Origin: an uncultured Acidimicrobiales bacterium
GTDB lineage: Bacteria; Actinomycetota; Acidimicrobiia; Acidimicrobiales; SZUA-35
DNA: 64,000 nt
Reading direction: 5' to 3'
Assembly (NCBI GenBank): GCA_937922785.1
Contig: CALAJQ010000023.1
Span: 124,001-188,000, forward strand
Below, one piece after another: positions 1 to 64,000 of this stretch; positions within the stretch are counted from its first letter, which is position 1; each line of letters begins with the position of its first letter. A program made the position numbers and the translations under genes. The notes under the pieces are model-generated. The model did not search any database and was not told where the DNA came from. It saw nothing but the letters and a program-made list of their open reading frames with translations.

Positions 1-598
1 CCAATAGCTCAATTCCGGCCGAGTCCAAGTCATTTGTCGGCTCGTCAAGCAACAGCACATCAAACTGACTTACCTGAAGCGCCGCCAACCAAACCTTGGC
101 TCTCTGTCCCCCACTCAGACTGACCAGGTCGCGCCCGTGAAGTTCTGCAATATCCAACGCCTCGAGGGCTTGGGCTGAACGATCCTCAAGACCGGGCCCA
201 CCCAGGGCCAACCACCTGTTCAGCGCCAAGTCATACTCGTCTGCGGCTCCCGCAATGTCTTCTGCCAGGCCCTCTAGCGAGCGGTCCAAATCAGCCTGGG
301 CCCTTGCAACACCCGTCTGTTGCTGGATCAGTTCCGCAACCGTGTTTGCAGCCTCGCCGTCGCGGCGCTGGTTCATTAACCCAACCGTTGCCGAAGTAGG
401 TGTCAGCTCAATAGTCCCAGCCGTGGGGCTGATTTGCCCGGCAAGCAGACCCAACAAAGTCGACTTGCCACACCCGTTTGGGCCGACCAGTCCAATTCTG
501 GCTCCGGGGGCAGCACGCATTGTCAGACGCTCGATGAGCCGCTCTGCGCCATAGGAAAATGAAAGTGAATTAGCAAACAACTGAACGGTCAAAGCCAC
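1..598 (-). CDS. ABC-F family ATP-binding protein (partial, C-terminal part outside window)
   Basis: About 199 N-terminal residues are visible and the gene runs off the left edge. Read on the minus strand it has a Walker A (GPNGCGKST, about residue 35), an ABC signature (LSGGQ) and a Walker B followed by LLLDEPTNDLD, the hallmark of ABC-F proteins. That family binds ribosomes (translation factors, antibiotic protection) and has two ATPase domains and no membrane domain; only the first domain is visible. The proposed start is GTG at 598; another GTG lies ten codons upstream and an in-frame TAA lies just before it. Membership of ABC-F rather than another soluble ABC protein is inferred from the DEPTNDLD motif. 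Confidence 0.85.
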   Translation of the reverse strand, partial: MALTVQLFANSLSFSYGAERLIERLTMRAAPGARIGLVGPNGCGKSTLLGLLAGQISPTAGTIELTPTSATVGLMNQRRDGEAANTVAELIQQQTGVARAQADLDRSLEGLAEDIAGAADEYDLALNRWLALGGPGLEDRSAQALEALDIAELHGRDLVSLSGGQRAKVWLAALQVSQFDVLLLDEPTNDLDSAGIELL

Positions 599-785
599 GC
601 CCTTTCGAAGGCAAGCAGGTTTCGAACACGAATAGCAGTTAGATCTTCACGTAGCGATCATAGCTCTAGCCAGCGCTTGCCTCGGCCAGCTTTCCCGGCT
701 GAATGGCCGAAAACGGGGTTCTAGCAGGTGAAATACCCACAAACCCGACCTCAAGGTCAGCCATCTAGATGTCGAAATAACTTCT

Positions 786-2822
786 ATGACGGCGGACCCC
801 AATAGTGAGCTTTGGGCGCGCCGTTATCTAGATGAGATGAATGACATCATCGTGGTCACCGACATGGCCACTGGAATTGTCATGGAGGTTAATGAAAGAG
901 GCTGTCGCGAGATGGGTTGGGACATCGACGATGTCGTTGGCCACCAGCTGCTCAGGCACGTCCACCCAGATGACATCGCAACTATCGGAACTGCAATCGA
1001 CGAGCTGAGCAGTGGCATCACCGGGCGTTACGAACAACGTTGGCGCCACGCCCAAGACGGCTGGAGAATTTTCGACGTCTATGGTCGCCTAATTGACGAT
1101 TCAAGGCTGCTCATTTGCGGCCGAGACATCACCCAGCTGAAGATGTCTCAGGAGCGCAATCAGCACCTAAATCGATTGGTCGAGCTAACCGATGATCTAC
1201 TCATAGTCAGCAACCTCAACGGCGACGTTCTCTATCACAACAACGCTGCAGAACGACTGCTGGGCGGCGACGGCAACAAGCTAAACCGAGTAAAGGACTT
1301 CTTGTACGACGACGAGTCGTTAACTGAGGTTCGTCGGATGTCAGAGGAGATGCTGCACGGCGACCACCGGGCAAACGGCAAGATCCGCACGATCAAGGCT
1401 GACGGGTCACCGGTAACAATGTGGTGCACGTCGACGATGGACCCCGAGACCGGCTATTGCTACACGGTCGAGCGTGACATGACCGAAGCCGAAGACGTGG
1501 AGCACGAACTCAAGCGTCTGAACGAAGATCTCACCAAACTGGCAACCCGGGATCCCCTCACTGGGTTGGCAAACCGGACGGTACTCACCGAGGCCCTGAA
1601 CCTAGCAATGAGCGACTCCCCAAAGCCGTTGTTCGCTGTGCTGCTTCTAGACATCGACAACTTCAAGATGGTCAACGACACGATGGGCCACACCCACGGC
1701 GACAGATTGCTAAAGCACATCGCAAACCGGCTTCGGAAATTGGCCAAGCCTGGCGACATTGTTGCCAGGTTCGGTGGAGATGAGTTCGTCGTTCTTGCAC
1801 AGAACCTGGAGTCTGCAACCGACGCAACCGATCTTGCCAACGCAATCAGAGATCATCTAAGTACTCCCTATGAAATCGGCGGCCGCATGGTTCACAGTGG
1901 CTGCTCAGTTGGTATCTCGCTGTCACACTCGGCCGAGACTGCGGGCGATCTCATCCGTTTTGCCGATATCGCCACCTATCAGGCCAAGGCCAACGGTCGT
2001 AACCGCTACGAATTGTTCGACGCCACCTTGCGAGAGCAAGTTGATAGACGCTTCGTACTTGAGACCGGGCTGCGCTCTGGACTCAGCGAATCCCAGATCG
2101 GGGCATCTCTACAGGGGATCTTCAGCACGACAGATTCAGAGCTTCGAGGCTTTGAAGCACTTGTCCGGTGGCAACACCCGGAATTTGGGGTTGTGTCGCC
2201 AAGCGAGTTTGTTCAGATCGCCGACGACTGTCATCTCTTGAACGATATGACTGTTGCTGTCCTGACCTCTGCCCTTGAACAGACCGCAACCTGGCTTCTC
2301 GATAAGAGCGAGAGGTTCATTGCGATCAACATTGCAGCCAACCAACTTCAGGGTCCGGGACTCACGGCTCGACTGTTGGCTGTGCTCGAAGTGTTCTCAA
2401 CGGATCCCTCTAAGGTCGTGGTAGAGATAACCGAGGTTGGACTTACCGGCTTGTTGGTTGATTCGCTCCCGGTTCTACATGGCCTTCGAGATGCTGGCTT
2501 CAGGCTGGCGATCGACGACTTTGGCAAGGGCGGTTCGGCGTTAGGTCACCTCCGTGATCTCCCTATCAGCATGGTCAAGATCGACGGCTCCTTTGTCCAT
2601 CACCTTGCCGATGATGAGTACGCTGCCACGATCACCGAATCGGTGATCCAACTTGCGACCAAGCTCGGACTGGTGACCGTTGCAGAGTGCGTCGAGACTC
2701 CGGAGCAACTGGAGCTTCTAAAGGCGATGGGTTGTGAGCATGTGCAAGGTTTCATGTTGCAAGCGCCACAGGCAGAAGGTTCTGCCAGCCTGGTGTCACC
2801 AGAAGTAGCAAACTCCAAATAG
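786..2822 (+). CDS. PAS-PAS-GGDEF-EAL cyclic-di-GMP turnover protein
   Basis: 678 residues with four modules and no membrane segment, so a cytosolic sensor. PAS 1 spans about 15-110 (with a WRHAQDGW-type core), PAS 2 about 128-240, GGDEF about 255-415 and EAL about 425-665. The cyclase active-site loop is intact (ARFGGDEFVVLA, near 329). The phosphodiesterase residues also look intact: FEALVRW, NIAANQL, EITEVGL, IDDFGKGG, VKIDGSFV, AECVET. It could therefore make and break c-di-GMP. The product-inhibition site five residues before GGDEF, normally RxxD, reads KPGD, so feedback inhibition may be weak. It stands alone on the plus strand. No clear ribosome binding site precedes ATG 786. Confidence 0.95.
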   Translation: MTADPNSELWARRYLDEMNDIIVVTDMATGIVMEVNERGCREMGWDIDDVVGHQLLRHVHPDDIATIGTAIDELSSGITGRYEQRWRHAQDGWRIFDVYGRLIDDSRLLICGRDITQLKMSQERNQHLNRLVELTDDLLIVSNLNGDVLYHNNAAERLLGGDGNKLNRVKDFLYDDESLTEVRRMSEEMLHGDHRANGKIRTIKADGSPVTMWCTSTMDPETGYCYTVERDMTEAEDVEHELKRLNEDLTKLATRDPLTGLANRTVLTEALNLAMSDSPKPLFAVLLLDIDNFKMVNDTMGHTHGDRLLKHIANRLRKLAKPGDIVARFGGDEFVVLAQNLESATDATDLANAIRDHLSTPYEIGGRMVHSGCSVGISLSHSAETAGDLIRFADIATYQAKANGRNRYELFDATLREQVDRRFVLETGLRSGLSESQIGASLQGIFSTTDSELRGFEALVRWQHPEFGVVSPSEFVQIADDCHLLNDMTVAVLTSALEQTATWLLDKSERFIAINIAANQLQGPGLTARLLAVLEVFSTDPSKVVVEITEVGLTGLLVDSLPVLHGLRDAGFRLAIDDFGKGGSALGHLRDLPISMVKIDGSFVHHLADDEYAATITESVIQLATKLGLVTVAECVETPEQLELLKAMGCEHVQGFMLQAPQAEGSASLVSPEVANSK

Positions 2823-2869
2823 CTGGTCCGTTTTTACCCCTCTTGGTTCCGAGGCGCTAGAACTGTTCC

Positions 2870-4426
2870 ATGCAGCAGCTAACCGTTTCCAGTAGCAAAG
2901 GCGCCGTTTGCACGGTTGATACGAGAGCATCAGCAGCCGGTGTCGAAATGCTCGACCTTGGAGGCAACGCCGTCGATGCTGCGATCGCTGCGTCGGCTGT
3001 GCTAACCGTAACGTCCCAGCACATGTGTGGGATGGGAGGCGATCTCTTTGCCCTGGTTCATCAAGACCTTGGCGACCCGCTGTGTCTCAACGCTTCCGGC
3101 TGGGCCGGTTCTGGTGCTGACCCCGAGCGGCTGCGAGCTGAGGGCCACGACGCAATGCCCTTCAAGGGTGACATTCGCAGTGTTCCGGTGCCAGGATGTG
3201 TGGATGGCTGGGTTGCCCTAGCCGAGCGCTGCGCAAAGCTGCCATTGGCGACCCTGTTGGCGCCAGCGATCTCGACTGCGGCGAATGGCTTCGACGTTCC
3301 CGGTCATCTTGCCGCTTCTGCAAGACGAGTATCGGGTGTGCCGGGTGCAGACGACTACCAAGATCTTGCAGAGGGCGACACCCTGATCCGACCGGGTATT
3401 GCCAAAGCGCTCACAGCTGTCGCAGATTTGGGTCGCGACGGTTTCTACCTTGGCGAGTTCGGCGAAGCGTTGATTGAAATCGGAGCTGGTGAATTCACTA
3501 GGCAGGACCTAGAACATCACCACGCCGAATGGGTCGATCCGCTGTTTCTCGACGCCTGGGGTCATCGCCTTTGGACTGTTCCCCCAAACTCACAGGGCTA
3601 TCTCTCACTGCTGGGGGCTGGCATTCTTGAAGGCTTAGACCTCCCCGCCGATCCAAACGACGGCTTGTGGGCCCATCTTGTGGTTGAGGCAGCTCGCCAT
3701 GCTGGCTTCGACCGAATCGATTCGTTGTTTGATGGTGCGGATGGAATGGCGCTTCTCAGCCCTGAACGCATTGCTCAACGTCGGGCCAACATCAGCATAG
3801 ATTCCGCTGCATCCCTCGGAGACACATATGGCGGCGGCGGAACAATATACCTCTGCGCTACAGACTCAAACGGCGGTGGGGTTTCGTTCATCCAGTCCAA
3901 CGCGTCAGGCTTTGGAGTCCACTTGGTGGCTCCCGGGACTGGCATTTTCTTGCAAAACCGAGGAGCTGGCTTCAACCTGATTCCGGGCCACCCAGCTGAG
4001 TATCAACCCCAAAGGCGAGCCCCCCACACTTTGTCACCAGCGCTAATCACTACGCCCGAAGGCAAGCTCAGAACAGTACTTGGGACCATGGGCGGCGACG
4101 CTCAACCCCAGATCGTGTTGCAAATGTTGGCGCGACTGTTGTTCAACCAACAATCGGTCGGCGACATTATGGCGGCCCCCCGCTGGGTACTTGAACCACC
4201 AAAGTCCAACGGCTTCGACACATGGGAAAGCCCGGATCTACCCGAAGTGATCGTGGAACCGGGGGGTCCCGAATCATGGTTGATCGGGCTGATCAAACGA
4301 GGACACGTTGCCACTCAGCGTCGCGTAAACACTGGCCATGCCCACATGATCGACATTCAAGACGGCGTCTCCCATGCTGGGACCGAACCCCGCATAGATA
4401 CCAGCGCAGCCCTGGCCCCTGACTAA
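2870..4426 (+). CDS. Gamma-glutamyltransferase family protein
   Basis: 518 residues of the Ntn-hydrolase gamma-glutamyltransferase fold. The N-terminus has the family pattern (GGNAVDAAIAASAVLTV, then GMGGDLFALV). The autoprocessing threonine that becomes the nucleophile is in GGGGTIYLCATD near residue 325, followed by the conserved small-residue stretch QSNASGFG. The family cleaves or transfers the gamma-glutamyl group of glutathione and related amides. No signal peptide is visible, unlike secreted GGTs, so a cytosolic role or a different gamma-glutamyl substrate is possible. It is 47 nt downstream of the c-di-GMP gene and convergent with the nitronate monooxygenase. Confidence 0.9.
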   Translation: MQQLTVSSSKGAVCTVDTRASAAGVEMLDLGGNAVDAAIAASAVLTVTSQHMCGMGGDLFALVHQDLGDPLCLNASGWAGSGADPERLRAEGHDAMPFKGDIRSVPVPGCVDGWVALAERCAKLPLATLLAPAISTAANGFDVPGHLAASARRVSGVPGADDYQDLAEGDTLIRPGIAKALTAVADLGRDGFYLGEFGEALIEIGAGEFTRQDLEHHHAEWVDPLFLDAWGHRLWTVPPNSQGYLSLLGAGILEGLDLPADPNDGLWAHLVVEAARHAGFDRIDSLFDGADGMALLSPERIAQRRANISIDSAASLGDTYGGGGTIYLCATDSNGGGVSFIQSNASGFGVHLVAPGTGIFLQNRGAGFNLIPGHPAEYQPQRRAPHTLSPALITTPEGKLRTVLGTMGGDAQPQIVLQMLARLLFNQQSVGDIMAAPRWVLEPPKSNGFDTWESPDLPEVIVEPGGPESWLIGLIKRGHVATQRRVNTGHAHMIDIQDGVSHAGTEPRIDTSAALAPD

Positions 4427-4456
4427 GAATTCAGATCGACAAATTTAGGACCGCGG

Positions 4457-5419
4457 TCAGGTTCTCAGCAGCGGGAAGCGCTGAACGATCTCAGCCGCCG
4501 GCGGTATAGATGTGATGCTGTCGATGCCTTCGCCCGCCCAGACCACCCTGACGTCCAGATCGCCAGCTGCAGCGGCGTCCGCATGCAGCGCTGTGAGCCT
4601 TGCCTGTTCGGCCTCGTCGATTTCTGATTCTCGACCGGTCCACGTCTTGGTCAGTTCAGTTTGAATGCTCCGACCGCTGTATCCCTGTGGCCATTTCGGG
4701 CCACGGACGATGTCATAGATCGTGCTGTGAACCGTGTCATCGCCAGACGAATCGACAATTTTGCGTTTGGCGGCATCGATGTCTGAAGCCTCCTGGCTGG
4801 CATAAAAGGCGGTACCGATCGCAACGCCCGAGGCGCCTAACGCAACGGCAGCCTCATAGCCGGCCAGCGTCGAGATGCCACCGGCGGCAACGACCGGCAC
4901 GGGCCCCACCGCATCGGCAATAGCTGGAACCAAGCCGAACAGGGCACGCCCTTGACGTCCGTGACCGCCTGCCTCGCTCCCCTGAGCCACGATAATGTCG
5001 GCCCCGGCATCACTGGCTGAAACAGCTTCGGCCACTGTGCCAACTTGGCAGATCGCTACAGCGCCCGATGACTTGATGGCATCAAGATGGGGAACGGGAT
5101 TGCCAAAGGACATCCACACCACTGGCGGATTGTGAGTCTCCAGAATCGAGTCCAAGGCTCCGTCGGCCATGTTCCAAGTGATGATGCCTACACCAACCCG
5201 TGACGAGCCGACTTCGGTGAGTTCAGAAGCAATCCAGTCGAGGTCGCCATAACCGCCCCCGAGCACGCCCAGGCCGCCTGCATCTGAAACTGCTTTGGCC
5301 AATTTGCCCCCAGCGATTTTGGCCATCGGGGCCAGAATGACTGGTCGATCTATGCCAAGCACGGTGCACAGTTTGGCTGAGGCTTTTGTTGGGGATTTTG
5401 AGGAGACTGCGGTGCCCAC
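4457..5419 (-). CDS. Nitronate monooxygenase (2-nitropropane dioxygenase family)
   Basis: 320-residue FMN TIM-barrel enzyme. Visible are the start of the barrel (DRPVILAPMAKIAGGKLA), the GSEAGGHG segment with the probable catalytic histidine, and the FMN phosphate site (AAGGIS ... GASGVAIGTAF). The family oxidises alkyl nitronates or propionate 3-nitronate; some members have other flavin roles. It starts with GTG, 6 nt after the CBS protein stop, so both are probably one transcript. A second, divergent member lies at 60144-61229. Confidence 0.9.
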   Translation of the reverse strand: MGTAVSSKSPTKASAKLCTVLGIDRPVILAPMAKIAGGKLAKAVSDAGGLGVLGGGYGDLDWIASELTEVGSSRVGVGIITWNMADGALDSILETHNPPVVWMSFGNPVPHLDAIKSSGAVAICQVGTVAEAVSASDAGADIIVAQGSEAGGHGRQGRALFGLVPAIADAVGPVPVVAAGGISTLAGYEAAVALGASGVAIGTAFYASQEASDIDAAKRKIVDSSGDDTVHSTIYDIVRGPKWPQGYSGRSIQTELTKTWTGRESEIDEAEQARLTALHADAAAAGDLDVRVVWAGEGIDSITSIPPAAEIVQRFPLLRT

Positions 5420-5425
5420 AGGTGG

Positions 5426-5860
5426 CTACCAGCCCTGTTTGATGTAGTTCTCGAGGTGGCCCATCTCGGCTTCAAGTTCGGTAACTCGCCATTTGACAAC
5501 GTCACCAATCGAAATCATGCCAGCTAGACCGTCACTCGTCTGAACTGGAAGGTGACGGATGCGGTGCTCGGTCATCATGCCCATTAGCCACTCGACACTG
5601 TCTTGGGATGAACAGGTTCTTACGTCGCTCGTCATTACAGATCCGACTGGCTGATCTAGTATCGACGAGCCTTCAACACCCAAGCGACGCACGATGTCAC
5701 GTTCTGAGATGATGCCGTCAATCGAAGCTCCGTCGGCACTTACGACAAGTGCGCCAAATCCTTTTTCAGAAAGCAGGCCAGCTGCCTGTGAAACCGGATC
5801 CTCGGGTTTCACGGTTGCGACCTCTGATCCTTTGCGCTGGATTATCTCTGCGACGTTCAT
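5426..5860 (-). CDS. Two-CBS-domain protein
   Basis: 144 residues made of little more than a CBS pair (about 5-60 and 72-128), the adenosyl-nucleotide sensing module. Typical landmarks are SEKGFGALVVSADG, GIISERDIVRRL, MTEHRIRHLPV and GMISIGDVVKW. The short C-terminal tail (HLENYIKQGW) is typical of stand-alone actinobacterial CBS proteins. It is the first gene of a pair with the nitronate monooxygenase. The ligand and partner are unknown; regulation of a partner by AMP/ATP or NAD is only the general family role. Confidence 0.9.
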   Translation of the reverse strand: MNVAEIIQRKGSEVATVKPEDPVSQAAGLLSEKGFGALVVSADGASIDGIISERDIVRRLGVEGSSILDQPVGSVMTSDVRTCSSQDSVEWLMGMMTEHRIRHLPVQTSDGLAGMISIGDVVKWRVTELEAEMGHLENYIKQGW

Positions 5861-5963
5861 GAAAGTCCCCTATTTGCTGCTGCCACATGCATCTGTCAAA
5901 ACCATCTTCGCGCGTCCTAGGCCACGTTGCACAAGAACACTTAAGCCGACGGCATGCGATCAG

Positions 5964-7445
5964 CTAGTCAATCGGTGTGAACATCCCAATACTGCGCACC
6001 AGCTTGACCGCCGACGCCATCGTGACAACGGTCAACCCTGATGTGACCGCCAACGCCCACACGTAGCCAGCTTGGAGAGCGTCCACGACTTCAGCGTTCA
6101 GATCGACGGCGTCTGCATCACCGCCCAAGAGATCTCGAATCGCCTCCACATCGCCAATCCTCTGCTGAACTACCAGAAAGATTACCGAGCTTGCGATTGC
6201 AGCTCCGTATGCAAATCCGAGCGATCGCAGGAACTGATGAGCCGAAGAGACTCGACCCATCTCGTTTTGTTGAGCTCTTCCTTGCAGTAGCGCAAGGCCC
6301 GCTGTTGTGATTGAGCCGATCCCGATACCGGCAAAGAAGAAGGCGCCAAGCAGGAATCCAATCCAAAGTTCCAGGCCGGTAACAACTACTGCGAACAAGC
6401 CCATCACAACCAACAGACCCGAACCTGCCTGCACTACGTAAGCCGAGTGCATTCGTGACTGCAGCTTGCTTGAGATGAACGCGCCCACGGTCCAGCCAAG
6501 AACCAGGAACAGAACTGAAAAGGCCGCTTGGGTCTCGGTAGCACCTCGGGCGCCCTTCAGGTACAGCGGCAAGAAGGCACTAGCTCCGGTGCCACCACCC
6601 ACAGCCAAAGTTGAAGTGATGTGCAGATAGCGCCATCGGCGCCCTGTCAAATGGTCCAACTCAACTACAGGGTGGTAGGTCCGGCGAGCGTGACGGTAGT
6701 AGGCAACTCCAAACACCACCGCGATTAGTAGCCACCACAACAATCGCAAGGAATCTGCAGACGCCGCCATCAGCAATCCGATTGTCAAAACGGTCAGGAT
6801 TACCAGCCCACGGACGTCGAACTTGTTGACAATGTTTTCTTCGCGCCTACCGGGCAGGCGGTTCCAACCAATAGCGGTTGCCACAATGCCCACAGGCAAG
6901 GTGACGGTGAAGATCGATCGCCAACCGAACAGTCCTATAAGGCCCGCTGCGATCGCGGGGCCCGCAATGCCCATCACCCCCCACACGGCTGATACGGCCG
7001 CATAAACCTTTGGCCTTATGTCTGCCCCATAGGCCAAACCCACTGTTGATATTGAAGCTCCGATCACTCCGCCGCTTGCAATCCCCTGCACAATTCGAGC
7101 CAAGATCAGGGTCTGCATATTTGGTGAGACCGCACAGAAAAGTGAGGACACGATGAACACAATCATGGAGGCTCTGAAGACTCGTCGAACTCCGTAAGAA
7201 TCAACAGTCGGACCCAGGGCAAGTATCGCTACTGCTGCGGCCAGAAGCTCGGCCGTAATCACCCACGGCAAAAGCCCAACATTGCCAAGATCGTTGCCCA
7301 TGCTGGGTAGGGCCGCGGCCACAGAAAGGTTGTTGTAGGAGACCAACGCAACCGCGACGAGCAGCGAAATGGTGAGTGGACGGTGCTCGCCCGACAGAAG
7401 TTTCGGCTGTGACGCCTGGATTGACAAGCTGCCAGTATGCCTCAC
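5964..7445 (-). CDS. MFS transporter, DHA2/QacA-like
   Basis: 493 residues with 12-14 hydrophobic helices. The loop after helix 2 (ALGPTVDSYGVRRVF) and motif C-like WGVMGIAGPAIAAGLIG fit drug:H+ antiporters of the DHA2 group. It begins with GTG and lies 35 nt behind the amidohydrolase, at the distal end of a P450-FAD oxidase-amidohydrolase run, so it plausibly carries a substrate or product of those enzymes. The first 20 residues are not conserved-looking, so a later start is possible. Substrate cannot be told from sequence. Confidence 0.9.
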   Translation of the reverse strand: MRHTGSLSIQASQPKLLSGEHRPLTISLLVAVALVSYNNLSVAAALPSMGNDLGNVGLLPWVITAELLAAAVAILALGPTVDSYGVRRVFRASMIVFIVSSLFCAVSPNMQTLILARIVQGIASGGVIGASISTVGLAYGADIRPKVYAAVSAVWGVMGIAGPAIAAGLIGLFGWRSIFTVTLPVGIVATAIGWNRLPGRREENIVNKFDVRGLVILTVLTIGLLMAASADSLRLLWWLLIAVVFGVAYYRHARRTYHPVVELDHLTGRRWRYLHITSTLAVGGGTGASAFLPLYLKGARGATETQAAFSVLFLVLGWTVGAFISSKLQSRMHSAYVVQAGSGLLVVMGLFAVVVTGLELWIGFLLGAFFFAGIGIGSITTAGLALLQGRAQQNEMGRVSSAHQFLRSLGFAYGAAIASSVIFLVVQQRIGDVEAIRDLLGGDADAVDLNAEVVDALQAGYVWALAVTSGLTVVTMASAVKLVRSIGMFTPID

Positions 7446-7480
7446 GCAGCGACCTGGCGGCGCCTACAGCCTGTGAGTGT

Positions 7481-8494
7481 CTAAAGCCCGAGATTGTAGA
7501 AGCGGTTGGCGGTGCCAAAGAACAGGTCAGCTTGTTCGGAGTCGCTATATCCGGAGCCAACAATCTTCAAAGCGTTCCAAAGAGTCACGTAGTTGCAGGA
7601 CGATCGATCCACCGGAAAGTTTGACTCAAACATGCAGCGACTCGGGCCAAAGGTGTCAATGCAGAAACGAAGTTCCTCACCCCAATACTCCGCGATCTCC
7701 GATGAGCTTGGCGGCACTGGTTCGGCTTCCCAGCCAGCCCCGTACCGAGACATGCCGATTCCTCCAACTTTCAAAAAGACATTGGGACATTTCGCTAGCT
7801 CACTCATGTGGGGTCGCCACTCGGCGATTACTTCTGACCTTCTCCCGGCGTAGGGCCCAATCCCCATAGGTGCTCCGATGTGGTCAAGCACAACTGGTGT
7901 TTCTGGGTGGGCCCGGCAAAGGTCGACCAGGTCAGGCAGCTGAGGGTGCATTAGCCATGCGTCGAACACATAACCCATCTCCCCTAGCTTCTGAAACCCT
8001 TTCCGGTACTCCCCGTCATACATCAAGTGCTCGGGAGCGTCGGTGTGACCGTTAGGTATCTGGTCGCTCTTATGCCAGGCCACAGCGTGACGTATTCCCC
8101 TGAACAAACCAGCCCCGGCCGCCTCGTGAGCTTCTAGGACTCCTTCGACCTTCTCCCCAAGAGTTAGGTCAGCAAAGCTAGAGATTCCCAAAATCGGCGG
8201 TCCGCCGAGCTGAGCGATCGCGGCTGCGCTTTGGGCCACATAGGCCGTCTCTCCAACCGGTGCTAGTTCTGGCGGACCATCTAGGTGGTAGCCAGACATA
8301 CATTCAACAAAGACCGTGCCAACGATGTTGTGCCCCGCCGTGGTGTCAGCCATCAGATGCTCAACGGTGTAGGCGCCAAGTCTTCCGTGGTCATCCCAAA
8401 GATGGTGATGCGGATCAATAATGGGCTGCCCAGGATCAATCACTTCTTCGGTACGCTGGTTTGCCCAACGCATTTGTTCGTTCTCTATTGCCAC
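7481..8494 (-). CDS. Amidohydrolase family 2 (PDC/lactone hydrolase-like metal hydrolase)
   Basis: 337-residue TIM-barrel metal hydrolase. The N-terminal metal motif is IIDPHHHLWDDH; further landmarks are GIRHAVAWH, VVLDHIGAPMG and a C-terminal FESNFPVDRSS, as in amidohydrolase 2 proteins acting on lactones or ring-cleavage products (LigI-like). An AGGT-rich stretch GGAGGT lies upstream of ATG 8494 at long spacing, so the internal ATG eight codons later (MRWANQR) remains possible. It sits between the FAD oxidase and the MFS gene. A lactonase step after the lactone oxidase-like enzyme would fit, but that is inference. Confidence 0.88.
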   Translation of the reverse strand: MAIENEQMRWANQRTEEVIDPGQPIIDPHHHLWDDHGRLGAYTVEHLMADTTAGHNIVGTVFVECMSGYHLDGPPELAPVGETAYVAQSAAAIAQLGGPPILGISSFADLTLGEKVEGVLEAHEAAGAGLFRGIRHAVAWHKSDQIPNGHTDAPEHLMYDGEYRKGFQKLGEMGYVFDAWLMHPQLPDLVDLCRAHPETPVVLDHIGAPMGIGPYAGRRSEVIAEWRPHMSELAKCPNVFLKVGGIGMSRYGAGWEAEPVPPSSSEIAEYWGEELRFCIDTFGPSRCMFESNFPVDRSSCNYVTLWNALKIVGSGYSDSEQADLFFGTANRFYNLGL

Positions 8495-8524
8495 CGGGGA
8501 CCTCCATGAAGAGCCCGGCGAATG

Positions 8525-9697
8525 TCAGGTACGCAGGGACTTCAAGTAATCGTTCAGGAAGGTCCCGGTTGGGTCAAGTTGATCTCGAACTTCCCACCAC
8601 TTCTCCCAGTCTGGGTAGTGTCTGGCCAAGTCTGATCCGGCCAGGGAATTGACCTTTGCCCAGTGAGGGCGACCATCGTGAGCTAGGAAGATTTCTTCAC
8701 AGGCACCAAAGAGGCGACGGTCATCTTCGGCGATGTCGCAATGAACGCTGATAGCCACAGTCGGCCTGTTATTCGCTGGTGAAAGCCAGACATCATCAGC
8801 TGCAACGGTTCGGTACTCGACCGCCCACTCCACCTCAGGAAAGTGAGTCTGGTAAAGCTCTCTTATAGCCAGCATGCACGCTTCGCCCACGTCGGCGCCA
8901 ACGCTGTATTCCATTTCCGTGTGTAGCCACTCTCGACGGCTCGGAAAGACTTCGTGGCTCCAACCCACTTTGGCGCCTTCCTTGCCGACGGGATACTCCG
9001 GTGGTGCGTCGGTTTGATTCACGATCTTTGCGTGAACCCTGTCAGTCTTGGGAAACCAGAAGAACTCAAAGTGTCGGTTGTCGGAGATATAGGCCGCCAT
9101 CTTTGGCTGAATATCAACAAAAGGTTCGTACCAACCGTGCTCTGAAAGCCGATACGCAGGTACTAGTTGTAGGCGCAACCTTGTAACGAGTCCCAACGCA
9201 CCTAAATGGAGTTGAGCCGCCCTAAATACTTCCGGTTCGGTTAAGGCATCACACTTAACCAGGTCACCAGTTGAGGTCGCAATCGTGGCCCCTGCCACCA
9301 TTGCTGAGAGATTCGTGAGCGTTTCACCGGTGCCGTGGGTTCCGGTAGCGACAGCTCCAGAAATGGCCTGCCGGTCGATGTCGCCCTGATTCGCTAGGCC
9401 CAGCCCTGCTTCTTGGAGGGGCAATCCGAGGGCATAAATCGGAGTGCCCGCCCATACTTCGGCGGTCGCGGCCTCAACATCAGTTTCGATGACTCCAGTA
9501 AGACCGGAAACGTCAACTATCAATCCATCGTTAGGGATCAGTGGCATGTGGGAATGAGCCGCGCCAACCGCTCGGACAGTACGCCCTCCCGCTGCACTTG
9601 CAACGGCCAGCGCGACGGCGTCTGACTCCGAACGCAAGCTGTGCAGCCGCCAAGGTTCAGCAGTTAGTTTGCCGGACCAGTTGCGCCAATGAGCCAT
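8525..9697 (-). CDS. FAD-linked oxidoreductase, D-arabinono-1,4-lactone oxidase family
   Basis: I place the start at ATG 9697 (MAHWRNWSGK, 390 aa): the open frame extends to 10024 but that part runs inside the P450 gene and is not protein-like, whereas 9697 lies 7 nt after the P450 stop. The N-terminal half is a PCMH-type FAD domain (VRAVGAAHSHMP, DVSGLTGV, ATGTHGTGE) in which the histidine of AAHS may carry FAD covalently. The C-terminal half fits the ALO domain and ends with HWAKVNSL and LDPTGTFLNDYL. The family oxidises sugar lactones or sugar alcohols. Probably cotranscribed with the P450. Confidence 0.88.
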   Translation of the reverse strand: MAHWRNWSGKLTAEPWRLHSLRSESDAVALAVASAAGGRTVRAVGAAHSHMPLIPNDGLIVDVSGLTGVIETDVEAATAEVWAGTPIYALGLPLQEAGLGLANQGDIDRQAISGAVATGTHGTGETLTNLSAMVAGATIATSTGDLVKCDALTEPEVFRAAQLHLGALGLVTRLRLQLVPAYRLSEHGWYEPFVDIQPKMAAYISDNRHFEFFWFPKTDRVHAKIVNQTDAPPEYPVGKEGAKVGWSHEVFPSRREWLHTEMEYSVGADVGEACMLAIRELYQTHFPEVEWAVEYRTVAADDVWLSPANNRPTVAISVHCDIAEDDRRLFGACEEIFLAHDGRPHWAKVNSLAGSDLARHYPDWEKWWEVRDQLDPTGTFLNDYLKSLRT

Positions 9698-9704
9698 AGG
9701 CCGG

Positions 9705-10940
9705 TTAGCTTCGCGGAACCGAAGCGCCGATGCGAATCGGTAGTTCCTTTGGCCCGCGAATCTGACCGGGAGACCAGCGAACTGACTCGGGATCGACCAA
9801 TTCGAATTCGTGTATCCGCTCAACCCAAACGTCCAGAGCCACCGACAGTTCCATGCGGGCCAGGTTGGAACCAAGGCAACGATGGATGCCCAGACCAAAG
9901 GCCGCATGCCGGTTCGACTGACGATCGATAATGAACTTATCCGCGTCTTCAAACATCTCAGGATCACGGTTGGCTGCGGGGAACGGCAGCAGCAACCAAT
10001 CGCCTCGCTTGGCTGGACATCCACCTAGGTCGTGGTCTTCGGCAACGATTCGGGCCATTGTCACCGGTGCGTAAAAGCGCAAGAACTCCTCGATTGCAAA
10101 CGGTCGGGTTTCAGGGTCATCACGCAGTCGAGCTAGGTCTTGCGGATTTTGAGCAAGGTGCCAAATGGCGGCCCCTATTGATGACCATGTTGTGTCGATG
10201 CCCGCAATAATCAACAGCGCAATAGAACCGAACACGTGCTCATCAGCTAGGGGCATGCCTTCGATATCTGCCTGGACCAGATAGTCGATGAGGTCACCCC
10301 CTTCTTCTTGACTTCGGGGGTTCTGCCTCCGATTGATGATGTGACCCGTGAGGTAGTACTCCATCGTTTCTTCTTCCGGAATCACACGGTCCGCTGAAGG
10401 TGCCTCGATCACGTTGTGAATGAATCGTCGGAACTTGTCACCGTCTGTCTCGGGCAAACCCAACATCTTCGCAATGATTCGAACCGGGATGTTCTGTGAA
10501 TAGCCTTCGGCTGCGTCTACCGCGCCGTCTGCTGCAACGAGCTCATCGATTAACTCGTGGCAATACTCTCGGGTGTAGTGCTCCAACGCCTCGATGGCCT
10601 TAGGGGCAAACGGCGGAAGCAAGAGACGCCGTGCGATCTTATGGAAGGGAGGGTCAGAGGTAATCGGAGGGGCATATCCCATAGGTGCTCCCGCGATCTC
10701 GGCTCTGTTCTCGCCAATCACAACCCCGTTGCTTGTGTAATTCTCGGTATCACGAGCGATCGCAGCGATGTCTTCGTGTCGTGTCGGCAGCCAAGCGCCG
10801 CCAAAGCGTTCGGTGTGCGCCACAGGACAGCCTTCGCGAAGCTCATCCCAAATTGCCGGCGCATTCTGGCCCCAATCCGGATGAGTATGATCGAAATCGG
10901 TTGCCCAACTCTCGACGGGCTGCTTTTGGGCTTCCATCAA
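9705..10940 (-). CDS. Cytochrome P450
   Basis: 411 residues, the usual length of a soluble bacterial class I P450. The I-helix oxygen-activation motif AGIDTT, the K-helix ExxR (EEFLRFYAP) and the haem loop FGLGIHRCLGSN with the axial cysteine at about 354 are all present. It needs a ferredoxin and reductase, neither of which is encoded nearby. It heads a leftward run with FAD oxidase, amidohydrolase and MFS genes. The leader holds three 15-bp repeats (see 10959-10998). ATG 10940 is used here; ATG 10937 is equally possible (MMEAQKQ). Confidence 0.95.
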   Translation of the reverse strand: MMEAQKQPVESWATDFDHTHPDWGQNAPAIWDELREGCPVAHTERFGGAWLPTRHEDIAAIARDTENYTSNGVVIGENRAEIAGAPMGYAPPITSDPPFHKIARRLLLPPFAPKAIEALEHYTREYCHELIDELVAADGAVDAAEGYSQNIPVRIIAKMLGLPETDGDKFRRFIHNVIEAPSADRVIPEEETMEYYLTGHIINRRQNPRSQEEGGDLIDYLVQADIEGMPLADEHVFGSIALLIIAGIDTTWSSIGAAIWHLAQNPQDLARLRDDPETRPFAIEEFLRFYAPVTMARIVAEDHDLGGCPAKRGDWLLLPFPAANRDPEMFEDADKFIIDRQSNRHAAFGLGIHRCLGSNLARMELSVALDVWVERIHEFELVDPESVRWSPGQIRGPKELPIRIGASVPRS

Positions 10941-10958
10941 ACTGCGCTCCTGGCTCTG

Positions 10959-10998
10959 TCTAACCGTGCAGAATCTAACCGTGCATTATCTAACACTG
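10959..10998. repeat. Three 15-bp direct repeats upstream of P450
   Basis: TCTAACCGTGCA occurs at 10959 and 10974, and a decayed copy TCTAACACTG at 10989, all in the same orientation with a 15-bp period. They lie in the 108-nt leader between the P450 start and the GNAT gene. Position suggests a regulator binding site or part of the promoter of the P450 operon; this is inference. Confidence 0.6.
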
Positions 10999-11048
10999 TA
11001 AGAATTACTATTCTCACCCTATTCAAGTCGGCGTGTCCAGCCAAGGAT

Positions 11049-11807
11049 TCAGCTCTTGGACCCAAACATGTAGACATAGGAATGGCCGCGCTCGAAGCCC
11101 GCTTGCTCATATAGCGAGATCGCAGCGTGGTTGCTAGCGGCCACCTGTAGCCACACCCACTCCGCACCGTTTTTGACACCTGCGCTAATCAGGTGGTTTA
11201 GCACTTGGGTGGCAATTCCTCGGCGCCGTGCACTGGGAGCGGTCAGCATCGCGAATATTCCGAGGGAGTCCTCCAGCAAGACCGATTTGCCGCCGCCCAG
11301 AATCTCGCCGTTATCGCCCGATGCAGCAACAAAACTTGGTTCTGGGTCTTCCATCGTGATTTCCCGGACCCGGTCTGGATCGTCAACCAGTTGCGCTAAT
11401 CGTGGATCAATTGTTGGTGTGGTAACCAAAGTGACACCAACAGTGGCGACCGGCCGTAGAGAAATCCTGTGGACCGGCGCCCACAGAACTAGCGCGCCGT
11501 CTACCTCTTCGTATGACTTGTCGCGCAGCGCTGAAATTAGGGCGTCGCCGGTCGGTTCGAACACCTGGAAACCGCACCGCAGGTTGCGCTCTTGATACCA
11601 GCGTTCGGCAGTTGCTATAGCAGTTGGCAGCGACACACCGGGTTCGCCGCCGGGCCAAACAGTGTTGGCCCGGCTGGTCGCTCCGATACTTGCCCGCAGT
11701 GCCCACTCACCTAACAACATCCGCTCGAACCCGGGCATCGCCTGATCGCTCACAACCTCGAGCCGGCGTCGAATCGCTTCGGGTGGTTTGCCAGCCTCTT
11801 GCTCCAT
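11049..11807 (-). CDS. GNAT family N-acetyltransferase
   Basis: 252 residues with one clear C-terminal GNAT domain. The acetyl-CoA pyrophosphate loop is RRRGIATQVLNHL (about 192-204), followed by WLQVAASNHAAISLYEQAGF, the typical beta5-alpha4 segment. The N-terminal 120 residues look like a degenerate second GNAT copy (WALRASIGATSRANTVWP ... AERWYQERNL), an arrangement seen in GNAT proteins of actinobacteria. The acceptor is unknown; small molecule or peptide N-termini are the family range. It stands as a single gene between the P450 leader and the CAP lipoprotein. Confidence 0.88.
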   Translation of the reverse strand: MEQEAGKPPEAIRRRLEVVSDQAMPGFERMLLGEWALRASIGATSRANTVWPGGEPGVSLPTAIATAERWYQERNLRCGFQVFEPTGDALISALRDKSYEEVDGALVLWAPVHRISLRPVATVGVTLVTTPTIDPRLAQLVDDPDRVREITMEDPEPSFVAASGDNGEILGGGKSVLLEDSLGIFAMLTAPSARRRGIATQVLNHLISAGVKNGAEWVWLQVAASNHAAISLYEQAGFERGHSYVYMFGSKS

Positions 11808-11860
11808 AGGACCAAGCTAGGCGCTGCCATGACTGTCGATTAGATCTTTCGATTTGCTAT

Positions 11861-12616
11861 CTATCGATCGAACACGTGTGTTGCGTGCCAGCCGCTGGCG
11901 TCTTTGTAGAAACCCATGCCGGCCAACGTGTAGTCCGGACTGGTCATGTTTGCGTAATGCCCTGGGCTGTTAATCCACATTTCGTGCATGGCCGCTGCGG
12001 CCTCAGCAGGACTTAGTGAGCTTTGACTATTCCAAGCGATGTTTTCGCCGTACGGACCATCACTGTGCTCAAACTCGCCAGTGCTAGCCATGGTCTGGCT
12101 CCAGTTACGGGCGAATGCGTCCATGTCTGAGGCGCGGGTCAGCTGAGCCAGTCCAAGTGACGCCCTTAACTCATTGAGCAGCCGGAACGACTCGGCCTCT
12201 GCTTGGGCCAGTTCGCCAGCGTCAGCAGGAACATCAGCAGTGGGGTCTGCTGGCGCATCAGGTGCGGCTGGCTCGCTCGGTGCTGGTGCGGCCGGTGCCG
12301 GGTTCTCTGGGTTGGGCGCCTCGGGGGCGCTCATTGGAACTGTGGTTGGAGCCTCAGATTCCGGAGCTGGTTTTGTGCTGTCTTCTGGCTGGTCCTCTGA
12401 CTGGTCATCTGGGATGTCAGCGGGTGCTTCGGTTGTTTCAGATTCAGCGGTGGTCGAAGTCGCTTCGTCCAACATCGCAAGGGTGTCTGGCTCAAGGCTG
12501 TCTTCCGCGTTTCCGCATGCGCCAAGCGCCAGACTTAGCGCCAGGGCTGCACCCAAAGCGCGAGATCGATTGGACTTGGGGTTTGCTGTTCGGACAGTCG
12601 GTATTGTGAAAGTCAT
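11861..12616 (-). CDS. CAP/SCP-domain lipoprotein
   Basis: 251 residues from ATG 12616, chosen because AAGGAG lies 9 nt upstream; the longer ATG 12634 start would contain that site. A signal peptide ends in a lipobox (LALGAC, about residue 34), then an acidic Thr/Ser/Pro/Ala-rich linker of about 100 residues, then a complete CAP domain: EAESFRLLNELRASLGL, the cavity histidine in EHSDGPYGENIAW, and SPGHYANM. Such proteins are exported and membrane-anchored; molecular function in bacteria is mostly unknown. The linker has low-complexity PAPAAPAPSEPAAPDAPADP-like sequence, typical of a wall-spanning tether. Confidence 0.9.
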   Translation of the reverse strand: MTFTIPTVRTANPKSNRSRALGAALALSLALGACGNAEDSLEPDTLAMLDEATSTTAESETTEAPADIPDDQSEDQPEDSTKPAPESEAPTTVPMSAPEAPNPENPAPAAPAPSEPAAPDAPADPTADVPADAGELAQAEAESFRLLNELRASLGLAQLTRASDMDAFARNWSQTMASTGEFEHSDGPYGENIAWNSQSSLSPAEAAAAMHEMWINSPGHYANMTSPDYTLAGMGFYKDASGWHATHVFDR

Positions 12617-12745
12617 TGCACGTGACTCCTTCATTGGTTCGGCAGAGTCTTCGGCAATTGGGCAAAAATACTTGAGCCAAAAGGTCTAGGCCCGGCGACC
12701 TAGCAGCAACCGATTCCTGGGTCCCTGTGCAAGTAGCCTGGGGTT

Positions 12746-15643
12746 ATGCGCCTTGAATCAAGATGGACAGCGATTCTCCTAGCGGTAGCTCTAACCGCTG
12801 CTGCCTGCACAAACAGTTCTGAAGAAGCCGACCCAACAACCACGGCACAAGAATCGGCTACAAGTTCAGGTTCTGGAGAGAACGGGGATCAAGCTGACTC
12901 ACCCGACAGCGACCCAGGGGTTCGGGGTTCGGGGTTCAGCGCGCCGGTGATGGATGAAACATTCCTCGAGATTGGCTCTGACATTAGGGTGGGTGCGCTT
13001 GACAACGGGTTGACCTACTACGTAATGGAGAACGACTCCCCCGGCCAATCTGTCTCAATGCGGCTAGCGGTAAAGGCTGGCGGTTTCCATGAGAATCCGC
13101 AGGGGACGGGCATCGCTCACTTCCTTGAACACATGATGTTCAACGGCACCACCAAGTATCCGGGAAACACGATTGATACCGCTTTGCGATCAATTGGTGC
13201 CGAAATCGGTCCGGACTTCAACGCCTACACCAGTGCCACCGAGACTGTCTACCAGATCAAGGTTGAAGACAGTGGCAACAGAGTTGAAACTGCTGTAGAC
13301 ATCCTGGCGCAATGGGCGTCCGAAGCAACCCTCGACCCAGGCGAAGTGGCCGCCGAGGCGCCAATTGTTCGAGAGGAGTTGCGACTTAGAGAATCGGGTG
13401 AAGGCCTCGTCAACGCCCAATTCGACAAGCTTTACCACCAGGACACTCCGTTTGCTGATGTCGCCGTAGCCGGCACCGCGGAGACAATCAACGCCACCAC
13501 TCCTGAAGTTCTGCGGGCCTACTACGACACCTGGTACCGGCCCGACAACATGGCCGTTGTCATCGTTGGAGATAGAGACGTTGATGATCTCGAAAGGCTT
13601 GTGGTGGACAGCTTCTCGGCGATGGAAGCTCGGGGTCTGTCGCCCGATTCGGCCATTGATGACTTCACGCTTCGCACCGAGCCCATCGTGGACGTCATCA
13701 TTGAACCGACCTACGCCGATGCCTCAGTTAGCGTCGACGTCCCGTTGCGGGCCTGGAACCTTGGTACCAAGGGCGGTCAAAAGCTTTGGGTTACTGAGAT
13801 CCTTCACGGGGTGATGATTAACTCCCGGATTGACGAAGGGATCCAGACCGGCCGCCTAGATCTAGAACGCGGCTTCGGGCAGTGGTTTGGGTGGGATCGC
13901 GGCCTCCAGTACATGGGGTTCAACGCGGCTTCGTCAGATCTTGAGGCTGCGGCTGAGGTGTTGCTTACCGAAATTGAATCAAGCATCAAGACTGGATTCA
14001 CTCAGGCCGAGCTAGATCGCGCCGTCGACATATGGCGCAACATTCAGGAACAGCGCCTTCTAGGTGAGAACGACATCTCTGATGATGAATGGGCGAACAA
14101 CATTCTCGAAGACTTCTTGGATGAAACCGACCTGCAATCGATTGAGGACTCGGTTGCGATGAACTTGGAAATTCTCGACAATCTAAACATTGATGAGGTG
14201 AACAACCACTGGGGTTGGGCGATGACTTCAGCCGAACCCATTGTTGCGACGATTGGCCCCGACGAAGCAACCGTGGGAGACGCAGCCAGCCTTGTGGCCG
14301 CCCTACAGCGAGCACGCGATGCCGAAGCAACCAGTTTCGACGACGACATCGAAGAGATCGCCGAGCTTATGGGCCAGCCTGAACCTGTCCGCGAAGTCGC
14401 ACTAACCGACCTGGAAGAAAATCCTGGATTCTCAGCGGTCTTCGAGAACGGAATGCAAGTCATTTTCAGCCCGTCCACGATTGATGAAAACAACCTGACC
14501 GTCTTGACTGTGTCGCCGGGTGGCAAGTCTCAGTTGGCCGAAGCCGATGCTCGCCTGGCTGAGGCAGCTGTCAACGTAGTTAACTCCAGCGGAGTCGGAC
14601 CCTATTCGGCAATTCAAAAGAACCGTTACTTAAGCTCGCGTGATGCAACCGCACGCGCTTATGTAGATGACTACGTCGAGGGTTTCTTCGGTGGGTCACC
14701 TGCTGACGAACTGGAGATCCTGCTTCAGCTGATGTACCTAGGCATCACCGAGCCCACGGCCGAATCGGTGAAACTCGACCAACAGATCGAGGCTCAGCGA
14801 GATCAAATCGACTTCATATCGCTCGATTCGGCCCAAGCTGCGACGGTAGCTTTGGTAGATGCCCGGTCTGGTGGCGCACAATTTGCCTTCAGCCCAACCT
14901 CGGCCGATTTGACTGGGTTCGATGAAACCCAGGTAATGGACATCTACAACGATCGCTTCCAGTCACTTGATGAGCACATCGTGTACATCGTCGGGGACGC
15001 CGATGAGCGAGATGTTCTTGAGCTCGCTCGGGCATACATTGGCTCGCTGCCAGATCCCAGGCCCGATACCACCCAAGGCGGGCTTGAGACGCCTGGCGAC
15101 GTCTCAATTTCCACAGACGTGGGAAGCGGATCCGCAGCCGGTGCCTACCGTCTTCTGTATGCAGGTTCAGCGGATGAGACAGTAAGGCACCGGGTACTAG
15201 CCGAGGTTGCGGACAACCTTCTTAACGATCGAGTCTTCTCAGTGGTCAGAGAAGAGTTGGGCGCCACCTACGGCGGAAGTGCCTTCATCACCTTCAACGA
15301 GCCAGGTGACAGTGCTGACTTGACCGTCTCAATCAACGGAGATCCGGCCCGCATCGATGAGATTGGCAACACTGTAACTGCAGAACTTGAGGCCCTTGGC
15401 GCCGGCCAGATCGACCCCCAGGACTTTGAGGAAGCGGTCACGGTTGTTGGTGGTCGCTATAACTTCATTAACAACGGCTTCATCCTTGAGTCGCTGTTCG
15501 ATGAAGCCGCCGGCGGCGAGATAATCACCCGCCAAGCTCAGCGCGACGCCTTAGAGCAAGTCACGATTGAGAGCTTGTCTCAATTCATTGCCTCGTTCCT
15601 TACTGGGACTGACCGCATTGAAGTCAAGAACGTACCCAGCTAG
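12746..15643 (+). CDS. M16 family zinc peptidase, secreted lipoprotein
   Basis: 965 residues. A lipoprotein signal (LTAAACTNSS, cysteine at about 21) is followed by a Thr/Ser/Asp-rich tether and two M16 halves. The N-terminal half holds the inverted zinc motif HFLEH near residue 125 and the downstream glutamate in IVREELRLRES. The C-terminal half (from about 560) lacks HxxEH, as usual for the inactive partner half of pitrilysin-type enzymes. The length and single-chain layout match PqqL-like peptidases. It would degrade peptides outside the membrane. It is divergent from the CAP lipoprotein, so two exported proteins share a 130-nt promoter region. Confidence 0.92.
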   Translation: MRLESRWTAILLAVALTAAACTNSSEEADPTTTAQESATSSGSGENGDQADSPDSDPGVRGSGFSAPVMDETFLEIGSDIRVGALDNGLTYYVMENDSPGQSVSMRLAVKAGGFHENPQGTGIAHFLEHMMFNGTTKYPGNTIDTALRSIGAEIGPDFNAYTSATETVYQIKVEDSGNRVETAVDILAQWASEATLDPGEVAAEAPIVREELRLRESGEGLVNAQFDKLYHQDTPFADVAVAGTAETINATTPEVLRAYYDTWYRPDNMAVVIVGDRDVDDLERLVVDSFSAMEARGLSPDSAIDDFTLRTEPIVDVIIEPTYADASVSVDVPLRAWNLGTKGGQKLWVTEILHGVMINSRIDEGIQTGRLDLERGFGQWFGWDRGLQYMGFNAASSDLEAAAEVLLTEIESSIKTGFTQAELDRAVDIWRNIQEQRLLGENDISDDEWANNILEDFLDETDLQSIEDSVAMNLEILDNLNIDEVNNHWGWAMTSAEPIVATIGPDEATVGDAASLVAALQRARDAEATSFDDDIEEIAELMGQPEPVREVALTDLEENPGFSAVFENGMQVIFSPSTIDENNLTVLTVSPGGKSQLAEADARLAEAAVNVVNSSGVGPYSAIQKNRYLSSRDATARAYVDDYVEGFFGGSPADELEILLQLMYLGITEPTAESVKLDQQIEAQRDQIDFISLDSAQAATVALVDARSGGAQFAFSPTSADLTGFDETQVMDIYNDRFQSLDEHIVYIVGDADERDVLELARAYIGSLPDPRPDTTQGGLETPGDVSISTDVGSGSAAGAYRLLYAGSADETVRHRVLAEVADNLLNDRVFSVVREELGATYGGSAFITFNEPGDSADLTVSINGDPARIDEIGNTVTAELEALGAGQIDPQDFEEAVTVVGGRYNFINNGFILESLFDEAAGGEIITRQAQRDALEQVTIESLSQFIASFLTGTDRIEVKNVPS

Positions 15644-15666
15644 TACTACCCACTACCTACAAGCAA

Positions 15667-17079
15667 TTACAGAGCAGGCCTGCGCAGCCCGACAGGATTG
15701 GCCTGTTCGAAGGCGTGTGCCAACTGCAACACACCAAAGTCATCGAGATGGCGACCAATCAGCTGGAGGCCAACTGGCAGACCACTTGGTGTGAAACCGG
15801 CAGGCACTGATAACGCCGGGCAACCAGTAACGGTGATGACGCAACAGGACATCATCCAGTCGATGTAGGTGTCCATCTGAACACCGTTGATCTCGGTGAC
15901 CCATTCGGTCTCGTGGGAGAAGGGAACCACCTGGCTTACAGGAGCGACCAGGAAGTCGAAATCGGTCATGAAATCAGCGAAGCGCTCGAACAACTTTGTA
16001 CGAGCCTTAGTTGCGGCTCCTATTTCTGGCCCGCTTAGGGATCTTCCAAGGTCAACATTCCAGATGACGGTGTCTTTTAGTTTGTCACGGTGGTTGGCGT
16101 ACTCGTTAACAAGACCAAGCTCAAAATGCCAGGCTCGCAACTTCTGAAAGATGTCTTCAGCTCCCGAGAGGTCAGGGTCGGCGTCGACGATCTCGCAGCC
16201 GAGCGATTCAAAGACCTCACGGTTCGCTGCCATGACGTCCAGCACTTCTTGTTGCACTGGCATCTCGCCAAGGCGTGGGCTCCAAGCGATACGAGCACCG
16301 GACAAGTCTCTGCTGAGATCTCTTGCAAAGCTCGAAGGAGACCCCGGCAAAGAGTTCGGGACTCTGTGATCGGCTCCGGCAATTGCGGTGAGCATCAGCG
16401 CCACGTCGCCCACGGTTCGCGCCATCGGTCCATGGATACCAAAATCGGACCACCCAGCCGACGACGGCCAAACTGGCACTCGCCCGCCGGAAGTTCTGAA
16501 ACCGACGATATTGCAAAAACTTGCCGGGTTGCGTAGTGATCCACCCATGTCGCTACCGTCGGCCAACGGAATCATCCCTGCGGCCAAGGCTGCCGCCGCT
16601 CCGCCGCTAGAGCCGCCACTTGTTTTTTCTAAGTCATAGGGGTTCTTTGTTGCCCCAAATATTGGGTTGAACGTCTGGCTGCCAGCTCCGAACTCAGGGG
16701 TGTTCGTTTTGCCAATCGTGATTGCTCCAGCATCAACCATCCTCTGAACGATCAGCGCGTTTTCGGTTGGCACCAAATCTGCAAGTATCGGAGACCCTGA
16801 CGTTGTGCGCATGCCCTGGGTGTCGTGAAGGTCTTTGTGAGCTACCGGAAGCCCGTGCAGCGGACCAAGCTCGTCGTTGGAAGCCGTCTTGTTGTCGGCC
16901 TCTGCGGCGCCAGCCATCGCAAGCTCCGGATCTAAGGTCACAATCGCATTTACGGCCGGATTCACCCTGTCGATCTGCCCAAGATGAGCTTCCATCACCT
17001 CTCGGGCCGACAACTCCTTGCTGGCTATCTTGGCCGCCATGTCAGTTGCAGTTAGCCAGATAATCTCGTTGTCGCTCAT
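15667..17079 (-). CDS. Amidase (amidase-signature family)
   Basis: 470 residues. The Ser-cisSer-Lys triad is visible: lysine in VAHKDLHDTQG, the cis-serine in the GGSSGGAAAALAAG signature and the nucleophile in ADGSDMGGSLRNPA. Family members hydrolyse carboxamides; GatA-like transamidase function is unlikely because gatB and gatC are not adjacent. The leader contains a perfect 10-bp hairpin (17102-17134) 22 nt before the ATG. It ends 24 nt from the convergent M16 gene. Confidence 0.92.
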   Translation of the reverse strand: MSDNEIIWLTATDMAAKIASKELSAREVMEAHLGQIDRVNPAVNAIVTLDPELAMAGAAEADNKTASNDELGPLHGLPVAHKDLHDTQGMRTTSGSPILADLVPTENALIVQRMVDAGAITIGKTNTPEFGAGSQTFNPIFGATKNPYDLEKTSGGSSGGAAAALAAGMIPLADGSDMGGSLRNPASFCNIVGFRTSGGRVPVWPSSAGWSDFGIHGPMARTVGDVALMLTAIAGADHRVPNSLPGSPSSFARDLSRDLSGARIAWSPRLGEMPVQQEVLDVMAANREVFESLGCEIVDADPDLSGAEDIFQKLRAWHFELGLVNEYANHRDKLKDTVIWNVDLGRSLSGPEIGAATKARTKLFERFADFMTDFDFLVAPVSQVVPFSHETEWVTEINGVQMDTYIDWMMSCCVITVTGCPALSVPAGFTPSGLPVGLQLIGRHLDDFGVLQLAHAFEQANPVGLRRPAL

Positions 17080-17101
17080 CAGGACCAGACCATAAACGCG
17101 A

Positions 17102-17134
17102 AACGTGGGAGCAGCAACGAGCTACTCCCACGTT
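17102..17134. promoter_or_regulatory. Inverted repeat in the amidase leader
   Basis: AACGTGGGAG (17102-17111) and CTCCCACGTT (17125-17134) form a perfect 10-bp stem with a 13-nt loop. On the amidase transcript it lies just upstream of ATG 17079. It may be an operator or an RNA hairpin; no T-run follows it in the amidase direction. Confidence 0.5.
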
Positions 17135-17181
17135 CCTAACTATCTTTTGCTGGGGACCTGATGATTCGTTTGCCGTTCCCC

Positions 17182-17307
17182 GGCCACGGAGGCCGCCCGA
17201 CTTCCGCCGGTGACTCTCATTGTGGCCACGGAGGCCGCCCGACTTTCGCCGGTGACTCTCATTGTGGCCACGGAGGCCGCCCGACTTTCGCCGGTGGCTC
17301 GCTTAGG
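17182..17307. repeat. 42-bp tandem repeat, about three copies
   Basis: Units begin at 17182, 17224 and 17266 with GGCCACGGAGGCCGCCCGAC. Copies 1 and 2 differ by one base (CTTCC versus CTTTC); copy 3 diverges after about 32 nt. GGCC-ACGGA-GGCC at the head of each unit is a short inverted repeat. No gene overlaps it. Confidence 0.85.
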
Positions 17308-17518
17308 GTTTTGGCTTGCGAGCGGGACACGCTCGCTGCTCACATCAGGGGTGACCGGCTGGTATTCACCAGGGGTCCAGCTAGCCGCTAGCGACCAGCC
17401 ACCTCCAAGGTCCCAGAAATTATGTAATTCAGTTTGACCACCTCCTTCCTCTTGGTGGAACCAGTGTTGCACAAACTTTGTTGGCTGTACCAACTATTAA
17501 CGCCCTAACTTTGGAGAG

Positions 17519-18976
17519 GTGAACCACAACCTCTACGCAGCCCTTCGAGAAGCGTTTAGCCAAGACCTCAACAAGACGTTCCTGTCCCAGCCCGGTGACA
17601 GCGAAGTGTCTTATGGAGAGATCGACATAATCTCGGCGAAGTTGGCTAACACCTTGGTGGATCTCGGAGTGGGAATTGGTGACAGAGTCGTTGTACAGGT
17701 TCCGAAGTCAGCAGAAGCGGTGGCGCTGTATCTTGCTTGCCTACGCATGGGTGCGGTCTACATGCCGCTTAACACTAGCTACACCGCAAACGAGGTTCAG
17801 TACTTCATCGACGACGCGCGGCCGAGCCTGTATGTGCACGGCGGTTCTACTGATGTCACCGGCCCTCAGAACCTAAGTCTCATCGAACTCACACAGATTG
17901 GGTTCGGAAAGTCAGCGACTCATGCGGTAGTGCAAAGGTCCGCAGATGACCTGGCGGCGATGCTGTACACCTCAGGCACAACTGGGCGGTCAAAAGGGGC
18001 CATGCTGACCCATTCGAACTTAGTTTCCAATGCCCATGCACTTCATGACATCTGGGGATTTGTTGAGGGTGATGTGTTGTTGCACGTGCTGCCCATTTTC
18101 CACGTGCATGGCCTGTTCGTTGCGCTGCATACTGCAATGTTGAACGCCAGCACAGTCATCTTCCTTGACCGGTTCACCACCGAAGATGCGATCGCAAACA
18201 TCCCAAGCGCAACAGTGATGATGGGAGTTCCCACCCACTACATCCGACTTCTCGAAGACAAGCGTTTCAACTCAGACCTGTGCAAGTCGATGCGGCTGTT
18301 CACATCAGGGTCAGCCCCGATGACTGAAGCCGTGCACGAAGAATTTGCCCAACGAACTGGCCAACGAATTCTCGAACGCTACGGAATGACTGAGGCCGGG
18401 ATGATCACGTCCAATCCCTACAACGGCGACCGAGTCCCTGGGACGGTCGGTTTCGCTCTTCCAGGGGTGCAGCTTCGCGTATGCCGTGAAGATGGCCAAT
18501 CGTGCGCTCCCGGCGAGGCCGGCGTTGTTGAGATGAAAGGCCCAAACCTCTTCGCTGGATATTGGGAGATGCCGGAAAAGACAAGCGCAGAGCATCGACC
18601 CGACGGTTTCTTTATCACCGGCGACGTCGGTTCCTTGGATGAAGCCGGACGTCTAACCCTTGAAGGCCGATCGGGCGACATGATCATTTCAGGTGGCTAC
18701 AACATTTACCCAAAGGAGATCGAAGTAGTTCTTGACGCAGTAGAGGGCGTGTCGGAATCGGCGGTGATAGGGATACCCAGCCCTGACCTTGGTGAGGTGC
18801 CGTTCGCTGTGATTGTTGGGCTGAGCGACTCAGCGACGACCGAAGCCATCAGCTATGCCCTGGAAGCAAAGCTCGCTCGATTCAAGCGCCCTCGATCCAT
18901 AGAGTTCGTTGAAGAACTCCCCCGCAACGCTATGGGCAAGGTGCAAAAGGCAGAGCTGCGGAAGCGTTTCGGCTGA
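17519..18976 (+). CDS. matB: Malonyl-CoA synthetase-like acyl-CoA ligase
   Basis: 485-residue ANL-superfamily ligase. The AMP loop is YTSGTTGRSKGAML; RYGMTEAGMITSNPY, GFFITGDVG and the C-terminal lysine region LPRNAMGKVQKAELR are present. The overall text, for example YLACLRMGAVYMPLNTSYT, PGTVGFALPGVQLRV and ISGGYNIYPKEIE, follows MatB proteins closely, which activate malonate or methylmalonate to the CoA thioester. The substrate is inferred from that resemblance, not from context, as no malonate decarboxylase is nearby. The start is GTG 17519, with GGAGAG directly abutting it, an unusually short spacing. Confidence 0.85.
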   Translation: MNHNLYAALREAFSQDLNKTFLSQPGDSEVSYGEIDIISAKLANTLVDLGVGIGDRVVVQVPKSAEAVALYLACLRMGAVYMPLNTSYTANEVQYFIDDARPSLYVHGGSTDVTGPQNLSLIELTQIGFGKSATHAVVQRSADDLAAMLYTSGTTGRSKGAMLTHSNLVSNAHALHDIWGFVEGDVLLHVLPIFHVHGLFVALHTAMLNASTVIFLDRFTTEDAIANIPSATVMMGVPTHYIRLLEDKRFNSDLCKSMRLFTSGSAPMTEAVHEEFAQRTGQRILERYGMTEAGMITSNPYNGDRVPGTVGFALPGVQLRVCREDGQSCAPGEAGVVEMKGPNLFAGYWEMPEKTSAEHRPDGFFITGDVGSLDEAGRLTLEGRSGDMIISGGYNIYPKEIEVVLDAVEGVSESAVIGIPSPDLGEVPFAVIVGLSDSATTEAISYALEAKLARFKRPRSIEFVEELPRNAMGKVQKAELRKRFG

Positions 18977-18998
18977 AAGGACCCTGGCGCAAAAACTA

Positions 18999-19035
18999 CT
19001 GAAGGCCGGACCCCTCTCCCAGGTCCGGCCTTCAG
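18999..19035. terminator. Bidirectional terminator between matB and HU gene
   Basis: CTGAAGGCCGGACC (18999-19012) and GGTCCGGCCTTCAG (19022-19035) form a perfect 14-bp stem with a 9-nt loop. On the minus strand TAGTTTTTG follows the stem, as for an intrinsic terminator of the HU gene; on the plus strand CACATTTTC follows for matB. Confidence 0.85.
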
Positions 19036-19065
19036 CACATTTTCAGCCTCAGAAAGGCCTAGAGA

Positions 19066-19362
19066 TTACTTGCGCTTCTTGCCAGCGGTTAGTAGCCATG
19101 CCTTCATTGGGGCTGATGTTGAGAGCTTGATTGAACGGCTCTTCTTGATCTTGATGGTCTCGCCAGTCTGTGGGTTGCGGCCCTTACGTGCGCCGCGCTC
19201 TCCCATTGAGAATGTGCCAAATCCTGGCCAAGTTACCTTCTCGCCCGACTTAACCTGCTCGGCTGAGTAATCGAAGAATGCTCCGAGAACTGCTTCTGCT
19301 GACTTCTTGTCAGTGCCTGCGCGGTCTGCGACTGCGGTAATCATTTCTGCTTTAGTTGCCAT
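19066..19362 (-). CDS. hup: HU/IHF-family nucleoid protein
   Basis: 98 residues, a complete HU fold. The dimer region (MATKAEMITAVADRAG) is followed by VTWPGFGTFSMGERGARKGRNP, the start of the DNA-binding beta arm with the intercalating proline segment RNPQTGE, and a basic C-terminal helix (AWLLTAGKKRK). It lacks the long Lys/Ala-rich tail of mycobacterial and streptomycete HupB/HupS. It is monocistronic, ended by a strong terminator. CAGGAG lies upstream of ATG 19362 with a 9-10 nt spacing. Confidence 0.95.
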   Translation of the reverse strand: MATKAEMITAVADRAGTDKKSAEAVLGAFFDYSAEQVKSGEKVTWPGFGTFSMGERGARKGRNPQTGETIKIKKSRSIKLSTSAPMKAWLLTAGKKRK

Positions 19363-19464
19363 GTAGCCCTACTCCTGTAAGTCCGTTAGGTGAAACAGGT
19401 AATGAACTCGCGTTTTGACCCCAAGTGGCGGATAGTCAGGTGGTCGCTTGTCACACTAGGTGCC

Positions 19465-19480
19465 GAAACTGCCCAGTTTC
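19465..19480. promoter_or_regulatory. Short palindrome GAAACTG-CC-CAGTTTC
   Basis: A perfect 7-bp inverted repeat with two central bases in the 190-nt interval upstream of the HU gene. It is a plausible operator or small hairpin; nothing else in that interval is recognisable. Confidence 0.35.
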
Positions 19481-19552
19481 TGGATCAATTCGGCCAACAT
19501 TGCAGACACCGAGCGATAGATCCTAGGGGCGCTTTGTGGTTCGAACTGGTAG

Positions 19553-20494
19553 CTAACGGGCTTGCTCGATCAGCCAAACGGCGGCCTCAGGATGAGGAGT
19601 GGGAATCTTCAACGCAACATCTGACCCTGCTGGATTCGCCCCAAATAGTGTCCAGCGATGGTCAATTGACCAATCTTCAAAACCCAACAATTGCGCTATG
19701 GCGTCCTGGGCGCCCCGGAGTGTGGGAAGTTGCGTCGCCGAGTCGGCTCCGCCGGAACTAAGAATCAGCACCTCAGAACTGGCCAACGTTGTTTCGCCTC
19801 GACAACCTGGACCGTCAATGCAAATCACTATCGAGCCTTCAGGATCTGCTTCAGCTCCAGCCTTCATTCCGGTCACAACAAACGACCGACCCATGCTTAG
19901 CGGCAGATCTGAGCGAGTGGGTTCCGAAGTCACGATCTGACCGAATTCCAACTCGAATCTGTCTTGGCTTCGCTCCTCGGCGATCAGCACTTCACGTTGG
20001 TCGCCCGTTGTTAGGTCAACAATCGTCGGGCGTCCAAACTCATTCACATAAAGAAGCGTCTTATCAACTAGATGGTTGCGAACCGGCTCGTCGTTACCTG
20101 GTCGGCCGACATAGCTCGGGTCTCGGTTGGTGGTTGAAAGCGGGCCTACATCAGTAACCGTTGCATCAAGACCAGTGGAGCTGGGCTGGTACCGACTAGT
20201 CCTGGGCTTATTACTTAGCTCGCCCGTTCCAACTGTGGAAGGCACGTTCGGTATTGCCTGTTCGACCGGGCGATCAACCCCTAACAACAGCAGTGCGGCG
20301 ATAGCGGCTAGGACTAGGACCCCCACCATTTGAACTCTGCTTACCTCGAGCTCGACCGTCTCTGCATCAGCGCTAACCAGACTGTTGCTATCGGTTGCAT
20401 CGATGATTTCGATAAGGCTTACTGGCTCAACGTTCGGTACCGCAGCATTCGGGATGCAATTGCTCTCTGGCGATCTATCGCCTAACGAAGCCAT
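19553..20494 (-). CDS. Membrane-anchored protein of unknown function
   Basis: 313 residues, not recognised. About 55 acidic N-terminal residues, then one membrane helix (about 56-73, VLVLAAIAALLLLGV), then a 230-residue extracytoplasmic part. That part has beta-rich segments (TLLYVNEFGRPTIVDLTTGDQREVLI, shown as two strands) and two cysteines close together (ICIDGPGC) that could pair. The type II topology resembles anti-sigma or sensor proteins but no such domain is evident. It is a single gene, divergent from the M20 peptidase. Confidence 0.7.
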   Translation of the reverse strand: MASLGDRSPESNCIPNAAVPNVEPVSLIEIIDATDSNSLVSADAETVELEVSRVQMVGVLVLAAIAALLLLGVDRPVEQAIPNVPSTVGTGELSNKPRTSRYQPSSTGLDATVTDVGPLSTTNRDPSYVGRPGNDEPVRNHLVDKTLLYVNEFGRPTIVDLTTGDQREVLIAEERSQDRFELEFGQIVTSEPTRSDLPLSMGRSFVVTGMKAGAEADPEGSIVICIDGPGCRGETTLASSEVLILSSGGADSATQLPTLRGAQDAIAQLLGFEDWSIDHRWTLFGANPAGSDVALKIPTPHPEAAVWLIEQAR

Positions 20495-20574
20495 TCGCTT
20501 GAGCCTAGAACAGGACCACCACCTGAGTCTTTGGCAATCTGGATTGTCCGGCCCGCGGCCGCCAGACTGTCACT

Positions 20575-21912
20575 ATGACGAACTCCAACACCGGCCTGAC
20601 TGTCGAACTGCTCCAAACGCTGATTCGCAACCAATGCGTGAATGAAGGCACCGTGGATTCGGGACACGAAAGCCGAAACGCCGATGTGCTCCAGACCTAT
20701 CTCGAGGGGGCCGGAATCGCCATCGAGCGATTCGAGGCGGCACCGGGTCGGGTCTCTTTGGTGGGCCGTATTGAAGGCACAGATCCTGACGCGCCGTCGC
20801 TTTTGCTGAACGGCCACACCGACGTCGTGCCTGCCAATCCGGCGGGCTGGACACATGACCCATTCGGCGGAGAACTGATCGACGGCGAAGTTTGGGGGCG
20901 AGGAGCAGTAGACATGTTGAACCTCACCTCGTCGATGGCGGTTGCAGCCAAAATTGTCGCTAGCCGAAAGAAACGACTTCGTGGCGATCTCATCTTCTTC
21001 GCCGTCGCCGACGAGGAGAACGGATCCAAATATGGGGCGCGTTTCATGGGCGAGAAACATCCGGAGGCAATCACCGCTGACTATGTCCTCACAGAGAACG
21101 GTGGACTTCATTCCGAAACTGGCGATGGCAGGACGGTCACTGTGAACATCGGCGAAAAGGGAATCGGTTGGAATCGACTTACCGTTCGCGGGACACCCGG
21201 CCACGGTTCACAGCCATACAAGTCCGACAACGCTCTCATGAAGGCCGCCGCTGTGGTGCAACGAATCGGCGAATTCCAGCCACCAGCAAAGATGCATGAA
21301 CTCTGGCGGGGCCAAGTAGCAGCAATGCCCTATGACGACGAAACAAAGGCCGCACTGTTGGACCCTGACCGAATCAAAGAAACGCTTGCCGCTATGCCCC
21401 GAGCATCGGGCGCCGGCTTTTTGCATGCCTGCACCCACACCACGTTCTCACCCAATGTGATCGCGTCCCAACACAAGACAAACGTCATTCCAGACACCGT
21501 GCACATCGAGGTCGACACTCGGACGATGCCGGGCGATGGGCATGAAGAAGTCAAGACCTATTTGCGTGAGGCCATGGGAGACTTGGCCGACCACGTAGAG
21601 ATCGAGCCACTATTGAACGAGCCTTCGAGTATGAGCCCGATGGGCAACCCACTTTGGGACTCACTGCAGAAAGCAGTCAATAATCCGTTCCCTGATGCCC
21701 GCATTGATCCCGGCTTTATTGTGGGGTTCACCGACGCCCGGGTTCATCGTGAACTCGGTGCGATTACCTACGGAGCAGGGCTCTTTGCGGATTCGCTTAC
21801 TAAGGCCGAATACGGAAGCCGTTTCCACGGAAATAACGAACGGATCGATGTTGAATCACTTGGTCTCACCACCCAGCTTTGGCTAGATGTCATCGACGAT
21901 TTACTCGGCTAA
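20575..21912 (+). CDS. M20 family metallopeptidase (ArgE/DapE/CPG2-like)
   Basis: 445 residues. The two-zinc site is readable: first histidine in LLNGHTDVVP, bridging aspartate in WGRGAVDM, catalytic Glu pair in VADEENGSKYGARF, and a C-terminal RFHGNNERI with the last histidine. A dimerisation-domain segment (GEKGIGWNRLTVRGTPGHGSQP) separates the halves. The family cleaves N-acyl amino acids or dipeptides; substrate is not deducible. No ribosome binding site precedes ATG 20575, so a leaderless or weakly translated message is possible. It precedes the phosphotransferase gene by 67 nt. Confidence 0.92.
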   Translation: MTNSNTGLTVELLQTLIRNQCVNEGTVDSGHESRNADVLQTYLEGAGIAIERFEAAPGRVSLVGRIEGTDPDAPSLLLNGHTDVVPANPAGWTHDPFGGELIDGEVWGRGAVDMLNLTSSMAVAAKIVASRKKRLRGDLIFFAVADEENGSKYGARFMGEKHPEAITADYVLTENGGLHSETGDGRTVTVNIGEKGIGWNRLTVRGTPGHGSQPYKSDNALMKAAAVVQRIGEFQPPAKMHELWRGQVAAMPYDDETKAALLDPDRIKETLAAMPRASGAGFLHACTHTTFSPNVIASQHKTNVIPDTVHIEVDTRTMPGDGHEEVKTYLREAMGDLADHVEIEPLLNEPSSMSPMGNPLWDSLQKAVNNPFPDARIDPGFIVGFTDARVHRELGAITYGAGLFADSLTKAEYGSRFHGNNERIDVESLGLTTQLWLDVIDDLLG

Positions 21913-21979
21913 GGTCGGCCTCGGCCCGACTAGACTCTGAGCGTTCGGTCAAGCTCGGAGAAGGAAACCCACCACACAA

Positions 21980-22945
21980 ATGCAGCCGTTCGCTGAGTTA
22001 TCCAAGACTGGGCAGTCGCTCCGACTAGCTCATCTTGCACGGCAAGTGGCTGAGCGAGACTATGGCCTCAAAGAGGTTCGGGTAAGAATTCTGGCCTCGG
22101 CGTTCAACTCGATTTTTCGTGTCGATTCAAACGAGGGCCGGTTCACGCTAAGAGTTAGCGGGCTCTGTCGAATACATCACCCCGCCACTGAACAAATCGA
22201 GGCTGATTGGCTTCGGCAATTAGAACGCTACGGAATCAAAGCTCCAGTTAACATCCCGTCGATTGACCATCAGCCTTCCGTCATTGCCAACATGCCCAGT
22301 GTCGAAGGCGATCGCATCTGTTCGATGTTTACATGGGTGCCTGGCCGGCCCATCGCAGACAAGATGTCACGTTCGATTATCAGCGAAAGTGGCGCACTGT
22401 TAGCGGCGCTACACGATCACGCTGCGGTGGCCAGTCCTCATATCAAAAACGCGCCTGAAGTAGCGGCGCGTCACGCGGTCTACATGCCAACCGAAAATCG
22501 GGTTCTGCACTATCAATCGCAATTTGGGTCACTACTTGTTGAGGCTTACGCGCGGTCACAAGGAACTATCGATTCCTTGTGGCAGGTGCCGCCGCATGAA
22601 CCGCACCTCCTTCATGGCGATTTTGGCCCCCGAAATGTTGTGACGTGGATCAAACAGAACTACCCCGTCGACTTTCAGGATCTTCAATACGGATTCGACG
22701 TGCAGGATCTAGGAATTACTCTGGCCGACCTACGCAGGAATCATCCCGAATTCATAACGCCATTCATCCAGGGCTACTCCCAGGTTCGACCCTGGCCCGA
22801 CATGGGCGCCGATCTGGAAAACAGCCTGGCAATTGCCCGCAGCCTCAACCTCATGAACCTCAGCATGCACCTAGAACGCCCCGGTCTTGGGAAATACCTC
22901 GAGTCCCATTGCCGCCGAATCCGACGCTTGATGGAAGCTAGCTAG
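21980..22945 (+). CDS. Aminoglycoside phosphotransferase-fold kinase
   Basis: 321 residues of the APH/choline kinase fold. The catalytic loop is LLHGDFGPRNVV (about residue 212) and the metal-binding aspartate is in VDFQDLQYGF. N-terminal VRILASAFNSIFRV is the nucleotide loop. The family includes homoserine, fructosamine and choline kinases as well as drug phosphotransferases; here the substrate is unknown. GGAGAAGGAAACC lies upstream of ATG 21980. Convergent with citrate synthase, with 6 nt between the stops. Confidence 0.85.
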   Translation: MQPFAELSKTGQSLRLAHLARQVAERDYGLKEVRVRILASAFNSIFRVDSNEGRFTLRVSGLCRIHHPATEQIEADWLRQLERYGIKAPVNIPSIDHQPSVIANMPSVEGDRICSMFTWVPGRPIADKMSRSIISESGALLAALHDHAAVASPHIKNAPEVAARHAVYMPTENRVLHYQSQFGSLLVEAYARSQGTIDSLWQVPPHEPHLLHGDFGPRNVVTWIKQNYPVDFQDLQYGFDVQDLGITLADLRRNHPEFITPFIQGYSQVRPWPDMGADLENSLAIARSLNLMNLSMHLERPGLGKYLESHCRRIRRLMEAS

Positions 22946-22951
22946 AAACCA

Positions 22952-24100
22952 CTATTCCGACCCCCGTGGTTCAGGGCCCACATAGATCGCGCTAGGCCGA
23001 ATGATCTTGTTGTTGTCGGCTTGTTCACATACATGGGCCGACCACCCGATAACTCGACTGACAGTAAACGTCGAGGTGAACAAGTCAGCTGGAAGCCCCG
23101 CCAGGTACAGAACAATTCCGGCATAAAACTCTACGTTGGTGACAATTTTTGAGTCCGGTTTCCATTGCTCGAGGTAGCTAAGAATCCGAGACTCGATTTC
23201 TACTGCCCGCTCGACCAGGTCGCCACCGTGAGCCACGGCCACCTCACGCAGCATCGTCGACCGCGGGTCATCAGCCCGGTAAACGGCGTGGCCGAATCCC
23301 ATGATCTTCTCACCACGGTCGAGACGTTGCTTAAGCCAAGTCTCGGTGTTCTGGGGGTCACCAATCTCTTCGATCATTGATAGCGCCAGTGCTGGTGCTC
23401 CGCCGTGCAGTGGTCCCGATAGCGCTCCGACTCCAGCGCAGATTGCGGAAACAAAATCGGCTCCGGTGCTAGTGACTACTCGGCTTGCGAACGTTGAAGC
23501 GTTAAAACCGTGGTCGATCGTTGAGGTCAGATACGCCTCGACCATTCGGGCTCTTTGCTCAGAGACAACTACCCCCGTCGCCATGCGGATCCAGTCAGCG
23601 GCGTGGCCCAGCGACGGATCTGGATGGATGACATCGAGGCCTTTACGTCGCCGATACGTGGCAGCTAGAAGTGTTGGCACGGCGGCAGCAATAGCGGTGG
23701 CCACCTGCTGCCGCTCGCTAGGTGATTGGTCAATCGAGGCCCCAACATTGCGAGCCACCAGCGGCAACAAAGCAATCAAACCCAGATGAGGCGCAGTCGT
23801 GGCAACTGCCACGGCGTCAACTACCTCGGCCGCCACCGTGACCTCGCGCTGGCGTCCAATTGAGCGAGCAAACTCGGCCGCAACTTCAGGCGACTCAGGC
23901 AGCTCACCGTTCAAAAGCAGATGCCACACTGCCTCCACTGACTCAGTCCGAGCCAAAGCCGACGCGTCATATTGCCGATAGTGATAGAAACCCTCGCTCC
24001 CTCGCACGGACCCAATCGAGGTCTGGGCTGCGGCCACTCCCTTAAGTCCGGCTGGCACTTGAATGAGTCCGCTGTCGGTTCGAGTAAGTTCGTATTCCAT
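22952..24100 (-). CDS. Citrate synthase (CitA-like)
   Basis: 382 residues from ATG 24100 (MEYELTRTDS); a TTG seven codons upstream is less likely. The active-site elements are present: GPLHGGAP, GFGHAVYRADDPR and NVEFYAG, with E in place of the D seen in E. coli, as commonly found in short actinobacterial CitA enzymes. RPSAIYVGPEPR closes the protein. It condenses oxaloacetate with acetyl-CoA, or propionyl-CoA for methylcitrate synthases; I cannot separate these. It is divergent from the HTH-citrate synthase fusion, sharing an operator-rich 87-nt region. Confidence 0.92.
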   Translation of the reverse strand: MEYELTRTDSGLIQVPAGLKGVAAAQTSIGSVRGSEGFYHYRQYDASALARTESVEAVWHLLLNGELPESPEVAAEFARSIGRQREVTVAAEVVDAVAVATTAPHLGLIALLPLVARNVGASIDQSPSERQQVATAIAAAVPTLLAATYRRRKGLDVIHPDPSLGHAADWIRMATGVVVSEQRARMVEAYLTSTIDHGFNASTFASRVVTSTGADFVSAICAGVGALSGPLHGGAPALALSMIEEIGDPQNTETWLKQRLDRGEKIMGFGHAVYRADDPRSTMLREVAVAHGGDLVERAVEIESRILSYLEQWKPDSKIVTNVEFYAGIVLYLAGLPADLFTSTFTVSRVIGWSAHVCEQADNNKIIRPSAIYVGPEPRGSE

Positions 24101-24126
24101 AGATTCAGCTTGACCAATCAAGCAGC

Positions 24127-24158
24127 ATTGATCAATATTGATTCAGTCAACATTGACT
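24127..24158. promoter_or_regulatory. Overlapping palindromes between the two citrate synthase genes
   Basis: ATTGATCAAT (24127-24136), ATCAATATTGAT (24131-24142) and AGTCAA-CA-TTGACT (24145-24158) are perfect dyads packed into 32 bp of the divergent promoter region. TTGACT-like -35 boxes are embedded in both directions. They look like a dimeric regulator site controlling both genes. Confidence 0.6.
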
Positions 24159-24187
24159 TGGGCAACCTCAAGGTTCACACTGCGCGT

Positions 24188-25414
24188 ATGGCTGATTCAA
24201 AGGACTTCTTGACCGCCCGCGAAGCTGCAGCTCGGCTCGGCGTTAAGCAGCAGACAATTTACGCGTACGTCAGCCGAGGCCTACTGACGCGCCAGCTGTC
24301 CCTCGATGGCCGGACGAGCCTTTATGACCCGCAAGAAATCACCGAGCTGCGAAGCGCCCGGCGCCGCACGACCTCTGGCGAGGTCACCACTGTGATCTCG
24401 TCCAGCATCACCAAAGTGGACGAAGCCGGCCACCTTTACAGAGGTGTGCCGGCTGCCTCACTACTGGGCGGTTCGTTTGAAGACGCAGTTACCCACCTTT
24501 GGGGACACAGCGGCTCCTGGGAGATTGATGCCGATCTACTAAGTCGGATTCGAACAATCCAAGACTTGATGCCGCAGGAGACTCCACTTATCGACCGGTT
24601 GAGAATGTCAGTGAACATCGTCTCTGCCCACGATGTCCTCCGGCATGATCCCAGCCCGTCAAACCATTGCCATGCTGGCCGGATGATGCTGACAGCGATG
24701 GTTGACGGGCTACCACAGCTGTCAGGCCACTCAAAACCAAGCCACAGCTCAGGACAGTTGTTGCCCGATCGCCTTTGGGGCGCCCTCACAGCAACACCGG
24801 CAACCAGCAGTCAACGCGACTGCCTGAAAGCAGCACTCATTCTCCTGGCCGACCATGGTCTGGCCGCTTCAACATTTGCTGCCCGCCTCGCCGCTTCAGT
24901 TCGGGCGGATCCGTACTCGGTCGTGTTGGCCGGCATGGGAGCAGTGGGAGGCCCACTTCACGGCGCTGCGTCAGCTCAGGTGCACCGTCTCTTAGATGAG
25001 GCGGCCGAGATTGGGGCCCAACGATGCATCGGCCAACGGCTTGCCAACAACGAGAAAATTCCCGGCATTGGCCATTTGGTCTACCGAACGGTTGACCCAA
25101 GAGAAGTAGCCCTGAGCGGCCTCATTTCTAACGCCTGGGCCGACGACCATCGACTCCAAGTGTTCCAGGACCTACGGTCGCTGCTGGCTGAACGCCTTGC
25201 CGTCCCCGCCAACGTCGACTTCGCCCTGGCCGGGCTGACTTGGTTGGCCAACATGACCCCTGAGGCCGGCCAGTGCATCTTTGTGGCCAGGACCGCTGGC
25301 TGGATCGCCCACGGCATCGAAGAATTTGGCGAGCAGCCAATACGCTTCCGGCCGGTTGCTCGCTGGGTGCCTGACCGTCCAGCCCTGCCCGAAGACAATC
25401 TCCGCCCTGACTAA
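24188..25414 (+). CDS. MerR-type HTH-citrate synthase fusion protein
   Basis: 408 residues from ATG 24188; the open frame begins further upstream but that part overlaps the operators and the divergent gene. An N-terminal helix-turn-helix of the MerR/excisionase type (FLTAREAAARLGVKQQTIYAY, here two helices, then VSRGLL) is followed by a citrate synthase domain. It keeps the catalytic residues GGPLHGAA, GIGHLVYRTVDPRE and NVDFALA, although the domain is more diverged than its neighbour. Either an active enzyme or a metabolite-sensing repressor using the synthase fold; its own promoter and that of the neighbour hold suitable dyads. Regulation of the divergent gene is inference. Confidence 0.88.
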   Translation: MADSKDFLTAREAAARLGVKQQTIYAYVSRGLLTRQLSLDGRTSLYDPQEITELRSARRRTTSGEVTTVISSSITKVDEAGHLYRGVPAASLLGGSFEDAVTHLWGHSGSWEIDADLLSRIRTIQDLMPQETPLIDRLRMSVNIVSAHDVLRHDPSPSNHCHAGRMMLTAMVDGLPQLSGHSKPSHSSGQLLPDRLWGALTATPATSSQRDCLKAALILLADHGLAASTFAARLAASVRADPYSVVLAGMGAVGGPLHGAASAQVHRLLDEAAEIGAQRCIGQRLANNEKIPGIGHLVYRTVDPREVALSGLISNAWADDHRLQVFQDLRSLLAERLAVPANVDFALAGLTWLANMTPEAGQCIFVARTAGWIAHGIEEFGEQPIRFRPVARWVPDRPALPEDNLRPD

Positions 25415-25550
25415 GGCGAGCTCAGGCCAGTAACTCTTCCACCCATAAGTGACCACAGGCACTGCCCCAGAGGTTGCCGACCAGAACTAACTGAGGGAGG
25501 ATTCTGTAAGCGGGCAACGAATGCCCAAGGCAACAAAAGGATGCGAAACG

Positions 25551-26186
25551 ATGTCAATCAAACTGGGCGACGAAGCACCAAACTTCACAGCACCCACCAC
25601 TGAAGGCGAAATCACATTCCACGATTGGAAGGCTGACTCTTGGGCTGTCTTCTTCTCACACCCCAAGGACTACACCCCCGTTTGCACAACCGAGCTTGGC
25701 TACACGGCAAAGTTAAAAGATGAGTTCGACAAGCGAAACGTCAAGGCCATTGCTCTAAGTGTTGACACCGTCGAAGACCACAACGGTTGGGTTGGCGACA
25801 TCGAAGAGACTCAAGGCACTGCAGTCAACTTCCCAATCATCGGCGACCCTGACCAGACGGTTGCAAACCTGTACGGCATGATTCATCCCAACGCCACCGA
25901 CACCATGACTGTGCGCAGCGTCTTCATCATTGACCCCAATAACAAGGTTCGCCTCACGCTCACATACCCGGCATCTACCGGCCGCAACTTCAACGAGATC
26001 ATCCGGGTCATTGACTCAATGCAACTAACCGATGGCTACAAGGTTGCAACGCCGGTTAACTGGGAGCACGGCAATGACGTAATCGTCTCGCCCGCAATCA
26101 GTACCGAAGACGCCAACGAAATGTTCCCAGGCGGAGTCACAGTAGTGAAGCCCTACCTTCGAACCACCGCCCAGCCTGACCTCTAA
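25551..26186 (+). CDS. 1-Cys peroxiredoxin (Prx6 family)
   Basis: 211 residues from ATG 25551 (MSIKLGDEAPNF), preferred over ATG 25521 because AAAAGG lies 10 nt before it and the family starts there. The peroxidatic cysteine is in HPKDYTPVCTTELG (about residue 46). No other cysteine exists in the chain, so it is a true 1-Cys enzyme needing an outside thiol. The C-terminal dimer domain (KVATPVNWEHGNDVIV) is typical of Prx6. It reduces hydrogen peroxide and alkyl hydroperoxides in the cytosol. The convergent gene overlaps its stop by 4 nt. Confidence 0.95.
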   Translation: MSIKLGDEAPNFTAPTTEGEITFHDWKADSWAVFFSHPKDYTPVCTTELGYTAKLKDEFDKRNVKAIALSVDTVEDHNGWVGDIEETQGTAVNFPIIGDPDQTVANLYGMIHPNATDTMTVRSVFIIDPNNKVRLTLTYPASTGRNFNEIIRVIDSMQLTDGYKVATPVNWEHGNDVIVSPAISTEDANEMFPGGVTVVKPYLRTTAQPDL

Positions 26187-27259
26187 GTTTTGAAGCTCGG
26201 GTGGTTTCCGAACGCAAGCTGTTCAACCACACCAATTCCTACTTTGTCACCCCAGGTCGCTCTTGAGAGGGCCTGGATGTGAATCATCGTTGGGTCTCGG
26301 GGGTCTACGTCGGCAAGCACGATCTCATCTCGGGTTGTGGCAAGCTCATCAATCCATCGACCGTGACGCCAAATCGGGTGACCATAACCAACACCGCTCA
26401 TATAGAAATGCAAGATCGGCGCGTAGCTGATCTCGACGGGGTCAGTCCCGCCTTCGAGTTTGGTTGACAGAGCTTCTGCCCATCTGCTGCCCGGTTGCCA
26501 AGTGACATCTAGTTTGGCGCGATCTCCGCGGACGACTCGATCAGGATCAAGGGTTGCCTCGCCATCAACCAACCGGGGCACCACTGCGCCACTCTGATGC
26601 CAGGCGTCACCGTTGGAGTCGTGGTTCAACGCGAAGTGAGTGCATTCTTCATCGAACACAACAGGGCACCAGATCCAGAAGAACTGGTTCATCGCCGCCG
26701 GACCAGCGATCCGGTCCCCTACTGGCCGGACTCCCCACGAGCGGTCTCGACACCCAACCACGTCGGACCCAATCTCAATGCGTTCTCCGTCGATGTCGAT
26801 CCAACCTTCCCAGCGGCCAAATTGGGTTAGCCGGGTGTAGTCAAACATGACTCGGTTCTTCAGCACCCATCGAAATCGGGGTTCCTCGATGGCCGGGCTG
26901 ATCGCCCGGAACGTAAGGTCAGCCGAAATCCCATGTTCAGCGCCGACAACGATGCGGTGCAGCACCATGGGCTCGACGATCTCCACAGTTATAGGGCCCA
27001 CTGAAGTGTCGGTTCGATCATCAGGAATGCGTCGAGACGCCCGCACGTTGTGCTGAACTCCGTTGCGAATAACCGAGAACGCACCGTCGGTCACCTGCCG
27101 GTTGGGATAGGTCCCGAACGCAAGAGCAAAAAACACATCGCCGTCTTGGCTGTAACCGTTGTAGAAAAAGCGGTCATACGCGTTGGGAGAGTCGGTGCCT
27201 GTGTGAAGGATGGGCTCGGGAGTCTGATGTATTGGATAGTCATCCAAGGGGTGCAACAT
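26183..27259 (-). CDS. CrtC/lipocalin-like protein of unknown function (DUF7064-type)
   Basis: 358 residues rich in beta strand and aromatic residues, resembling the hydroxyneurosporene dehydrogenase-like/tocopherol cyclase-like double lipocalin proteins common in actinobacteria. Landmarks are YDRFFYNGYS, FFALAFGTYPNRQV, RWEGWIDIDGERI, CRDRSWGVRPVG and GVGYGHPIWRHGRW. No signal peptide. A lipid or terpenoid ligand is suggested by the fold only. It starts 22 nt downstream of the phosphotransferase stop on the same strand, so they are likely cotranscribed. Confidence 0.7.
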   Translation of the reverse strand: MLHPLDDYPIHQTPEPILHTGTDSPNAYDRFFYNGYSQDGDVFFALAFGTYPNRQVTDGAFSVIRNGVQHNVRASRRIPDDRTDTSVGPITVEIVEPMVLHRIVVGAEHGISADLTFRAISPAIEEPRFRWVLKNRVMFDYTRLTQFGRWEGWIDIDGERIEIGSDVVGCRDRSWGVRPVGDRIAGPAAMNQFFWIWCPVVFDEECTHFALNHDSNGDAWHQSGAVVPRLVDGEATLDPDRVVRGDRAKLDVTWQPGSRWAEALSTKLEGGTDPVEISYAPILHFYMSGVGYGHPIWRHGRWIDELATTRDEIVLADVDPRDPTMIHIQALSRATWGDKVGIGVVEQLAFGNHPSFKT

Positions 27260-27281
27260 GAGTTGTTCTTTCAGTTTCTAA

Positions 27282-28370
27282 CTAGATGAGTGCTGCGACG
27301 TCGAGGGCAAGCATTTGAGCGCTATGGCGAGAAGCCATCGCAACAAACATCTCGTCACCACGGTCTGTCTGGCCAACAATCTGGGAGGCGATGACGGCCA
27401 TGATGTACCCCGAGCACGAGCCCAGGCGGTAACTGTGCCAAAGCTCCTCTGGGTCTTCGACAACTCCGTGGGCGGTGAGTTTCTGCGCGTAAAGGTCAAA
27501 GAGCTCTCGTTCATGATCGTGACGGTCAGCCGCCAACAATCCGGCACCCACGAAGTAGGCAACATCTACTGGCCCGTATCCCGAGGTTCCCGTCTGCCAG
27601 TCAACAACTGTGACCAGCGGTGCAGCTATTCCGTCACCGAACAGCATGTTGTCGAGGCGGAAGTCTCCGTGAAGCAAACATCGTGGCAAGTTATGCCCGG
27701 TCAAGACCGCCTCAATGTTCTCTCCAAGCCATTGCCCGTTCTTGACAATTGGGCTGGAAAGCTTGGTTTGGTAGCGATCTAGGAATCCGGGGAGCGTTGC
27801 CCGATAAAGAGCAACCCGGCCAGCTAGTGCTTCGGGGGTTACTGGGTCGATCCAGGAGAGCTTTTCTAGCTCTGCACCCATTCCCCAAGTTGATCCGTGA
27901 AGGTCAGCGGCGGCCGCAACAACGATTCTGGCGGTTTCAACATCGCAACCAGCTATCTGGTCACCCACAGTCGAAGGGTTGATGTCTTGCATGATCAGGG
28001 TGAAGTCATTGTCGGCCAACCGTTCGGCCACGTAGTAAACCTCGGGAGTCTTGACCGCAACTTTTGACTGAAGGTCCCGGTAGAAGCCAACCTCGCGTAT
28101 GTAGGTTCGAGTTGCTTCGGCTGCTGCTCGGCTTGTCGGATCGGGCGACGGAAACTTGCCAACGACTGTGTGGGGAAGAGCGTCATCGTCGATATCCCAA
28201 GTGAGGGTGAACCTTACGTTCTCACCAACCTGACCGGTACCGATGGATTGCTGGGCAACCGAGAGAATGCTGGCGTCAGGCACACCGTGGAATGAGGCAA
28301 GCACCCCGGTTAGCCAATCGGCGGTGATGTCGCCGTGGTGCAGGACTGGAAGGTCAGAACTCGGAGCCAC
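27282..28370 (-). CDS. APH-fold phosphotransferase (ecdysteroid/CoA-linked kinase-like)
   Basis: 362 residues starting with GTG 28370. Catalytic loop CLLHGDFRLDNMLFG (about 232) and metal aspartate in VVDWQTGTSGYGPVDVAYF are intact. ADNDFTLIMQDINPS is the hinge after the nucleotide-binding beta sheet. This subfamily often lies beside acyl-CoA dehydrogenases and CrtC-like proteins in actinobacterial lipid or steroid catabolism gene sets; here only the CrtC-like gene is present. Substrate unknown. Confidence 0.85.
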   Translation of the reverse strand: MAPSSDLPVLHHGDITADWLTGVLASFHGVPDASILSVAQQSIGTGQVGENVRFTLTWDIDDDALPHTVVGKFPSPDPTSRAAAEATRTYIREVGFYRDLQSKVAVKTPEVYYVAERLADNDFTLIMQDINPSTVGDQIAGCDVETARIVVAAAADLHGSTWGMGAELEKLSWIDPVTPEALAGRVALYRATLPGFLDRYQTKLSSPIVKNGQWLGENIEAVLTGHNLPRCLLHGDFRLDNMLFGDGIAAPLVTVVDWQTGTSGYGPVDVAYFVGAGLLAADRHDHERELFDLYAQKLTAHGVVEDPEELWHSYRLGSCSGYIMAVIASQIVGQTDRGDEMFVAMASRHSAQMLALDVAALI

Positions 28371-28428
28371 ACTGTGAGCTTAGGTCCGACTGCTTCCCCG
28401 GTTCCAAAGTGGATCTAGAGTTTGATTC

Positions 28429-28875
28429 ATGAGCACCGATGCACAGATGTTGGAACTGGCGATCAAACAGGCCGAGATCGGGCTGGCCGAAGGCGGCATA
28501 CCGATCGGAGCTGTCTTGGCAGTCGGCGACGAGGTTCTTGGCGTTGGCCACAATCGACGCGTGCAAATGGGTTCAGCGATCCGCCACGGCGAAACCGACG
28601 CACTAGAGGAAGCTGGCCGTCAATCGGCCAAGACTTATGCCAAGGCCACGATGTATACGACGCTGTCGCCGTGCCACATGTGCACTGGCGCGATCCTGCT
28701 GTATGGAATCAAGCGAGTCGTGATCGCCGAGAACACCACGTTTATGGGCGCCGAAGACCTCTTGCGGGACAACGGCGTCGAGTTAGTGCACATGGAGTCC
28801 GAACACTGCGTACAAATGATGACCGACTTCATTGCGGCCAACCCAGAGCTATGGAACGAAGACATCGGCGAGTAA
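28429..28875 (+). CDS. Cytosine deaminase of the yeast (Fcy1) type
   Basis: 148 residues of the cytidine deaminase fold. Zinc ligands and catalytic Glu are in RHGETDAL and TLSPCHMCTGAILLYGI. Much of the chain follows yeast Fcy1, including GGIPIGAVL, GHNRRVQMGSA and the C-terminal WNEDIGE, rather than TadA or bacterial CodA, which is an amidohydrolase. It would convert cytosine to uracil for pyrimidine salvage. ATG 28429 has no clear ribosome binding site. It is divergent from the phosphotransferase, with 58 nt between starts. Confidence 0.85.
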   Translation: MSTDAQMLELAIKQAEIGLAEGGIPIGAVLAVGDEVLGVGHNRRVQMGSAIRHGETDALEEAGRQSAKTYAKATMYTTLSPCHMCTGAILLYGIKRVVIAENTTFMGAEDLLRDNGVELVHMESEHCVQMMTDFIAANPELWNEDIGE

Positions 28876-28915
28876 CACTCGCGCACTTCCCCCACTTGCA
28901 CACGTCCCCCAAATC

Positions 28916-28981
28916 CCCCAAATTTCTGCCCCAGGTGACATTTTCCCCAAATTTCTGCCCCAGGTGACAATAGTTGTCACC
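28916..28981. repeat. 25-bp direct repeat plus palindrome in convergent gap
   Basis: A 25-bp unit ending CTGCCCCAGGTGACA occurs at 28916-28940 and 28945-28969, 29 bp apart. The second copy runs into the perfect dyad GGTGACAA-TAG-TTGTCACC (28963-28981), and a further TTGTCACC lies at 29003-29010. The 171-nt gap between cytosine deaminase and dinB is otherwise empty. The dyad could terminate transcription but has no T-run. Confidence 0.75.
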
Positions 28982-29046
28982 CCCAGCAGGAATTTCGCAG
29001 GATTGTCACCTACAGCTGACATTTGGGCGAACGGTTCGCTTCAGCA

Positions 29047-30246
29047 TCACTGCGGGTCGGGCAACATGGGGACGGTAAGCCCGCCTTTGTGATTGACCAA
29101 CGTGGCTCGACCAATCGAACTGCCGCCGAACTTGCCTCTTACTCTGTCTATGGCCTCGTCGAGCTCAGGCGACGAGCGGGTCTCAAACGGGAGCGACTGC
29201 TGCACTGTGTCAGCGGAGGCAAGGTTGCCGATAGTCAACCCCAACAACGTCAACTGGCGTTCGGCGATCTCGCCCCGACGGGCAACCAACAACACTCGTG
29301 CGGCATCAAGAATTTCGGCAGTCGAACACGTGGCTTCGGAAAGCGTGTGAGACCGAGTGTCGCGAGTGAAGTCTCCAAAACGGAAGCGCAACGTGATCGT
29401 CCGGCCGACGCGGTGGCCGTCTCGTAAGCGAACAGTTACCCGATCAACGAGCTCTAACAGGATGGCCTCCAACTCAGCGAAGCTTCGTTGCTTTGAGCCA
29501 AGCGCACGTTGCGAACCGATCGACGAGCGGCGCTTGCCGGTTACAACCCGCCGGGGATCGTTATTGTGAGCCAGAGCATGGAGGTGATTGCCTGAGGCAC
29601 GCCCCAGAATTCCAACTAACGATCGGTCACCTAAGGCAGCAACTTGCCCAACAGTCGTGATGCCGCGGCTTGCCAGCTTGTCAGCCGTTTTCGGACCCAC
29701 ACCCCACAGCGCCTGTACTGGCAGCGGATGAAGAAACGCCAACTCTTCATCGGGCTCTACAACCAACAATCCGTCAGGCTTGCAAACTCCACTTGCCACT
29801 TTGGCCAAGAATTTGGTGCGAGCTACGCCCACCGAAATGGCCAAGCCCACTTCAGCCAGAACCCGCGCCCGAAGGTTCACTGCAATTTCGGTTGGTGATC
29901 CAACCAGCCGCCCCAAACCAGACACGTCCAAGAACGCCTCGTCGATCGAAATTGGTTCGACCAAAGGCGTCGTGTCCTTGAAAATTTCGAACACTTCTTT
30001 GCTGGCTCGAGAGTAGGCATCCATCCTGGGGTCGACGGAAATGATGTTCGGACACAGCGAACGGGCGGTTCGCAAATTCATCGCCGTTCGGACTCCAAAA
30101 GCTCTGGCCTCATAACTTGCCGCCAGGATTACCCCGCCCCCAACCGCCATCGGTTTTCCCCGGAGATGAGGATGATCTCGCTGCTCGACCGAGGCATAGA
30201 ACGCGTCCAGATCAGCATGGATAATGCTGGCCCGAGTCGAACACAT
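29047..30246 (-). CDS. dinB: DNA polymerase IV (Y family)
   Basis: 399 residues. Catalytic carboxylates lie in HADLDAFYASVE (about 11-22) and SIDEAFLDV (about 102-110); SYEARAFGV, the thumb HhH region (GVGPKTADKLASRGI) and a little-finger domain (about 240-350) follow. QQSLPF near residue 362 resembles a sliding-clamp binding motif. It performs error-prone lesion bypass. A perfect actinobacterial LexA box overlaps the start codon and a -10 TAGTAT ends 7 nt before ATG 30246, so the message is probably leaderless and SOS-induced. Confidence 0.95.
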   Translation of the reverse strand: MCSTRASIIHADLDAFYASVEQRDHPHLRGKPMAVGGGVILAASYEARAFGVRTAMNLRTARSLCPNIISVDPRMDAYSRASKEVFEIFKDTTPLVEPISIDEAFLDVSGLGRLVGSPTEIAVNLRARVLAEVGLAISVGVARTKFLAKVASGVCKPDGLLVVEPDEELAFLHPLPVQALWGVGPKTADKLASRGITTVGQVAALGDRSLVGILGRASGNHLHALAHNNDPRRVVTGKRRSSIGSQRALGSKQRSFAELEAILLELVDRVTVRLRDGHRVGRTITLRFRFGDFTRDTRSHTLSEATCSTAEILDAARVLLVARRGEIAERQLTLLGLTIGNLASADTVQQSLPFETRSSPELDEAIDRVRGKFGGSSIGRATLVNHKGGLTVPMLPDPQ

Positions 30247-30252
30247 GTTCGA
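30237..30252. promoter_or_regulatory. LexA (SOS) box over the dinB start
   Basis: TCGAAC-ACAT-GTTCGA matches the actinobacterial LexA operator TCGAAC-N4-GTTCGA exactly. It covers the dinB ATG (30246-30244, minus strand) and abuts the TAGTAT -10 box (30258-30253). LexA bound here would block initiation. Confidence 0.9.
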
Positions 30253-30280
30253 ATACTAGCGGCGATAGCCTCGTGCGAGT

Positions 30281-31141
30281 ATGAAACCCGGAAACACTCC
30301 GTTAGTTGAGTTCCGCGAGATGGCCCCAGAGGGCACTCAGCTGTTCTGCAAACTCGAGTGGTACAACCCCACTGGCTCTATCAAAGACCGAGCGGCCTGG
30401 TTCATGTTCCACAATGCCGTTCGAGACAATCTGATACCGGGCAAGAAGCCACTGGTCGAAGCCACTTCGGGCAACACTGGCATCGGCTTGGCGAGGATCG
30501 CGCTGATCAACGGACATCCGATGGTCATCTGTTTGCCGAAGCGAGCCAGCGAGGAGCGCAAACAGCTACTCAAGGCCTATGGAGCAGAGCTGATCGAAGT
30601 TGATGGCGGGCCGAACGATGCCATTGCGAGAGCAAGAGAGATCGTGGCCGAAGGTGAAGCCCACATGCTTTACCAATACGGCAACCCATCAAACCCCGAG
30701 GCTCACGAACTAGGCACCGTGCCAGAAATAGTTCAAGACTGGCCAAACGCCACTCCCCCAGATCACGTATTTTGCGCCTACGGCACCGGTGGAACAATTA
30801 CAGGCGTCAGCCGCGGGCTAAAGAAAAATTGGCCATCAGTTGCGGTGCATTCAGTAGAAGAAATCATGGATGACCCGATTAGCGGAATGCGCAGCCAAGA
30901 CGATCCGTTTCAACCGCCAGTCGGTGATCTTTCTTTGGTCGACTATCGCTTCGAAGCAACCAACGCAACCGCAGTTGAAGCAGTCACCGAAATCATGAAG
31001 CTCGAAGGCCACTTTGTCGGCACTTCCTCGGGCGCAATCGTTCGCGCCGCCCAAACCGTGCTTTCCGAACGTGGCGGAACCGCCGTCGCCGTCTTGCCAG
31101 ACGCCGGCTGGAAGTACCTCTCAAGCGCGCCCTGGAAATAA
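30281..31141 (+). CDS. cysM: Cysteine synthase B-like PLP enzyme
   Basis: 286 residues, slightly shorter than usual (about 300) at the N-terminus. The PLP lysine is in NPTGSIKDRAAW (about residue 32); the substrate loop SGNTGIG, the phosphate cup GTGGTITG and the C-terminal GTSSGA follow. AGWKYLS near the end is typical of CysM rather than CysK. It makes cysteine from O-acetylserine or O-phosphoserine with sulfide, thiosulfate or a thiocarboxylated carrier. No carrier or Mec+ gene is adjacent. It is divergent from dinB with 34 nt between starts, so the LexA box lies in its promoter region. Confidence 0.9.
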   Translation: MKPGNTPLVEFREMAPEGTQLFCKLEWYNPTGSIKDRAAWFMFHNAVRDNLIPGKKPLVEATSGNTGIGLARIALINGHPMVICLPKRASEERKQLLKAYGAELIEVDGGPNDAIARAREIVAEGEAHMLYQYGNPSNPEAHELGTVPEIVQDWPNATPPDHVFCAYGTGGTITGVSRGLKKNWPSVAVHSVEEIMDDPISGMRSQDDPFQPPVGDLSLVDYRFEATNATAVEAVTEIMKLEGHFVGTSSGAIVRAAQTVLSERGGTAVAVLPDAGWKYLSSAPWK

Positions 31142-31233
31142 TTCTCAACTCGGCTTGCGCTAATACTCGTGGTTACCTAGATTCGACGTTGAAGTCACGA
31201 AGGGACCTTTCGAGGTTCTGTAGAGAGGGATCA

Positions 31234-31314
31234 GTGACCGATATTGATGTGTTTGAGTGCCTGCTTCGCCGCGTGCGATCAAGCATTCACGCGATCAAGA
31301 TGATTCACCTCTGA
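31234..31314 (+). CDS. Possible 26-residue leader peptide
   Basis: GTG 31234 to TGA 31314, preceded by AGAGGGA at 31224-31230. The peptide is basic in the middle (LLRRVRSS) and ends IHAIKMIHL. It lies in the 219-nt region before the small membrane protein. Within it GCGATCAAG occurs twice, 16 nt apart. Evidence is only start, ribosome site and position. Confidence 0.3.
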   Translation: MTDIDVFECLLRRVRSSIHAIKMIHL

Positions 31315-31360
31315 AGCAAATTGGCTAGTTCTAAATCAACCAACAACGGAGGGAATAGCA

Positions 31361-31765
31361 ATGGCAGTTAAGTTCAAGAAATCCAGCAAGGAATACATTC
31401 TCCTGGCGGAGAAGACTAAGCACGGTAAGTTTCTCGCCCAGTTCTTGGCGTGGGTCGACCTAATCGATCGCTACCGAGATGGCAACAAGAAGCCATCAGG
31501 CGACGACCTTAAGAAACTGGAAGCGATGTTTGACGAGCTCGGAGATGAACTCCTCAAGAACATCAAAGACGTCACCGAAGGTGAACCCACCGCATACGGC
31601 GCTCCCGCTGTCCTCCTTGGGATGGTCCTGATGTACCTCGCGGCCGTAATCGTTTGGTTGTCGCTACCTGGCCTGGCACCCGAACTCTATGCAGAACTGA
31701 TGCAACTAAAGCGGGACCTTGAGGACCTCGCTGAAAAGCTGAGGCGAGCACTAGAAGGCGGTTAG
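31361..31765 (+). CDS. Small membrane protein with coiled-coil ends
   Basis: 134 residues, not recognised. A basic/acidic helical N-terminal half (YRDGNKKPSGDDLKKLEAMF), one long hydrophobic segment (about 85-107, AVLLGMVLMYLAAVIVWLSLPGL) that could span once, and a charged C-terminal helix (LKRDLEDLAEKLRRALEGG) that looks coiled coil. GGAGGG lies 7 nt before ATG 31361, the strongest ribosome site in this area, which argues that it is real and well expressed. It is followed by acylphosphatase after 15 nt. Confidence 0.75.
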   Translation: MAVKFKKSSKEYILLAEKTKHGKFLAQFLAWVDLIDRYRDGNKKPSGDDLKKLEAMFDELGDELLKNIKDVTEGEPTAYGAPAVLLGMVLMYLAAVIVWLSLPGLAPELYAELMQLKRDLEDLAEKLRRALEGG

Positions 31766-31780
31766 GAAGCTAGGCCACCG

Positions 31781-32107
31781 ATGCCAATTGACGAAAGCCA
31801 ATCGGTTGGCCCGTCTTGGAGCATGTACCCGGTCAAGCGCTACCTAGTGAGTGGCCGGGTACAGGGCGTTGGGTTTCGATGGTGGACATTGCAGCTTGCC
31901 AAAGAATGGAAGTTGGAAGGCCACGTCAGGAACCTCGAAGACGGAGACGTCGAGGTAGTCCTGGCTGGGGAATCAATGTTCATGGCCGAGGTGGAGAAGC
32001 ATCTTCACCACGGTCCAGCCGGAGCCCACGTTGTGTCGGTGACGACCAAAGATGTACCGCCCGGAGACATCCCCGTTCCAACCGGTTTCCAGATTCTCTG
32101 GAGCTAG
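31781..32107 (+). CDS. acyP: Acylphosphatase
   Basis: 108 residues, or 94 if translation starts at ATG 31823 ([11 protein letters not shown]), which matches the family length better. The catalytic arginine lies in [12 protein letters not shown] and the asparagine in [13 protein letters not shown]; both motifs are intact. It hydrolyses acyl phosphates such as 1,3-bisphosphoglycerate or carbamoyl phosphate. Likely cotranscribed with the small membrane protein. Confidence 0.92.
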
Positions 32108-32163
32108 CTCAATTCTCTAACAGTTCCCGAAGAACTGGTCCCACTTATCCACAGAAATGGGAG

Positions 32164-32976
32164 TTAGCCAGTTTCGAGACTTGACCCCCGAAGGAATCGT
32201 TGCAATGAGGGTAGGAAGAGGTCGGGACGTTCGATCAAACCTAAGTGCTGTAACTCGGCAACAATTTCTAGCTCAGCGTCTTCAATCTCACTGGCAATGG
32301 CCGCCGCCATTGCTGGCGTGCTTCCCGTGTCGTTTTCACATGTCATGACCAATGTCCGGTGCGTGATTGGCGGCTGCGGCCGGACAAGCTCGACCACCCC
32401 ATTCGCCAGAACGTAACGGCATTCGGCGTAAACCTTGGCTTCGTTTGCCGTTACCCACTGGGCAATCTTTTCAACAACTTCGGGGTTCGACTTCAAGAAC
32501 GCTGGCGTAAACCAGCGACGCAAAGTCTCTTCCAGATTGGCTGATGGGCCAGCGGCCGCTGAATCTCTGGCGCGTTGTTCCACAGCGACTTGGGCCTCAG
32601 GCGAACGTTCGTGCGGTGAGTTCAAGATGACCAACGACGACACCTTGTTCCCATGATCCATGGCGAACCGCCGGTTGATCATTCCACCAAGTGAGAACCC
32701 GACTGCCGCCACCGGAGCCAGCTCAAGATGCTCAACGAGCCCGCAGAGTTGGTCTGAATAAGTTGCGAGACTTGGGCTGCCGACAGGCGGCACACTTTCG
32801 CCATGACCAGCTAGGTCATAGCTAAGCACTCGATGGTTCCTGGCCAAAGGCTCGACGTAGCTAGCCCAAGTTTCGCGAGTCAAACCGAGGCCGTGAATTA
32901 GAGCAACAGCGGGCGCCCCTTGTGGGCCTCGCAAGTCGAAGACTGTGCCTTCAAATTCTCCAGAGTGAACGTCCAC
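32164..32976 (-). CDS. Alpha/beta hydrolase
   Basis: 270 residues. Oxyanion segment ALIHGLGLTRETW, nucleophile elbow GFSLGG (about residue 96) and a C-terminal histidine in LQHLGLIERPD, which follows the pattern of 3-oxoadipate enol-lactonase-like hydrolases. Acid residue probably in CENDTGSTP. It starts with GTG, 14 nt after the YndJ/DUF1990 stop, so probably one operon. Substrate unknown. Confidence 0.88.
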   Translation of the reverse strand: MDVHSGEFEGTVFDLRGPQGAPAVALIHGLGLTRETWASYVEPLARNHRVLSYDLAGHGESVPPVGSPSLATYSDQLCGLVEHLELAPVAAVGFSLGGMINRRFAMDHGNKVSSLVILNSPHERSPEAQVAVEQRARDSAAAGPSANLEETLRRWFTPAFLKSNPEVVEKIAQWVTANEAKVYAECRYVLANGVVELVRPQPPITHRTLVMTCENDTGSTPAMAAAIASEIEDAELEIVAELQHLGLIERPDLFLPSLQRFLRGSSLETG

Positions 32977-32990
32977 TCGACAAGGATGCC

Positions 32991-34328
32991 TTACGCGTTG
33001 CTTTCTTCATACTCGGCCAGAAGGTCGCTACCTGTCTTTGGCTTCGGCTGCTCAACCACGGCCTCCACTTTTTCTACCACTGCAGCGCTCGCAGGCCGGT
33101 AGGTCTTCGGCGGAACGACGCTTTCAACTGCATCGTGCATTCGAGAGTGCAGCTCAGCAACTTCAGCCTCTGCGGTCTTATCCAGGATCGCACGAATGTG
33201 CCGCCCCATGAGGCTCAGCGTAAGGCGAGGAATCATCTTGGATCCAACGATCGTCGGTGACCAAATGGCAGTTGCGGAAACCATCGGGTTGCCGTTGATA
33301 TTGGTCAGAATCAAGGATTGTTCGCCGCTAAGCGCGTGATGTCCCAGTGTTGAATACACAAACCCATAGACGTCTGGTTCGTTGATGATCTTGGTAATTC
33401 GACAGGCGATTGTGATAGACAGCGGACCGAATGGAATGCCGCTTACGAAGGTTTCGCCAACAGCGATGCGGGGCCGTTCCGGATAGAGAATCGTTCCGGA
33501 TTCTCGGTGTCCAGCCCAGTTCCAAAGTGCTTCACAAGAGTTCTCAAAGTTTGCCACCGGCACGCTCCACTCATCCCAGCGATAGCCAGGAGGCAGATCC
33601 CGGTTCACAAGACCCGGATCGACGGTGGGCCGCATGTGGGCGACTCGACTGCGAAGCGAGCGCAAGTCTTCAGGAGTCCGACGGGCCAGGTGAACAACAA
33701 CTGGGAACCAGACCGACTTGGAGCGGGCAAGCCTGTCGGCCACAAGTGGCAACAGCCAAACCAAGCTCATACCGCAGGCTGCAACGAACATCATGCGCCG
33801 CTCTGAAAGGTTCAGCGGGGTCAAGCCAACTCTGGCCAAAGTCAAGAGTGCAGCACCGGCGGCGAGAGCAATAAGAGATATGTCACGAGTGATCGAGTCC
33901 AATGTGACCGATGATCGAGAAAGGAAGCGAATGACGCCTACAGCTGCTGCCCAACCACACAACATGAGCCACGGCACGGTCAGCACTCCAGATGCGAATC
34001 CCGGTTCAGCGAGAAATGAGATCGTGGTGATTGCCGCTGTTGGGAGCACGAGAACACGAAGGAGACCTGCGGCATGGGTAGTCGGACCAGCCTGAATCTG
34101 GTCGGCGAGCCGAAGACCGAGCGGCACCGTCATCCAAATGACACCCACAACAAAAGCAGTAAGCCATTGCGGCCGACCTCCGCCATAAGAAACGGTAAGA
34201 AATATCCACGCGCTCCAAACCAATATGCCCAAGTAAGGAATCACGAACCCGGCCCGACCAGCGAAGAAGCTGGCGAGGTCAAGACTTGTTGCTTTGTCCT
34301 TAGATTTCGCTAACAGTTTTTTACCCAC
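32991..34328 (-). CDS. YndJ-like membrane domain fused to DUF1990
   Basis: 445 residues if started at GTG 34328; the open frame reaches TTG 34382, but that codon lies inside an inverted repeat. The N-terminal half has six to seven hydrophobic helices and resembles YndJ-type membrane proteins. The C-terminal half (from about residue 255: PPGYRWDEWSVPVANF, GIPFGPLSITIACRI, VYGFVYSTLGHHALSGEQ) fits DUF1990. The last 45 residues are Pro/Val/Glu-rich and probably disordered. Neither domain has a known activity. Joined with an alpha/beta hydrolase. Confidence 0.7.
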   Translation of the reverse strand: MGKKLLAKSKDKATSLDLASFFAGRAGFVIPYLGILVWSAWIFLTVSYGGGRPQWLTAFVVGVIWMTVPLGLRLADQIQAGPTTHAAGLLRVLVLPTAAITTISFLAEPGFASGVLTVPWLMLCGWAAAVGVIRFLSRSSVTLDSITRDISLIALAAGAALLTLARVGLTPLNLSERRMMFVAACGMSLVWLLPLVADRLARSKSVWFPVVVHLARRTPEDLRSLRSRVAHMRPTVDPGLVNRDLPPGYRWDEWSVPVANFENSCEALWNWAGHRESGTILYPERPRIAVGETFVSGIPFGPLSITIACRITKIINEPDVYGFVYSTLGHHALSGEQSLILTNINGNPMVSATAIWSPTIVGSKMIPRLTLSLMGRHIRAILDKTAEAEVAELHSRMHDAVESVVPPKTYRPASAAVVEKVEAVVEQPKPKTGSDLLAEYEESNA

Positions 34329-34359
34329 GCAATCGCATCGGTCAAAAAGACTAAGAACT

Positions 34360-34383
34360 GTTGCATGTATCTGCACATGCAAC
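34360..34383. promoter_or_regulatory. Inverted repeat GTTGCATGT-N6-ACATGCAAC
   Basis: A perfect 9-bp dyad with a 6-nt spacer, 32 nt upstream of the proposed YndJ/DUF1990 start, in the region divergent from the SDR gene. It has the spacing of a dimeric regulator operator. Confidence 0.5.
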
Positions 34384-34518
34384 GGGTTTGTAATGTAGCG
34401 ACATGGCGCTAATCAAGTGCCTTGCGACAATGCATGACCACAAAGTGATTACACCTATTTACGTGTAGTCCTTTTAACCCAGACCCCCAGTTAGCTTGCC
34501 CAGCACTAGCCTTAGCCC

Positions 34519-35298
34519 ATGACCCAAACATGGACGCGTGCGCTCGTGACCGGAGCTTCCAGCGGAATTGGATTGTCCTTTGCGCACCTCTTGGCAGCGT
34601 CAGGCACCGACCTAGTACTCGTGGCCAGAAACAGTCAGAGACTCCAATCATTGAGCTCAGAACTTGTTGCCGCTCACGGAGTGAACGTCGAAGTAGTAGC
34701 TGCAGACCTGTCCACCACTGCTGGTGTCGAAACCACAATTGGCTGGGTTGAATCTGCACCGATGATCGATCTGATAGTGAACAACGCAGGTTTAGGTCAC
34801 GTTGGCGACTTCGTCGATCAAGAGCTAGCGGCTCACCACGAACAAATCGCAGTGAACATTGATGCATTGGTAGCTCTCACCTATGCAGGCGCTCGCCACA
34901 TGGAAGCAAACGGGGGTGGAACCGTGCTGAACGTCTCCTCTATCGCCGGTGATCTGCCTGGACCAAAGTCAGCGATCTACAACGCCACGAAGTCTTTCGT
35001 AACGAGCTTCAGCCAATCGATTCATTCGGAGATGAGCGAGCGAGGAGTCACCGTTAGCTGCCTGTGTCCCGGACTGACAAGAACTGAGTTCCAGGACCGA
35101 GCTGGATATGACGCTTCCGATATTCCGGCGCTGCTGTGGCAAGAGTCTGACGCTGTAGCTCAGGCAGGCTTGGATGCAGCGGCCAGCGGCAAAGCTGTCG
35201 TCGTATCAGGAGCGATCAACAAAACCTGGTCGAGACTAATTCGGAGCGCGCCACGGTCAGCGGGAAGACTTGCAGCCGACGCCCTGAACCGCAAGTAG
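34519..35298 (+). CDS. Short-chain dehydrogenase/reductase
   Basis: 259 residues of the classical SDR type. NAD(P) loop TGASSGIGLSFA (about 9-20) followed by VARNSQRL, where the arginine suggests NADP preference; NNAGLGHVG; catalytic serine in NVSSIAG and YNATKSF with the Tyr-Lys pair. The C-terminal SRLIRSAPRSAGRLAADAL is typical of DltE/YqjQ-like members. Substrate unknown. AlkB follows 8 nt downstream on the same strand. Confidence 0.9.
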   Translation: MTQTWTRALVTGASSGIGLSFAHLLAASGTDLVLVARNSQRLQSLSSELVAAHGVNVEVVAADLSTTAGVETTIGWVESAPMIDLIVNNAGLGHVGDFVDQELAAHHEQIAVNIDALVALTYAGARHMEANGGGTVLNVSSIAGDLPGPKSAIYNATKSFVTSFSQSIHSEMSERGVTVSCLCPGLTRTEFQDRAGYDASDIPALLWQESDAVAQAGLDAAASGKAVVVSGAINKTWSRLIRSAPRSAGRLAADALNRK

Positions 35299-35306
35299 CT
35301 AACGCC

Positions 35307-35906
35307 ATGTCCCTATGGACTCAGCTTGAAGGACCCGAGTTGTGCGCAACACATTGTGTTGGCGCAATCGGCCGGACGGAGAGCGACCGACTACTTGTTT
35401 CGCTGCTTGATCAATTGAAATGGAATCAACACGAGATCACCATGTTCGGTAAGACGCACGCCTCTCCCCGACTAAGTGCTTGGCACGGCGATCCAGAAGC
35501 GGTCTACACCTATTCGCAAAACAGACTCGAACCCCAACCGTGGACCGACGAACTCGACTATGCGCGAAAGCTAATGCAGACGCTCACAGACACAAGATTC
35601 AACTCCGTTTTGGTCAACCGATACCGGGATGGCCAAGACAGCATGGGTTGGCACGCCGATGACGAGCCCGAACTTGGGCCAAACCCAATAATTGCGTCAC
35701 TTAGCTTGGGCGCCTCACGGAAGTTTCACCTTCGCCGCAAGGACAATCACAAGGAAAAGGTAAGCCTCCCACTAGGCCATGGCGATGTGATTGTGATGTC
35801 GGGAGCAACACAGCGTTACTGGGCTCACCAAGTGCCGAAAACCGCCGCCGTGGTTGGCGAGCGAGTAAACCTGACATTCCGAATGGTGCGATCTAGCCCG
35901 ACTTAA
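35307..35906 (+). CDS. AlkB-like 2-oxoglutarate/Fe(II) dioxygenase
   Basis: 199 residues. Iron ligands H and D are in MGWHADDEPELG and the second H in YWAHQVPK; the 2-oxoglutarate arginine is in RVNLTFRMV. NRYRDGQDSMGWHADD and SLSLGASRKFHLR follow the ALKBH2/3-type subfamily, which reverses N1-methyladenine and N3-methylcytosine in DNA. It is cotranscribed with the SDR, and its end overlaps the convergent LLM gene by 14 nt. No LexA or Ada-type site was seen upstream. Confidence 0.92.
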   Translation: MSLWTQLEGPELCATHCVGAIGRTESDRLLVSLLDQLKWNQHEITMFGKTHASPRLSAWHGDPEAVYTYSQNRLEPQPWTDELDYARKLMQTLTDTRFNSVLVNRYRDGQDSMGWHADDEPELGPNPIIASLSLGASRKFHLRRKDNHKEKVSLPLGHGDVIVMSGATQRYWAHQVPKTAAVVGERVNLTFRMVRSSPT

Positions 35907-36801
35907 GTGGACCCATCACTTGTTCAACAAAGCGATGAATGTTCTCAGCTGTGGGTGGGTGCCCAAAGTCCATCACGAAATGCTGGACGCCAAGCGAGGC
36001 CTTGTGTCCCAATAGCTCAAGCAACTCTTGTGATTCAGAATCTGTTTCGGGGAGCGCCTTCTCAACCGTTTGGGAGACCTCAATATCAGCGGGATCTCTG
36101 CCCACTGACAACGCTGAGTCCTGCACGATTGAGAGCTTACGCCGCCAGTCATCGTCATCGCCACGAGCGAAGCCGTTCCAAATGTCGGCCTGCCGACCGA
36201 CCAGTGGAAGGCCAACTTTCTCTCCCGAAGCGCCTATGCAGATCGGTGGAACAGTTTCGGGCAGCGGAGGAGCAGATGCCCCCTCAATTGTGAAGTTCTC
36301 GCCAGCAAAGCTGGGCTCTTCCTCGGTCCACATCAGCTTGCAGATTTGAATCATCTCTTCCAGCTCGCTGAACCGGACCGAAGGCTTCGGGAAGTCGTAG
36401 CCGTACGCGACGTACTCCTCGTCTCGCCAACCGGCGCCGACTCCCAGGATGAACCTGTTGCCCGACAGCACCTGAAGGGTGGCTGCCATCTTGGCAGTTA
36501 GCGCTGGCGGCCGGTATCCAACCCCGAGCACGTGATGACACAACAAGATGTCATCGAACTTTGCACCGAGCCATGTGAGAGTGGTCCAAGCCTCCATGAA
36601 CGGATCGCTTTTGGCATCGAATCCGTAAAAGTGGTCCGCGATCCAAAGACTGTCGAAGTACTTAACAGCCGTGGGGAGAATATTCTCCTCTTGATACATC
36701 ACGATGGGCTTGTGATCGCTCCAACGGTTCCCAATAACTGGCGAGAGCCATCCAAAACGTACGCTCTCGCTGGCTGACTTTGGGGTTGCGGCTTGGCTCA
36801 T
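35893..36801 (-). CDS. LLM-class flavin/F420-dependent oxidoreductase
   Basis: 302 residues from ATG 36801 (MSQAATPKSAS); the open frame extends 300 nt further but that part overlaps the AAA gene and is not protein-like. The luciferase-like TIM barrel shows SLWIADHFYGFD, VLGVGYRPPALTAKMAATLQ, RFILGVGAGWRDEEYVAYGYDF and PPICIGASGEK. Many actinobacterial relatives use F420; FMN use cannot be excluded. It is divergent from the AAA ATPase with a 16-bp palindrome between them. Confidence 0.9.
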   Translation of the reverse strand: MSQAATPKSASESVRFGWLSPVIGNRWSDHKPIVMYQEENILPTAVKYFDSLWIADHFYGFDAKSDPFMEAWTTLTWLGAKFDDILLCHHVLGVGYRPPALTAKMAATLQVLSGNRFILGVGAGWRDEEYVAYGYDFPKPSVRFSELEEMIQICKLMWTEEEPSFAGENFTIEGASAPPLPETVPPICIGASGEKVGLPLVGRQADIWNGFARGDDDDWRRKLSIVQDSALSVGRDPADIEVSQTVEKALPETDSESQELLELLGHKASLGVQHFVMDFGHPPTAENIHRFVEQVMGPLKSG

Positions 36802-36853
36802 AATGGTTCTCTCACTTTGATAAGTCTGGCCTCTAGAACCTAGAGCAAAATCA

Positions 36854-36869
36854 GGCGAAAGCTTTCGCC
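36854..36869. promoter_or_regulatory. 16-bp palindrome between LLM and AAA genes
   Basis: GGCGAAAGCTTTCGCC is a perfect dyad, 52 nt upstream of the LLM start and 23 nt upstream of the AAA start. Its place in a divergent promoter suggests an operator. Confidence 0.55.
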
Positions 36870-36892
36870 CCATCGTGCCGAAGGATTTAGGT

Positions 36893-38221
36893 ATGACTTC
36901 GGAAACCGCCGTCGAAGAAATCGCAACCCCGGCTTGGAAGCGAACCAGCACTGCAAGACAAGCAGTCACAGAGGAGCGTCGGGAGGATCGCCGGGGCCTT
37001 CCGATGTCACCCCAAACCATCCAGGAACTTGGCGTCCCTGCCGGACTAATTGAAGACCTGTTCATGCGACGGCTGTTCATGATCAAGCGGGGAACCACCA
37101 ACCAGATGGCCTCAGAACTGGCACTATCGGCTGCGGTTGTTCAAGACGTCGCCGATGGTTTGCTAGCAAAGAAATTGCTGGACTATCACCGGGCTTATGG
37201 CGACAACTATGAGTTCACCCTGACAGCCCAAGGCGAATCCGAGACTTCAGCGAGGCTCGCTGTTTCCCGCTACGCAGGGTTCGCTCCTGTCTCTTTGGAT
37301 CAATACCGAGAAATCGTTCAGCTCCAAGAACAGCTGCCCAGTGTCAGCCGCCAGGCGGTCCGCGAGGCAATGTCTGACCTTGTACTTCCGACCCGGGTGG
37401 TTGACCGCGTAGGTGCGGCGCTACTGAACGAAGGGGCAGTATTCATCTACGGACCCCCGGGCACAGGCAAGACCAGCCTGGCCAAACGCATGGCCCACAT
37501 TGTCGACGATCCGGTCCTGATTCCTCATTGCATTGAAGTAGCCGGGAACATCATTGGTGTCTATGACCCCAGCATTCACACTGCGGTCGAACAACCGGAA
37601 CACCTAGACCCGCGTTGGGTAGCTTGTGAGCGCCCGTTCGTTCTGGTTGGCGGCGAGCTGACTATGGACATGCTCGACCTCGGCGTTGACACGAAGTCTG
37701 GAGTTCAGATTGCTCCGGTGCAGCTGCTTGCCAACAACGGCATTCTTGTTGTCGACGACTTTGGTCGCCAACGGGCGATGCCCGAAGAAATCCTCAACCG
37801 TTGGATAGTTCCGTTGTCGAGAGGGATTGACTACCACCAGACGGCAAGCGGAACCAGCTTTCACCTGCCGTTTGCGGTGAAACTTGTAGTCTCTTCCAAC
37901 ATCGACCCCCATGAGCTGGGTGACGAAGGCTTCTTGCGGCGACTACGGATCAAGGTTGCTGTTGGCACTTGCGACAGTGAAGAATTCAACGAAATTCTGG
38001 CTCGAGCAGCGGCCGATTTCGGCGTAGCGCTTGATGAAGGAGCTTCTGATTACCTTCAAGAGGTCTGCCTGAAACACCTCGGAAAGCTCAGACCGTACGT
38101 GGCGTTTGACTTCTGCGACCTAATGCAAGGCATCTGCACATATGAAGACGTCCCGCTGACTATGGACCGGTTCATGATTGATCACATCGTCGAGATCTAC
38201 TTCGTCGAGCACGGTGAATAA
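36893..38221 (+). CDS. wHTH-AAA+ ATPase (paralog 1)
   Basis: 442 residues from ATG 36893, preceded by AAGGA at 7-nt spacing. An N-terminal region of about 100 residues looks like a winged helix (LFMIKRGTTNQMASELALSAA ... FTLTAQGESE, given as separate helices). The AAA+ core has Walker A GPPGTGKTSLAK (about 187), Walker B ILVVDDFGRQ (about 283), sensor 1 VVSSNIDPHE and FLRRLRIKV with candidate arginine fingers. The closest relative in the window is at 54802-56211. The family is widespread but I know no assigned function; a TadG-like pilus protein lies 1.7 kb downstream. Confidence 0.88.
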   Translation: MTSETAVEEIATPAWKRTSTARQAVTEERREDRRGLPMSPQTIQELGVPAGLIEDLFMRRLFMIKRGTTNQMASELALSAAVVQDVADGLLAKKLLDYHRAYGDNYEFTLTAQGESETSARLAVSRYAGFAPVSLDQYREIVQLQEQLPSVSRQAVREAMSDLVLPTRVVDRVGAALLNEGAVFIYGPPGTGKTSLAKRMAHIVDDPVLIPHCIEVAGNIIGVYDPSIHTAVEQPEHLDPRWVACERPFVLVGGELTMDMLDLGVDTKSGVQIAPVQLLANNGILVVDDFGRQRAMPEEILNRWIVPLSRGIDYHQTASGTSFHLPFAVKLVVSSNIDPHELGDEGFLRRLRIKVAVGTCDSEEFNEILARAAADFGVALDEGASDYLQEVCLKHLGKLRPYVAFDFCDLMQGICTYEDVPLTMDRFMIDHIVEIYFVEHGE

Positions 38222-38270
38222 ACCTAGACCGACGCAGGATTGTTTCGAAAACATTACCGAAAGTGGGCAA

Positions 38271-38307
38271 TCTCGCCCATCGCGCTGTATTTTTGGTTCG
38301 GGCGAGA
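38271..38307 (+). promoter_or_regulatory. Hairpin upstream of the DUF4214 gene
   Basis: TCTCGCCC (38271-38278) pairs with GGGCGAGA (38300-38307) around a 21-nt loop containing TATTTTTGG. It lies 57 nt before the proposed GTG start. It could end AAA transcription or act in the leader; no known riboswitch was recognised. Confidence 0.35.
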
Positions 38308-38364
38308 CGATGCAGTTGACGTCCTTATCCGGCGGAACCGGGCCAAGCGCCCTGCGGAGTATTT

Positions 38365-39645
38365 GTGTCATCTCGTGTCTCATCTCGAATTCGAAGCTCG
38401 ATAGCGCTAGCTGTCATCGCTTCAACCTGTGCCGTGATGGCCCCTGCAGCGGTATCTCCAGCAGGAGCGTCGATCGAGTGCAACATCTCCACTCCGTCGG
38501 CTGAATACGGCAGCGAGGTCGCTGCATCAGCACGACATGCGCAGATCTGGCGTCTATACCAGGCGTACTTCCTTCGCCAGCCCGATGCGGAAGGTCTCGA
38601 CTACTGGCTTGACGTTTCCTCAGAACTCACCCACGTTGAGGTTTCACAGTACTTCGAGCTCTCTAGAGAGTTCACCAACCGATACGGCACGCTGTCAGAT
38701 AGCGAGTTTCTAGAACTCATCTACGCCAATGTGCTTTGCCGCAATCCCGACGGCGAAGGCTTCGAATACTGGTTGAACTTCCTAACCACTGGTCAGCTCA
38801 GCCGGGCCTACATGCTTGTTTACTTCGCCGAGAGCGCTGAGTACATCGACTTCACCAAGACTTCATGGTCATACTTCGATGATCCAAATACAGCCAAGAT
38901 GTCCTCTCACGGCTATGAACTGATGTCGATTCCGGGCGGTATCGCAGTACAAGTCAACTTGGACGAAGTGGAGTTCAAGGCAAGCGACTCACGATGTGCC
39001 GTGGCCTCTATCAACGGGAACTGGTTCATTAACCCTTCGACGCAGAACCCGAACCCAATTGGTCTTGCTGTCATTGACGGTGTCGAATTGGACTGGGTTG
39101 CACCTAACGGCGTCGAAGACCGAGGCGTTCTCGGTGTTCGACATCGACCATACGGGCCCTACCCGCAAGAGGTCTTCATCGGAACCCACCTCAACAGCAA
39201 TCTGCACGACTTCCATAACGGCCAGGTGCTAGAGAATTGGTACGGGTTCTGGCCTGATCCAAACGCAGGCAAGGGTGAGTGGGACTCTGGCGAAGTTTGG
39301 GGGCCATCGCCTTCTCGGATCGCAAGCGAGTACGAATGGGCAGCAGCTGGAATCCCTCTGATCACCAACGGTCAGGTCTGGAGCGGGTTGTCAGCCGTCG
39401 CTGGCACTTACACCCACAAGACTGGTGGCCACAGCTTCGTTGCCCACGACAAGCAGGGCAACCTTTACTTCGGGTCTGTTGCCGGTAAGAGCAGCACTGA
39501 TCTCGTCAACTGGGCTCAGTCGGCGGGCATGGAAGATCTGATCAAGTTTGACGGCGGCGGCTCTGTTGAGCTGAACGTCGGCGGCGGTGCGGTAATCGGT
39601 GGCACCAGCCGAGACGTACCACTTTGGCTGGGTATCGGCTGCTAA
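38365..39645 (+). CDS. Secreted DUF4214 plus phosphodiester glycosidase (NAGPA)-like protein
   Basis: 426 residues from GTG 38365. A signal peptide with a basic start (SSRVSSRIRSS) and Ala-rich core probably ends near PAGASIEC. DUF4214 follows (about 55-170): LYQAYFLRQPDAEGLDYWL and a second half-repeat IYANVLCRNPDGEGFEYWL. The C-terminal 240 residues resemble NAGPA-type phosphodiester glycosidases: ASINGNWF, GIPLITNGQVW, LVNWAQSAGMEDLIKFDGGGSVELNV, where the DGGGS motif is the family hallmark. It would act on a sugar phosphodiester of the envelope; substrate unknown. Several cysteines suit an exported protein. Confidence 0.75.
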   Translation: MSSRVSSRIRSSIALAVIASTCAVMAPAAVSPAGASIECNISTPSAEYGSEVAASARHAQIWRLYQAYFLRQPDAEGLDYWLDVSSELTHVEVSQYFELSREFTNRYGTLSDSEFLELIYANVLCRNPDGEGFEYWLNFLTTGQLSRAYMLVYFAESAEYIDFTKTSWSYFDDPNTAKMSSHGYELMSIPGGIAVQVNLDEVEFKASDSRCAVASINGNWFINPSTQNPNPIGLAVIDGVELDWVAPNGVEDRGVLGVRHRPYGPYPQEVFIGTHLNSNLHDFHNGQVLENWYGFWPDPNAGKGEWDSGEVWGPSPSRIASEYEWAAAGIPLITNGQVWSGLSAVAGTYTHKTGGHSFVAHDKQGNLYFGSVAGKSSTDLVNWAQSAGMEDLIKFDGGGSVELNVGGGAVIGGTSRDVPLWLGIGC

Positions 39646-39674
39646 CAGCTAGCTAGCTACCAAACTTGTAGGTG

Positions 39675-39866
39675 ATGGAAGACCTTTCCGACTACACACC
39701 GTTTGACTTTAACCCTGACAAGCTCGTCGGGTGCTCGTACTGGCGATGTGGTGAGTTGTTCGAACCACGCTCCACCAACCATCGCTACTGTCGAAAAGCA
39801 TGCCGAAGCCGCCAGAACAAGTGGCAGCGAGCCCAGGACCGAAAGCAACGGAGGGCAACTTCTTAG
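39675..39866 (+). CDS. Small zinc-finger-like protein
   Basis: 63 residues from ATG 39675 (GTG 39672 also possible). A C-x4-C ... C-x3-C pattern (CSYWRCGELF ... HRYCRKACRSR) with a basic tail (QRAQDRKQRRATS) suggests one treble-clef-like zinc site of the kind found at the end of CGNR proteins. A nucleic-acid role is inferred only from charge. It lies 29 nt after the DUF4214 gene. Confidence 0.6.
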   Translation: MEDLSDYTPFDFNPDKLVGCSYWRCGELFEPRSTNHRYCRKACRSRQNKWQRAQDRKQRRATS

Positions 39867-39945
39867 GTGGCCCCCGACAGTCGCCGCAACTGTCGGGCAG
39901 CCGGTCTCGTTATATCGGAATATTCCACGGACGCGTTCGGTGCAG

Positions 39946-40362
39946 TTAGTTTCCTTGGAACGGCGAAGCCTCCGCTAGCACGTTCAGGCGAATCGGCTCT
40001 GCGCCAATAATTCCGAGAATGATCAGATCGACTTCCCCCGAAGCTTGAACTGACACCAAGTCGGCAGTCACTTGCAGTTGAAAGTTGGCGCCGCTCACTT
40101 CAAGGTTAGAAGCGGCGATTGCTGCGGCGGCCCTGTCTCGCCCTAGCTCTGGGATCACAATCAATTCACCATTCGCTCGATAGGCGTCGGGATCGACAGC
40201 ACTCGCTCCAGCTGAGGCTGCGGCATCGGCCACTGCGCTGAGCTGCCTTCTTTGGCTAAGCACGTTCCACAGTTCGATACTTATCCCGCCGACCGTAAGA
40301 AAAACTACGGCCATCAGAACGCCAAACAGGGCAAGCGAGCCGCGTTCGTTCTTGCGGTCCAT
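39946..40362 (-). CDS. TadE/TadG-like pilus-assembly or secreted protein
   Basis: 138 residues from ATG 40362 (MDRKNERGS); an open frame extends 19 codons upstream. The N-terminus has the TadE/G pattern: a charged start with ERGS, a membrane helix (LALFGVLMAVVFLTVGGISIEL), then QRRQLSAVADAAASAGASAV, matching the putative Flp pilus-assembly TadE/G-like family. The rest is a beta-rich extracytoplasmic domain. No other tad genes are visible near it, so it is either a stray subunit or the partner of a system elsewhere. Confidence 0.75.
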   Translation of the reverse strand: MDRKNERGSLALFGVLMAVVFLTVGGISIELWNVLSQRRQLSAVADAAASAGASAVDPDAYRANGELIVIPELGRDRAAAAIAASNLEVSGANFQLQVTADLVSVQASGEVDLIILGIIGAEPIRLNVLAEASPFQGN

Positions 40363-40441
40363 AGCCAAAGCTTGGTTCACAGCTAGTCCCAACCCGAGGG
40401 CAATCTGACCCCGATACATAGGGTCGGTGGCCTAAGCAGCC

Positions 40442-40741
40442 CTATTTTTTAGGCCAGTCCTCGATACAGCGTTCAGAAATTGGCATCGGCTGGTTAGCTC
40501 GTTTGCGATCTCGCTCGGACACAAACAGGCTTGGTGGAACCCGTGGGTCGAACGATTGATTGTATTTCTTGGTGTGCTCGCTAGCCATATCCCAACTTCG
40601 GGAATGGGCATTGCCAACAGGACCTGTGACATCACGAACAGTCTTGTGCAAGCCAGAACTTTCCATGGCTGAGCGGCCCTTACGACGCGCACCCCACTCG
40701 GCGAAAAACTCTTTCAACTTACTTTTAGTTAACAAAGCCAT
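40442..40741 (-). CDS. Small basic protein of unknown function
   Basis: 99 residues, not recognised, no membrane segment. It is strongly basic at the start (LLTKSKLKEFFAEWGARRKGR) and Pro/Lys/Arg-rich later. AGAGGA lies 8 nt before ATG 40741, a good ribosome site. It reads in the same direction as the TadG-like gene, 22 nt or more upstream, so a common transcript is likely. Divergent from the alpha/beta hydrolase. Confidence 0.6.
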   Translation of the reverse strand: MALLTKSKLKEFFAEWGARRKGRSAMESSGLHKTVRDVTGPVGNAHSRSWDMASEHTKKYNQSFDPRVPPSLFVSERDRKRANQPMPISERCIEDWPKK

Positions 40742-40791
40742 CTGAGTGTCCTCTCGCTATAAACGCTACACCAGTTCTAGTCTTGGGTGCT

Positions 40792-41463
40792 ATGCGCATA
40801 AACGTCACCCGCTCTGGCCAGGGCAAACCAATAATATTCCTCCATGGGATCGGCTCATCTGCCGCGACCTGGAACAAAGTGGTTTCGGAGCTAGGCGATG
40901 ACTTCACATCAATTGCCATAGATCTGATGGGCCACGGCGATTCACCGGTTCCCGAGGATCCTGCGCAATATTCAAGAGACGCAGCGCTGGCCGATATCGA
41001 CGCTGTCATCGAGACTTTGGATGAAGCACCAGTTCTTGTTGGTTGGTCGCTCGGTGGCTACTTGGCTCTTGCCCACGCCGCTACTCGAATTGGCGCAGCA
41101 TCGGGAGTCATCGTGTTGAACACCGGCCCTGGCTTCCGTAACCCAGAAAAGCGGGAAGCCTGGAACGAGCGATCTCGTCGCAATGCTCATCGATTTGGCG
41201 TGGTACCTCAGGCTGCGGAGCTGAACCTTCAACACGATTCGGTCGTGATGGAGAAACTCTGCGAACTTGAGGTTCCGACACTGGTTCTAGCCGGCACCGA
41301 CGATCGACCCGAATACGCGGGCGCAGGCCAGTACATGGAGTCAAAGATGATCAACTGCAAGTTCAAGGCCATCGAGGGCGGCGGACACGCCATGCACGAG
41401 GACTCTCACGCCAGCGAAGTGGCTCAAATCATCAAAACGTTCGCCGAGTCGCTTCAGGCGTAA
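40792..41463 (+). CDS. Alpha/beta hydrolase
   Basis: 223 residues from ATG 40792 (MRINVTRSGQG); the TTG three codons upstream is less likely. Oxyanion strand IIFLHGIGSSAATW, DLMGHGDS, nucleophile elbow GWSLGG (about 83), acid in AGTDDRPEY and histidine in EGGGHAMHED are all present. The chain is short because the cap domain is minimal. Substrate unknown. Confidence 0.9.
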   Translation: MRINVTRSGQGKPIIFLHGIGSSAATWNKVVSELGDDFTSIAIDLMGHGDSPVPEDPAQYSRDAALADIDAVIETLDEAPVLVGWSLGGYLALAHAATRIGAASGVIVLNTGPGFRNPEKREAWNERSRRNAHRFGVVPQAAELNLQHDSVVMEKLCELEVPTLVLAGTDDRPEYAGAGQYMESKMINCKFKAIEGGGHAMHEDSHASEVAQIIKTFAESLQA

Positions 41464-41469
41464 CCGTTA

Positions 41470-41509
41470 CTGACCGCTTCTGACAGATTCTGACAGATTC
41501 TGACCGCTC
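41470..41509. repeat. 10-bp tandem repeat, four copies
   Basis: CTGACCGCTT, CTGACAGATT, CTGACAGATT, CTGACCGCTC follow each other directly after the hydrolase stop. The outer two and inner two copies match each other. Confidence 0.8.
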
Positions 41510-41554
41510 AGCCAGTCACGCTCCCCCGTTCTGGCGGTGTACCCAGTCAAACCC

Positions 41555-41600
41555 GGCTGGTAGCCAGGTCGGTTGCGGATTTTTGGCTGGTAGCCAGGTC
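41555..41600. repeat. 16-bp direct repeat, 30 bp apart
   Basis: GGCTGGTAGCCAGGTC occurs at 41555-41570 and 41585-41600. Each copy holds the small dyad CTGG-TAG-CCAG. The site lies in the gap between the hydrolase and the convergent decarboxylase gene, where a terminator would be expected. Confidence 0.75.
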
Positions 41601-41626
41601 AGTTCGGGGTGTTGTTTGTCGGGGCG

Positions 41627-42997
41627 TTATGCGAGCGCGGCGATGATCGACTCGACTTCGGCCACGGTTGTTCGCGGGTTAACGAAGCAGAACCGAAAAC
41701 ATGGTTGCTTGTCGTGGCGGGACGGCACAACAAAGGACTCACCCGAAGCCATCTGAGCTTCGCTCCAAGCCTGATACTGGCCGGCGTCCCAGCCAATTCG
41801 TTCGAAGGCGCAGATGCTCAATTCTTGGGACCAAACCAACTTCAGATGTGGTGCTTTTTCGATTAGAGCCGCTGCGCTACGGGCCAGATCCAATGTGATT
41901 TCGACTGCTTCGGCATAGGCGTCTGTTCCGTAGGTAGCAATTGAATACCAGAACGGCAAGCCGCGGGCTCTTCGAGTCAGGTGAATGGCAAAGTCTGACG
42001 GATTCCAGTCACCGTGAGCATCGAGAAACTCGAGGTATCCAGCATGTTGGGCGTGAACTTCGCGCGCCTGGTCGGGGTCTCGCCATAACAATGCGCAACA
42101 GTCGAAGGGGGCAAACAGCCATTTGTGCGGATCGATGATTATTGAGTCAGCACGCTCGATGCCATCAAAATCAGCACGAACTGACGGCGCTGCTAGACCT
42201 GCGCCGCCATAGGCAGCGTCGACATGAAAGAAAACGTCGGCGTCTTGGCAAACTTTGCCGATTGAATCCAAGTCGTCGATGATTCCCAAGTTCGTGCTGC
42301 CTGCTGTTGCCACGACTCCAGCTATTCGCGTGCCGTGTTCAGCAATAGCAGCGGCAACTTCGGGGCCTTTCATACGGCGGTCTGAGCCGGTTGGCACCGG
42401 AATCACATCGGCGTCCATCACCATTGCCGCGGCGGGGACTGATGAGTGAGCGGTATCGGACACCACAAAAGCCCAACGGCTCGGAAGTGGTTTGCCAGCG
42501 GCCTCAAGCCTCTTCTTAGCCGCTCCCCTGGCACCGACCATGGCCGACAGGTTCCCTACCGTTCCCCCGGGTACAAAGACCCCTCCTGATTCGGTTGGCA
42601 GTCCGGCAAGGTCGGCCAGCCACCGCAACGCCTCGTTCTCCGCAAACACTGCGCCAGCGCCCTCGGTCCACGAGCCGCCATAAATCGAACTAGCGCCCAC
42701 TACAAGGTCAAACAAGACTGCCGCTTCGCTGGGCGCGGCTGGCACAAAGGACAAATACTTGGTGTAGTCAGTCGAAAGACACGCTGGCTGCAGGGTCTCA
42801 GCGAAGATTTCCAACGCCTTGTAACCGCCAATTCCCTCGGGTGTGATTGTCTCCCCGCAAGCTTCACGAAGCTCTGCTTCAGTCTTGGCCTCTCCCAACG
42901 GAACAGGATCGAGCCGGGTTCGCCAGCGTGCGTACTTAACCACCTCGTCCGCTAACGCATCTGTTTCAGCGTCGTAGTGGTGCATAGAAGGAGTCAT
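41627..42997 (-). CDS. Group II PLP-dependent amino-acid decarboxylase
   Basis: 456 residues from ATG 42997 (MTPSMHHYDAET), 10 nt after the solute-binding protein stop, with GAGG upstream. The PLP lysine is in IIIDPHKWLFAPFDC (about residue 290); FFHVDAAYGG is the cofactor-binding strand, and FVPGGTVGNLSAM and SVPAAAMVMD are further landmarks of the aromatic/aspartate/diaminobutyrate decarboxylase family. It makes a primary amine from an amino acid. Its place directly after a polyamine-type binding protein suggests a link between amine formation and amine sensing; the substrate is not deducible. Confidence 0.88.
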   Translation of the reverse strand: MTPSMHHYDAETDALADEVVKYARWRTRLDPVPLGEAKTEAELREACGETITPEGIGGYKALEIFAETLQPACLSTDYTKYLSFVPAAPSEAAVLFDLVVGASSIYGGSWTEGAGAVFAENEALRWLADLAGLPTESGGVFVPGGTVGNLSAMVGARGAAKKRLEAAGKPLPSRWAFVVSDTAHSSVPAAAMVMDADVIPVPTGSDRRMKGPEVAAAIAEHGTRIAGVVATAGSTNLGIIDDLDSIGKVCQDADVFFHVDAAYGGAGLAAPSVRADFDGIERADSIIIDPHKWLFAPFDCCALLWRDPDQAREVHAQHAGYLEFLDAHGDWNPSDFAIHLTRRARGLPFWYSIATYGTDAYAEAVEITLDLARSAAALIEKAPHLKLVWSQELSICAFERIGWDAGQYQAWSEAQMASGESFVVPSRHDKQPCFRFCFVNPRTTVAEVESIIAALA

Positions 42998-43007
42998 CGG
43001 GGTGGCC

Positions 43008-44138
43008 TCACAATCCAACTATTTCGGCGAAGTCGCCGTCTAGTTGGTTCTCCACATCGGCAGATAGGCCGCCCCATGTGAACAACCGGGCCTTAGTTTC
43101 TGCATCCGGGAAGATGAGCGGATCTCTGGCAATTGCGGCCGAATCGCCGCCTCGACTGGCAAGGACCTCCTGCACTCCGAGAACTGGCGATACATAACCG
43201 ACGTAGGCGGTGATGTTTGCCGCAACCTCGGGGTCATACACGTAGTTCATGAACGCCCCGGCCGCCGCCAAGTTCACTGCACCACGCGGTATCACCATTG
43301 TGTCAAACCACTGAATAGCGCCTTCGTCGGGAATGCTGAATTGGATATCAGGTCGCTCGGCCTGAAGTAGTGCTGTGTCACCAGACCAACCCATGGCAAC
43401 TGAAAGTTCTCCTGACGCCAACTTTGGGGCGAAGTCTTCAAACGTGACTGCACCCACGTGCCCAGATTCAACGGCCTCCTGGATTCTGGCCAGACCCGCG
43501 TATGCGGTGGCTTCGGTTGCTCGGGACGGATCGTCGCCGTTGGCCAGCATCGCAAGCCCCACCGCTTCACGCATCTCTCCGATTATTCCGACCTTTCCAC
43601 TGAAGCTTCTGTCGAATAGATCAGCTACCGAATTCAGCTCACGCTCGGTCTGGGCTGGGTCATAGGCAATACCTGTCATCCCGGCTTGCCACGGCATCTG
43701 ATATCGGGAACCTCGGTCCCAACCATTAGTCATGTATGCGGGGTCAAGGTTGCGATGGTTCGGGATGATCTCAATCGGTAGCGCCTGCCCATCACCCCGC
43801 CCTATCAACTCAGCCGCTCTCCAGTTGGTTGGAATTACGATGTCGTAGCGATTTCCGTCGCCACTGATCGACGCCTCGATCAAATCGAAGCCGGAGTAGT
43901 TGTCCTCATAGAACTCGTCATAGGAAATTTGAAGCCCGAGATCAAATGAGGCTCGTTCGATGGTTCCGGCGACAGAGCCGTCTGCGATGTCGATGTAGTC
44001 GGGCCAGGTCAGGATTGACAAAGACTGCCCAGTCCCGAGGTCGAAGGTTGGTGCTTGGCCCGCACTAGTTGAGCAACCGGCAAGGCCAACTGCACCAAGG
44101 CCCGCAATAAAGCTGCGCCGGCTCCAATTAGCTTTCAC
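43008..44138 (-). CDS. PotD-type solute-binding lipoprotein, probable sensor
   Basis: 376 residues from GTG 44138, whose GTGA overlaps the GlnX-like stop; GGGAG lies 5 nt before. The signal has a twin-arginine start (SRRSFIAGLGAVGLAGC) and a lipobox cysteine. The mature part fits spermidine/putrescine-binding proteins: LSILTWPDYID, YDIVIPTNW, PWQAGMTGIAYDP, VAMGWSGDTALLQ and QWFDTMVIPRGA, the latter two holding acidic residues in positions that in PotD contact amines. No permease or ATPase gene is adjacent, so it probably senses rather than imports. It takes the place of GlnH next to GlnX in the mycobacterial PknG pathway. Confidence 0.88.
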   Translation of the reverse strand: MKANWSRRSFIAGLGAVGLAGCSTSAGQAPTFDLGTGQSLSILTWPDYIDIADGSVAGTIERASFDLGLQISYDEFYEDNYSGFDLIEASISGDGNRYDIVIPTNWRAAELIGRGDGQALPIEIIPNHRNLDPAYMTNGWDRGSRYQMPWQAGMTGIAYDPAQTERELNSVADLFDRSFSGKVGIIGEMREAVGLAMLANGDDPSRATEATAYAGLARIQEAVESGHVGAVTFEDFAPKLASGELSVAMGWSGDTALLQAERPDIQFSIPDEGAIQWFDTMVIPRGAVNLAAAGAFMNYVYDPEVAANITAYVGYVSPVLGVQEVLASRGGDSAAIARDPLIFPDAETKARLFTWGGLSADVENQLDGDFAEIVGL

Positions 44139-45406
44139 GAGTACTCCCTGAGTCGCAGTTGGAGACCATACAAACTTGCCATCAGCGCCAAGATTGATCC
44201 GATCAGCACATACAAACCGGTGTTGGCCACAGCGGTTGCCGCAGAGTCGACTCCTTCGTTGAACTGTGTCGTGTTGTCAGACAAAACACTTTCAATGCTG
44301 GTGTTGAGACCATTGAAGTTTGCAAACTTCTGATTCGGATCATTGGCCGGCGTGTTCAAGTACCTTTCCCAACGAGATTCCAGCTCACTAGCTGCGGCCT
44401 GTTCTCGCAAGGAGTCTGCGTTCTCTACCGCAGTAATAATTCCAAGATCTACTGCCGCCTCAAGGTCATCAATGTTCCCGGTGGAGGTTCCCAACAGTGC
44501 CAGGTTGGACTCAGACTGCAGGGCGTAAGCCGCTCGTTGAATCTCGGCGGTAGCGGTGATCGAGTTGTAGCCACCGTCCAAAGCGTTGTCGATTGCTGCC
44601 TGGCGAACCAGCGCTCCCCTGACCAACATCACAGTAGTGACCAGTATCAGAACTGTTCCGATTAACAACGGCAGGTTAAAGATGCGGTTCGTCGATTTAA
44701 AAAGGAATAGCTGCACGAGCGCCAACAGAATTAGACAAAGCACTCCCAGGGCGATGGCGATGATGGTTAGCGTTCGCCCTTCGCCTGATCTGGTATCGAG
44801 CTGATCCTGGAGTTGTGCCGAGATCAGCTGGACAGAGTTGTCGACTGTCGCTTGGGTCTCAACCAGGGTGTTCCTCAAGGTGTTTTCTGCACCCGGTTGC
44901 TCGAGCCGCACAGCCAAACGAGCCGACTCTATTTGCCCCGAATAAGAGTTCAGGCTTGCCGAAATCTCCTTCAGGGCACTGTGGGAGAGGCTGTCGTCAC
45001 CGACCAAGGAAGATACATCCTCAGTGCGGTCAGACGCCCGGCGTAGCGCATCCTCATACAGGTTGCGCTGGATTCGGTTTTCCTCTCCACCATCGGTAGC
45101 CGACAGGAAAGCGGCCGTCGCCGCAGTGTTCGACTCAGCCACACTGGCAAACACGTCCTGGACGCCGACCAAAGAAGGAGCAGTGTTGGCCCTTGCGGCG
45201 GCAGTGGCGTTGCGAGAAACCAGACCGGCCACAGTACCGACAACTGCGAAAGCCACAATAAACAGGGTCAGCGCAGCGGCGCGAACCCGCAGAGCTCGGA
45301 CCGTTGAACCAACGGGGGTCTCCGAGGATCCGGCTTCGGTTTTGGACGAAGGAGGCGGGGGAAGTCGAGTTGTTGGAATAGTTGGTGCGGAAGCTGTCAT
45401 AGCCAA
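44135..45406 (-). CDS. GlnX-like four-helix membrane signal protein
   Basis: 423 residues. A Pro/Ser/Thr-rich cytosolic N-terminus (about 1-42) is followed by four membrane helices (about 43-63, 212-236, 244-264, 398-417). Two external helical bundles of about 150 and 130 residues lie between helices 1-2 and 3-4. The short loop between helices 2 and 3 (LFKSTNRIF) and the tail (QLRLREYS) are cytosolic. This topology matches mycobacterial GlnX, which transmits ligand binding by GlnH to PknG. Sequence identity was not measured; assignment rests on topology and on the neighbours. Divergent from the PknG operon with 50 nt between starts. Confidence 0.8.
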   Translation of the reverse strand: MAMTASAPTIPTTRLPPPPSSKTEAGSSETPVGSTVRALRVRAAALTLFIVAFAVVGTVAGLVSRNATAAARANTAPSLVGVQDVFASVAESNTAATAAFLSATDGGEENRIQRNLYEDALRRASDRTEDVSSLVGDDSLSHSALKEISASLNSYSGQIESARLAVRLEQPGAENTLRNTLVETQATVDNSVQLISAQLQDQLDTRSGEGRTLTIIAIALGVLCLILLALVQLFLFKSTNRIFNLPLLIGTVLILVTTVMLVRGALVRQAAIDNALDGGYNSITATAEIQRAAYALQSESNLALLGTSTGNIDDLEAAVDLGIITAVENADSLREQAAASELESRWERYLNTPANDPNQKFANFNGLNTSIESVLSDNTTQFNEGVDSAATAVANTGLYVLIGSILALMASLYGLQLRLREYS

Positions 45407-45456
45407 CTTTCACCTTAGATTGCCCCAGACCCCAAGGGTGGCCGCTCACACTAAGA

Positions 45457-46686
45457 TTGTGCGAGGTGACATCAATTCCTGGCAGCCCAAACTCTGGCGT
45501 TAATGGTCAGCCCATGCCCGGCCAGACCGCCCCGCCGCCAGGCAGCGATCCGCTTGCCCGGCTTACGCACTTTGAAAAGTCGGTGGCAGGGTTGCGCGCT
45601 GGACTGGTTGATCTGGAGGCAACGCCGTCATATCTCATGTTGTCTGGAGACGGATTGACAGGGGCAACAAAGGCAAAGCTTGCTGCAGCTGCAGGACGGG
45701 CAGAGGCGCTATGGCCGCTGCTTGTTGTGGTTGGTGCGCGACTCGACGAAGCAAGAACCATTGCGGGTCAGGGCGGAGGATTCCTAAACCGAATAGATAG
45801 CGAACTCGCCGAATGCTTGGCTAAGCCGCTAGACCCTGTCGCTGCGCCAGGATTGGAAACCAAGCGCCTCACCTTGGCTCAAGCTATCGGTGAGATTCGC
45901 GATAGATATCAGGCTGTCCGCGAGGGTGCTAGCGAGGTTGAAGCACTGTGGCTAGACGTGCTTCCCCGAATTGACGCTGCCCTCGCCACACTTGGTGGAC
46001 TTAGCGAGGACGAGAAAGAACTTGGCGTCACCGAACCTCTGATCGGTAGGGCCCGTGCACTCGCCAGCGATCTAAACGAACGATTGGTCACCGACCCACT
46101 TAGTGTTCACGCAAACGACGGAGCCAACCTCGACAGCGTCGTCGCCGAAGCCTCGAGACAAATTGCGGGCCTGCAAACGGGCCGAGAAGACCTTGCTGAT
46201 GACCTCATTGAAGCAAAGCAGCTTTTGGGAACTCTAAGGACCTTGCGATCACGTGCTGTCGCCAACCGGATTGAGTCCGAGACAAAGGTCAAGGCGGCAA
46301 CCGGTCTTCGCCAAGTTCCTTCCGAAGCAATCTTTGACCACGCCGAAAAAGGCTTGGGCGCACAGCTTCGGCGAGTCACTGCAACCGACAGCTGGTCCTC
46401 CCAGCGGGCCCTGCTTGATCTCTGGTTGACGTCGGCCCACCGGCTAGAGCATCAACTCAGCTCGGTCGAGTCGGCCAACGGCGCCCCGTTGAAAGCTAGA
46501 GAAACTCTTCGGGGCCGGCTGCGGGCCTATCAAGCAAAGATGGCGGCCGTTGGCCAAGCCGAAGATCTGGAACTCACGGGAATTGTGGACGCGGCCACCG
46601 ATGAACTCTTTACTGTCCCGACAGATCTCGATCGTGCGGATGACCTGATTGCCAGCCTGGCTGAGCGGCTACGCGGGAGAAGCTAG
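45457..46686 (+). CDS. Helical coiled-coil protein, first gene of the PknG operon
   Basis: 409 residues, almost entirely helical with heptad-like stretches and no membrane segment, cysteine cluster or recognised domain. The N-terminus is Pro/Gly-rich (GQPMPGQTAPPPGSDP). The start is uncertain: TTG 45457, GTG 45466 or ATG 45514. TAAGAT at 45452-45457 could be a -10 box making GTG 45466 leaderless. It is followed by pknG after 18 nt. A scaffold role between membrane sensor and kinase would fit but is inference. Confidence 0.75.
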   Translation: MCEVTSIPGSPNSGVNGQPMPGQTAPPPGSDPLARLTHFEKSVAGLRAGLVDLEATPSYLMLSGDGLTGATKAKLAAAAGRAEALWPLLVVVGARLDEARTIAGQGGGFLNRIDSELAECLAKPLDPVAAPGLETKRLTLAQAIGEIRDRYQAVREGASEVEALWLDVLPRIDAALATLGGLSEDEKELGVTEPLIGRARALASDLNERLVTDPLSVHANDGANLDSVVAEASRQIAGLQTGREDLADDLIEAKQLLGTLRTLRSRAVANRIESETKVKAATGLRQVPSEAIFDHAEKGLGAQLRRVTATDSWSSQRALLDLWLTSAHRLEHQLSSVESANGAPLKARETLRGRLRAYQAKMAAVGQAEDLELTGIVDAATDELFTVPTDLDRADDLIASLAERLRGRS

Positions 46687-46704
46687 AGTTGGACCGAGGT
46701 GGCG

Positions 46705-49176
46705 ATGACTAGTTGTAACGAGACAGGCTGCGGCGGGACAATTGCCGCCGACGGTTACTGCGACACATGCGGCACTAAGCCGAATTCGGCTGTTCCAGCG
46801 CCGGTCGCTGCAGGTCCAGCTCCAGCTCCGACATCGACTCCAACCGGACACACAACGGGTTCTGTCTGCAACCGCGACGGATGTCAGGGAACGATTTCGC
46901 CCGACTCCTATTGCGACACTTGCGGTCTCAAGGCCGCGGGAGGCCCGTCAACAACGCCAGCCCGACCTGCGGGTTCCACTTCCAAGCCGACGTCCGGCCA
47001 TGCGACTATGGCCCCGGCGTCTGGTCTGGCCGCTCCAGCACCGATCGAAATGTCCTCCAGACTTCCTGGAGCAGGAACCGCAACCGCACGGAGCCGCCTC
47101 ACAACTAGCTCATCGCGAACTGGATCAACCCGCTCTGCGATCGGTGCTGGCCTGATCAACGTCGCGCCAACACCAATTGGCGACCCCGCCATGGCTGTCA
47201 TGTCTGATTCCAAGATTCAGAAAGTTCTGGGGGCCGTTCCCGAACCGGAGCGTTTTTGTTCCTCGTGTGGAAGGCCTGTCGGTCGAGCAGACGAAAACCG
47301 CGAAGGTCGACTGAAAGGGTTCTGCGGAACGTGCCGCACCCAGTTTGACTTTGTCACGAACGAGCCTGCTCTCGTTCCCGGAGAGCTAGTTGGCGGCCAA
47401 TATGAAATTCTCGGCCCGATGGCACACGGCGGCATGGGCTGGATCTACTTGGCACAAGACAAACGCGTATCAGACCGCTGGGTTGTACTTAAAGGTCTAC
47501 TGAATTCAGAGGACCCTGATGCGGCTTTGGCCGCAGTTGCCGAGCGTCGCTTTCTTGCCCAGATCGAGCACGCCAACATCGTAAACATCTATAACTTTGT
47601 GACCCACAAGAATGCTGGCTACATCGTTATGGAAATGGTGGGCGGCCAGTCGCTCAACTCCAAGCTCAAGGATCGCCGCAAAGCAAACGGAGGCGTCGCC
47701 GACCCGTTACCGCCCGCGGAGGCAATTGCTTACGTGCTTGGCATCTTGGGAGCGTTTGGGTACCTGCATGACCTCGGACTTGTCTATAACGACCTCAAGC
47801 CGGCCAACATCATGGCGCTTGGCGACCAGGTCAAGCTGATCGATGTTGGCGCCGTCATGCGCATCGACGACCCAAACGCAGCGATCTTTGGAACCCAAGG
47901 TTTCCAGGCTCCCGAAGTGGCCGAAATGGGCCCTTCAATTGCGTCGGATCTTTTTACTGTTGGCAGAACTCTGGCCGTGATGATGATTCGCTTCACATTC
48001 CACACAGGCGAATATCAGTACAAGCTGCCCGACCCCAGCGCAGAGCCGCTCTTTGCCAAGTATGAGTCGCTCTATCGATTCCTTCTGAGGGCGTGCGCCG
48101 ATCACCCTGATGACCGCTTCCAGTCAGCGGCAGAGATGGCCGAGCAGCTCACGGGTGTATTGCGACAGGTAGTTTCGCTACAGACGGGCAAGGATCATCC
48201 CCGGCCATCCCAACACTTTGGCGGCGACAATCTCACCACGCTGCTGGTGCAGTCAGCTGACGCTTATGACGTCGACGTGCCTGACTGGCGGGTACTACCC
48301 AATCCAAAGGTTGACCCTGCCGACGCGGCTGCGTCATTCCTGCTTGATCTTCCAGAACTGGATCCCGTTAAGTCGCTTGAGTTACTCGAAGCCGGAGCCG
48401 CAAGCGCCATGGGGCCAACCCGTGAACTCAGGTTGAGAATCGCCCGAGAGACTTCCGAAACTGGTACTAACCCAGATGCCATTTTGCGAGAGCTGGAAGC
48501 TCTCGATCCGTGGGACTGGCGGCCAACCTGGCAACGCGGCGTCTTCTACCTGAGGCAAGGTACCGGAGAGCTAGCGGCATCTAGCTTCAACAGAGTTTGG
48601 ACCGAGCTGCCTGGAGAGATGGCCCCGCAACTAGCAGTAGCGATGAGCGCAGAGGTCGCTGGCGACTACAACCGTGCCGCTCAGGTCTACACCAGAGTGA
48701 TGACCACAGACTCAACGTTTGTTTCTGCAGCGTTCGGATTGGCGCGATGCCGAGCCAAGTTGAACCAACCCGCCGACGCCGTCGCAGCGCTTAACAGCGT
48801 TCCTACAACATCGGCCGCTCACTATGACGCCCAGGTTGCTGCGGCCCGGGCTTTGATATCTGGCGGCTCAGCGGCGACGCCGTCACTCGGAGATCTCTCC
48901 CAAGCCTCAGCAGTGATTGAACGGCTTCAGCTGGATGCGGCCGAACGAGCAGAACTGAGCGCAGATGTCTATCAGCAAGTGCTTGAAGGTATTGAGTCCG
49001 GGCAGATCCAGCCCGACGCTAACAAGGGTGTGCTTGGCTCGAAGCTGACTTTACGAGAGATAAAGAAGGGCCTTGAACAGACTTACCGGACCCGAGCACG
49101 TTTTGCCACCAATGCGACAGAACGTGCGATGTATGTGGATCGAGCCAACAAGGCTCGGCCGAGAACGCTGTTCTAG
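46705..49176 (+). CDS. pknG: Serine/threonine protein kinase PknG
   Basis: 823 residues from ATG 46705 (GAGG 5 nt before; GTG 46699 also possible). Two small zinc ribbons (CNETGCGG ... CDTCG, about 4-24; CNRDGCQG ... CDTCG, about 55-76) precede a Ser/Thr/Pro-rich linker, then a rubredoxin-like pair (FCSSCGRP, FCGTCRTQF). The kinase domain (about 230-500) has GPMAHGGMGWIYL, VVLKGL (lysine about 262), YNDLKPANIM with the catalytic aspartate near 363, and LIDVGAV; FGTQGFQAPEV, VGRTLAVM and the TPR tail are as in PknG. In mycobacteria PknG phosphorylates GarA and thereby controls glutamate and 2-oxoglutarate flux. Confidence 0.95.
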   Translation: MTSCNETGCGGTIAADGYCDTCGTKPNSAVPAPVAAGPAPAPTSTPTGHTTGSVCNRDGCQGTISPDSYCDTCGLKAAGGPSTTPARPAGSTSKPTSGHATMAPASGLAAPAPIEMSSRLPGAGTATARSRLTTSSSRTGSTRSAIGAGLINVAPTPIGDPAMAVMSDSKIQKVLGAVPEPERFCSSCGRPVGRADENREGRLKGFCGTCRTQFDFVTNEPALVPGELVGGQYEILGPMAHGGMGWIYLAQDKRVSDRWVVLKGLLNSEDPDAALAAVAERRFLAQIEHANIVNIYNFVTHKNAGYIVMEMVGGQSLNSKLKDRRKANGGVADPLPPAEAIAYVLGILGAFGYLHDLGLVYNDLKPANIMALGDQVKLIDVGAVMRIDDPNAAIFGTQGFQAPEVAEMGPSIASDLFTVGRTLAVMMIRFTFHTGEYQYKLPDPSAEPLFAKYESLYRFLLRACADHPDDRFQSAAEMAEQLTGVLRQVVSLQTGKDHPRPSQHFGGDNLTTLLVQSADAYDVDVPDWRVLPNPKVDPADAAASFLLDLPELDPVKSLELLEAGAASAMGPTRELRLRIARETSETGTNPDAILRELEALDPWDWRPTWQRGVFYLRQGTGELAASSFNRVWTELPGEMAPQLAVAMSAEVAGDYNRAAQVYTRVMTTDSTFVSAAFGLARCRAKLNQPADAVAALNSVPTTSAAHYDAQVAAARALISGGSAATPSLGDLSQASAVIERLQLDAAERAELSADVYQQVLEGIESGQIQPDANKGVLGSKLTLREIKKGLEQTYRTRARFATNATERAMYVDRANKARPRTLF

Positions 49177-49203
49177 TGGTCTGCCTGTGATGATCGGCTT
49201 GCC

Positions 49204-50193
49204 ATGATTTGTCCGAACTGTAGCGAAGTGGCGCCAGAGGGCGCAGCCTGGTGCGAAGCCTGCGGGTCCGACCTGAGCACAACCGGATCGGCCCGTTGTG
49301 AATCCTGCGGCGAACAAGAAGTCTCCGAGGACGACTACTGCATGGCATGTGGCCATAAACAGCCATCTGAGCGTGACCATCAGATCTTCAACGACGGCCC
49401 GGTGGCCGCCGTCAGCGACCGCGGCAAACGCCATCATCACAACGAAGACGCGGTCGCCATCGGCGCCTTGGCAAACGGTGGAGCAGTGGCTGTGATCTGC
49501 GACGGCGTCTCATCGACTCCCGGATCTGCGCTTGCGTCAATCAGCGCAGCAATCGCCGCGCGTAACCATCTAGTCACAGGCTTGACAAACACCCACACAA
49601 GCCAAGACCCGTTGACCAACTCTGAGGTTGAAGCTCTACTGGTAGGCGCGGCCGAGGCAGCTCAAGACAGCGCCGCCAAAACTCCTCCGGGGAAAAGACG
49701 GAGCAAGGCTGATACGGCCGGGCCGCCATCAGCCACTTTTGTTGCCACGGTTGCGTTGCCCACAGTCAACGGCTCAATCAATCTGCACACCGGCTGGCTG
49801 GGCGACTCGCGGGCTTATTGGGTCAACGGTGAGAAGTCACAGCTATTGACCACAGACCATGAAATCGGAGGATCGCTCAGTCGTTGGATTGGGGCCGACG
49901 CTCCGAACACCACCCCCGAAATTGTCCATCACTCGATGGAAGAAGGCGGCAGAGTAGTCGTGTGCAGCGACGGTCTTTGGCGCTACGCCGAAACACCAAT
50001 AGAAATGGCTGAGGCAGTAAAGCGATTCGATACTGAAGATGGTGCCGACCTTGCTGAAAGTCTCGTCGGATTCGCCAACGACAACGGCGGGCACGACAAT
50101 ATTTCGGTAGCGCTTTGGCCTGTCAACCTTTCAACCGAAGCTGCCACAGTAGATACAACGAATGAGAAAGTTGAGATAGCGCTAGATGAGTAG
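49204..50193 (+). CDS. PP2C-type protein phosphatase with two zinc ribbons
   Basis: 329 residues. Two CxxC...CxxC ribbons open the chain (CPNCSEVAPEGAAWCEACG, CESCGEQEVSEDDYCMACG). The PPM core (about 65-310) keeps the metal residues: NEDAVAIG, VICDGVSSTPG, GWLGDSRAYW, CSDGLWRY and GHDNISVAL. It should remove phosphate from Ser/Thr, so it is the natural counterpart of PknG 27 nt upstream. The zinc ribbons resemble those of PknG and the FHA protein and may help them assemble. Confidence 0.93.
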   Translation: MICPNCSEVAPEGAAWCEACGSDLSTTGSARCESCGEQEVSEDDYCMACGHKQPSERDHQIFNDGPVAAVSDRGKRHHHNEDAVAIGALANGGAVAVICDGVSSTPGSALASISAAIAARNHLVTGLTNTHTSQDPLTNSEVEALLVGAAEAAQDSAAKTPPGKRRSKADTAGPPSATFVATVALPTVNGSINLHTGWLGDSRAYWVNGEKSQLLTTDHEIGGSLSRWIGADAPNTTPEIVHHSMEEGGRVVVCSDGLWRYAETPIEMAEAVKRFDTEDGADLAESLVGFANDNGGHDNISVALWPVNLSTEAATVDTTNEKVEIALDE

Positions 50194-51466
50194 CTTCACA
50201 GCAGACGTCTTTCAGAACGAGTACTTGCCAGCTGGCACTGAGGTAGTCGACGCAGTCGTAACAGTTAATGCGGGTGACGCGGTTGCTGGATCCTCTTCAA
50301 ATAGTGGCTCGGTAGAGGTCATCGTCATTGACACATCAGGGTCCATGAGCGAAGACCGCGGCGCCAAGATCGCCGCAGCACGAACCGCCACGAAAGCAGC
50401 AGTAGATGTGATTCGTGACGGAGTCGAGTTTGCTGTGGTTGGCGGCAATGAAGGCGCCTACATGATCTACCCGAACGAGGGGCTTGCCATCTCAACCCCC
50501 GAGACCAGGGCCGACGCAAAAAAGTACGTAGGCCGAGTTCAGGCAAAAGGTGGAACCGCTATCGGTACCTGGCTCAGAGCTGCGGCATATTTGGTCAAGT
50601 CGACTCCGACCGAGCTGGCTCACTGCCTTCTCCTGACGGATGGAAAGAATCAGCACGAGTCAGACGAGGTGCTAAGTAGCGCCATTAATGCCTGCGTCGG
50701 TTTGTTTCAGTGTGACACGAGAGGCCTCGGCACCGACTGGCAGGTGGCCGAGCTACGTCGAGTTTCCGCTGCCCTTTTGGGAACATGTGACATCATCCCC
50801 GAGCCCCATGAAATGGAAGCCGAGTTCACCCGTCTCACCGAGGCCGCCATGGGCAAACAAGTAAGTTCGGTCGCACTGCGGATGTGGACACCCAAAGGCT
50901 CCACGGTTGATTTCGTAAAACAAGTCTCGCCTGATTTGCAAGACCTAACGGCTTCGGCCCAAAGCGTTAACCCTCTAACTAATGACTACCCCCTCGGAGC
51001 CTGGGCCGAAGGCGAGGAACGCGACTACCACGTGCAAATACGCATACCGGTTGGCGACGTCGGCGATGAACGCTTGGCGGCAAGAGTCATGTTGGCAATC
51101 GACGGTGTCGACGAACCTGCCGCTTTGGTGCGCGCCGTCTGGACCGATGATGAACGCCTAAGCACTCGTATCAATCGCGAAGTCGCTCACTACACCGGTC
51201 AGGCGGAACTGGCGGATGCGATAGCCGACGGACTCGCCGCTCGTGACACTGGCGACAGCCACGAAGCCACAATCAAACTTGGTCGCGCAGTTCAGCTGGC
51301 CCATGAAGCTGGACATTCCGACACAGTCAAGCTGCTTAAGAAAGTTGTGGACGTTGAAGATCCAGCAACTGGAACCGTCAGGCTGAAACGCCAGGTTGCC
51401 AAGACTGACGAGATGGCGTTAGACGTCAGATCGACGCGCACAATCCGGGTAAAGAAAGCCCAGTAG
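50186..51466 (+). CDS. vWA-domain protein
   Basis: 426 residues. A short N-terminal beta region (EYLPAGTEVVDAVVTV) precedes a von Willebrand A domain (about 45-215) with a complete MIDAS: DTSGSMS, threonine in GGTAIGTWL and aspartate in LLTDGKN. The second half has a beta-sandwich (ALRMWTPKGSTVDF to VMLAIDGV) and a C-terminal helical part. The protein is cytosolic. Its start overlaps the PP2C stop by 8 nt and its stop overlaps the FHA start by 1 nt, indicating translational coupling. vWA domains usually mediate protein contacts; a complex with the kinase, phosphatase and FHA protein is inferred. Confidence 0.9.
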   Translation: MSSFTADVFQNEYLPAGTEVVDAVVTVNAGDAVAGSSSNSGSVEVIVIDTSGSMSEDRGAKIAAARTATKAAVDVIRDGVEFAVVGGNEGAYMIYPNEGLAISTPETRADAKKYVGRVQAKGGTAIGTWLRAAAYLVKSTPTELAHCLLLTDGKNQHESDEVLSSAINACVGLFQCDTRGLGTDWQVAELRRVSAALLGTCDIIPEPHEMEAEFTRLTEAAMGKQVSSVALRMWTPKGSTVDFVKQVSPDLQDLTASAQSVNPLTNDYPLGAWAEGEERDYHVQIRIPVGDVGDERLAARVMLAIDGVDEPAALVRAVWTDDERLSTRINREVAHYTGQAELADAIADGLAARDTGDSHEATIKLGRAVQLAHEAGHSDTVKLLKKVVDVEDPATGTVRLKRQVAKTDEMALDVRSTRTIRVKKAQ

Positions 51467-52035
51467 TGTCCACGCCCGGCCAGTGCCCCAATTGTCAAAC
51501 AGCCCACGGCGAGAGCGACCTGTTCTGCGAGAACTGTGGTTATGACTTCATCACTGGGTCGTTACCTTCACTTGACGGCAACGATGCTCCCGTTCCAACA
51601 GAGGTTGAATCGTCCCAACCGGCTTCTCCGGTAGGCGGCCCACAAATCCTGGTGGACATAGAGGTCAGTTCGGACTACTTCGGCCATGCCGTGTCCGAAA
51701 CAGAGCTTCAGATTCCAGACCCACCGCCTGAATCGGCTCAGCTGACTTTTAGCGCAATTGAAATCCACATCGGTCGGACGAGTGAGTCCAGAGGGATACA
51801 TCCAGACATCGATGTGGCAGCGATAACCGCAGACCCTGCGGTCTCATCCCGACATGCTGTAATCCGGCTGGGGGCTACCGGGACGCTAGCGATAACCGAT
51901 CTCGACTCTACCAATGGCACCGTCATTGGTGATCCTGCGGCCGAAGCAGTTGCCGCGAACGTTGCAGTCCCGCTCGAAGATGACACCTGGGTCTACCTCG
52001 GCGCTTGGTCCCGGATCAGGGCCCGAGTGAGCTGA
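51466..52035 (+). CDS. Zinc-ribbon FHA-domain protein (GarA-like candidate)
   Basis: 189 residues starting with GTG 51466. A zinc ribbon (CPNCQTAHGESDLFCENCG) is followed by a Pro/Ser/Glu linker of about 65 residues and a C-terminal FHA domain (about 95-185) with phosphothreonine-binding residues GRTSES, SSRHAV and LDSTNGT. GarA, the PknG substrate of mycobacteria, also ends in an FHA domain, but has an N-terminal threonine motif that I do not see here. It may be a GarA counterpart or a module that recruits phosphorylated partners. Last gene of the operon. Confidence 0.85.
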   Translation: MSTPGQCPNCQTAHGESDLFCENCGYDFITGSLPSLDGNDAPVPTEVESSQPASPVGGPQILVDIEVSSDYFGHAVSETELQIPDPPPESAQLTFSAIEIHIGRTSESRGIHPDIDVAAITADPAVSSRHAVIRLGATGTLAITDLDSTNGTVIGDPAAEAVAANVAVPLEDDTWVYLGAWSRIRARVS

Positions 52036-52038
52036 AGC

Positions 52039-54699
52039 TCATTGCTGCTTGACTCGCTGAAGCTCATTGTTCAGCGACTCCGTTGCATCCAGCTGACCTA
52101 ACGGCACAAGGCGTTCGCGGTGAAGTCGTCGAAGCTCCGTGCCCTTACCAATTCGCGCAGCAAGACCTTCGGCGAGACCGATAGTTAACGGAGTTCTCGG
52201 CGTGATGGCCTCTTGTAGCAGCTGCCATGCACGATCGGAATCCCGTTGATGAATCGCCAGTGCCGCCCAAGCCACCAAGGCGTCGTTTGCCATCCGACTC
52301 AGCCGACCTCGACCAGCGTCATAACTGAATTGGACTATCTCCTCCGCAGCGTCACCAGCTCGATCCAGATCAAGGAGGCAAACAGCCCGAATGACAGCTG
52401 AAGAATCCCACACCGAAGCAGACCAATCTTCGCTATCAAGAGTCTGAAGAGCGTCCGCTGGACGGTCTGTAAGAAACTGAGTTGCGGCATAGGACAAACT
52501 GGCAATGTAGAAATGGGTGTTCCTAACCGCAAGGTGCTGGGCGTTCGCAAACGTCTTTTCGAACAGCTGACACGCCGATTCATAGTCACCGTTGTAAAGC
52601 GAGTAGGAGCCTCGTGCCCAGTCGATGGTGATCTGCTCCTGGTGCCCCAGAGACTCAGCTTCCACCAATTCGTCGGCAACCGAAATCAGCCGGAGTGTTA
52701 GCTCATGATCTGATCGGTTCTTGGTGTAGGCCTGCATTGCCAATGCTTGCGCCCTTACTTCAACCGTAGAGGCCGTTAGCAAGGCTGAGAATGTCCGGTG
52801 GACCTCCACAAAGTCGTCTAGCTGAAGGCATAACTGGGCGTAGTTGTGGCTGAGCCACTCCCCCACACGCACATCAAGAGCAGTGACTGGCTCGATGATC
52901 GACTCGATCCAAGAGACACCGATTGATGGTGAAACTTCGTTGGTCCAAAGCCCGAAACACCCCAAAGCAATCTCGCCAGCCTCAGTCCACGATTCTGTTG
53001 CGTTGGCCCATTCCAGCGCAGAGCTGATGTTGGGCCAGTGCGGTGCGAGTTCAGTTGCTCGCTTGGCATCAGAGCCTTCCAACCAATCGGTTGTAGAAGC
53101 AAGGTCGTGATAGTAAGCGAGGTGCATGTCTCGCGAAAGGGCCAATTCTGAAGCTCGATCGAGCAAGTCAGTTGCGTAGTACCGCACAGTTTCAAGTAGA
53201 CGAAAGCGGCTTCCTGAACCGTCGTCTTCAACCGATATCAGACTCTTTTGAACAAGGGATTGAAGAAGGTCGAGTGACTCGAACTCGTCACTGTCGCCGG
53301 CAACTTCGGTTGCAGCTTCTAACGAGAACGGACCTATGAACACTCCTACACGGCGGAAGAAAGCCTGTTCGGCCTCGTCCAGCAGGTCATAACTCCAGTC
53401 CAAGGTTGCCTGGATGGTTTGGCGCTTGCCTTTGGCCCCGCTACGAGTTCCGCTTAGCAGTAGAAGCCGATCTTCCATCCGGGCCGAAAGCTCCTTGGCG
53501 CTTAAGACCGCCATTCGGGCTGCTGCAAGTTCAAGCGCAAGAGGCATCCCGTCCAGCTTGGTGCACAAGTCGATGACGTCGGAGCGGTTGTGATCACCCA
53601 CGTAGAAGTCTGGGGCAGCCGCTTGTGCTCGCTGCTCGAAGAACTCCAATGCCGGTCCACCACTGGCGAGGTCAATCTTTAGTGGAGTCACTTGAACGAT
53701 TCGCTCGCCGCTGACGCTAAGCCGCTCACGGCTGGTGGCCAGAATTACGGTCTTTCCGACACGACCCATGAGGTCAGCCGCGAACTGAGCGCACGCGTCA
53801 ATCAGGTGCTCACAGTTGTCAAGCACTAAAAGAGCGTCCCGCTGCGCGAGGTGGTCAACGATCTGACGCATTGGGTCGCCACCGCTAAGACTTAGGCGAA
53901 CTGCCCTGGCCAGGAATGGGGCCAGGCCCTCGGCGTTGGTCACTGAAATAAGATCGGCGAAGTAACAACCGTCGCTTCGGTTAGGCAGCTCCTGATGTGC
54001 GGCTTCGATGGCCAATCTGGTTTTACCGCAGCCCCCAGAACCGGTGAGAGTGACCAGACTTTGAGTTTCGAGGTCTGCTCTTATCCGGTGCAGAAGCTCG
54101 TCGCGCCCAACTAGCTTGTCACCAAGGTTTGGCAAATTTGACAGCCGCGGGTTCACTACCCGAAGAGGTCGGTGGGCCGCCTGACCCAACTGGTAGATCC
54201 CGACGGGGTCTGCGATGTCCTTAAGCCTGTGCTCGCCTAGCCAAAGCAAGTCGAAACCGTCGGCCATCTCAATGGCTGAGACAACCTCTGGCGACATTAA
54301 AATCTGTCCACCGTTGCCAGCGTCTTCGATACGGGCGGCGGTGTTAATGACCGGTCCGTAATAGTCCGTGCCCTTTAGGGTGCTGTGCCCCCGATGCAAC
54401 CCGATTCGTACCAAAAGGGGTGGATCGTCGCCCCAGTTTGCATTCTTCAGCCCATCAGTTATCGCCACCGCTGATGCCAAGGCGTCAGTAGCGTTAACAA
54501 ACGACGCTCGAAAGCCGTCGCCCGCAAACCCAAACATAAAGCCGTTGTGTGTTTCCACAACCGATTCGATCAGCTGATTGTGGGTCTCAAATGACCTAGC
54601 AGTGCCTTCAGTATCTGCTGCCCAAAGCCGTGTAGATCCCTCAACATCGGTGAAGAGATAGGTCAACAGGCCCTCTGGTGGAGACGATATTGGGGTCAT
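52039..54699 (-). CDS. Class III cyclase domain-NB-ARC ATPase-TPR regulator
   Basis: 886 residues. The cyclase domain (about 10-175) keeps the metal aspartates in YLFTDVEGSTRLW and GFAGDGFRASF, with NTAARIEDAGNGGQIL following. The ATPase part (about 190-450) has Walker A TGSGGCGKTRLAI, LLVLDNCEHLID and ATSRERL, as in AfsR/MalT-like STAND proteins. Helical repeats fill the rest. There is no DNA-binding domain, so output is probably cAMP or protein interaction. It ends 4 nt from the FHA gene, convergently, and is divergent from AAA paralog 2. Such cyclase-ATPase proteins are common in actinobacteria. Confidence 0.92.
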   Translation of the reverse strand: MTPISSPPEGLLTYLFTDVEGSTRLWAADTEGTARSFETHNQLIESVVETHNGFMFGFAGDGFRASFVNATDALASAVAITDGLKNANWGDDPPLLVRIGLHRGHSTLKGTDYYGPVINTAARIEDAGNGGQILMSPEVVSAIEMADGFDLLWLGEHRLKDIADPVGIYQLGQAAHRPLRVVNPRLSNLPNLGDKLVGRDELLHRIRADLETQSLVTLTGSGGCGKTRLAIEAAHQELPNRSDGCYFADLISVTNAEGLAPFLARAVRLSLSGGDPMRQIVDHLAQRDALLVLDNCEHLIDACAQFAADLMGRVGKTVILATSRERLSVSGERIVQVTPLKIDLASGGPALEFFEQRAQAAAPDFYVGDHNRSDVIDLCTKLDGMPLALELAAARMAVLSAKELSARMEDRLLLLSGTRSGAKGKRQTIQATLDWSYDLLDEAEQAFFRRVGVFIGPFSLEAATEVAGDSDEFESLDLLQSLVQKSLISVEDDGSGSRFRLLETVRYYATDLLDRASELALSRDMHLAYYHDLASTTDWLEGSDAKRATELAPHWPNISSALEWANATESWTEAGEIALGCFGLWTNEVSPSIGVSWIESIIEPVTALDVRVGEWLSHNYAQLCLQLDDFVEVHRTFSALLTASTVEVRAQALAMQAYTKNRSDHELTLRLISVADELVEAESLGHQEQITIDWARGSYSLYNGDYESACQLFEKTFANAQHLAVRNTHFYIASLSYAATQFLTDRPADALQTLDSEDWSASVWDSSAVIRAVCLLDLDRAGDAAEEIVQFSYDAGRGRLSRMANDALVAWAALAIHQRDSDRAWQLLQEAITPRTPLTIGLAEGLAARIGKGTELRRLHRERLVPLGQLDATESLNNELQRVKQQ

Positions 54700-54801
54700 A
54701 TTCCACCTTTCAGCACAGTCGACACCTAATCAGGTTACTTGCTAGCCATTCAGCCCGAAATTTTCCTTTGGTAGGCGGTAAAAACTGCCGAAGACTTGGA
54801 C

Positions 54802-56211
54802 ATGGAAGACGCAACCCTCGTGGGCGAACGAAGGACCTACCCCCGGGCTCCGGGCAAAATTGAACAACTCGGGATTCTGCCTTCAGTTGTTGAGGATCTC
54901 TTTGTAAGACGCCTGCTGCAAGAACGAATCTCCACTGTCAGCCATCTGTCCCAAGCGCTGGGCGTCCGGATGTCGATTGGTCAAGAGCTTGCCGAAAGCC
55001 TTCGAACTCGCCAGATGGTCGAGTACCACGGCATGGAAGGACGCGACTACCGAATCGGTTTAACCGAGGCAGGCACCCGATTTGCCAAAGAGCGTGCTCA
55101 ACAGTCCAGCTACGCCAGCTTCGCACCTGTGTCGCTTGAGGCATACACCGAAATGATCTGGGCTCAGAAGGCCGAGATGCATATAAACCGTGAGTCAATC
55201 CGGGAAGCGTTCGGAGACCTCGTGGTTGCCGATGAGCTACTGGACCAACTCGGCCCTGCCTTCATGAACGACGGTGCCATCTTCCTGTACGGCCCCCCAG
55301 GCACCGGCAAAACTTCGCTGGCGGAACGAATGATCCGTATCCACAAGGACAAAGTCTTGGTCCCACGTGCACTTGAGGTCGATGGCCAGATTATTCAGGT
55401 CTTCGATCCTTCGATTCACAACCCGGTCGAAGAACAACCAGAAGCTCTTGATCCCCGCTGGATGCTTTGTGACCGACCGATTGTTTTGGTTGGTGGCGAA
55501 ATGACCATGAGCATGTTGGAGCTTGACTACGACCCGAACTCTGGAACCTACACGGCCCCGATCCAGCTTCAGGCAAACAACGGCATCCTCGTTGTAGATG
55601 ACTTCGGACGCCAGCAGATGACGCCCGGTGAGCTACTTAACCGATGGATCGTTCCGCTATCTCGAAGCATTGACTTCCTAAAGCTGGTCAGCGGTTCAAA
55701 ATTCACTGTTCCTTTTGAGCTCAAGCTCGTGGCATCGACCAACCTCGATCCGCAGGAACTTGGCGATGATGCGTTCCTACGCCGTCTCAAGAACAAGGTC
55801 TTCATCGGGCCAATCTCAGACAATGCGTTCAACTGGATTCTGGTTCGAGCGGCCAAGGCTATGAAGATCGAAGTCACCGCAGATGCTGCTGAGCATCTTC
55901 GCCAAGTGGCAATTGACAACATCGACGAGCTACGACCCTACGTTGCCATTGACTTCCTCGAGATGATGAAGGGCATTGCTCTCTATGAGGGACGCCCCCG
56001 CGAACTCGATCGCTACATGATCGATCGAGTTGCATCGGTATATTTCTTCACCGACGAAGCCGAACCTCCTCCACTTCACGCTCAATCTGGTCCGGGCGGC
56101 GCCCAGCCAGTGCCAGCCAACGCCCCTATCTCATACCAGCAGAACATCCCGGGCGGTTATGTCGCTCCGGTCCCCACCCCGGGCGGAGTATCGGCCCGCG
56201 CAACGCACTAG
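54802..56211 (+). CDS. wHTH-AAA+ ATPase (paralog 2)
   Basis: 469 residues from ATG 54802; TTG 54796 is also in frame. It shares architecture and long stretches with the protein at 36893: LPSVVEDLFVRRLL, a winged-helix-like region to about residue 105, YASFAPVSLEAYTEM, Walker A GPPGTGKTSLAE (about 164), ILVVDDFGRQ (about 262), NRWIVPLSRSIDF and ASTNLDPQELG. Unlike paralog 1 it carries a Pro/Gly/Ala-rich tail of about 45 residues (GPGGAQPVPANAP ... PTPGGVSARATH) that may bind a partner. Function unknown. Its stop overlaps the convergent deaminase stop by 4 nt. Confidence 0.88.
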   Translation: MEDATLVGERRTYPRAPGKIEQLGILPSVVEDLFVRRLLQERISTVSHLSQALGVRMSIGQELAESLRTRQMVEYHGMEGRDYRIGLTEAGTRFAKERAQQSSYASFAPVSLEAYTEMIWAQKAEMHINRESIREAFGDLVVADELLDQLGPAFMNDGAIFLYGPPGTGKTSLAERMIRIHKDKVLVPRALEVDGQIIQVFDPSIHNPVEEQPEALDPRWMLCDRPIVLVGGEMTMSMLELDYDPNSGTYTAPIQLQANNGILVVDDFGRQQMTPGELLNRWIVPLSRSIDFLKLVSGSKFTVPFELKLVASTNLDPQELGDDAFLRRLKNKVFIGPISDNAFNWILVRAAKAMKIEVTADAAEHLRQVAIDNIDELRPYVAIDFLEMMKGIALYEGRPRELDRYMIDRVASVYFFTDEAEPPPLHAQSGPGGAQPVPANAPISYQQNIPGGYVAPVPTPGGVSARATH

Positions 56212-57590
56212 CTAGAGATTTGAAAGCGCATCGCATGAGTCTTGTGCGTGGCCAACATTTCATCGACCTTGGCCGATACCAGAGCGTGGTCTTGCACTAC
56301 TACCGAGCCTGCGACGATCGTGTCGCGGGCTGACATCGGCCCGCATCTGAGCCATCCTTCGATCGGGTCAACTACGACACCGGCCGATATGGGACCTTCG
56401 AAGTCCCAGATTGCAAGATCACCGACTGCACCCACTGAGAGTTCACCCAGCTCACCCTCTCGACCCAGGCATCCTGCTCCACCGCGGGTTGCAATCTCCA
56501 ATGCGGTACGTGCATCCATTGCTGCAGCGCCTGAACTCAACTTGCCCTGAAGCATCGACAGCCGCGCCTCTTGCCAGAGCGAGCCAGCATCGGCTGACGA
56601 CGAACCATCACAGCCCAGCCCGACAGGGCAACCGGCGGCCCGCAGATCTACTACGGGTGCGATTCCTGAAGACAAAATCATGTTTGAACTTGGGCAGTGG
56701 GCGACGCCAACACCGGCCGCCCCGAGACGTTTGACTTCGGTGGGGTTGGGCATCACAACGTGAGCGCCCCAAGTCCGGTCTGACATCCAGCCCACCGATT
56801 CATATAAGTCGACAGGACGCATCCCAAACGTGGCCAAAGCAAAATCGTCATCTTCGGCGTTTTCTGCCAAGTGCGTGTGTAGGCGCACGTCGAGGCGCTC
56901 TGCCAGTTCTGCCGTCTGACGCATCAGCTCGGGAGTGACTGAGAAAGGTGAGCAAGGGGCCAATGCGACCTGGATCATCGAACCTCGAGCACTGTTGTGC
57001 CATTTCGCGACGTGCCGTTCGGATTCGGCCAAAATGTCTTCGGGTGTACGCACCGCGTCGTCAGGAGGCAGACCGCCATCTTTCTCAGACAGACTCATAG
57101 ACCCATACGTGGGGTGGAACCTAACCCCCAAATCTATGGCAGCTTCAATCTCCGCGCCAAGCAGGTCACCCGCACGTACTGGATGTAGGTAGTGGTGATC
57201 GGAAGAGGTAGTGCACCCGCTAAGCGCTAGCTCGGCAAGACCAACCCAAGCCGCGGCGTTCACTGACTCTTCGTCGATGTGCTGGGTCCAGATAGGGTAA
57301 AGGCTCTGTAACCAGCCAAAAAGCGGCGCAGAGGTCATCGGCGGGTAGGCCCTCGTTAGGTTCTGGAACAGGTGGTGGTGAGTATTGATTAATCCGGGAG
57401 TGACCAAACAGCCTGCAGCAGAGATGGCCTTCTTAGCCTCGGGCAGGGGCTCGGTTGAAGAGCCAATCGCAGTGACAAACCCATCAGTAATCGCAACCCA
57501 ACCACCGGGAATCTCGCGACGGTCAGCGTCGACAGTGGCAACAAGCCACGCATCAAACACCAGCAGATCAGCCGAACCAGTTTCGGTCAT
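56208..57590 (-). CDS. 8-oxoguanine deaminase-like amidohydrolase
   Basis: 460 residues. Metal ligands appear in LINTHHHLFQN, LHTHLAENAED and GLGCDGSSSADAG; CTTSSDHHYL, LAPCSPFSV and VAHCPSSNM are further family landmarks. The text matches bacterial 8-oxoguanine deaminases of the guanine deaminase/SsnA group closely, which convert 8-oxoguanine to urate; other aminohydrolase substrates remain possible. Its ATG overlaps the thioesterase stop (ATGA), so the two are coupled. Confidence 0.85.
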   Translation of the reverse strand: MTETGSADLLVFDAWLVATVDADRREIPGGWVAITDGFVTAIGSSTEPLPEAKKAISAAGCLVTPGLINTHHHLFQNLTRAYPPMTSAPLFGWLQSLYPIWTQHIDEESVNAAAWVGLAELALSGCTTSSDHHYLHPVRAGDLLGAEIEAAIDLGVRFHPTYGSMSLSEKDGGLPPDDAVRTPEDILAESERHVAKWHNSARGSMIQVALAPCSPFSVTPELMRQTAELAERLDVRLHTHLAENAEDDDFALATFGMRPVDLYESVGWMSDRTWGAHVVMPNPTEVKRLGAAGVGVAHCPSSNMILSSGIAPVVDLRAAGCPVGLGCDGSSSADAGSLWQEARLSMLQGKLSSGAAAMDARTALEIATRGGAGCLGREGELGELSVGAVGDLAIWDFEGPISAGVVVDPIEGWLRCGPMSARDTIVAGSVVVQDHALVSAKVDEMLATHKTHAMRFQISS

Positions 57591-58426
57591 GAGTTAGTTG
57601 AAACTGCTAGCAGGCTCTGTGTGACTTCGCCGACGTGGCCAAATTCATCCGCTATGTGAGACACACACAGGCCAATACCATGACTAGCCACTCGGGTTGT
57701 GCTTGAAAGTCGTACCCAGTCTCCGGTTAGTGGGCGGGTGACTGCGAGGCTGAGATCGGCATTGATCATGCCAACATCAGCCCCAGCGCCATAGGCCGAA
57801 CTGATACCTGAGCCAAGGTCGGCAACCGTCAGCACACGACAAAGCGGTGAAGTCACTTCGCCCCGGACCAACGGAAAGCGCATCTTGGCCCACATCACTG
57901 CCGGACCAGCATCCCCGAAAGCACCTTCCACCACGCGAAGTTCTAGTGAGTCGCGATGGTAAGCCAGCTGCTCCGGATCAGCCTGCCAGTTTGGAGCCAC
58001 AATCGCAGCGGCTTCATCAACCAGCCTGTTCGATTCCGATGGCAACCAATCAGGCTGCAAACCTCGTTGCTCGCTAAGGGCCAAGGCAGTTGCGTCGGCA
58101 ACTCGTCCAGCGTCACTGCTTAACTCAGCTTGGACTCGAACCAATCTCCGACTTAGCCGGGTCACCGAAACTGTGGTTTCAAGCGGCGTCAGAGGGACGG
58201 GCTTGAGAAGGTTCACCGTGATGCGACCCACAGCAAAGCCTTCAGGTAGCGCAGCTTCCACGGCACGGCCCAACAAACCTGAAGGAGGGCCACCGTGTTG
58301 GGCATCGTCTTGCCAAGGACCTCGGGTGTACTCAGACGGGACCAGCAAGTCCGATTCCAGTTCATAAAGTGCAGGCACCATCTCAACATTGTGCCTGCGA
58401 ATCTCACCAAACGCTGACCCTGTCAT
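57587..58426 (-). CDS. Acyl-CoA thioesterase-like protein (double hotdog)
   Basis: 279 residues, or 264 if started at the internal ATG (MVPALYELES). Two hotdog halves are visible: the first with RGPWQDDAQHGGPPSGLLGRA (given as two parts, WQDDAQHGG and PPSGLLGRA) and RITVNLLKPVPL, the second with VRGEVTSPLCRVLTVADLGSG and DWVRLSSTT. This fits TesB-like acyl-CoA thioesterases of actinobacteria. It is coupled to the 8-oxoguanine deaminase although the two activities have no evident link. Confidence 0.82.
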   Translation of the reverse strand: MTGSAFGEIRRHNVEMVPALYELESDLLVPSEYTRGPWQDDAQHGGPPSGLLGRAVEAALPEGFAVGRITVNLLKPVPLTPLETTVSVTRLSRRLVRVQAELSSDAGRVADATALALSEQRGLQPDWLPSESNRLVDEAAAIVAPNWQADPEQLAYHRDSLELRVVEGAFGDAGPAVMWAKMRFPLVRGEVTSPLCRVLTVADLGSGISSAYGAGADVGMINADLSLAVTRPLTGDWVRLSSTTRVASHGIGLCVSHIADEFGHVGEVTQSLLAVSTNS

Positions 58427-58464
58427 AGGGCGCTGAGATAGTTATGGACATGACTACTCAAACC

Positions 58465-58836
58465 ATGAACAGCAAATCCACAGCGTTGTCCCTCTTGCTC
58501 CCCACAGACCAATTGCCTCATGCTGAAGCTGTGATCGACACCACCGCCAGCCACCGCCAAGCCAGCCCAGTCGCAGTCTTCACTGTCACACTCACCAACG
58601 ACCGCACCGAGACTGTGTCTGGAGCAACCGCCTATCAACCAGAGGGTCCGCTAACTACGTTCTTTGCTGCCAATTCGAGTCGGGGGGGGGTAATCGATTC
58701 TTGGGCTACTCGCGTCGCCTCGTTCCGAACTTCGGATTTGGTATCAGTTAGGCGGGAAGTGATCGCACCAAAGATTGGTGGTCAAGATCTAACCAACCCA
58801 GGGCTAGGGGCGGATCTCGTGGGTCAGGCCGCTTAG
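58465..58836 (+). CDS. Hypothetical protein with a G8 tract
   Basis: 123 residues from ATG 58465 (ATG 58444 is in frame). Not recognised; no membrane segment. The middle (AVFTVTLTNDRTETVSG, ATAYQPEGPLTTFF) looks like a real beta-rich protein, but the last 11 codons overlap the convergent DUF1697 gene, and the run of eight G at 58682-58689 could cause slippage or hide a sequence error. Not known whether it is expressed. Confidence 0.45.
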   Translation: MNSKSTALSLLLPTDQLPHAEAVIDTTASHRQASPVAVFTVTLTNDRTETVSGATAYQPEGPLTTFFAANSSRGGVIDSWATRVASFRTSDLVSVRREVIAPKIGGQDLTNPGLGADLVGQAA

Positions 58837-59340
58837 CTTTCTGACGGTATTGAGGTTTCTTGAGGTCATCGTGACTCCCAAGATCTTCTCCAGATAAGCC
58901 AACGTGAGCTTGGTCTTGTGGGCACCGTCGGGTACCGACAGAAACAATTCGCCGCCAACAACTGCTAGCTCTTCAGTTTTCGAGCGATTCATGTCGATTT
59001 TGGCGACAGCGGACTTGCTTGGGGTCTCAGAGCAGAAGTACACCAGGACTCGTTTCGGATCAGCGTCCACAAACGGGTTTGCCTCCAAAGCGCCGTCTAA
59101 CCGAGCGGTCGAACATATGACTACTGGAATCTCGATGCCGTGAAGCCGCCGTATGTCCTTAGCCAGGTCTGACGCCAAACCTGCCATCGGCTTGTTCGAA
59201 AACAGCAAATTGCCACTGTTTATGTAGGTGGAAACGTCTCTTAGACCCAGACTTTCTCCAATCGCTTTCAGCGAAGCCATTGGCAGCTTGTTGCGACCAC
59301 CCACGTTGATACCGCGCAACAGCGCGACCCAGCCAGACAT
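58804..59340 (-). CDS. DUF1697 family protein
   Basis: 178 residues with the family opening WVALLRGINVGGRNKLPMASL and STYINSGNLLFSN, followed by FVDADPKRVLVYF and a C-terminal TSRNLNTVRKL. The fold is ferredoxin-like and no activity has been assigned. It starts 2 nt after the hydratase stop, so it is cotranscribed with that gene. Confidence 0.9.
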   Translation of the reverse strand: MSGWVALLRGINVGGRNKLPMASLKAIGESLGLRDVSTYINSGNLLFSNKPMAGLASDLAKDIRRLHGIEIPVVICSTARLDGALEANPFVDADPKRVLVYFCSETPSKSAVAKIDMNRSKTEELAVVGGELFLSVPDGAHKTKLTLAYLEKILGVTMTSRNLNTVRKLSGLTHEIRP

Positions 59341-59342
59341 GG

Positions 59343-60134
59343 CTATGCCGAAAAACTGGTTGAAACCGTACCTAGGGCAGCCATGTCTGCGGTGAAAGAG
59401 TCGCCTGGCTCCACGGGAACCATCGGGCCGAGCGCTCCAGTCAAAACGACATCACCGGCTCGAATCGGCGTCTGTATTTGCGACAAAGTGTCGGCCAGCC
59501 AGATTGCGGCGTTTAACGGGTTCCCGAGGCAAGCCGCACCGCTGCCTTCGGACACAACCTCGCCGTTCTTTTTCAAAGTCATCGCCAGATTTGCCACATC
59601 AACCCCCGATAGCGGAACCGGTTTGGATCCAAGCACAAAAAGAGCTGACGATCCGTTGTCGGCGATGGTGTCTGTGATCCCGATGTCCCAGTTGGCGATG
59701 CGGCTATCAACGATCTCTAGCGCCGGCAGCGCGAACTCCGTGGCGTCAATGATGTCTAGGACCGTGTGGTAATCACGCACAAGGTCTTTCTTGAGAACCA
59801 GTGCAACCTCCGCCTCGCAACGGGGAGCAATCAGTGAATCTGACGAGATCTCTACGCCGTCAGGGAAGCACATGTCAGCAAACAGAGTCCCAAAGTCCGG
59901 TTGGTCAACGCCGATCTGGGCCTGCACCGCCTTTGAGGTCAAACCGATCTTGCGACCCACAATTCGCCGTCCAGCATCAACTGCGTGACCGACGTTAATT
60001 TCTTGAATCGAGTAGGCCGAGACTAGGTCCAGAGGTTCAAACGCTCCCCGGATCGGACCGCAGGCCTGGCCGCTTTGTTGGGCCTCCCTCAATGCGAGAG
60101 CGGCTGCTTCAATATCTACTCGTGACTCGAACAC
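59343..60134 (-). CDS. 2-keto-4-pentenoate hydratase family protein
   Basis: 263 residues of the MhpD/HpaH branch of the fumarylacetoacetase fold. GRKIGLTSKAVQAQIGVDQP, FADMCFPDG and the metal-binding CEAEVALVL with its two glutamates are present, as are ALEIVDSRI and GNPLNAAIWLADTL. The family hydrates 2-hydroxypentadienoate in aromatic meta-cleavage or decarboxylates oxalocrotonate. No ring-cleaving dioxygenase is nearby. It is 9 nt downstream of the nitronate monooxygenase. Confidence 0.88.
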   Translation of the reverse strand: MFESRVDIEAAALALREAQQSGQACGPIRGAFEPLDLVSAYSIQEINVGHAVDAGRRIVGRKIGLTSKAVQAQIGVDQPDFGTLFADMCFPDGVEISSDSLIAPRCEAEVALVLKKDLVRDYHTVLDIIDATEFALPALEIVDSRIANWDIGITDTIADNGSSALFVLGSKPVPLSGVDVANLAMTLKKNGEVVSEGSGAACLGNPLNAAIWLADTLSQIQTPIRAGDVVLTGALGPMVPVEPGDSFTADMAALGTVSTSFSA

Positions 60135-60143
60135 GCGCCCAGC

Positions 60144-61229
60144 CTAGGTTAACGAGGCCAAGGTGGCCAGGGTCTCAGCGACAAGGCCCTCCATGACCTC
60201 GGCGACCGTTGTTGTCTCGTTGAAGTACGCAATTGACTGTCCGGCGGGCGAGTGCATCAGCGGCTCAACCTCGTGGCGATCGATTTGACCAAGGAGGTCG
60301 CCAATTAAAATGTCTTGGTAGGGCATTCCGAGGGGTTTCGGCGCGTCCGGGTGTTCCCATTCATCAGTCCAATTCGAACGGATCTGGCGCAGAGTCTTGC
60401 CACTGTCGGCACGAGAGATAACCGTGTCGGCAGACTCCGCTGCCGCGAGCTTTGCCATGACCTCAGGGGCGGTGTGTTCTTCGGCACATTGGAGCCAAGC
60501 CGTTCCGATCCACACCCCTTGTGCACCCATCGCCATCGACGCTGCGATGTGCCGGCCAGTCGCCACACCGCCGGCCGCCAAAACCGGCAAATCTCCGGCG
60601 ATGTCAACTATTCGGGGTACCAACGAAAACGTGCCCACCGGGCCGGTATGGGCACCAGCGTCATAGCCCTGGGCCACTAGCATGTCCGCCCCAGCGGCAA
60701 TTGCGCGTTCAGCGTGCTTGGGCTGCCCGACCAAGCTGACCAGAGTCATACCTCGCTCCTTCGCGGGCTCGATTGCCCAGACCGGCGATCCAATCCCGAG
60801 AGCCAAGACCTGGACTCCAGAATCCATCACAACATCAACTTGTTGCCGAGCCATTTCTTCGCTTCGCACGAACCGGGATCGCTTGCCTGACAAGCCGTCA
60901 GCGGGAACGTTGTACTTGGTCCGGATTTGTTCAACGAATGCCTTATGACCGTCAGGAATCGCAGCCTCGATTTCGTCTCGATTGTCTCGGTCAGGCATCC
61001 CGGGTGGAATCACCAGATCAACACCGTAGGGAAGTCCGGCTGTATTCGTATGTAAGAAGGTTAGGCCCTCTTCAATCTCAGCTGGCGTGTTCCGTGTTGC
61101 TCCCCAGATGCCCACCCCGCCAGCACGAGTTATGGCCACGGTGGTGTCGAGCGAATGACTGAATCCAAAGATTGGGTACTCAGACCCAACGCGACCAGAC
61201 AATGAATTGGAAAGGCTCTTCATTGCCAA
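60144..61229 (-). CDS. Nitronate monooxygenase family protein (second copy)
   Basis: 361 residues, longer than the copy at 4457 and diverged from it. FGFSHSLDTTVAITRAGGVGIWGA is the barrel start, AQGYDAGAHTGPVG holds the probable catalytic histidine, and VLAAGGVATGRHIAASMAMGAQGVWIGTAWL (in parts AAGGVATGRH, GAQGVWIGTAW) is the FMN phosphate site. A C-terminal extension distinguishes it from the first copy. Actinobacterial relatives often lie in lipid or steroid catabolism sets. First gene of a run with the hydratase and DUF1697. Confidence 0.85.
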   Translation of the reverse strand: MAMKSLSNSLSGRVGSEYPIFGFSHSLDTTVAITRAGGVGIWGATRNTPAEIEEGLTFLHTNTAGLPYGVDLVIPPGMPDRDNRDEIEAAIPDGHKAFVEQIRTKYNVPADGLSGKRSRFVRSEEMARQQVDVVMDSGVQVLALGIGSPVWAIEPAKERGMTLVSLVGQPKHAERAIAAGADMLVAQGYDAGAHTGPVGTFSLVPRIVDIAGDLPVLAAGGVATGRHIAASMAMGAQGVWIGTAWLQCAEEHTAPEVMAKLAAAESADTVISRADSGKTLRQIRSNWTDEWEHPDAPKPLGMPYQDILIGDLLGQIDRHEVEPLMHSPAGQSIAYFNETTTVAEVMEGLVAETLATLASLT

Positions 61230-61377
61230 AGACTAGTTCTACAGCGGCTTTACGTCGGATTCGAGCCCTATCGCCAAACTAGGTGCAAAGAAAACTTTTG
61301 GATGTTGCATGTTGATGACAGTAGGGTCCTTGTTTATGACAGTCTCTTGATGTTCTTGCTTGAACTATCAAGGAATT

Positions 61378-61391
61378 CGGGGATTTCCCCG
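61378..61391. promoter_or_regulatory. Palindrome CGGGGA-TT-TCCCCG
   Basis: A perfect 6-bp dyad with a 2-nt centre in the 219-nt divergent region between the nitronate monooxygenase and the FN3 protein, 57 nt before the latter's ATG. Its short centre favours an operator over a hairpin. ATGACAGT occurs twice upstream, at about 61314 and 61336. Confidence 0.4.
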
Positions 61392-61448
61392 AGGTACTAA
61401 GCGAATCAACTTAGATCACCTGATCCAAGTGGCTGCAAAGGAGTAAGC

Positions 61449-64000
61449 ATGGCTTCCCAACGTCTATTGCGACTAATTCTAACTTTGACGCTCTGCGCTG
61501 CTTCGGTGGCGGGTATCTCTTCTCCAGCTAGTGCTGCCTTAGACGATGTCTTTGGTCTAGACCTCACCATCACTGCCGAGGGAAGCCCGGTTGGAGTGTT
61601 CGATGCGCAATACCTGACCCTCCAGGGCGATGGCTCGTTAAACCTTGCGCTATTTGGCCATGACTTCACGCAGGGCTCTTCTCAGGAAATCACCCTACAC
61701 AAGGGCAGCTGCGCCAGCCCTGGATCACTTGTTGACCGCTTCGAAGTTGACCCACTTCTGCGGTTGTTGCCAATTGACCCCAACCCTCGAGCAACCTCGA
61801 TTCTCAACACACTCTTCGAGGGTACGCCTGGAGCGTTGCGCTATGAAACTGGCAGCGTCGGCACAGCAATTCCGCTAGGCGATGTGACGACTTTTGAAGC
61901 CGAGTACGTGATCGTCATCAACGAAATTGGGTCTGGCGCAGGCGACTACTTCTGCGCAACTCCCACCGACCGTTTGGCACTTGGAGCCAGCGCTGGCGCC
62001 GGCACTGTTTATCCGCTCTACTTCAAGGAACTGAACGGTTCAGGTGTAACTGCAACTGGCTCGGCCACATTGCTTGGCAACATCTTGCAGCTTGACCTGA
62101 GCTATGAAGGTCTAACTCAGCTAGTTGGGGCTCACTTCCAACTGTTGCGCCAAGGCGCTCTTTGCCCAACAGGCGATATCGCAACCGAGCTTGAGATCGG
62201 GGGAACCATAGAACTCGCACTGACTGAGGGCGCACGTTCTCTATTGCCGATCGACGTGCTGACTGGCAATAGCTTCGGCGTTCACCCAGTTGCCGGCCTC
62301 GGCGGCACGATTGACTACGTTGCCCAGATCGCCCTAACTGACGATCAGGTGGCCGTCTTCGCAAGCTCGGCCATTCTCATTCACGGATTCGATGCCAATG
62401 GCAACGGCCTGGTCGACGGAGGCATAAGCCCGATAGCCCCAGGACTCACCGGTGACGAGACTGCAGTGGCAGGCTGCGGCCAGTTTGTTCCAATGGCTCC
62501 CGATGCACCTTCAAATGTTGCTGCAAGTGTTGCCGGAGCTGACATCACAGTCACCTGGGAAGCCCCCGCCGACGATGGAGGATCAGCCATCACTGGATAC
62601 ACGGTCACGTTGTCAGACGGATCCGAAGAAACCGTCAACGGCACAACACTCTCAGCAACCTTCACCGGCGTTGATGACGGCAACTACACAGCAACCGTCA
62701 TAGCCACTAGCGCCGGCGGCGACTCGCCTTCGTCAACACCGTCAGCCGAAGTGACCGTCGACACCACAACCGAACCAGACCCACCAACAAACGTCGCAGC
62801 AACCGTCGACGAAGCTGACATCACTATCACATGGGACGCCCCCGCCGACGACGGCGGCAAACCAATCACCGGCTACACCGTCACACTCTCAGACGGATCC
62901 GAAGAAACAGTCAACGGCACAACACTCACAGCAACCTTCACCGGAATAGACGACGGTGACTACACAGCAACCGTCACCGCAACCAACACCAACGGCAACT
63001 CCCCCACATCAACCCCATCAGCCCAAATCACCGTCGACACCACAACCGCACCAGACCCACCCACAAACGTCGCAGCAACCGTCGACGGAGCTGACATCAC
63101 AGTCACCTGGGAAGCCCCGGGAGACGACGGCGGCAAACCAATCACCGGCTACACCGTCAGCATTTCAAACGGCACCGAATTGACAGTGGATGGAACAACC
63201 TTGACCGCAGAATTCGTTTGGTCGCCGAATGGCACCTACACAGCAACCGTTGTAGCCACCAACGCCAACGGCGACTCACCAGCATCGGTGGCCTCGGCAG
63301 CAGTTGTAATCGATACGACCACAGTTCCAATGAGCCCATCAGCAGTTGTAGCCGCCCTAACTGATGACGACATCACCATTACCTGGGAAGCACCAGCCGA
63401 CGACGGCGGGCGAGAAGTCACCGACTACACGGTGACGCTCTCTGACGGGTCAACTCAAGCCGTGGACGGAACCACTCTGACCGCAGTATTCAATGATGTA
63501 GAAGACGGTGACTACTCGGCGACGGTCGTTGCCACGAACAGCCTCGGTGACTCACCGGCTTCGGAACCTTCGAATGAAGTATCTCTTGATACTTCAACTG
63601 CGCCCGGTAGCCCTACGGAAGTCTCTGCGGTCTTTAGCCGGCCCGATCTTGTTGTTAGCTGGGCAGCTCCAATTGACGACGGCGGCAAACCAATCACCGG
63701 CTACACCGTCACACTTTCTGACGGAAGTCAGATGACGGTTGATGGAGATGCAAGACAAGCTGTGTTCAGCGAACCCGACAACGGCACCTACACCGCAACC
63801 GTCATAGCAGTAAATGAGAATGGCCCGTCAACGTCTTCAGCGCCAAGCCAACCCGTTGTTGTGGCTGACGTCGAGACGCCGGGCGAACCTGAGGATCTGG
63901 CAGTAAGAGCTGTTGGAACCCGAGTGATAGTCACCTGGAACCCACCAGCCAACGCAGCAGAGGCCGAGGTAGAGGGCTATGACGTTGAACTCACCAACGG
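61449..64000 (+). CDS. Secreted protein with CHRD-like part and fibronectin type III repeats (3' end outside window)
   Basis: About 850 residues are visible and the frame is open at the right edge. AAAGGAG lies 5 nt before ATG 61449. A signal peptide (RLLRLILTLTLCAASVAG) ends near SPASAALDD. Residues to about 349 are beta-rich, with VTATGSATLLGN, AHFQLLRQGALCPT and SSAILIHGFDANGNGL resembling CHRD-type domains; that assignment is tentative. From residue 350 come fibronectin type III units of 92 residues, each with ITVTWEAPADDGG, ITGYTVTLSDG and YTATVIATN-like strands: five complete and one partial. Such proteins are surface or matrix components; no anchor is visible because the end is missing. 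Confidence 0.88.
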   Translation, partial: MASQRLLRLILTLTLCAASVAGISSPASAALDDVFGLDLTITAEGSPVGVFDAQYLTLQGDGSLNLALFGHDFTQGSSQEITLHKGSCASPGSLVDRFEVDPLLRLLPIDPNPRATSILNTLFEGTPGALRYETGSVGTAIPLGDVTTFEAEYVIVINEIGSGAGDYFCATPTDRLALGASAGAGTVYPLYFKELNGSGVTATGSATLLGNILQLDLSYEGLTQLVGAHFQLLRQGALCPTGDIATELEIGGTIELALTEGARSLLPIDVLTGNSFGVHPVAGLGGTIDYVAQIALTDDQVAVFASSAILIHGFDANGNGLVDGGISPIAPGLTGDETAVAGCGQFVPMAPDAPSNVAASVAGADITVTWEAPADDGGSAITGYTVTLSDGSEETVNGTTLSATFTGVDDGNYTATVIATSAGGDSPSSTPSAEVTVDTTTEPDPPTNVAATVDEADITITWDAPADDGGKPITGYTVTLSDGSEETVNGTTLTATFTGIDDGDYTATVTATNTNGNSPTSTPSAQITVDTTTAPDPPTNVAATVDGADITVTWEAPGDDGGKPITGYTVSISNGTELTVDGTTLTAEFVWSPNGTYTATVVATNANGDSPASVASAAVVIDTTTVPMSPSAVVAALTDDDITITWEAPADDGGREVTDYTVTLSDGSTQAVDGTTLTAVFNDVEDGDYSATVVATNSLGDSPASEPSNEVSLDTSTAPGSPTEVSAVFSRPDLVVSWAAPIDDGGKPITGYTVTLSDGSQMTVDGDARQAVFSEPDNGTYTATVIAVNENGPSTSSAPSQPVVVADVETPGEPEDLAVRAVGTRVIVTWNPPANAAEAEVEGYDVELTN
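62496..64000 (+). repeat. 276-bp in-frame repeats encoding FN3 domains
   Basis: Units begin at 62496, 62772, 63048, 63324, 63600 and 63876, each exactly 276 bp with no insertion or deletion. Units 2 and 3 are nearly identical in long stretches. The 37-bp block starting GACGACGGCGGCAAACCA is the same in units 2, 3 and 5 but not in unit 4, suggesting exchange between units. Confidence 0.9.

Follow-up and report, generated by a model that had tools for sequence, protein, structure and literature searches.

What does a PknG kinase locus sense when the place of its usual binding protein, GlnH, is held by a protein resembling polyamine receptors? This question is raised by a 64,000-nucleotide stretch of DNA (the window) from an uncultured Acidimicrobiales bacterium, in which the open reading frames of eight genes, in two divergent arms, coincide exactly with positions 41,627–52,035. 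The precedent is the GlnH-GlnX-PknG-GarA/OdhI system of Mycobacterium and Corynebacterium, as treated in the accessible parts of PMC6069109 and PMC9769921, and as in that system GlnX and PknG are co-encoded here with an extracytoplasmic binding lipoprotein. Unlike in that system, the sensor is of PotD/PotF rather than SBP_bac_3 type, the layout is divergent, a decarboxylase is added, and PP2C, vWA, FHA and long-helix proteins are encoded alongside, the local FHA protein not being OdhI. We consider it probable that the locus signals through GlnX and PknG, and that GlnH, the amino-acid sensor of this nutrient-responsive pathway, gave way to a polyamine-binding protein of ABC-transporter descent.

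Domains of the locus proteins were assigned with Pfam and NCBIfam profiles. The minus strand encodes a GlnX-family membrane signal transducer (44,135–45,406; NF058618, 3.8e-43, 148 bits, under the curated cut-off of 250), a solute-binding lipoprotein of PotD/PotF type that is the proposed sensor (43,008–44,138; SBP_bac_8), and a group II PLP-dependent decarboxylase (41,627–43,018; PF00282, 4e-57). Because the GlnX and binding-protein genes overlap by 4 bases and the binding-protein and decarboxylase genes by 11 bases, as judged from mechanically called starts, the leftward arm is operon-like. On the plus strand follow a long-helix (coiled-coil) protein of no named family, recognized from its predicted model (45,457–46,686); PknG with rubredoxin, kinase and TPR parts (46,699–49,176; PF16919, 1.5e-17; PF00069; PF16918, 2.1e-57), preceded by two N-terminal cysteine-motif repeats read directly off the sequence; a PP2C phosphatase with a double zinc ribbon (49,204–50,193; PF13672, 8.5e-11; PF12773, 2.2e-7); a vWA protein with a VWA_3_C tail (50,186–51,466; PF18571, 5.1e-25; PF13768, 2.8e-11); and a zinc ribbon plus FHA protein (51,466–52,035; PF00498, 7e-8). 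This back-to-back arrangement had been described in the first-pass annotation, and the reading frames and profiles agree with it, as they do with the proposed homologies of GlnX and PknG.

The lipoprotein starts with a twin-arginine and lipobox signal peptide (44,073–44,138, minus strand; SRRSFI...LAGC) whose last residue, C22, was invariant (14/14); of the 28 PknG-locus rows aligned, 26 have the twin-arginine motif and two (L057, L061) were called from a later start. Its best NCBIfam matches were PotD (1.9e-24) and PotF (2.6e-24), at 86 bits each and thus far below the equivalog cut-offs of 582 and 636. The predicted model (pLDDT 91.5) has the PotD/PotF fold, and structure comparison aligned it with 4gl0 (Z 37.8), PotD 1poy (Z 37.4, rmsd 2.6, 320 residues) and PotF 1a99 (Z 36.3, rmsd 2.7, 320 residues). 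All structural matches at ranks 1–26 bear polyamine-receptor names, some of them putative, and 14 are PotF and its variants; lower ranks include GABA and opine binders such as 8jv1, titled as SAR11 PotD with GABA. Profile search and structure prediction therefore both uphold the earlier assignment of a PotD-type rather than a GlnH-type sensor.

We then compared the predicted ligand pocket with that of PotF. The list of PotF pocket residues was drawn from the accessible part of PMC8666671. Thirteen positions were mapped by eye on an alignment of 28 of the 32 PknG-locus sequences, the window's included, with two partial sequences (L063, L065) and two near-copies (L064, L084) left out. Two of the 13 are the positions of Y40 and Y314 of PotF, which we take to be pocket residues. 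W45, Y48, E188, E191, W251, W277, D279 and W355 were invariant in all 28 rows, as was the aromatic box; position 47 was Asp or Glu in 26 rows and Leu or Lys in two, D254 was kept in 22 and replaced by Gln or Asn in six, and Y315, at the position of PotF Y314, was Tyr in 26. Invariant positions were enriched in the pocket (8/13, against 61/341 in the mature protein; hypergeometric P 4e-4). By this alignment the binding protein keeps the predicted residues of a polyamine pocket, in line with the polyamine-type sensor proposed earlier. R190, invariant and adjoining E191, sits at the position of the PotF salt-bridge residue E184; because solved PotD-type relatives also carry Arg there, it is uninformative on the ligand. 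The protein thus shares with PotD/PotF receptors the predicted fold and an acidic and aromatic pocket, and differs from them in having no PotABC adjacent and in its distal W106, E188 and W355.

These distal residues bear on a different reading, in which the protein is the GlnX-PknG sensor but its ligand is another amine or cation-bearing metabolite, such as the decarboxylase product or GABA, and not a polyamine. W106 (27/28) and W355 (28/28) are unlike the corresponding S87 and L348 of PotF, GABA and opine binders share the PotD fold, and the decarboxylase accompanies the binding protein in 30 of 31 related loci, the remaining one being cut by a contig end. Against it, the mapped first shell is made up of acidic, aromatic and small polar residues, several of them conserved carboxylates, and has no Arg or Lys in the window protein; this fits a ligand with at least two amines, though R190 adjoins E191. 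We regard this reading as unlikely, yet as deserving some weight, and retain a polyamine as the candidate ligand.

The decarboxylase had 4obu as its best PDB match (1.6e-41) and reached no NCBIfam equivalog cut-off. H191, D267, H298, K299 and loop Y328 were invariant in all 26 aligned sequences (26 of the 31 were taken into the alignment); K299 is presumably the PLP lysine and Y328 the mobile-loop tyrosine. The family is common in the class, and the genome itself encodes five PF00282 proteins. Assignment of a substrate through PDB and NCBIfam neighbours and homologue contexts was dropped, as the contexts vary: an 8-oxoguanine deaminase in L148, an adjacent helicase in L155 and an ABC importer in L166. 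In the genomic context of 20 decarboxylase homologues, no GlnX or binding-protein profile match was found at 1e-20.

The binding protein could also be an ordinary transport component that lies in the locus by chance and serves the potABC of the same genome. The six closest outgroup binding proteins all have PotA and PotB adjacent (6/6 loci), and the genome has a potABCD operon on another contig, C22, accompanied by agmatinase and GABA transaminase. That operon, however, includes a binding protein of its own, and the window protein holds the position that GlnH, a signalling protein, occupies in other loci. No PotABC partner genes were found at the locus or on the examined sequence of 31 related actinobacterial loci, chosen for a binding-protein identity of 48% or more, and GlnX stays with the binding protein in 29 of these; a transport role is thus very improbable, and the earlier statement that the protein has no transporter partner beside it holds. 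A weak match to a PotA-like ATPase (4.7e-13) lies inside the window about 41 kb from the locus. As for the polyamine supply of the host, spermidine synthase (PF01564) had no match in the genome (96% complete), and the sole PF02784 match, a 243-residue segment under the model's cut-off, fits LysA best; this gene content is suggestive of reliance on polyamine import.

If the protein is a sensor, how did it come to stand beside GlnX? Among the other GlnX or PknG loci that could be typed, the sensor was of the GlnH family (SBP_bac_3) in 16/16; the GlnH profile had been built from five loci that it typed, so ten loci were rescanned with Pfam, and all 16 are SBP_bac_3. The typing leaves aside L136 (contig end), L138, L130 (a PknG-domain match with no window-protein match), seven weak GlnX matches (L140–L145 and L147; E about 6e-5 to 4e-4) and three PknG-domain genomes above the cut-off (G288, G223, G211). 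Three further PknG-domain matches (L126, L128, L129) showed no GlnX or GlnH in the profile scan, and GlnX counts are lower bounds, with at most five candidates scored per genome. Conversely, neither the window nor any of the 31 related loci gave a GlnH-type match at 1e-8. In the GlnX tree, PotD-partnered proteins were split from other GlnX with an SH-aLRT of 100; this tree and that of the binding protein were quick searches with SH-aLRT only, the GlnX tree was flagged for long branches, and its row L138 is labelled GlnH though no binding protein was seen on that contig of 4.7 kb. Because the outgroup is Pot-linked and all 16 other typed loci have GlnH-family sensors, a transporter-type binding protein apparently took the place of GlnH, with one apparent origin in the trees.

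Conservation of the neighbours in related genomes had been set beforehand as a test, and the gene set passed it. GlnX occurs together with the binding protein in all but two of the 31 loci, where the contig ends, with a spacing below 80 bases in 28 of 29 (in L056 they lie 4 kb apart), and the divergent coiled-coil/PknG arm is present in 25 of 28 informative loci. Such conservation across species places the locus far beyond chance. In L048, L056 and L059, GlnX, binding protein and decarboxylase are present with no PknG on the sequence examined, and L042, L043, L044 and L046 have GlnX-GlnH pairs without PknG nearby. These cases would suit a leftward arm that is an independent amine-response unit with a merely historical tie to PknG, but the retention of the divergent arm and the co-encoding of GlnX and PknG in other families as well make this improbable, and we keep to a sensor that acts through GlnX on PknG.

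The kinase arm itself belongs to an older, GlnH-type module. Loci of other Actinomycetota (L119–L123, L170–L172) have the order GlnX-GlnH-(long helix)-PknG-PP2C-vWA-FHA, with an identical order of the kinase arm; they differ in their GlnH-type sensor and in having all genes on one strand, and the decarboxylase profile had no match in these stretches. Because GlnH-type PknG loci have PP2C, vWA, FHA and coiled-coil proteins too, these are not a special addition, and we rejected them as a peculiarity of this genome. Of the kinase circuit with its own phosphatase and a vWA assembly factor proposed in the first-pass annotation, the PP2C and vWA genes are indeed present, while neither their being special to the locus nor the assembly-factor role was borne out. 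The long-helix protein (mean pLDDT 90.8, pTM 0.70; 23 of 26 sequences aligned), with homologues in the same GlnH-type loci, had no Pfam or NCBIfam match, and a fold search against the PDB gave nothing at E≤0.001, the best being EzrA (E 1.0). The local FHA protein, a candidate for GarA/OdhI, had no match to the NCBIfam OdhI model at E≤0.001, whereas a gcvH-linked protein at L113, about 56 kb from the locus, matched it at 2.7e-46 (156.7 bits, cut-off 200; profile positions 27–129 of 130 only). The latter has a zinc ribbon at its N-terminus in place of the usual OdhI N-terminus and is, by homology, the likely GarA/OdhI ortholog; the local candidate was rejected.

Taking these results together, we propose that the lipoprotein, probably exported through Tat, is tethered to the outer face of the membrane, where it would close on a di- or polyamine and, once closed, dock on GlnX at its extracellular bundles. 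From there GlnX may relay this state across the membrane, possibly via the long-helix protein, to the PknG TPR domain; the kinase would phosphorylate FHA-protein targets, and the co-encoded PP2C would reset them. The decarboxylase would make an amine in the same cell and probably adjust amine metabolism. A bolder version, which we hold to be doubtful, is that the PknG switch is a plug-in with an exchangeable outside sensor and that the co-encoded decarboxylase makes the detected amine, so that, by way of a Ser/Thr kinase, a cell would monitor the amines put out by itself or by cells around it.

A parallel for such sensing is NspS-MbaA of Vibrio cholerae, with homologues in Sinorhizobium, where, according to the accessible parts of PMC5646818 and PMC9993111, a PotD-like protein is the external polyamine sensor of a membrane signalling protein. 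The likeness lies in a PotD-like protein beside a membrane signalling protein, and by analogy polyamine sensing may apply here too. The output differs, being c-di-GMP turnover by MbaA there and presumably a Ser/Thr kinase via GlnX here; Pfam and NCBIfam showed no GGDEF-EAL partner beside the binding protein, whose neighbours are GlnX and the decarboxylase. The stimuli that activate bacterial Ser/Thr kinases are named as an outstanding question in the accessible part of PMC6069109, and we found no report of a polyamine-sensing route to such a kinase in the open-licence literature. As the usual input of this kinase is known, a sensor exchange that arose in nature offers a clean test, the transducer and kinase family being the same and the class of binding protein different. 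Were binding of a polyamine to be demonstrated, the locus would connect polyamine sensing to a Ser/Thr kinase, and GlnX would accept unrelated classes of binding protein. A group of actinobacteria would then appear to have wired a different nutrient signal to the PknG switch, with the sensor encoded beside an amine-making enzyme.

The eight genes of the locus occupy positions that, in our ORF reading of the window, agree exactly with the span 41627-52035, and profile searches confirmed each of the domains named in the first-pass annotation. The leftward arm (-) encodes a GlnX-family protein, a PotD-type lipoprotein (43008..44138) and a group II PLP decarboxylase, which overlap by 4 and 11 bases with the starts as called, and the rightward arm (+) encodes a long-helix coiled-coil protein of no named family (45457..46686), PknG (rubredoxin, kinase and TPR domains), PP2C, vWA and FHA proteins. 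Two look-alike AAA (MoxR-like) ATPases with similar N-terminal parts lie one on each side (36875-38221 and 54796-56211; bpMoxR E values of 3e-6 and 2e-4, below the cut-off). Immediately downstream of the FHA gene and convergent with it is a gene for a cyclase domain fused to an AfsR-like NB-ARC/AAA part (52039-54699), and the window also encodes a secreted-looking protein with DUF4214 and NAGPA phosphodiester glycosidase domains (38365-39645) and a small TadE/G-like protein (39946-40419; PF13400, 1e-5).

A search of named-species genomes with a 14-sequence binding-protein alignment gave 65 loci, in 31 of which (L048-L076, L083 and L084, all titled as Acidimicrobiia or unplaced actinobacterial metagenome-assembled genomes) the binding protein was 48-65% identical over the best segment. 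Judged by these relatives, the own genome belongs to an acidimicrobial actinobacterium. The gene set is kept in these relatives: 29 of the 31 have GlnX and 30 have the decarboxylase, with contig ends accounting for the rest; the coiled-coil gene was divergent from GlnX in 25, PknG was found in 23 and all eight genes in 17. L054, L063 and L067 have too little DNA to judge the coiled-coil/PknG arm, and L048, L056 and L059 are true exceptions within the DNA covered. Within the GTDB family, GlnX occurred in 18/39 genomes and together with the PotD-type protein in 16, own genome included; these genomes overlap the named-species set, and the two counts are not independent. GlnX is rare in the wider class (at least 16 of 296 sampled genomes).

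Among solved structures, polyamine receptors come closest to the binding protein in sequence (4gl0, 8.4e-32; 7xjm, 8e-30). Structure comparison also supported its PotD-type identity, as the predicted model (mean pLDDT 91.5) matched proteins named as polyamine receptors, some putatively, at ranks 1-26 (Z 33.0-37.8; 14 entries are PotF and its variants), and YdcS, GABA and opine binders followed from Z 31.3 down. We mapped the PotF pocket residues, as listed in PMC8666671, onto the alignment. The aromatic box (W45, W251 and W277), the carboxylates E191 and D279, and E188 at the position of PotD D168 were invariant in 28/28 rows; position 47 (D47 here) was D or E in 26, and position 254 was D in 22, Q in five and N in one. 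Invariant positions were enriched in the pocket (8/13 vs 61/341; P 4e-4), where two of the 13, PotF Y40 and Y314, are presumed pocket positions. The conserved residues and this enrichment argue that the ligand probably carries two or more amines.

The proposal that the protein has no transporter partner held at the locus, since no Pot permease or ATPase gene was found in the DNA covered for the 31 relatives or near the gene in the window, whose single weak PotA-like match lies about 41 kb from the locus. PotA- and PotB-like genes adjoin all six of the next-closest relatives (L077-L082, 38-45% identical). In the binding-protein tree, the PknG-locus proteins formed one group (SH-aLRT 100), joined to these transporter-linked actinobacterial proteins at SH-aLRT 100. 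The sole other match in the own genome (E 7e-23) lies within a complete potABCD operon, near which agmatinase and GABA transaminase are encoded. The lack of local Pot genes, the transporter-linked sister proteins and the separate potABCD together suggest that the locus protein began as the binding protein of a transporter and was co-opted for sensing. The presence of potABCD and the absence of any spermidine synthase family (PF01564) match in the own genome hint at reliance on imported polyamines. In L077 (7880-11014), a Pot ATPase and a PotD-type protein share a single open frame, as a fusion or an assembly effect.

A PotD-type protein in place of GlnH, as first proposed, was borne out by the 16 other loci with a typed sensor (L119-L125, L127, L134, L170-L172, L042, L043, L044 and L046), all of which have SBP_bac_3, the GlnH family, beside GlnX; further GlnX/PknG loci whose sensor was not typable stand outside this count. 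The order GlnX-GlnH-long helix-PknG-PP2C-vWA-FHA on one strand recurs in another five of the class's genomes and in three of group f53 (in L120 only the GlnX tail is left at the contig end), and three f58 loci (L124, L125 and L127) carry GlnX-GlnH-PknG with no match to the remaining genes. In the GlnX tree, PotD-partnered proteins separated cleanly from GlnH-partnered ones (SH-aLRT 100), with one row, L138, labelled GlnH although its 4.7 kb contig shows no binding protein. Given how widespread the GlnH type is, the PotD type probably arose from it, with GlnH replaced, the GlnX arm inverted and the decarboxylase gained. A search of the open-licence literature yielded no description of such an exchange of sensors. 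In the same family, L042, L043, L044 and L046 have GlnX-GlnH pairs with no PknG nearby, and two of these genomes (G001 and G002) also carry a PotD-type protein with GlnX.

By analogy with GlnH-GlnX-PknG, as described in PMC6069109, PMC9769921 and PMC8546545, the ligand-bound lipoprotein would most likely dock on GlnX, which would then signal to the TPR domain of PknG, and PknG would phosphorylate FHA-protein targets. NspS-MbaA is a precedent for external sensing by a PotD-like protein (PMC5646818). The locus FHA protein is not the GarA/OdhI that the first-pass annotation had implied, as the likely ortholog lies elsewhere (L113:1462-2001; G000:C23:232527) and matches the OdhI profile at 2.7e-46 with 156.7 bits, short of the curated 200. 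This ortholog lies between gcvH and an ftsR-type regulator gene; its match starts only at profile position 27, and it has an N-terminal zinc ribbon. The decarboxylase family is common in the class (61/148 genomes at 1e-30, own genome included), and 20 homologues (44-56% identical) lie in varied contexts without GlnX; by these distributions the enzyme is thus a recruited partner and no marker of the PknG pathway. In L166, a homologue is encoded close to an ABC importer, and the binding protein of that importer gave no match to the PotD-type profile at 1e-20.

GABA transamination consumes 2-oxoglutarate and gives glutamate, and the glutamate/2-oxoglutarate node is under PknG control elsewhere. 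Because this reaction touches that node and agmatinase and GABA transaminase are encoded beside potABCD, a physiological link to the PknG-governed node is plausible.
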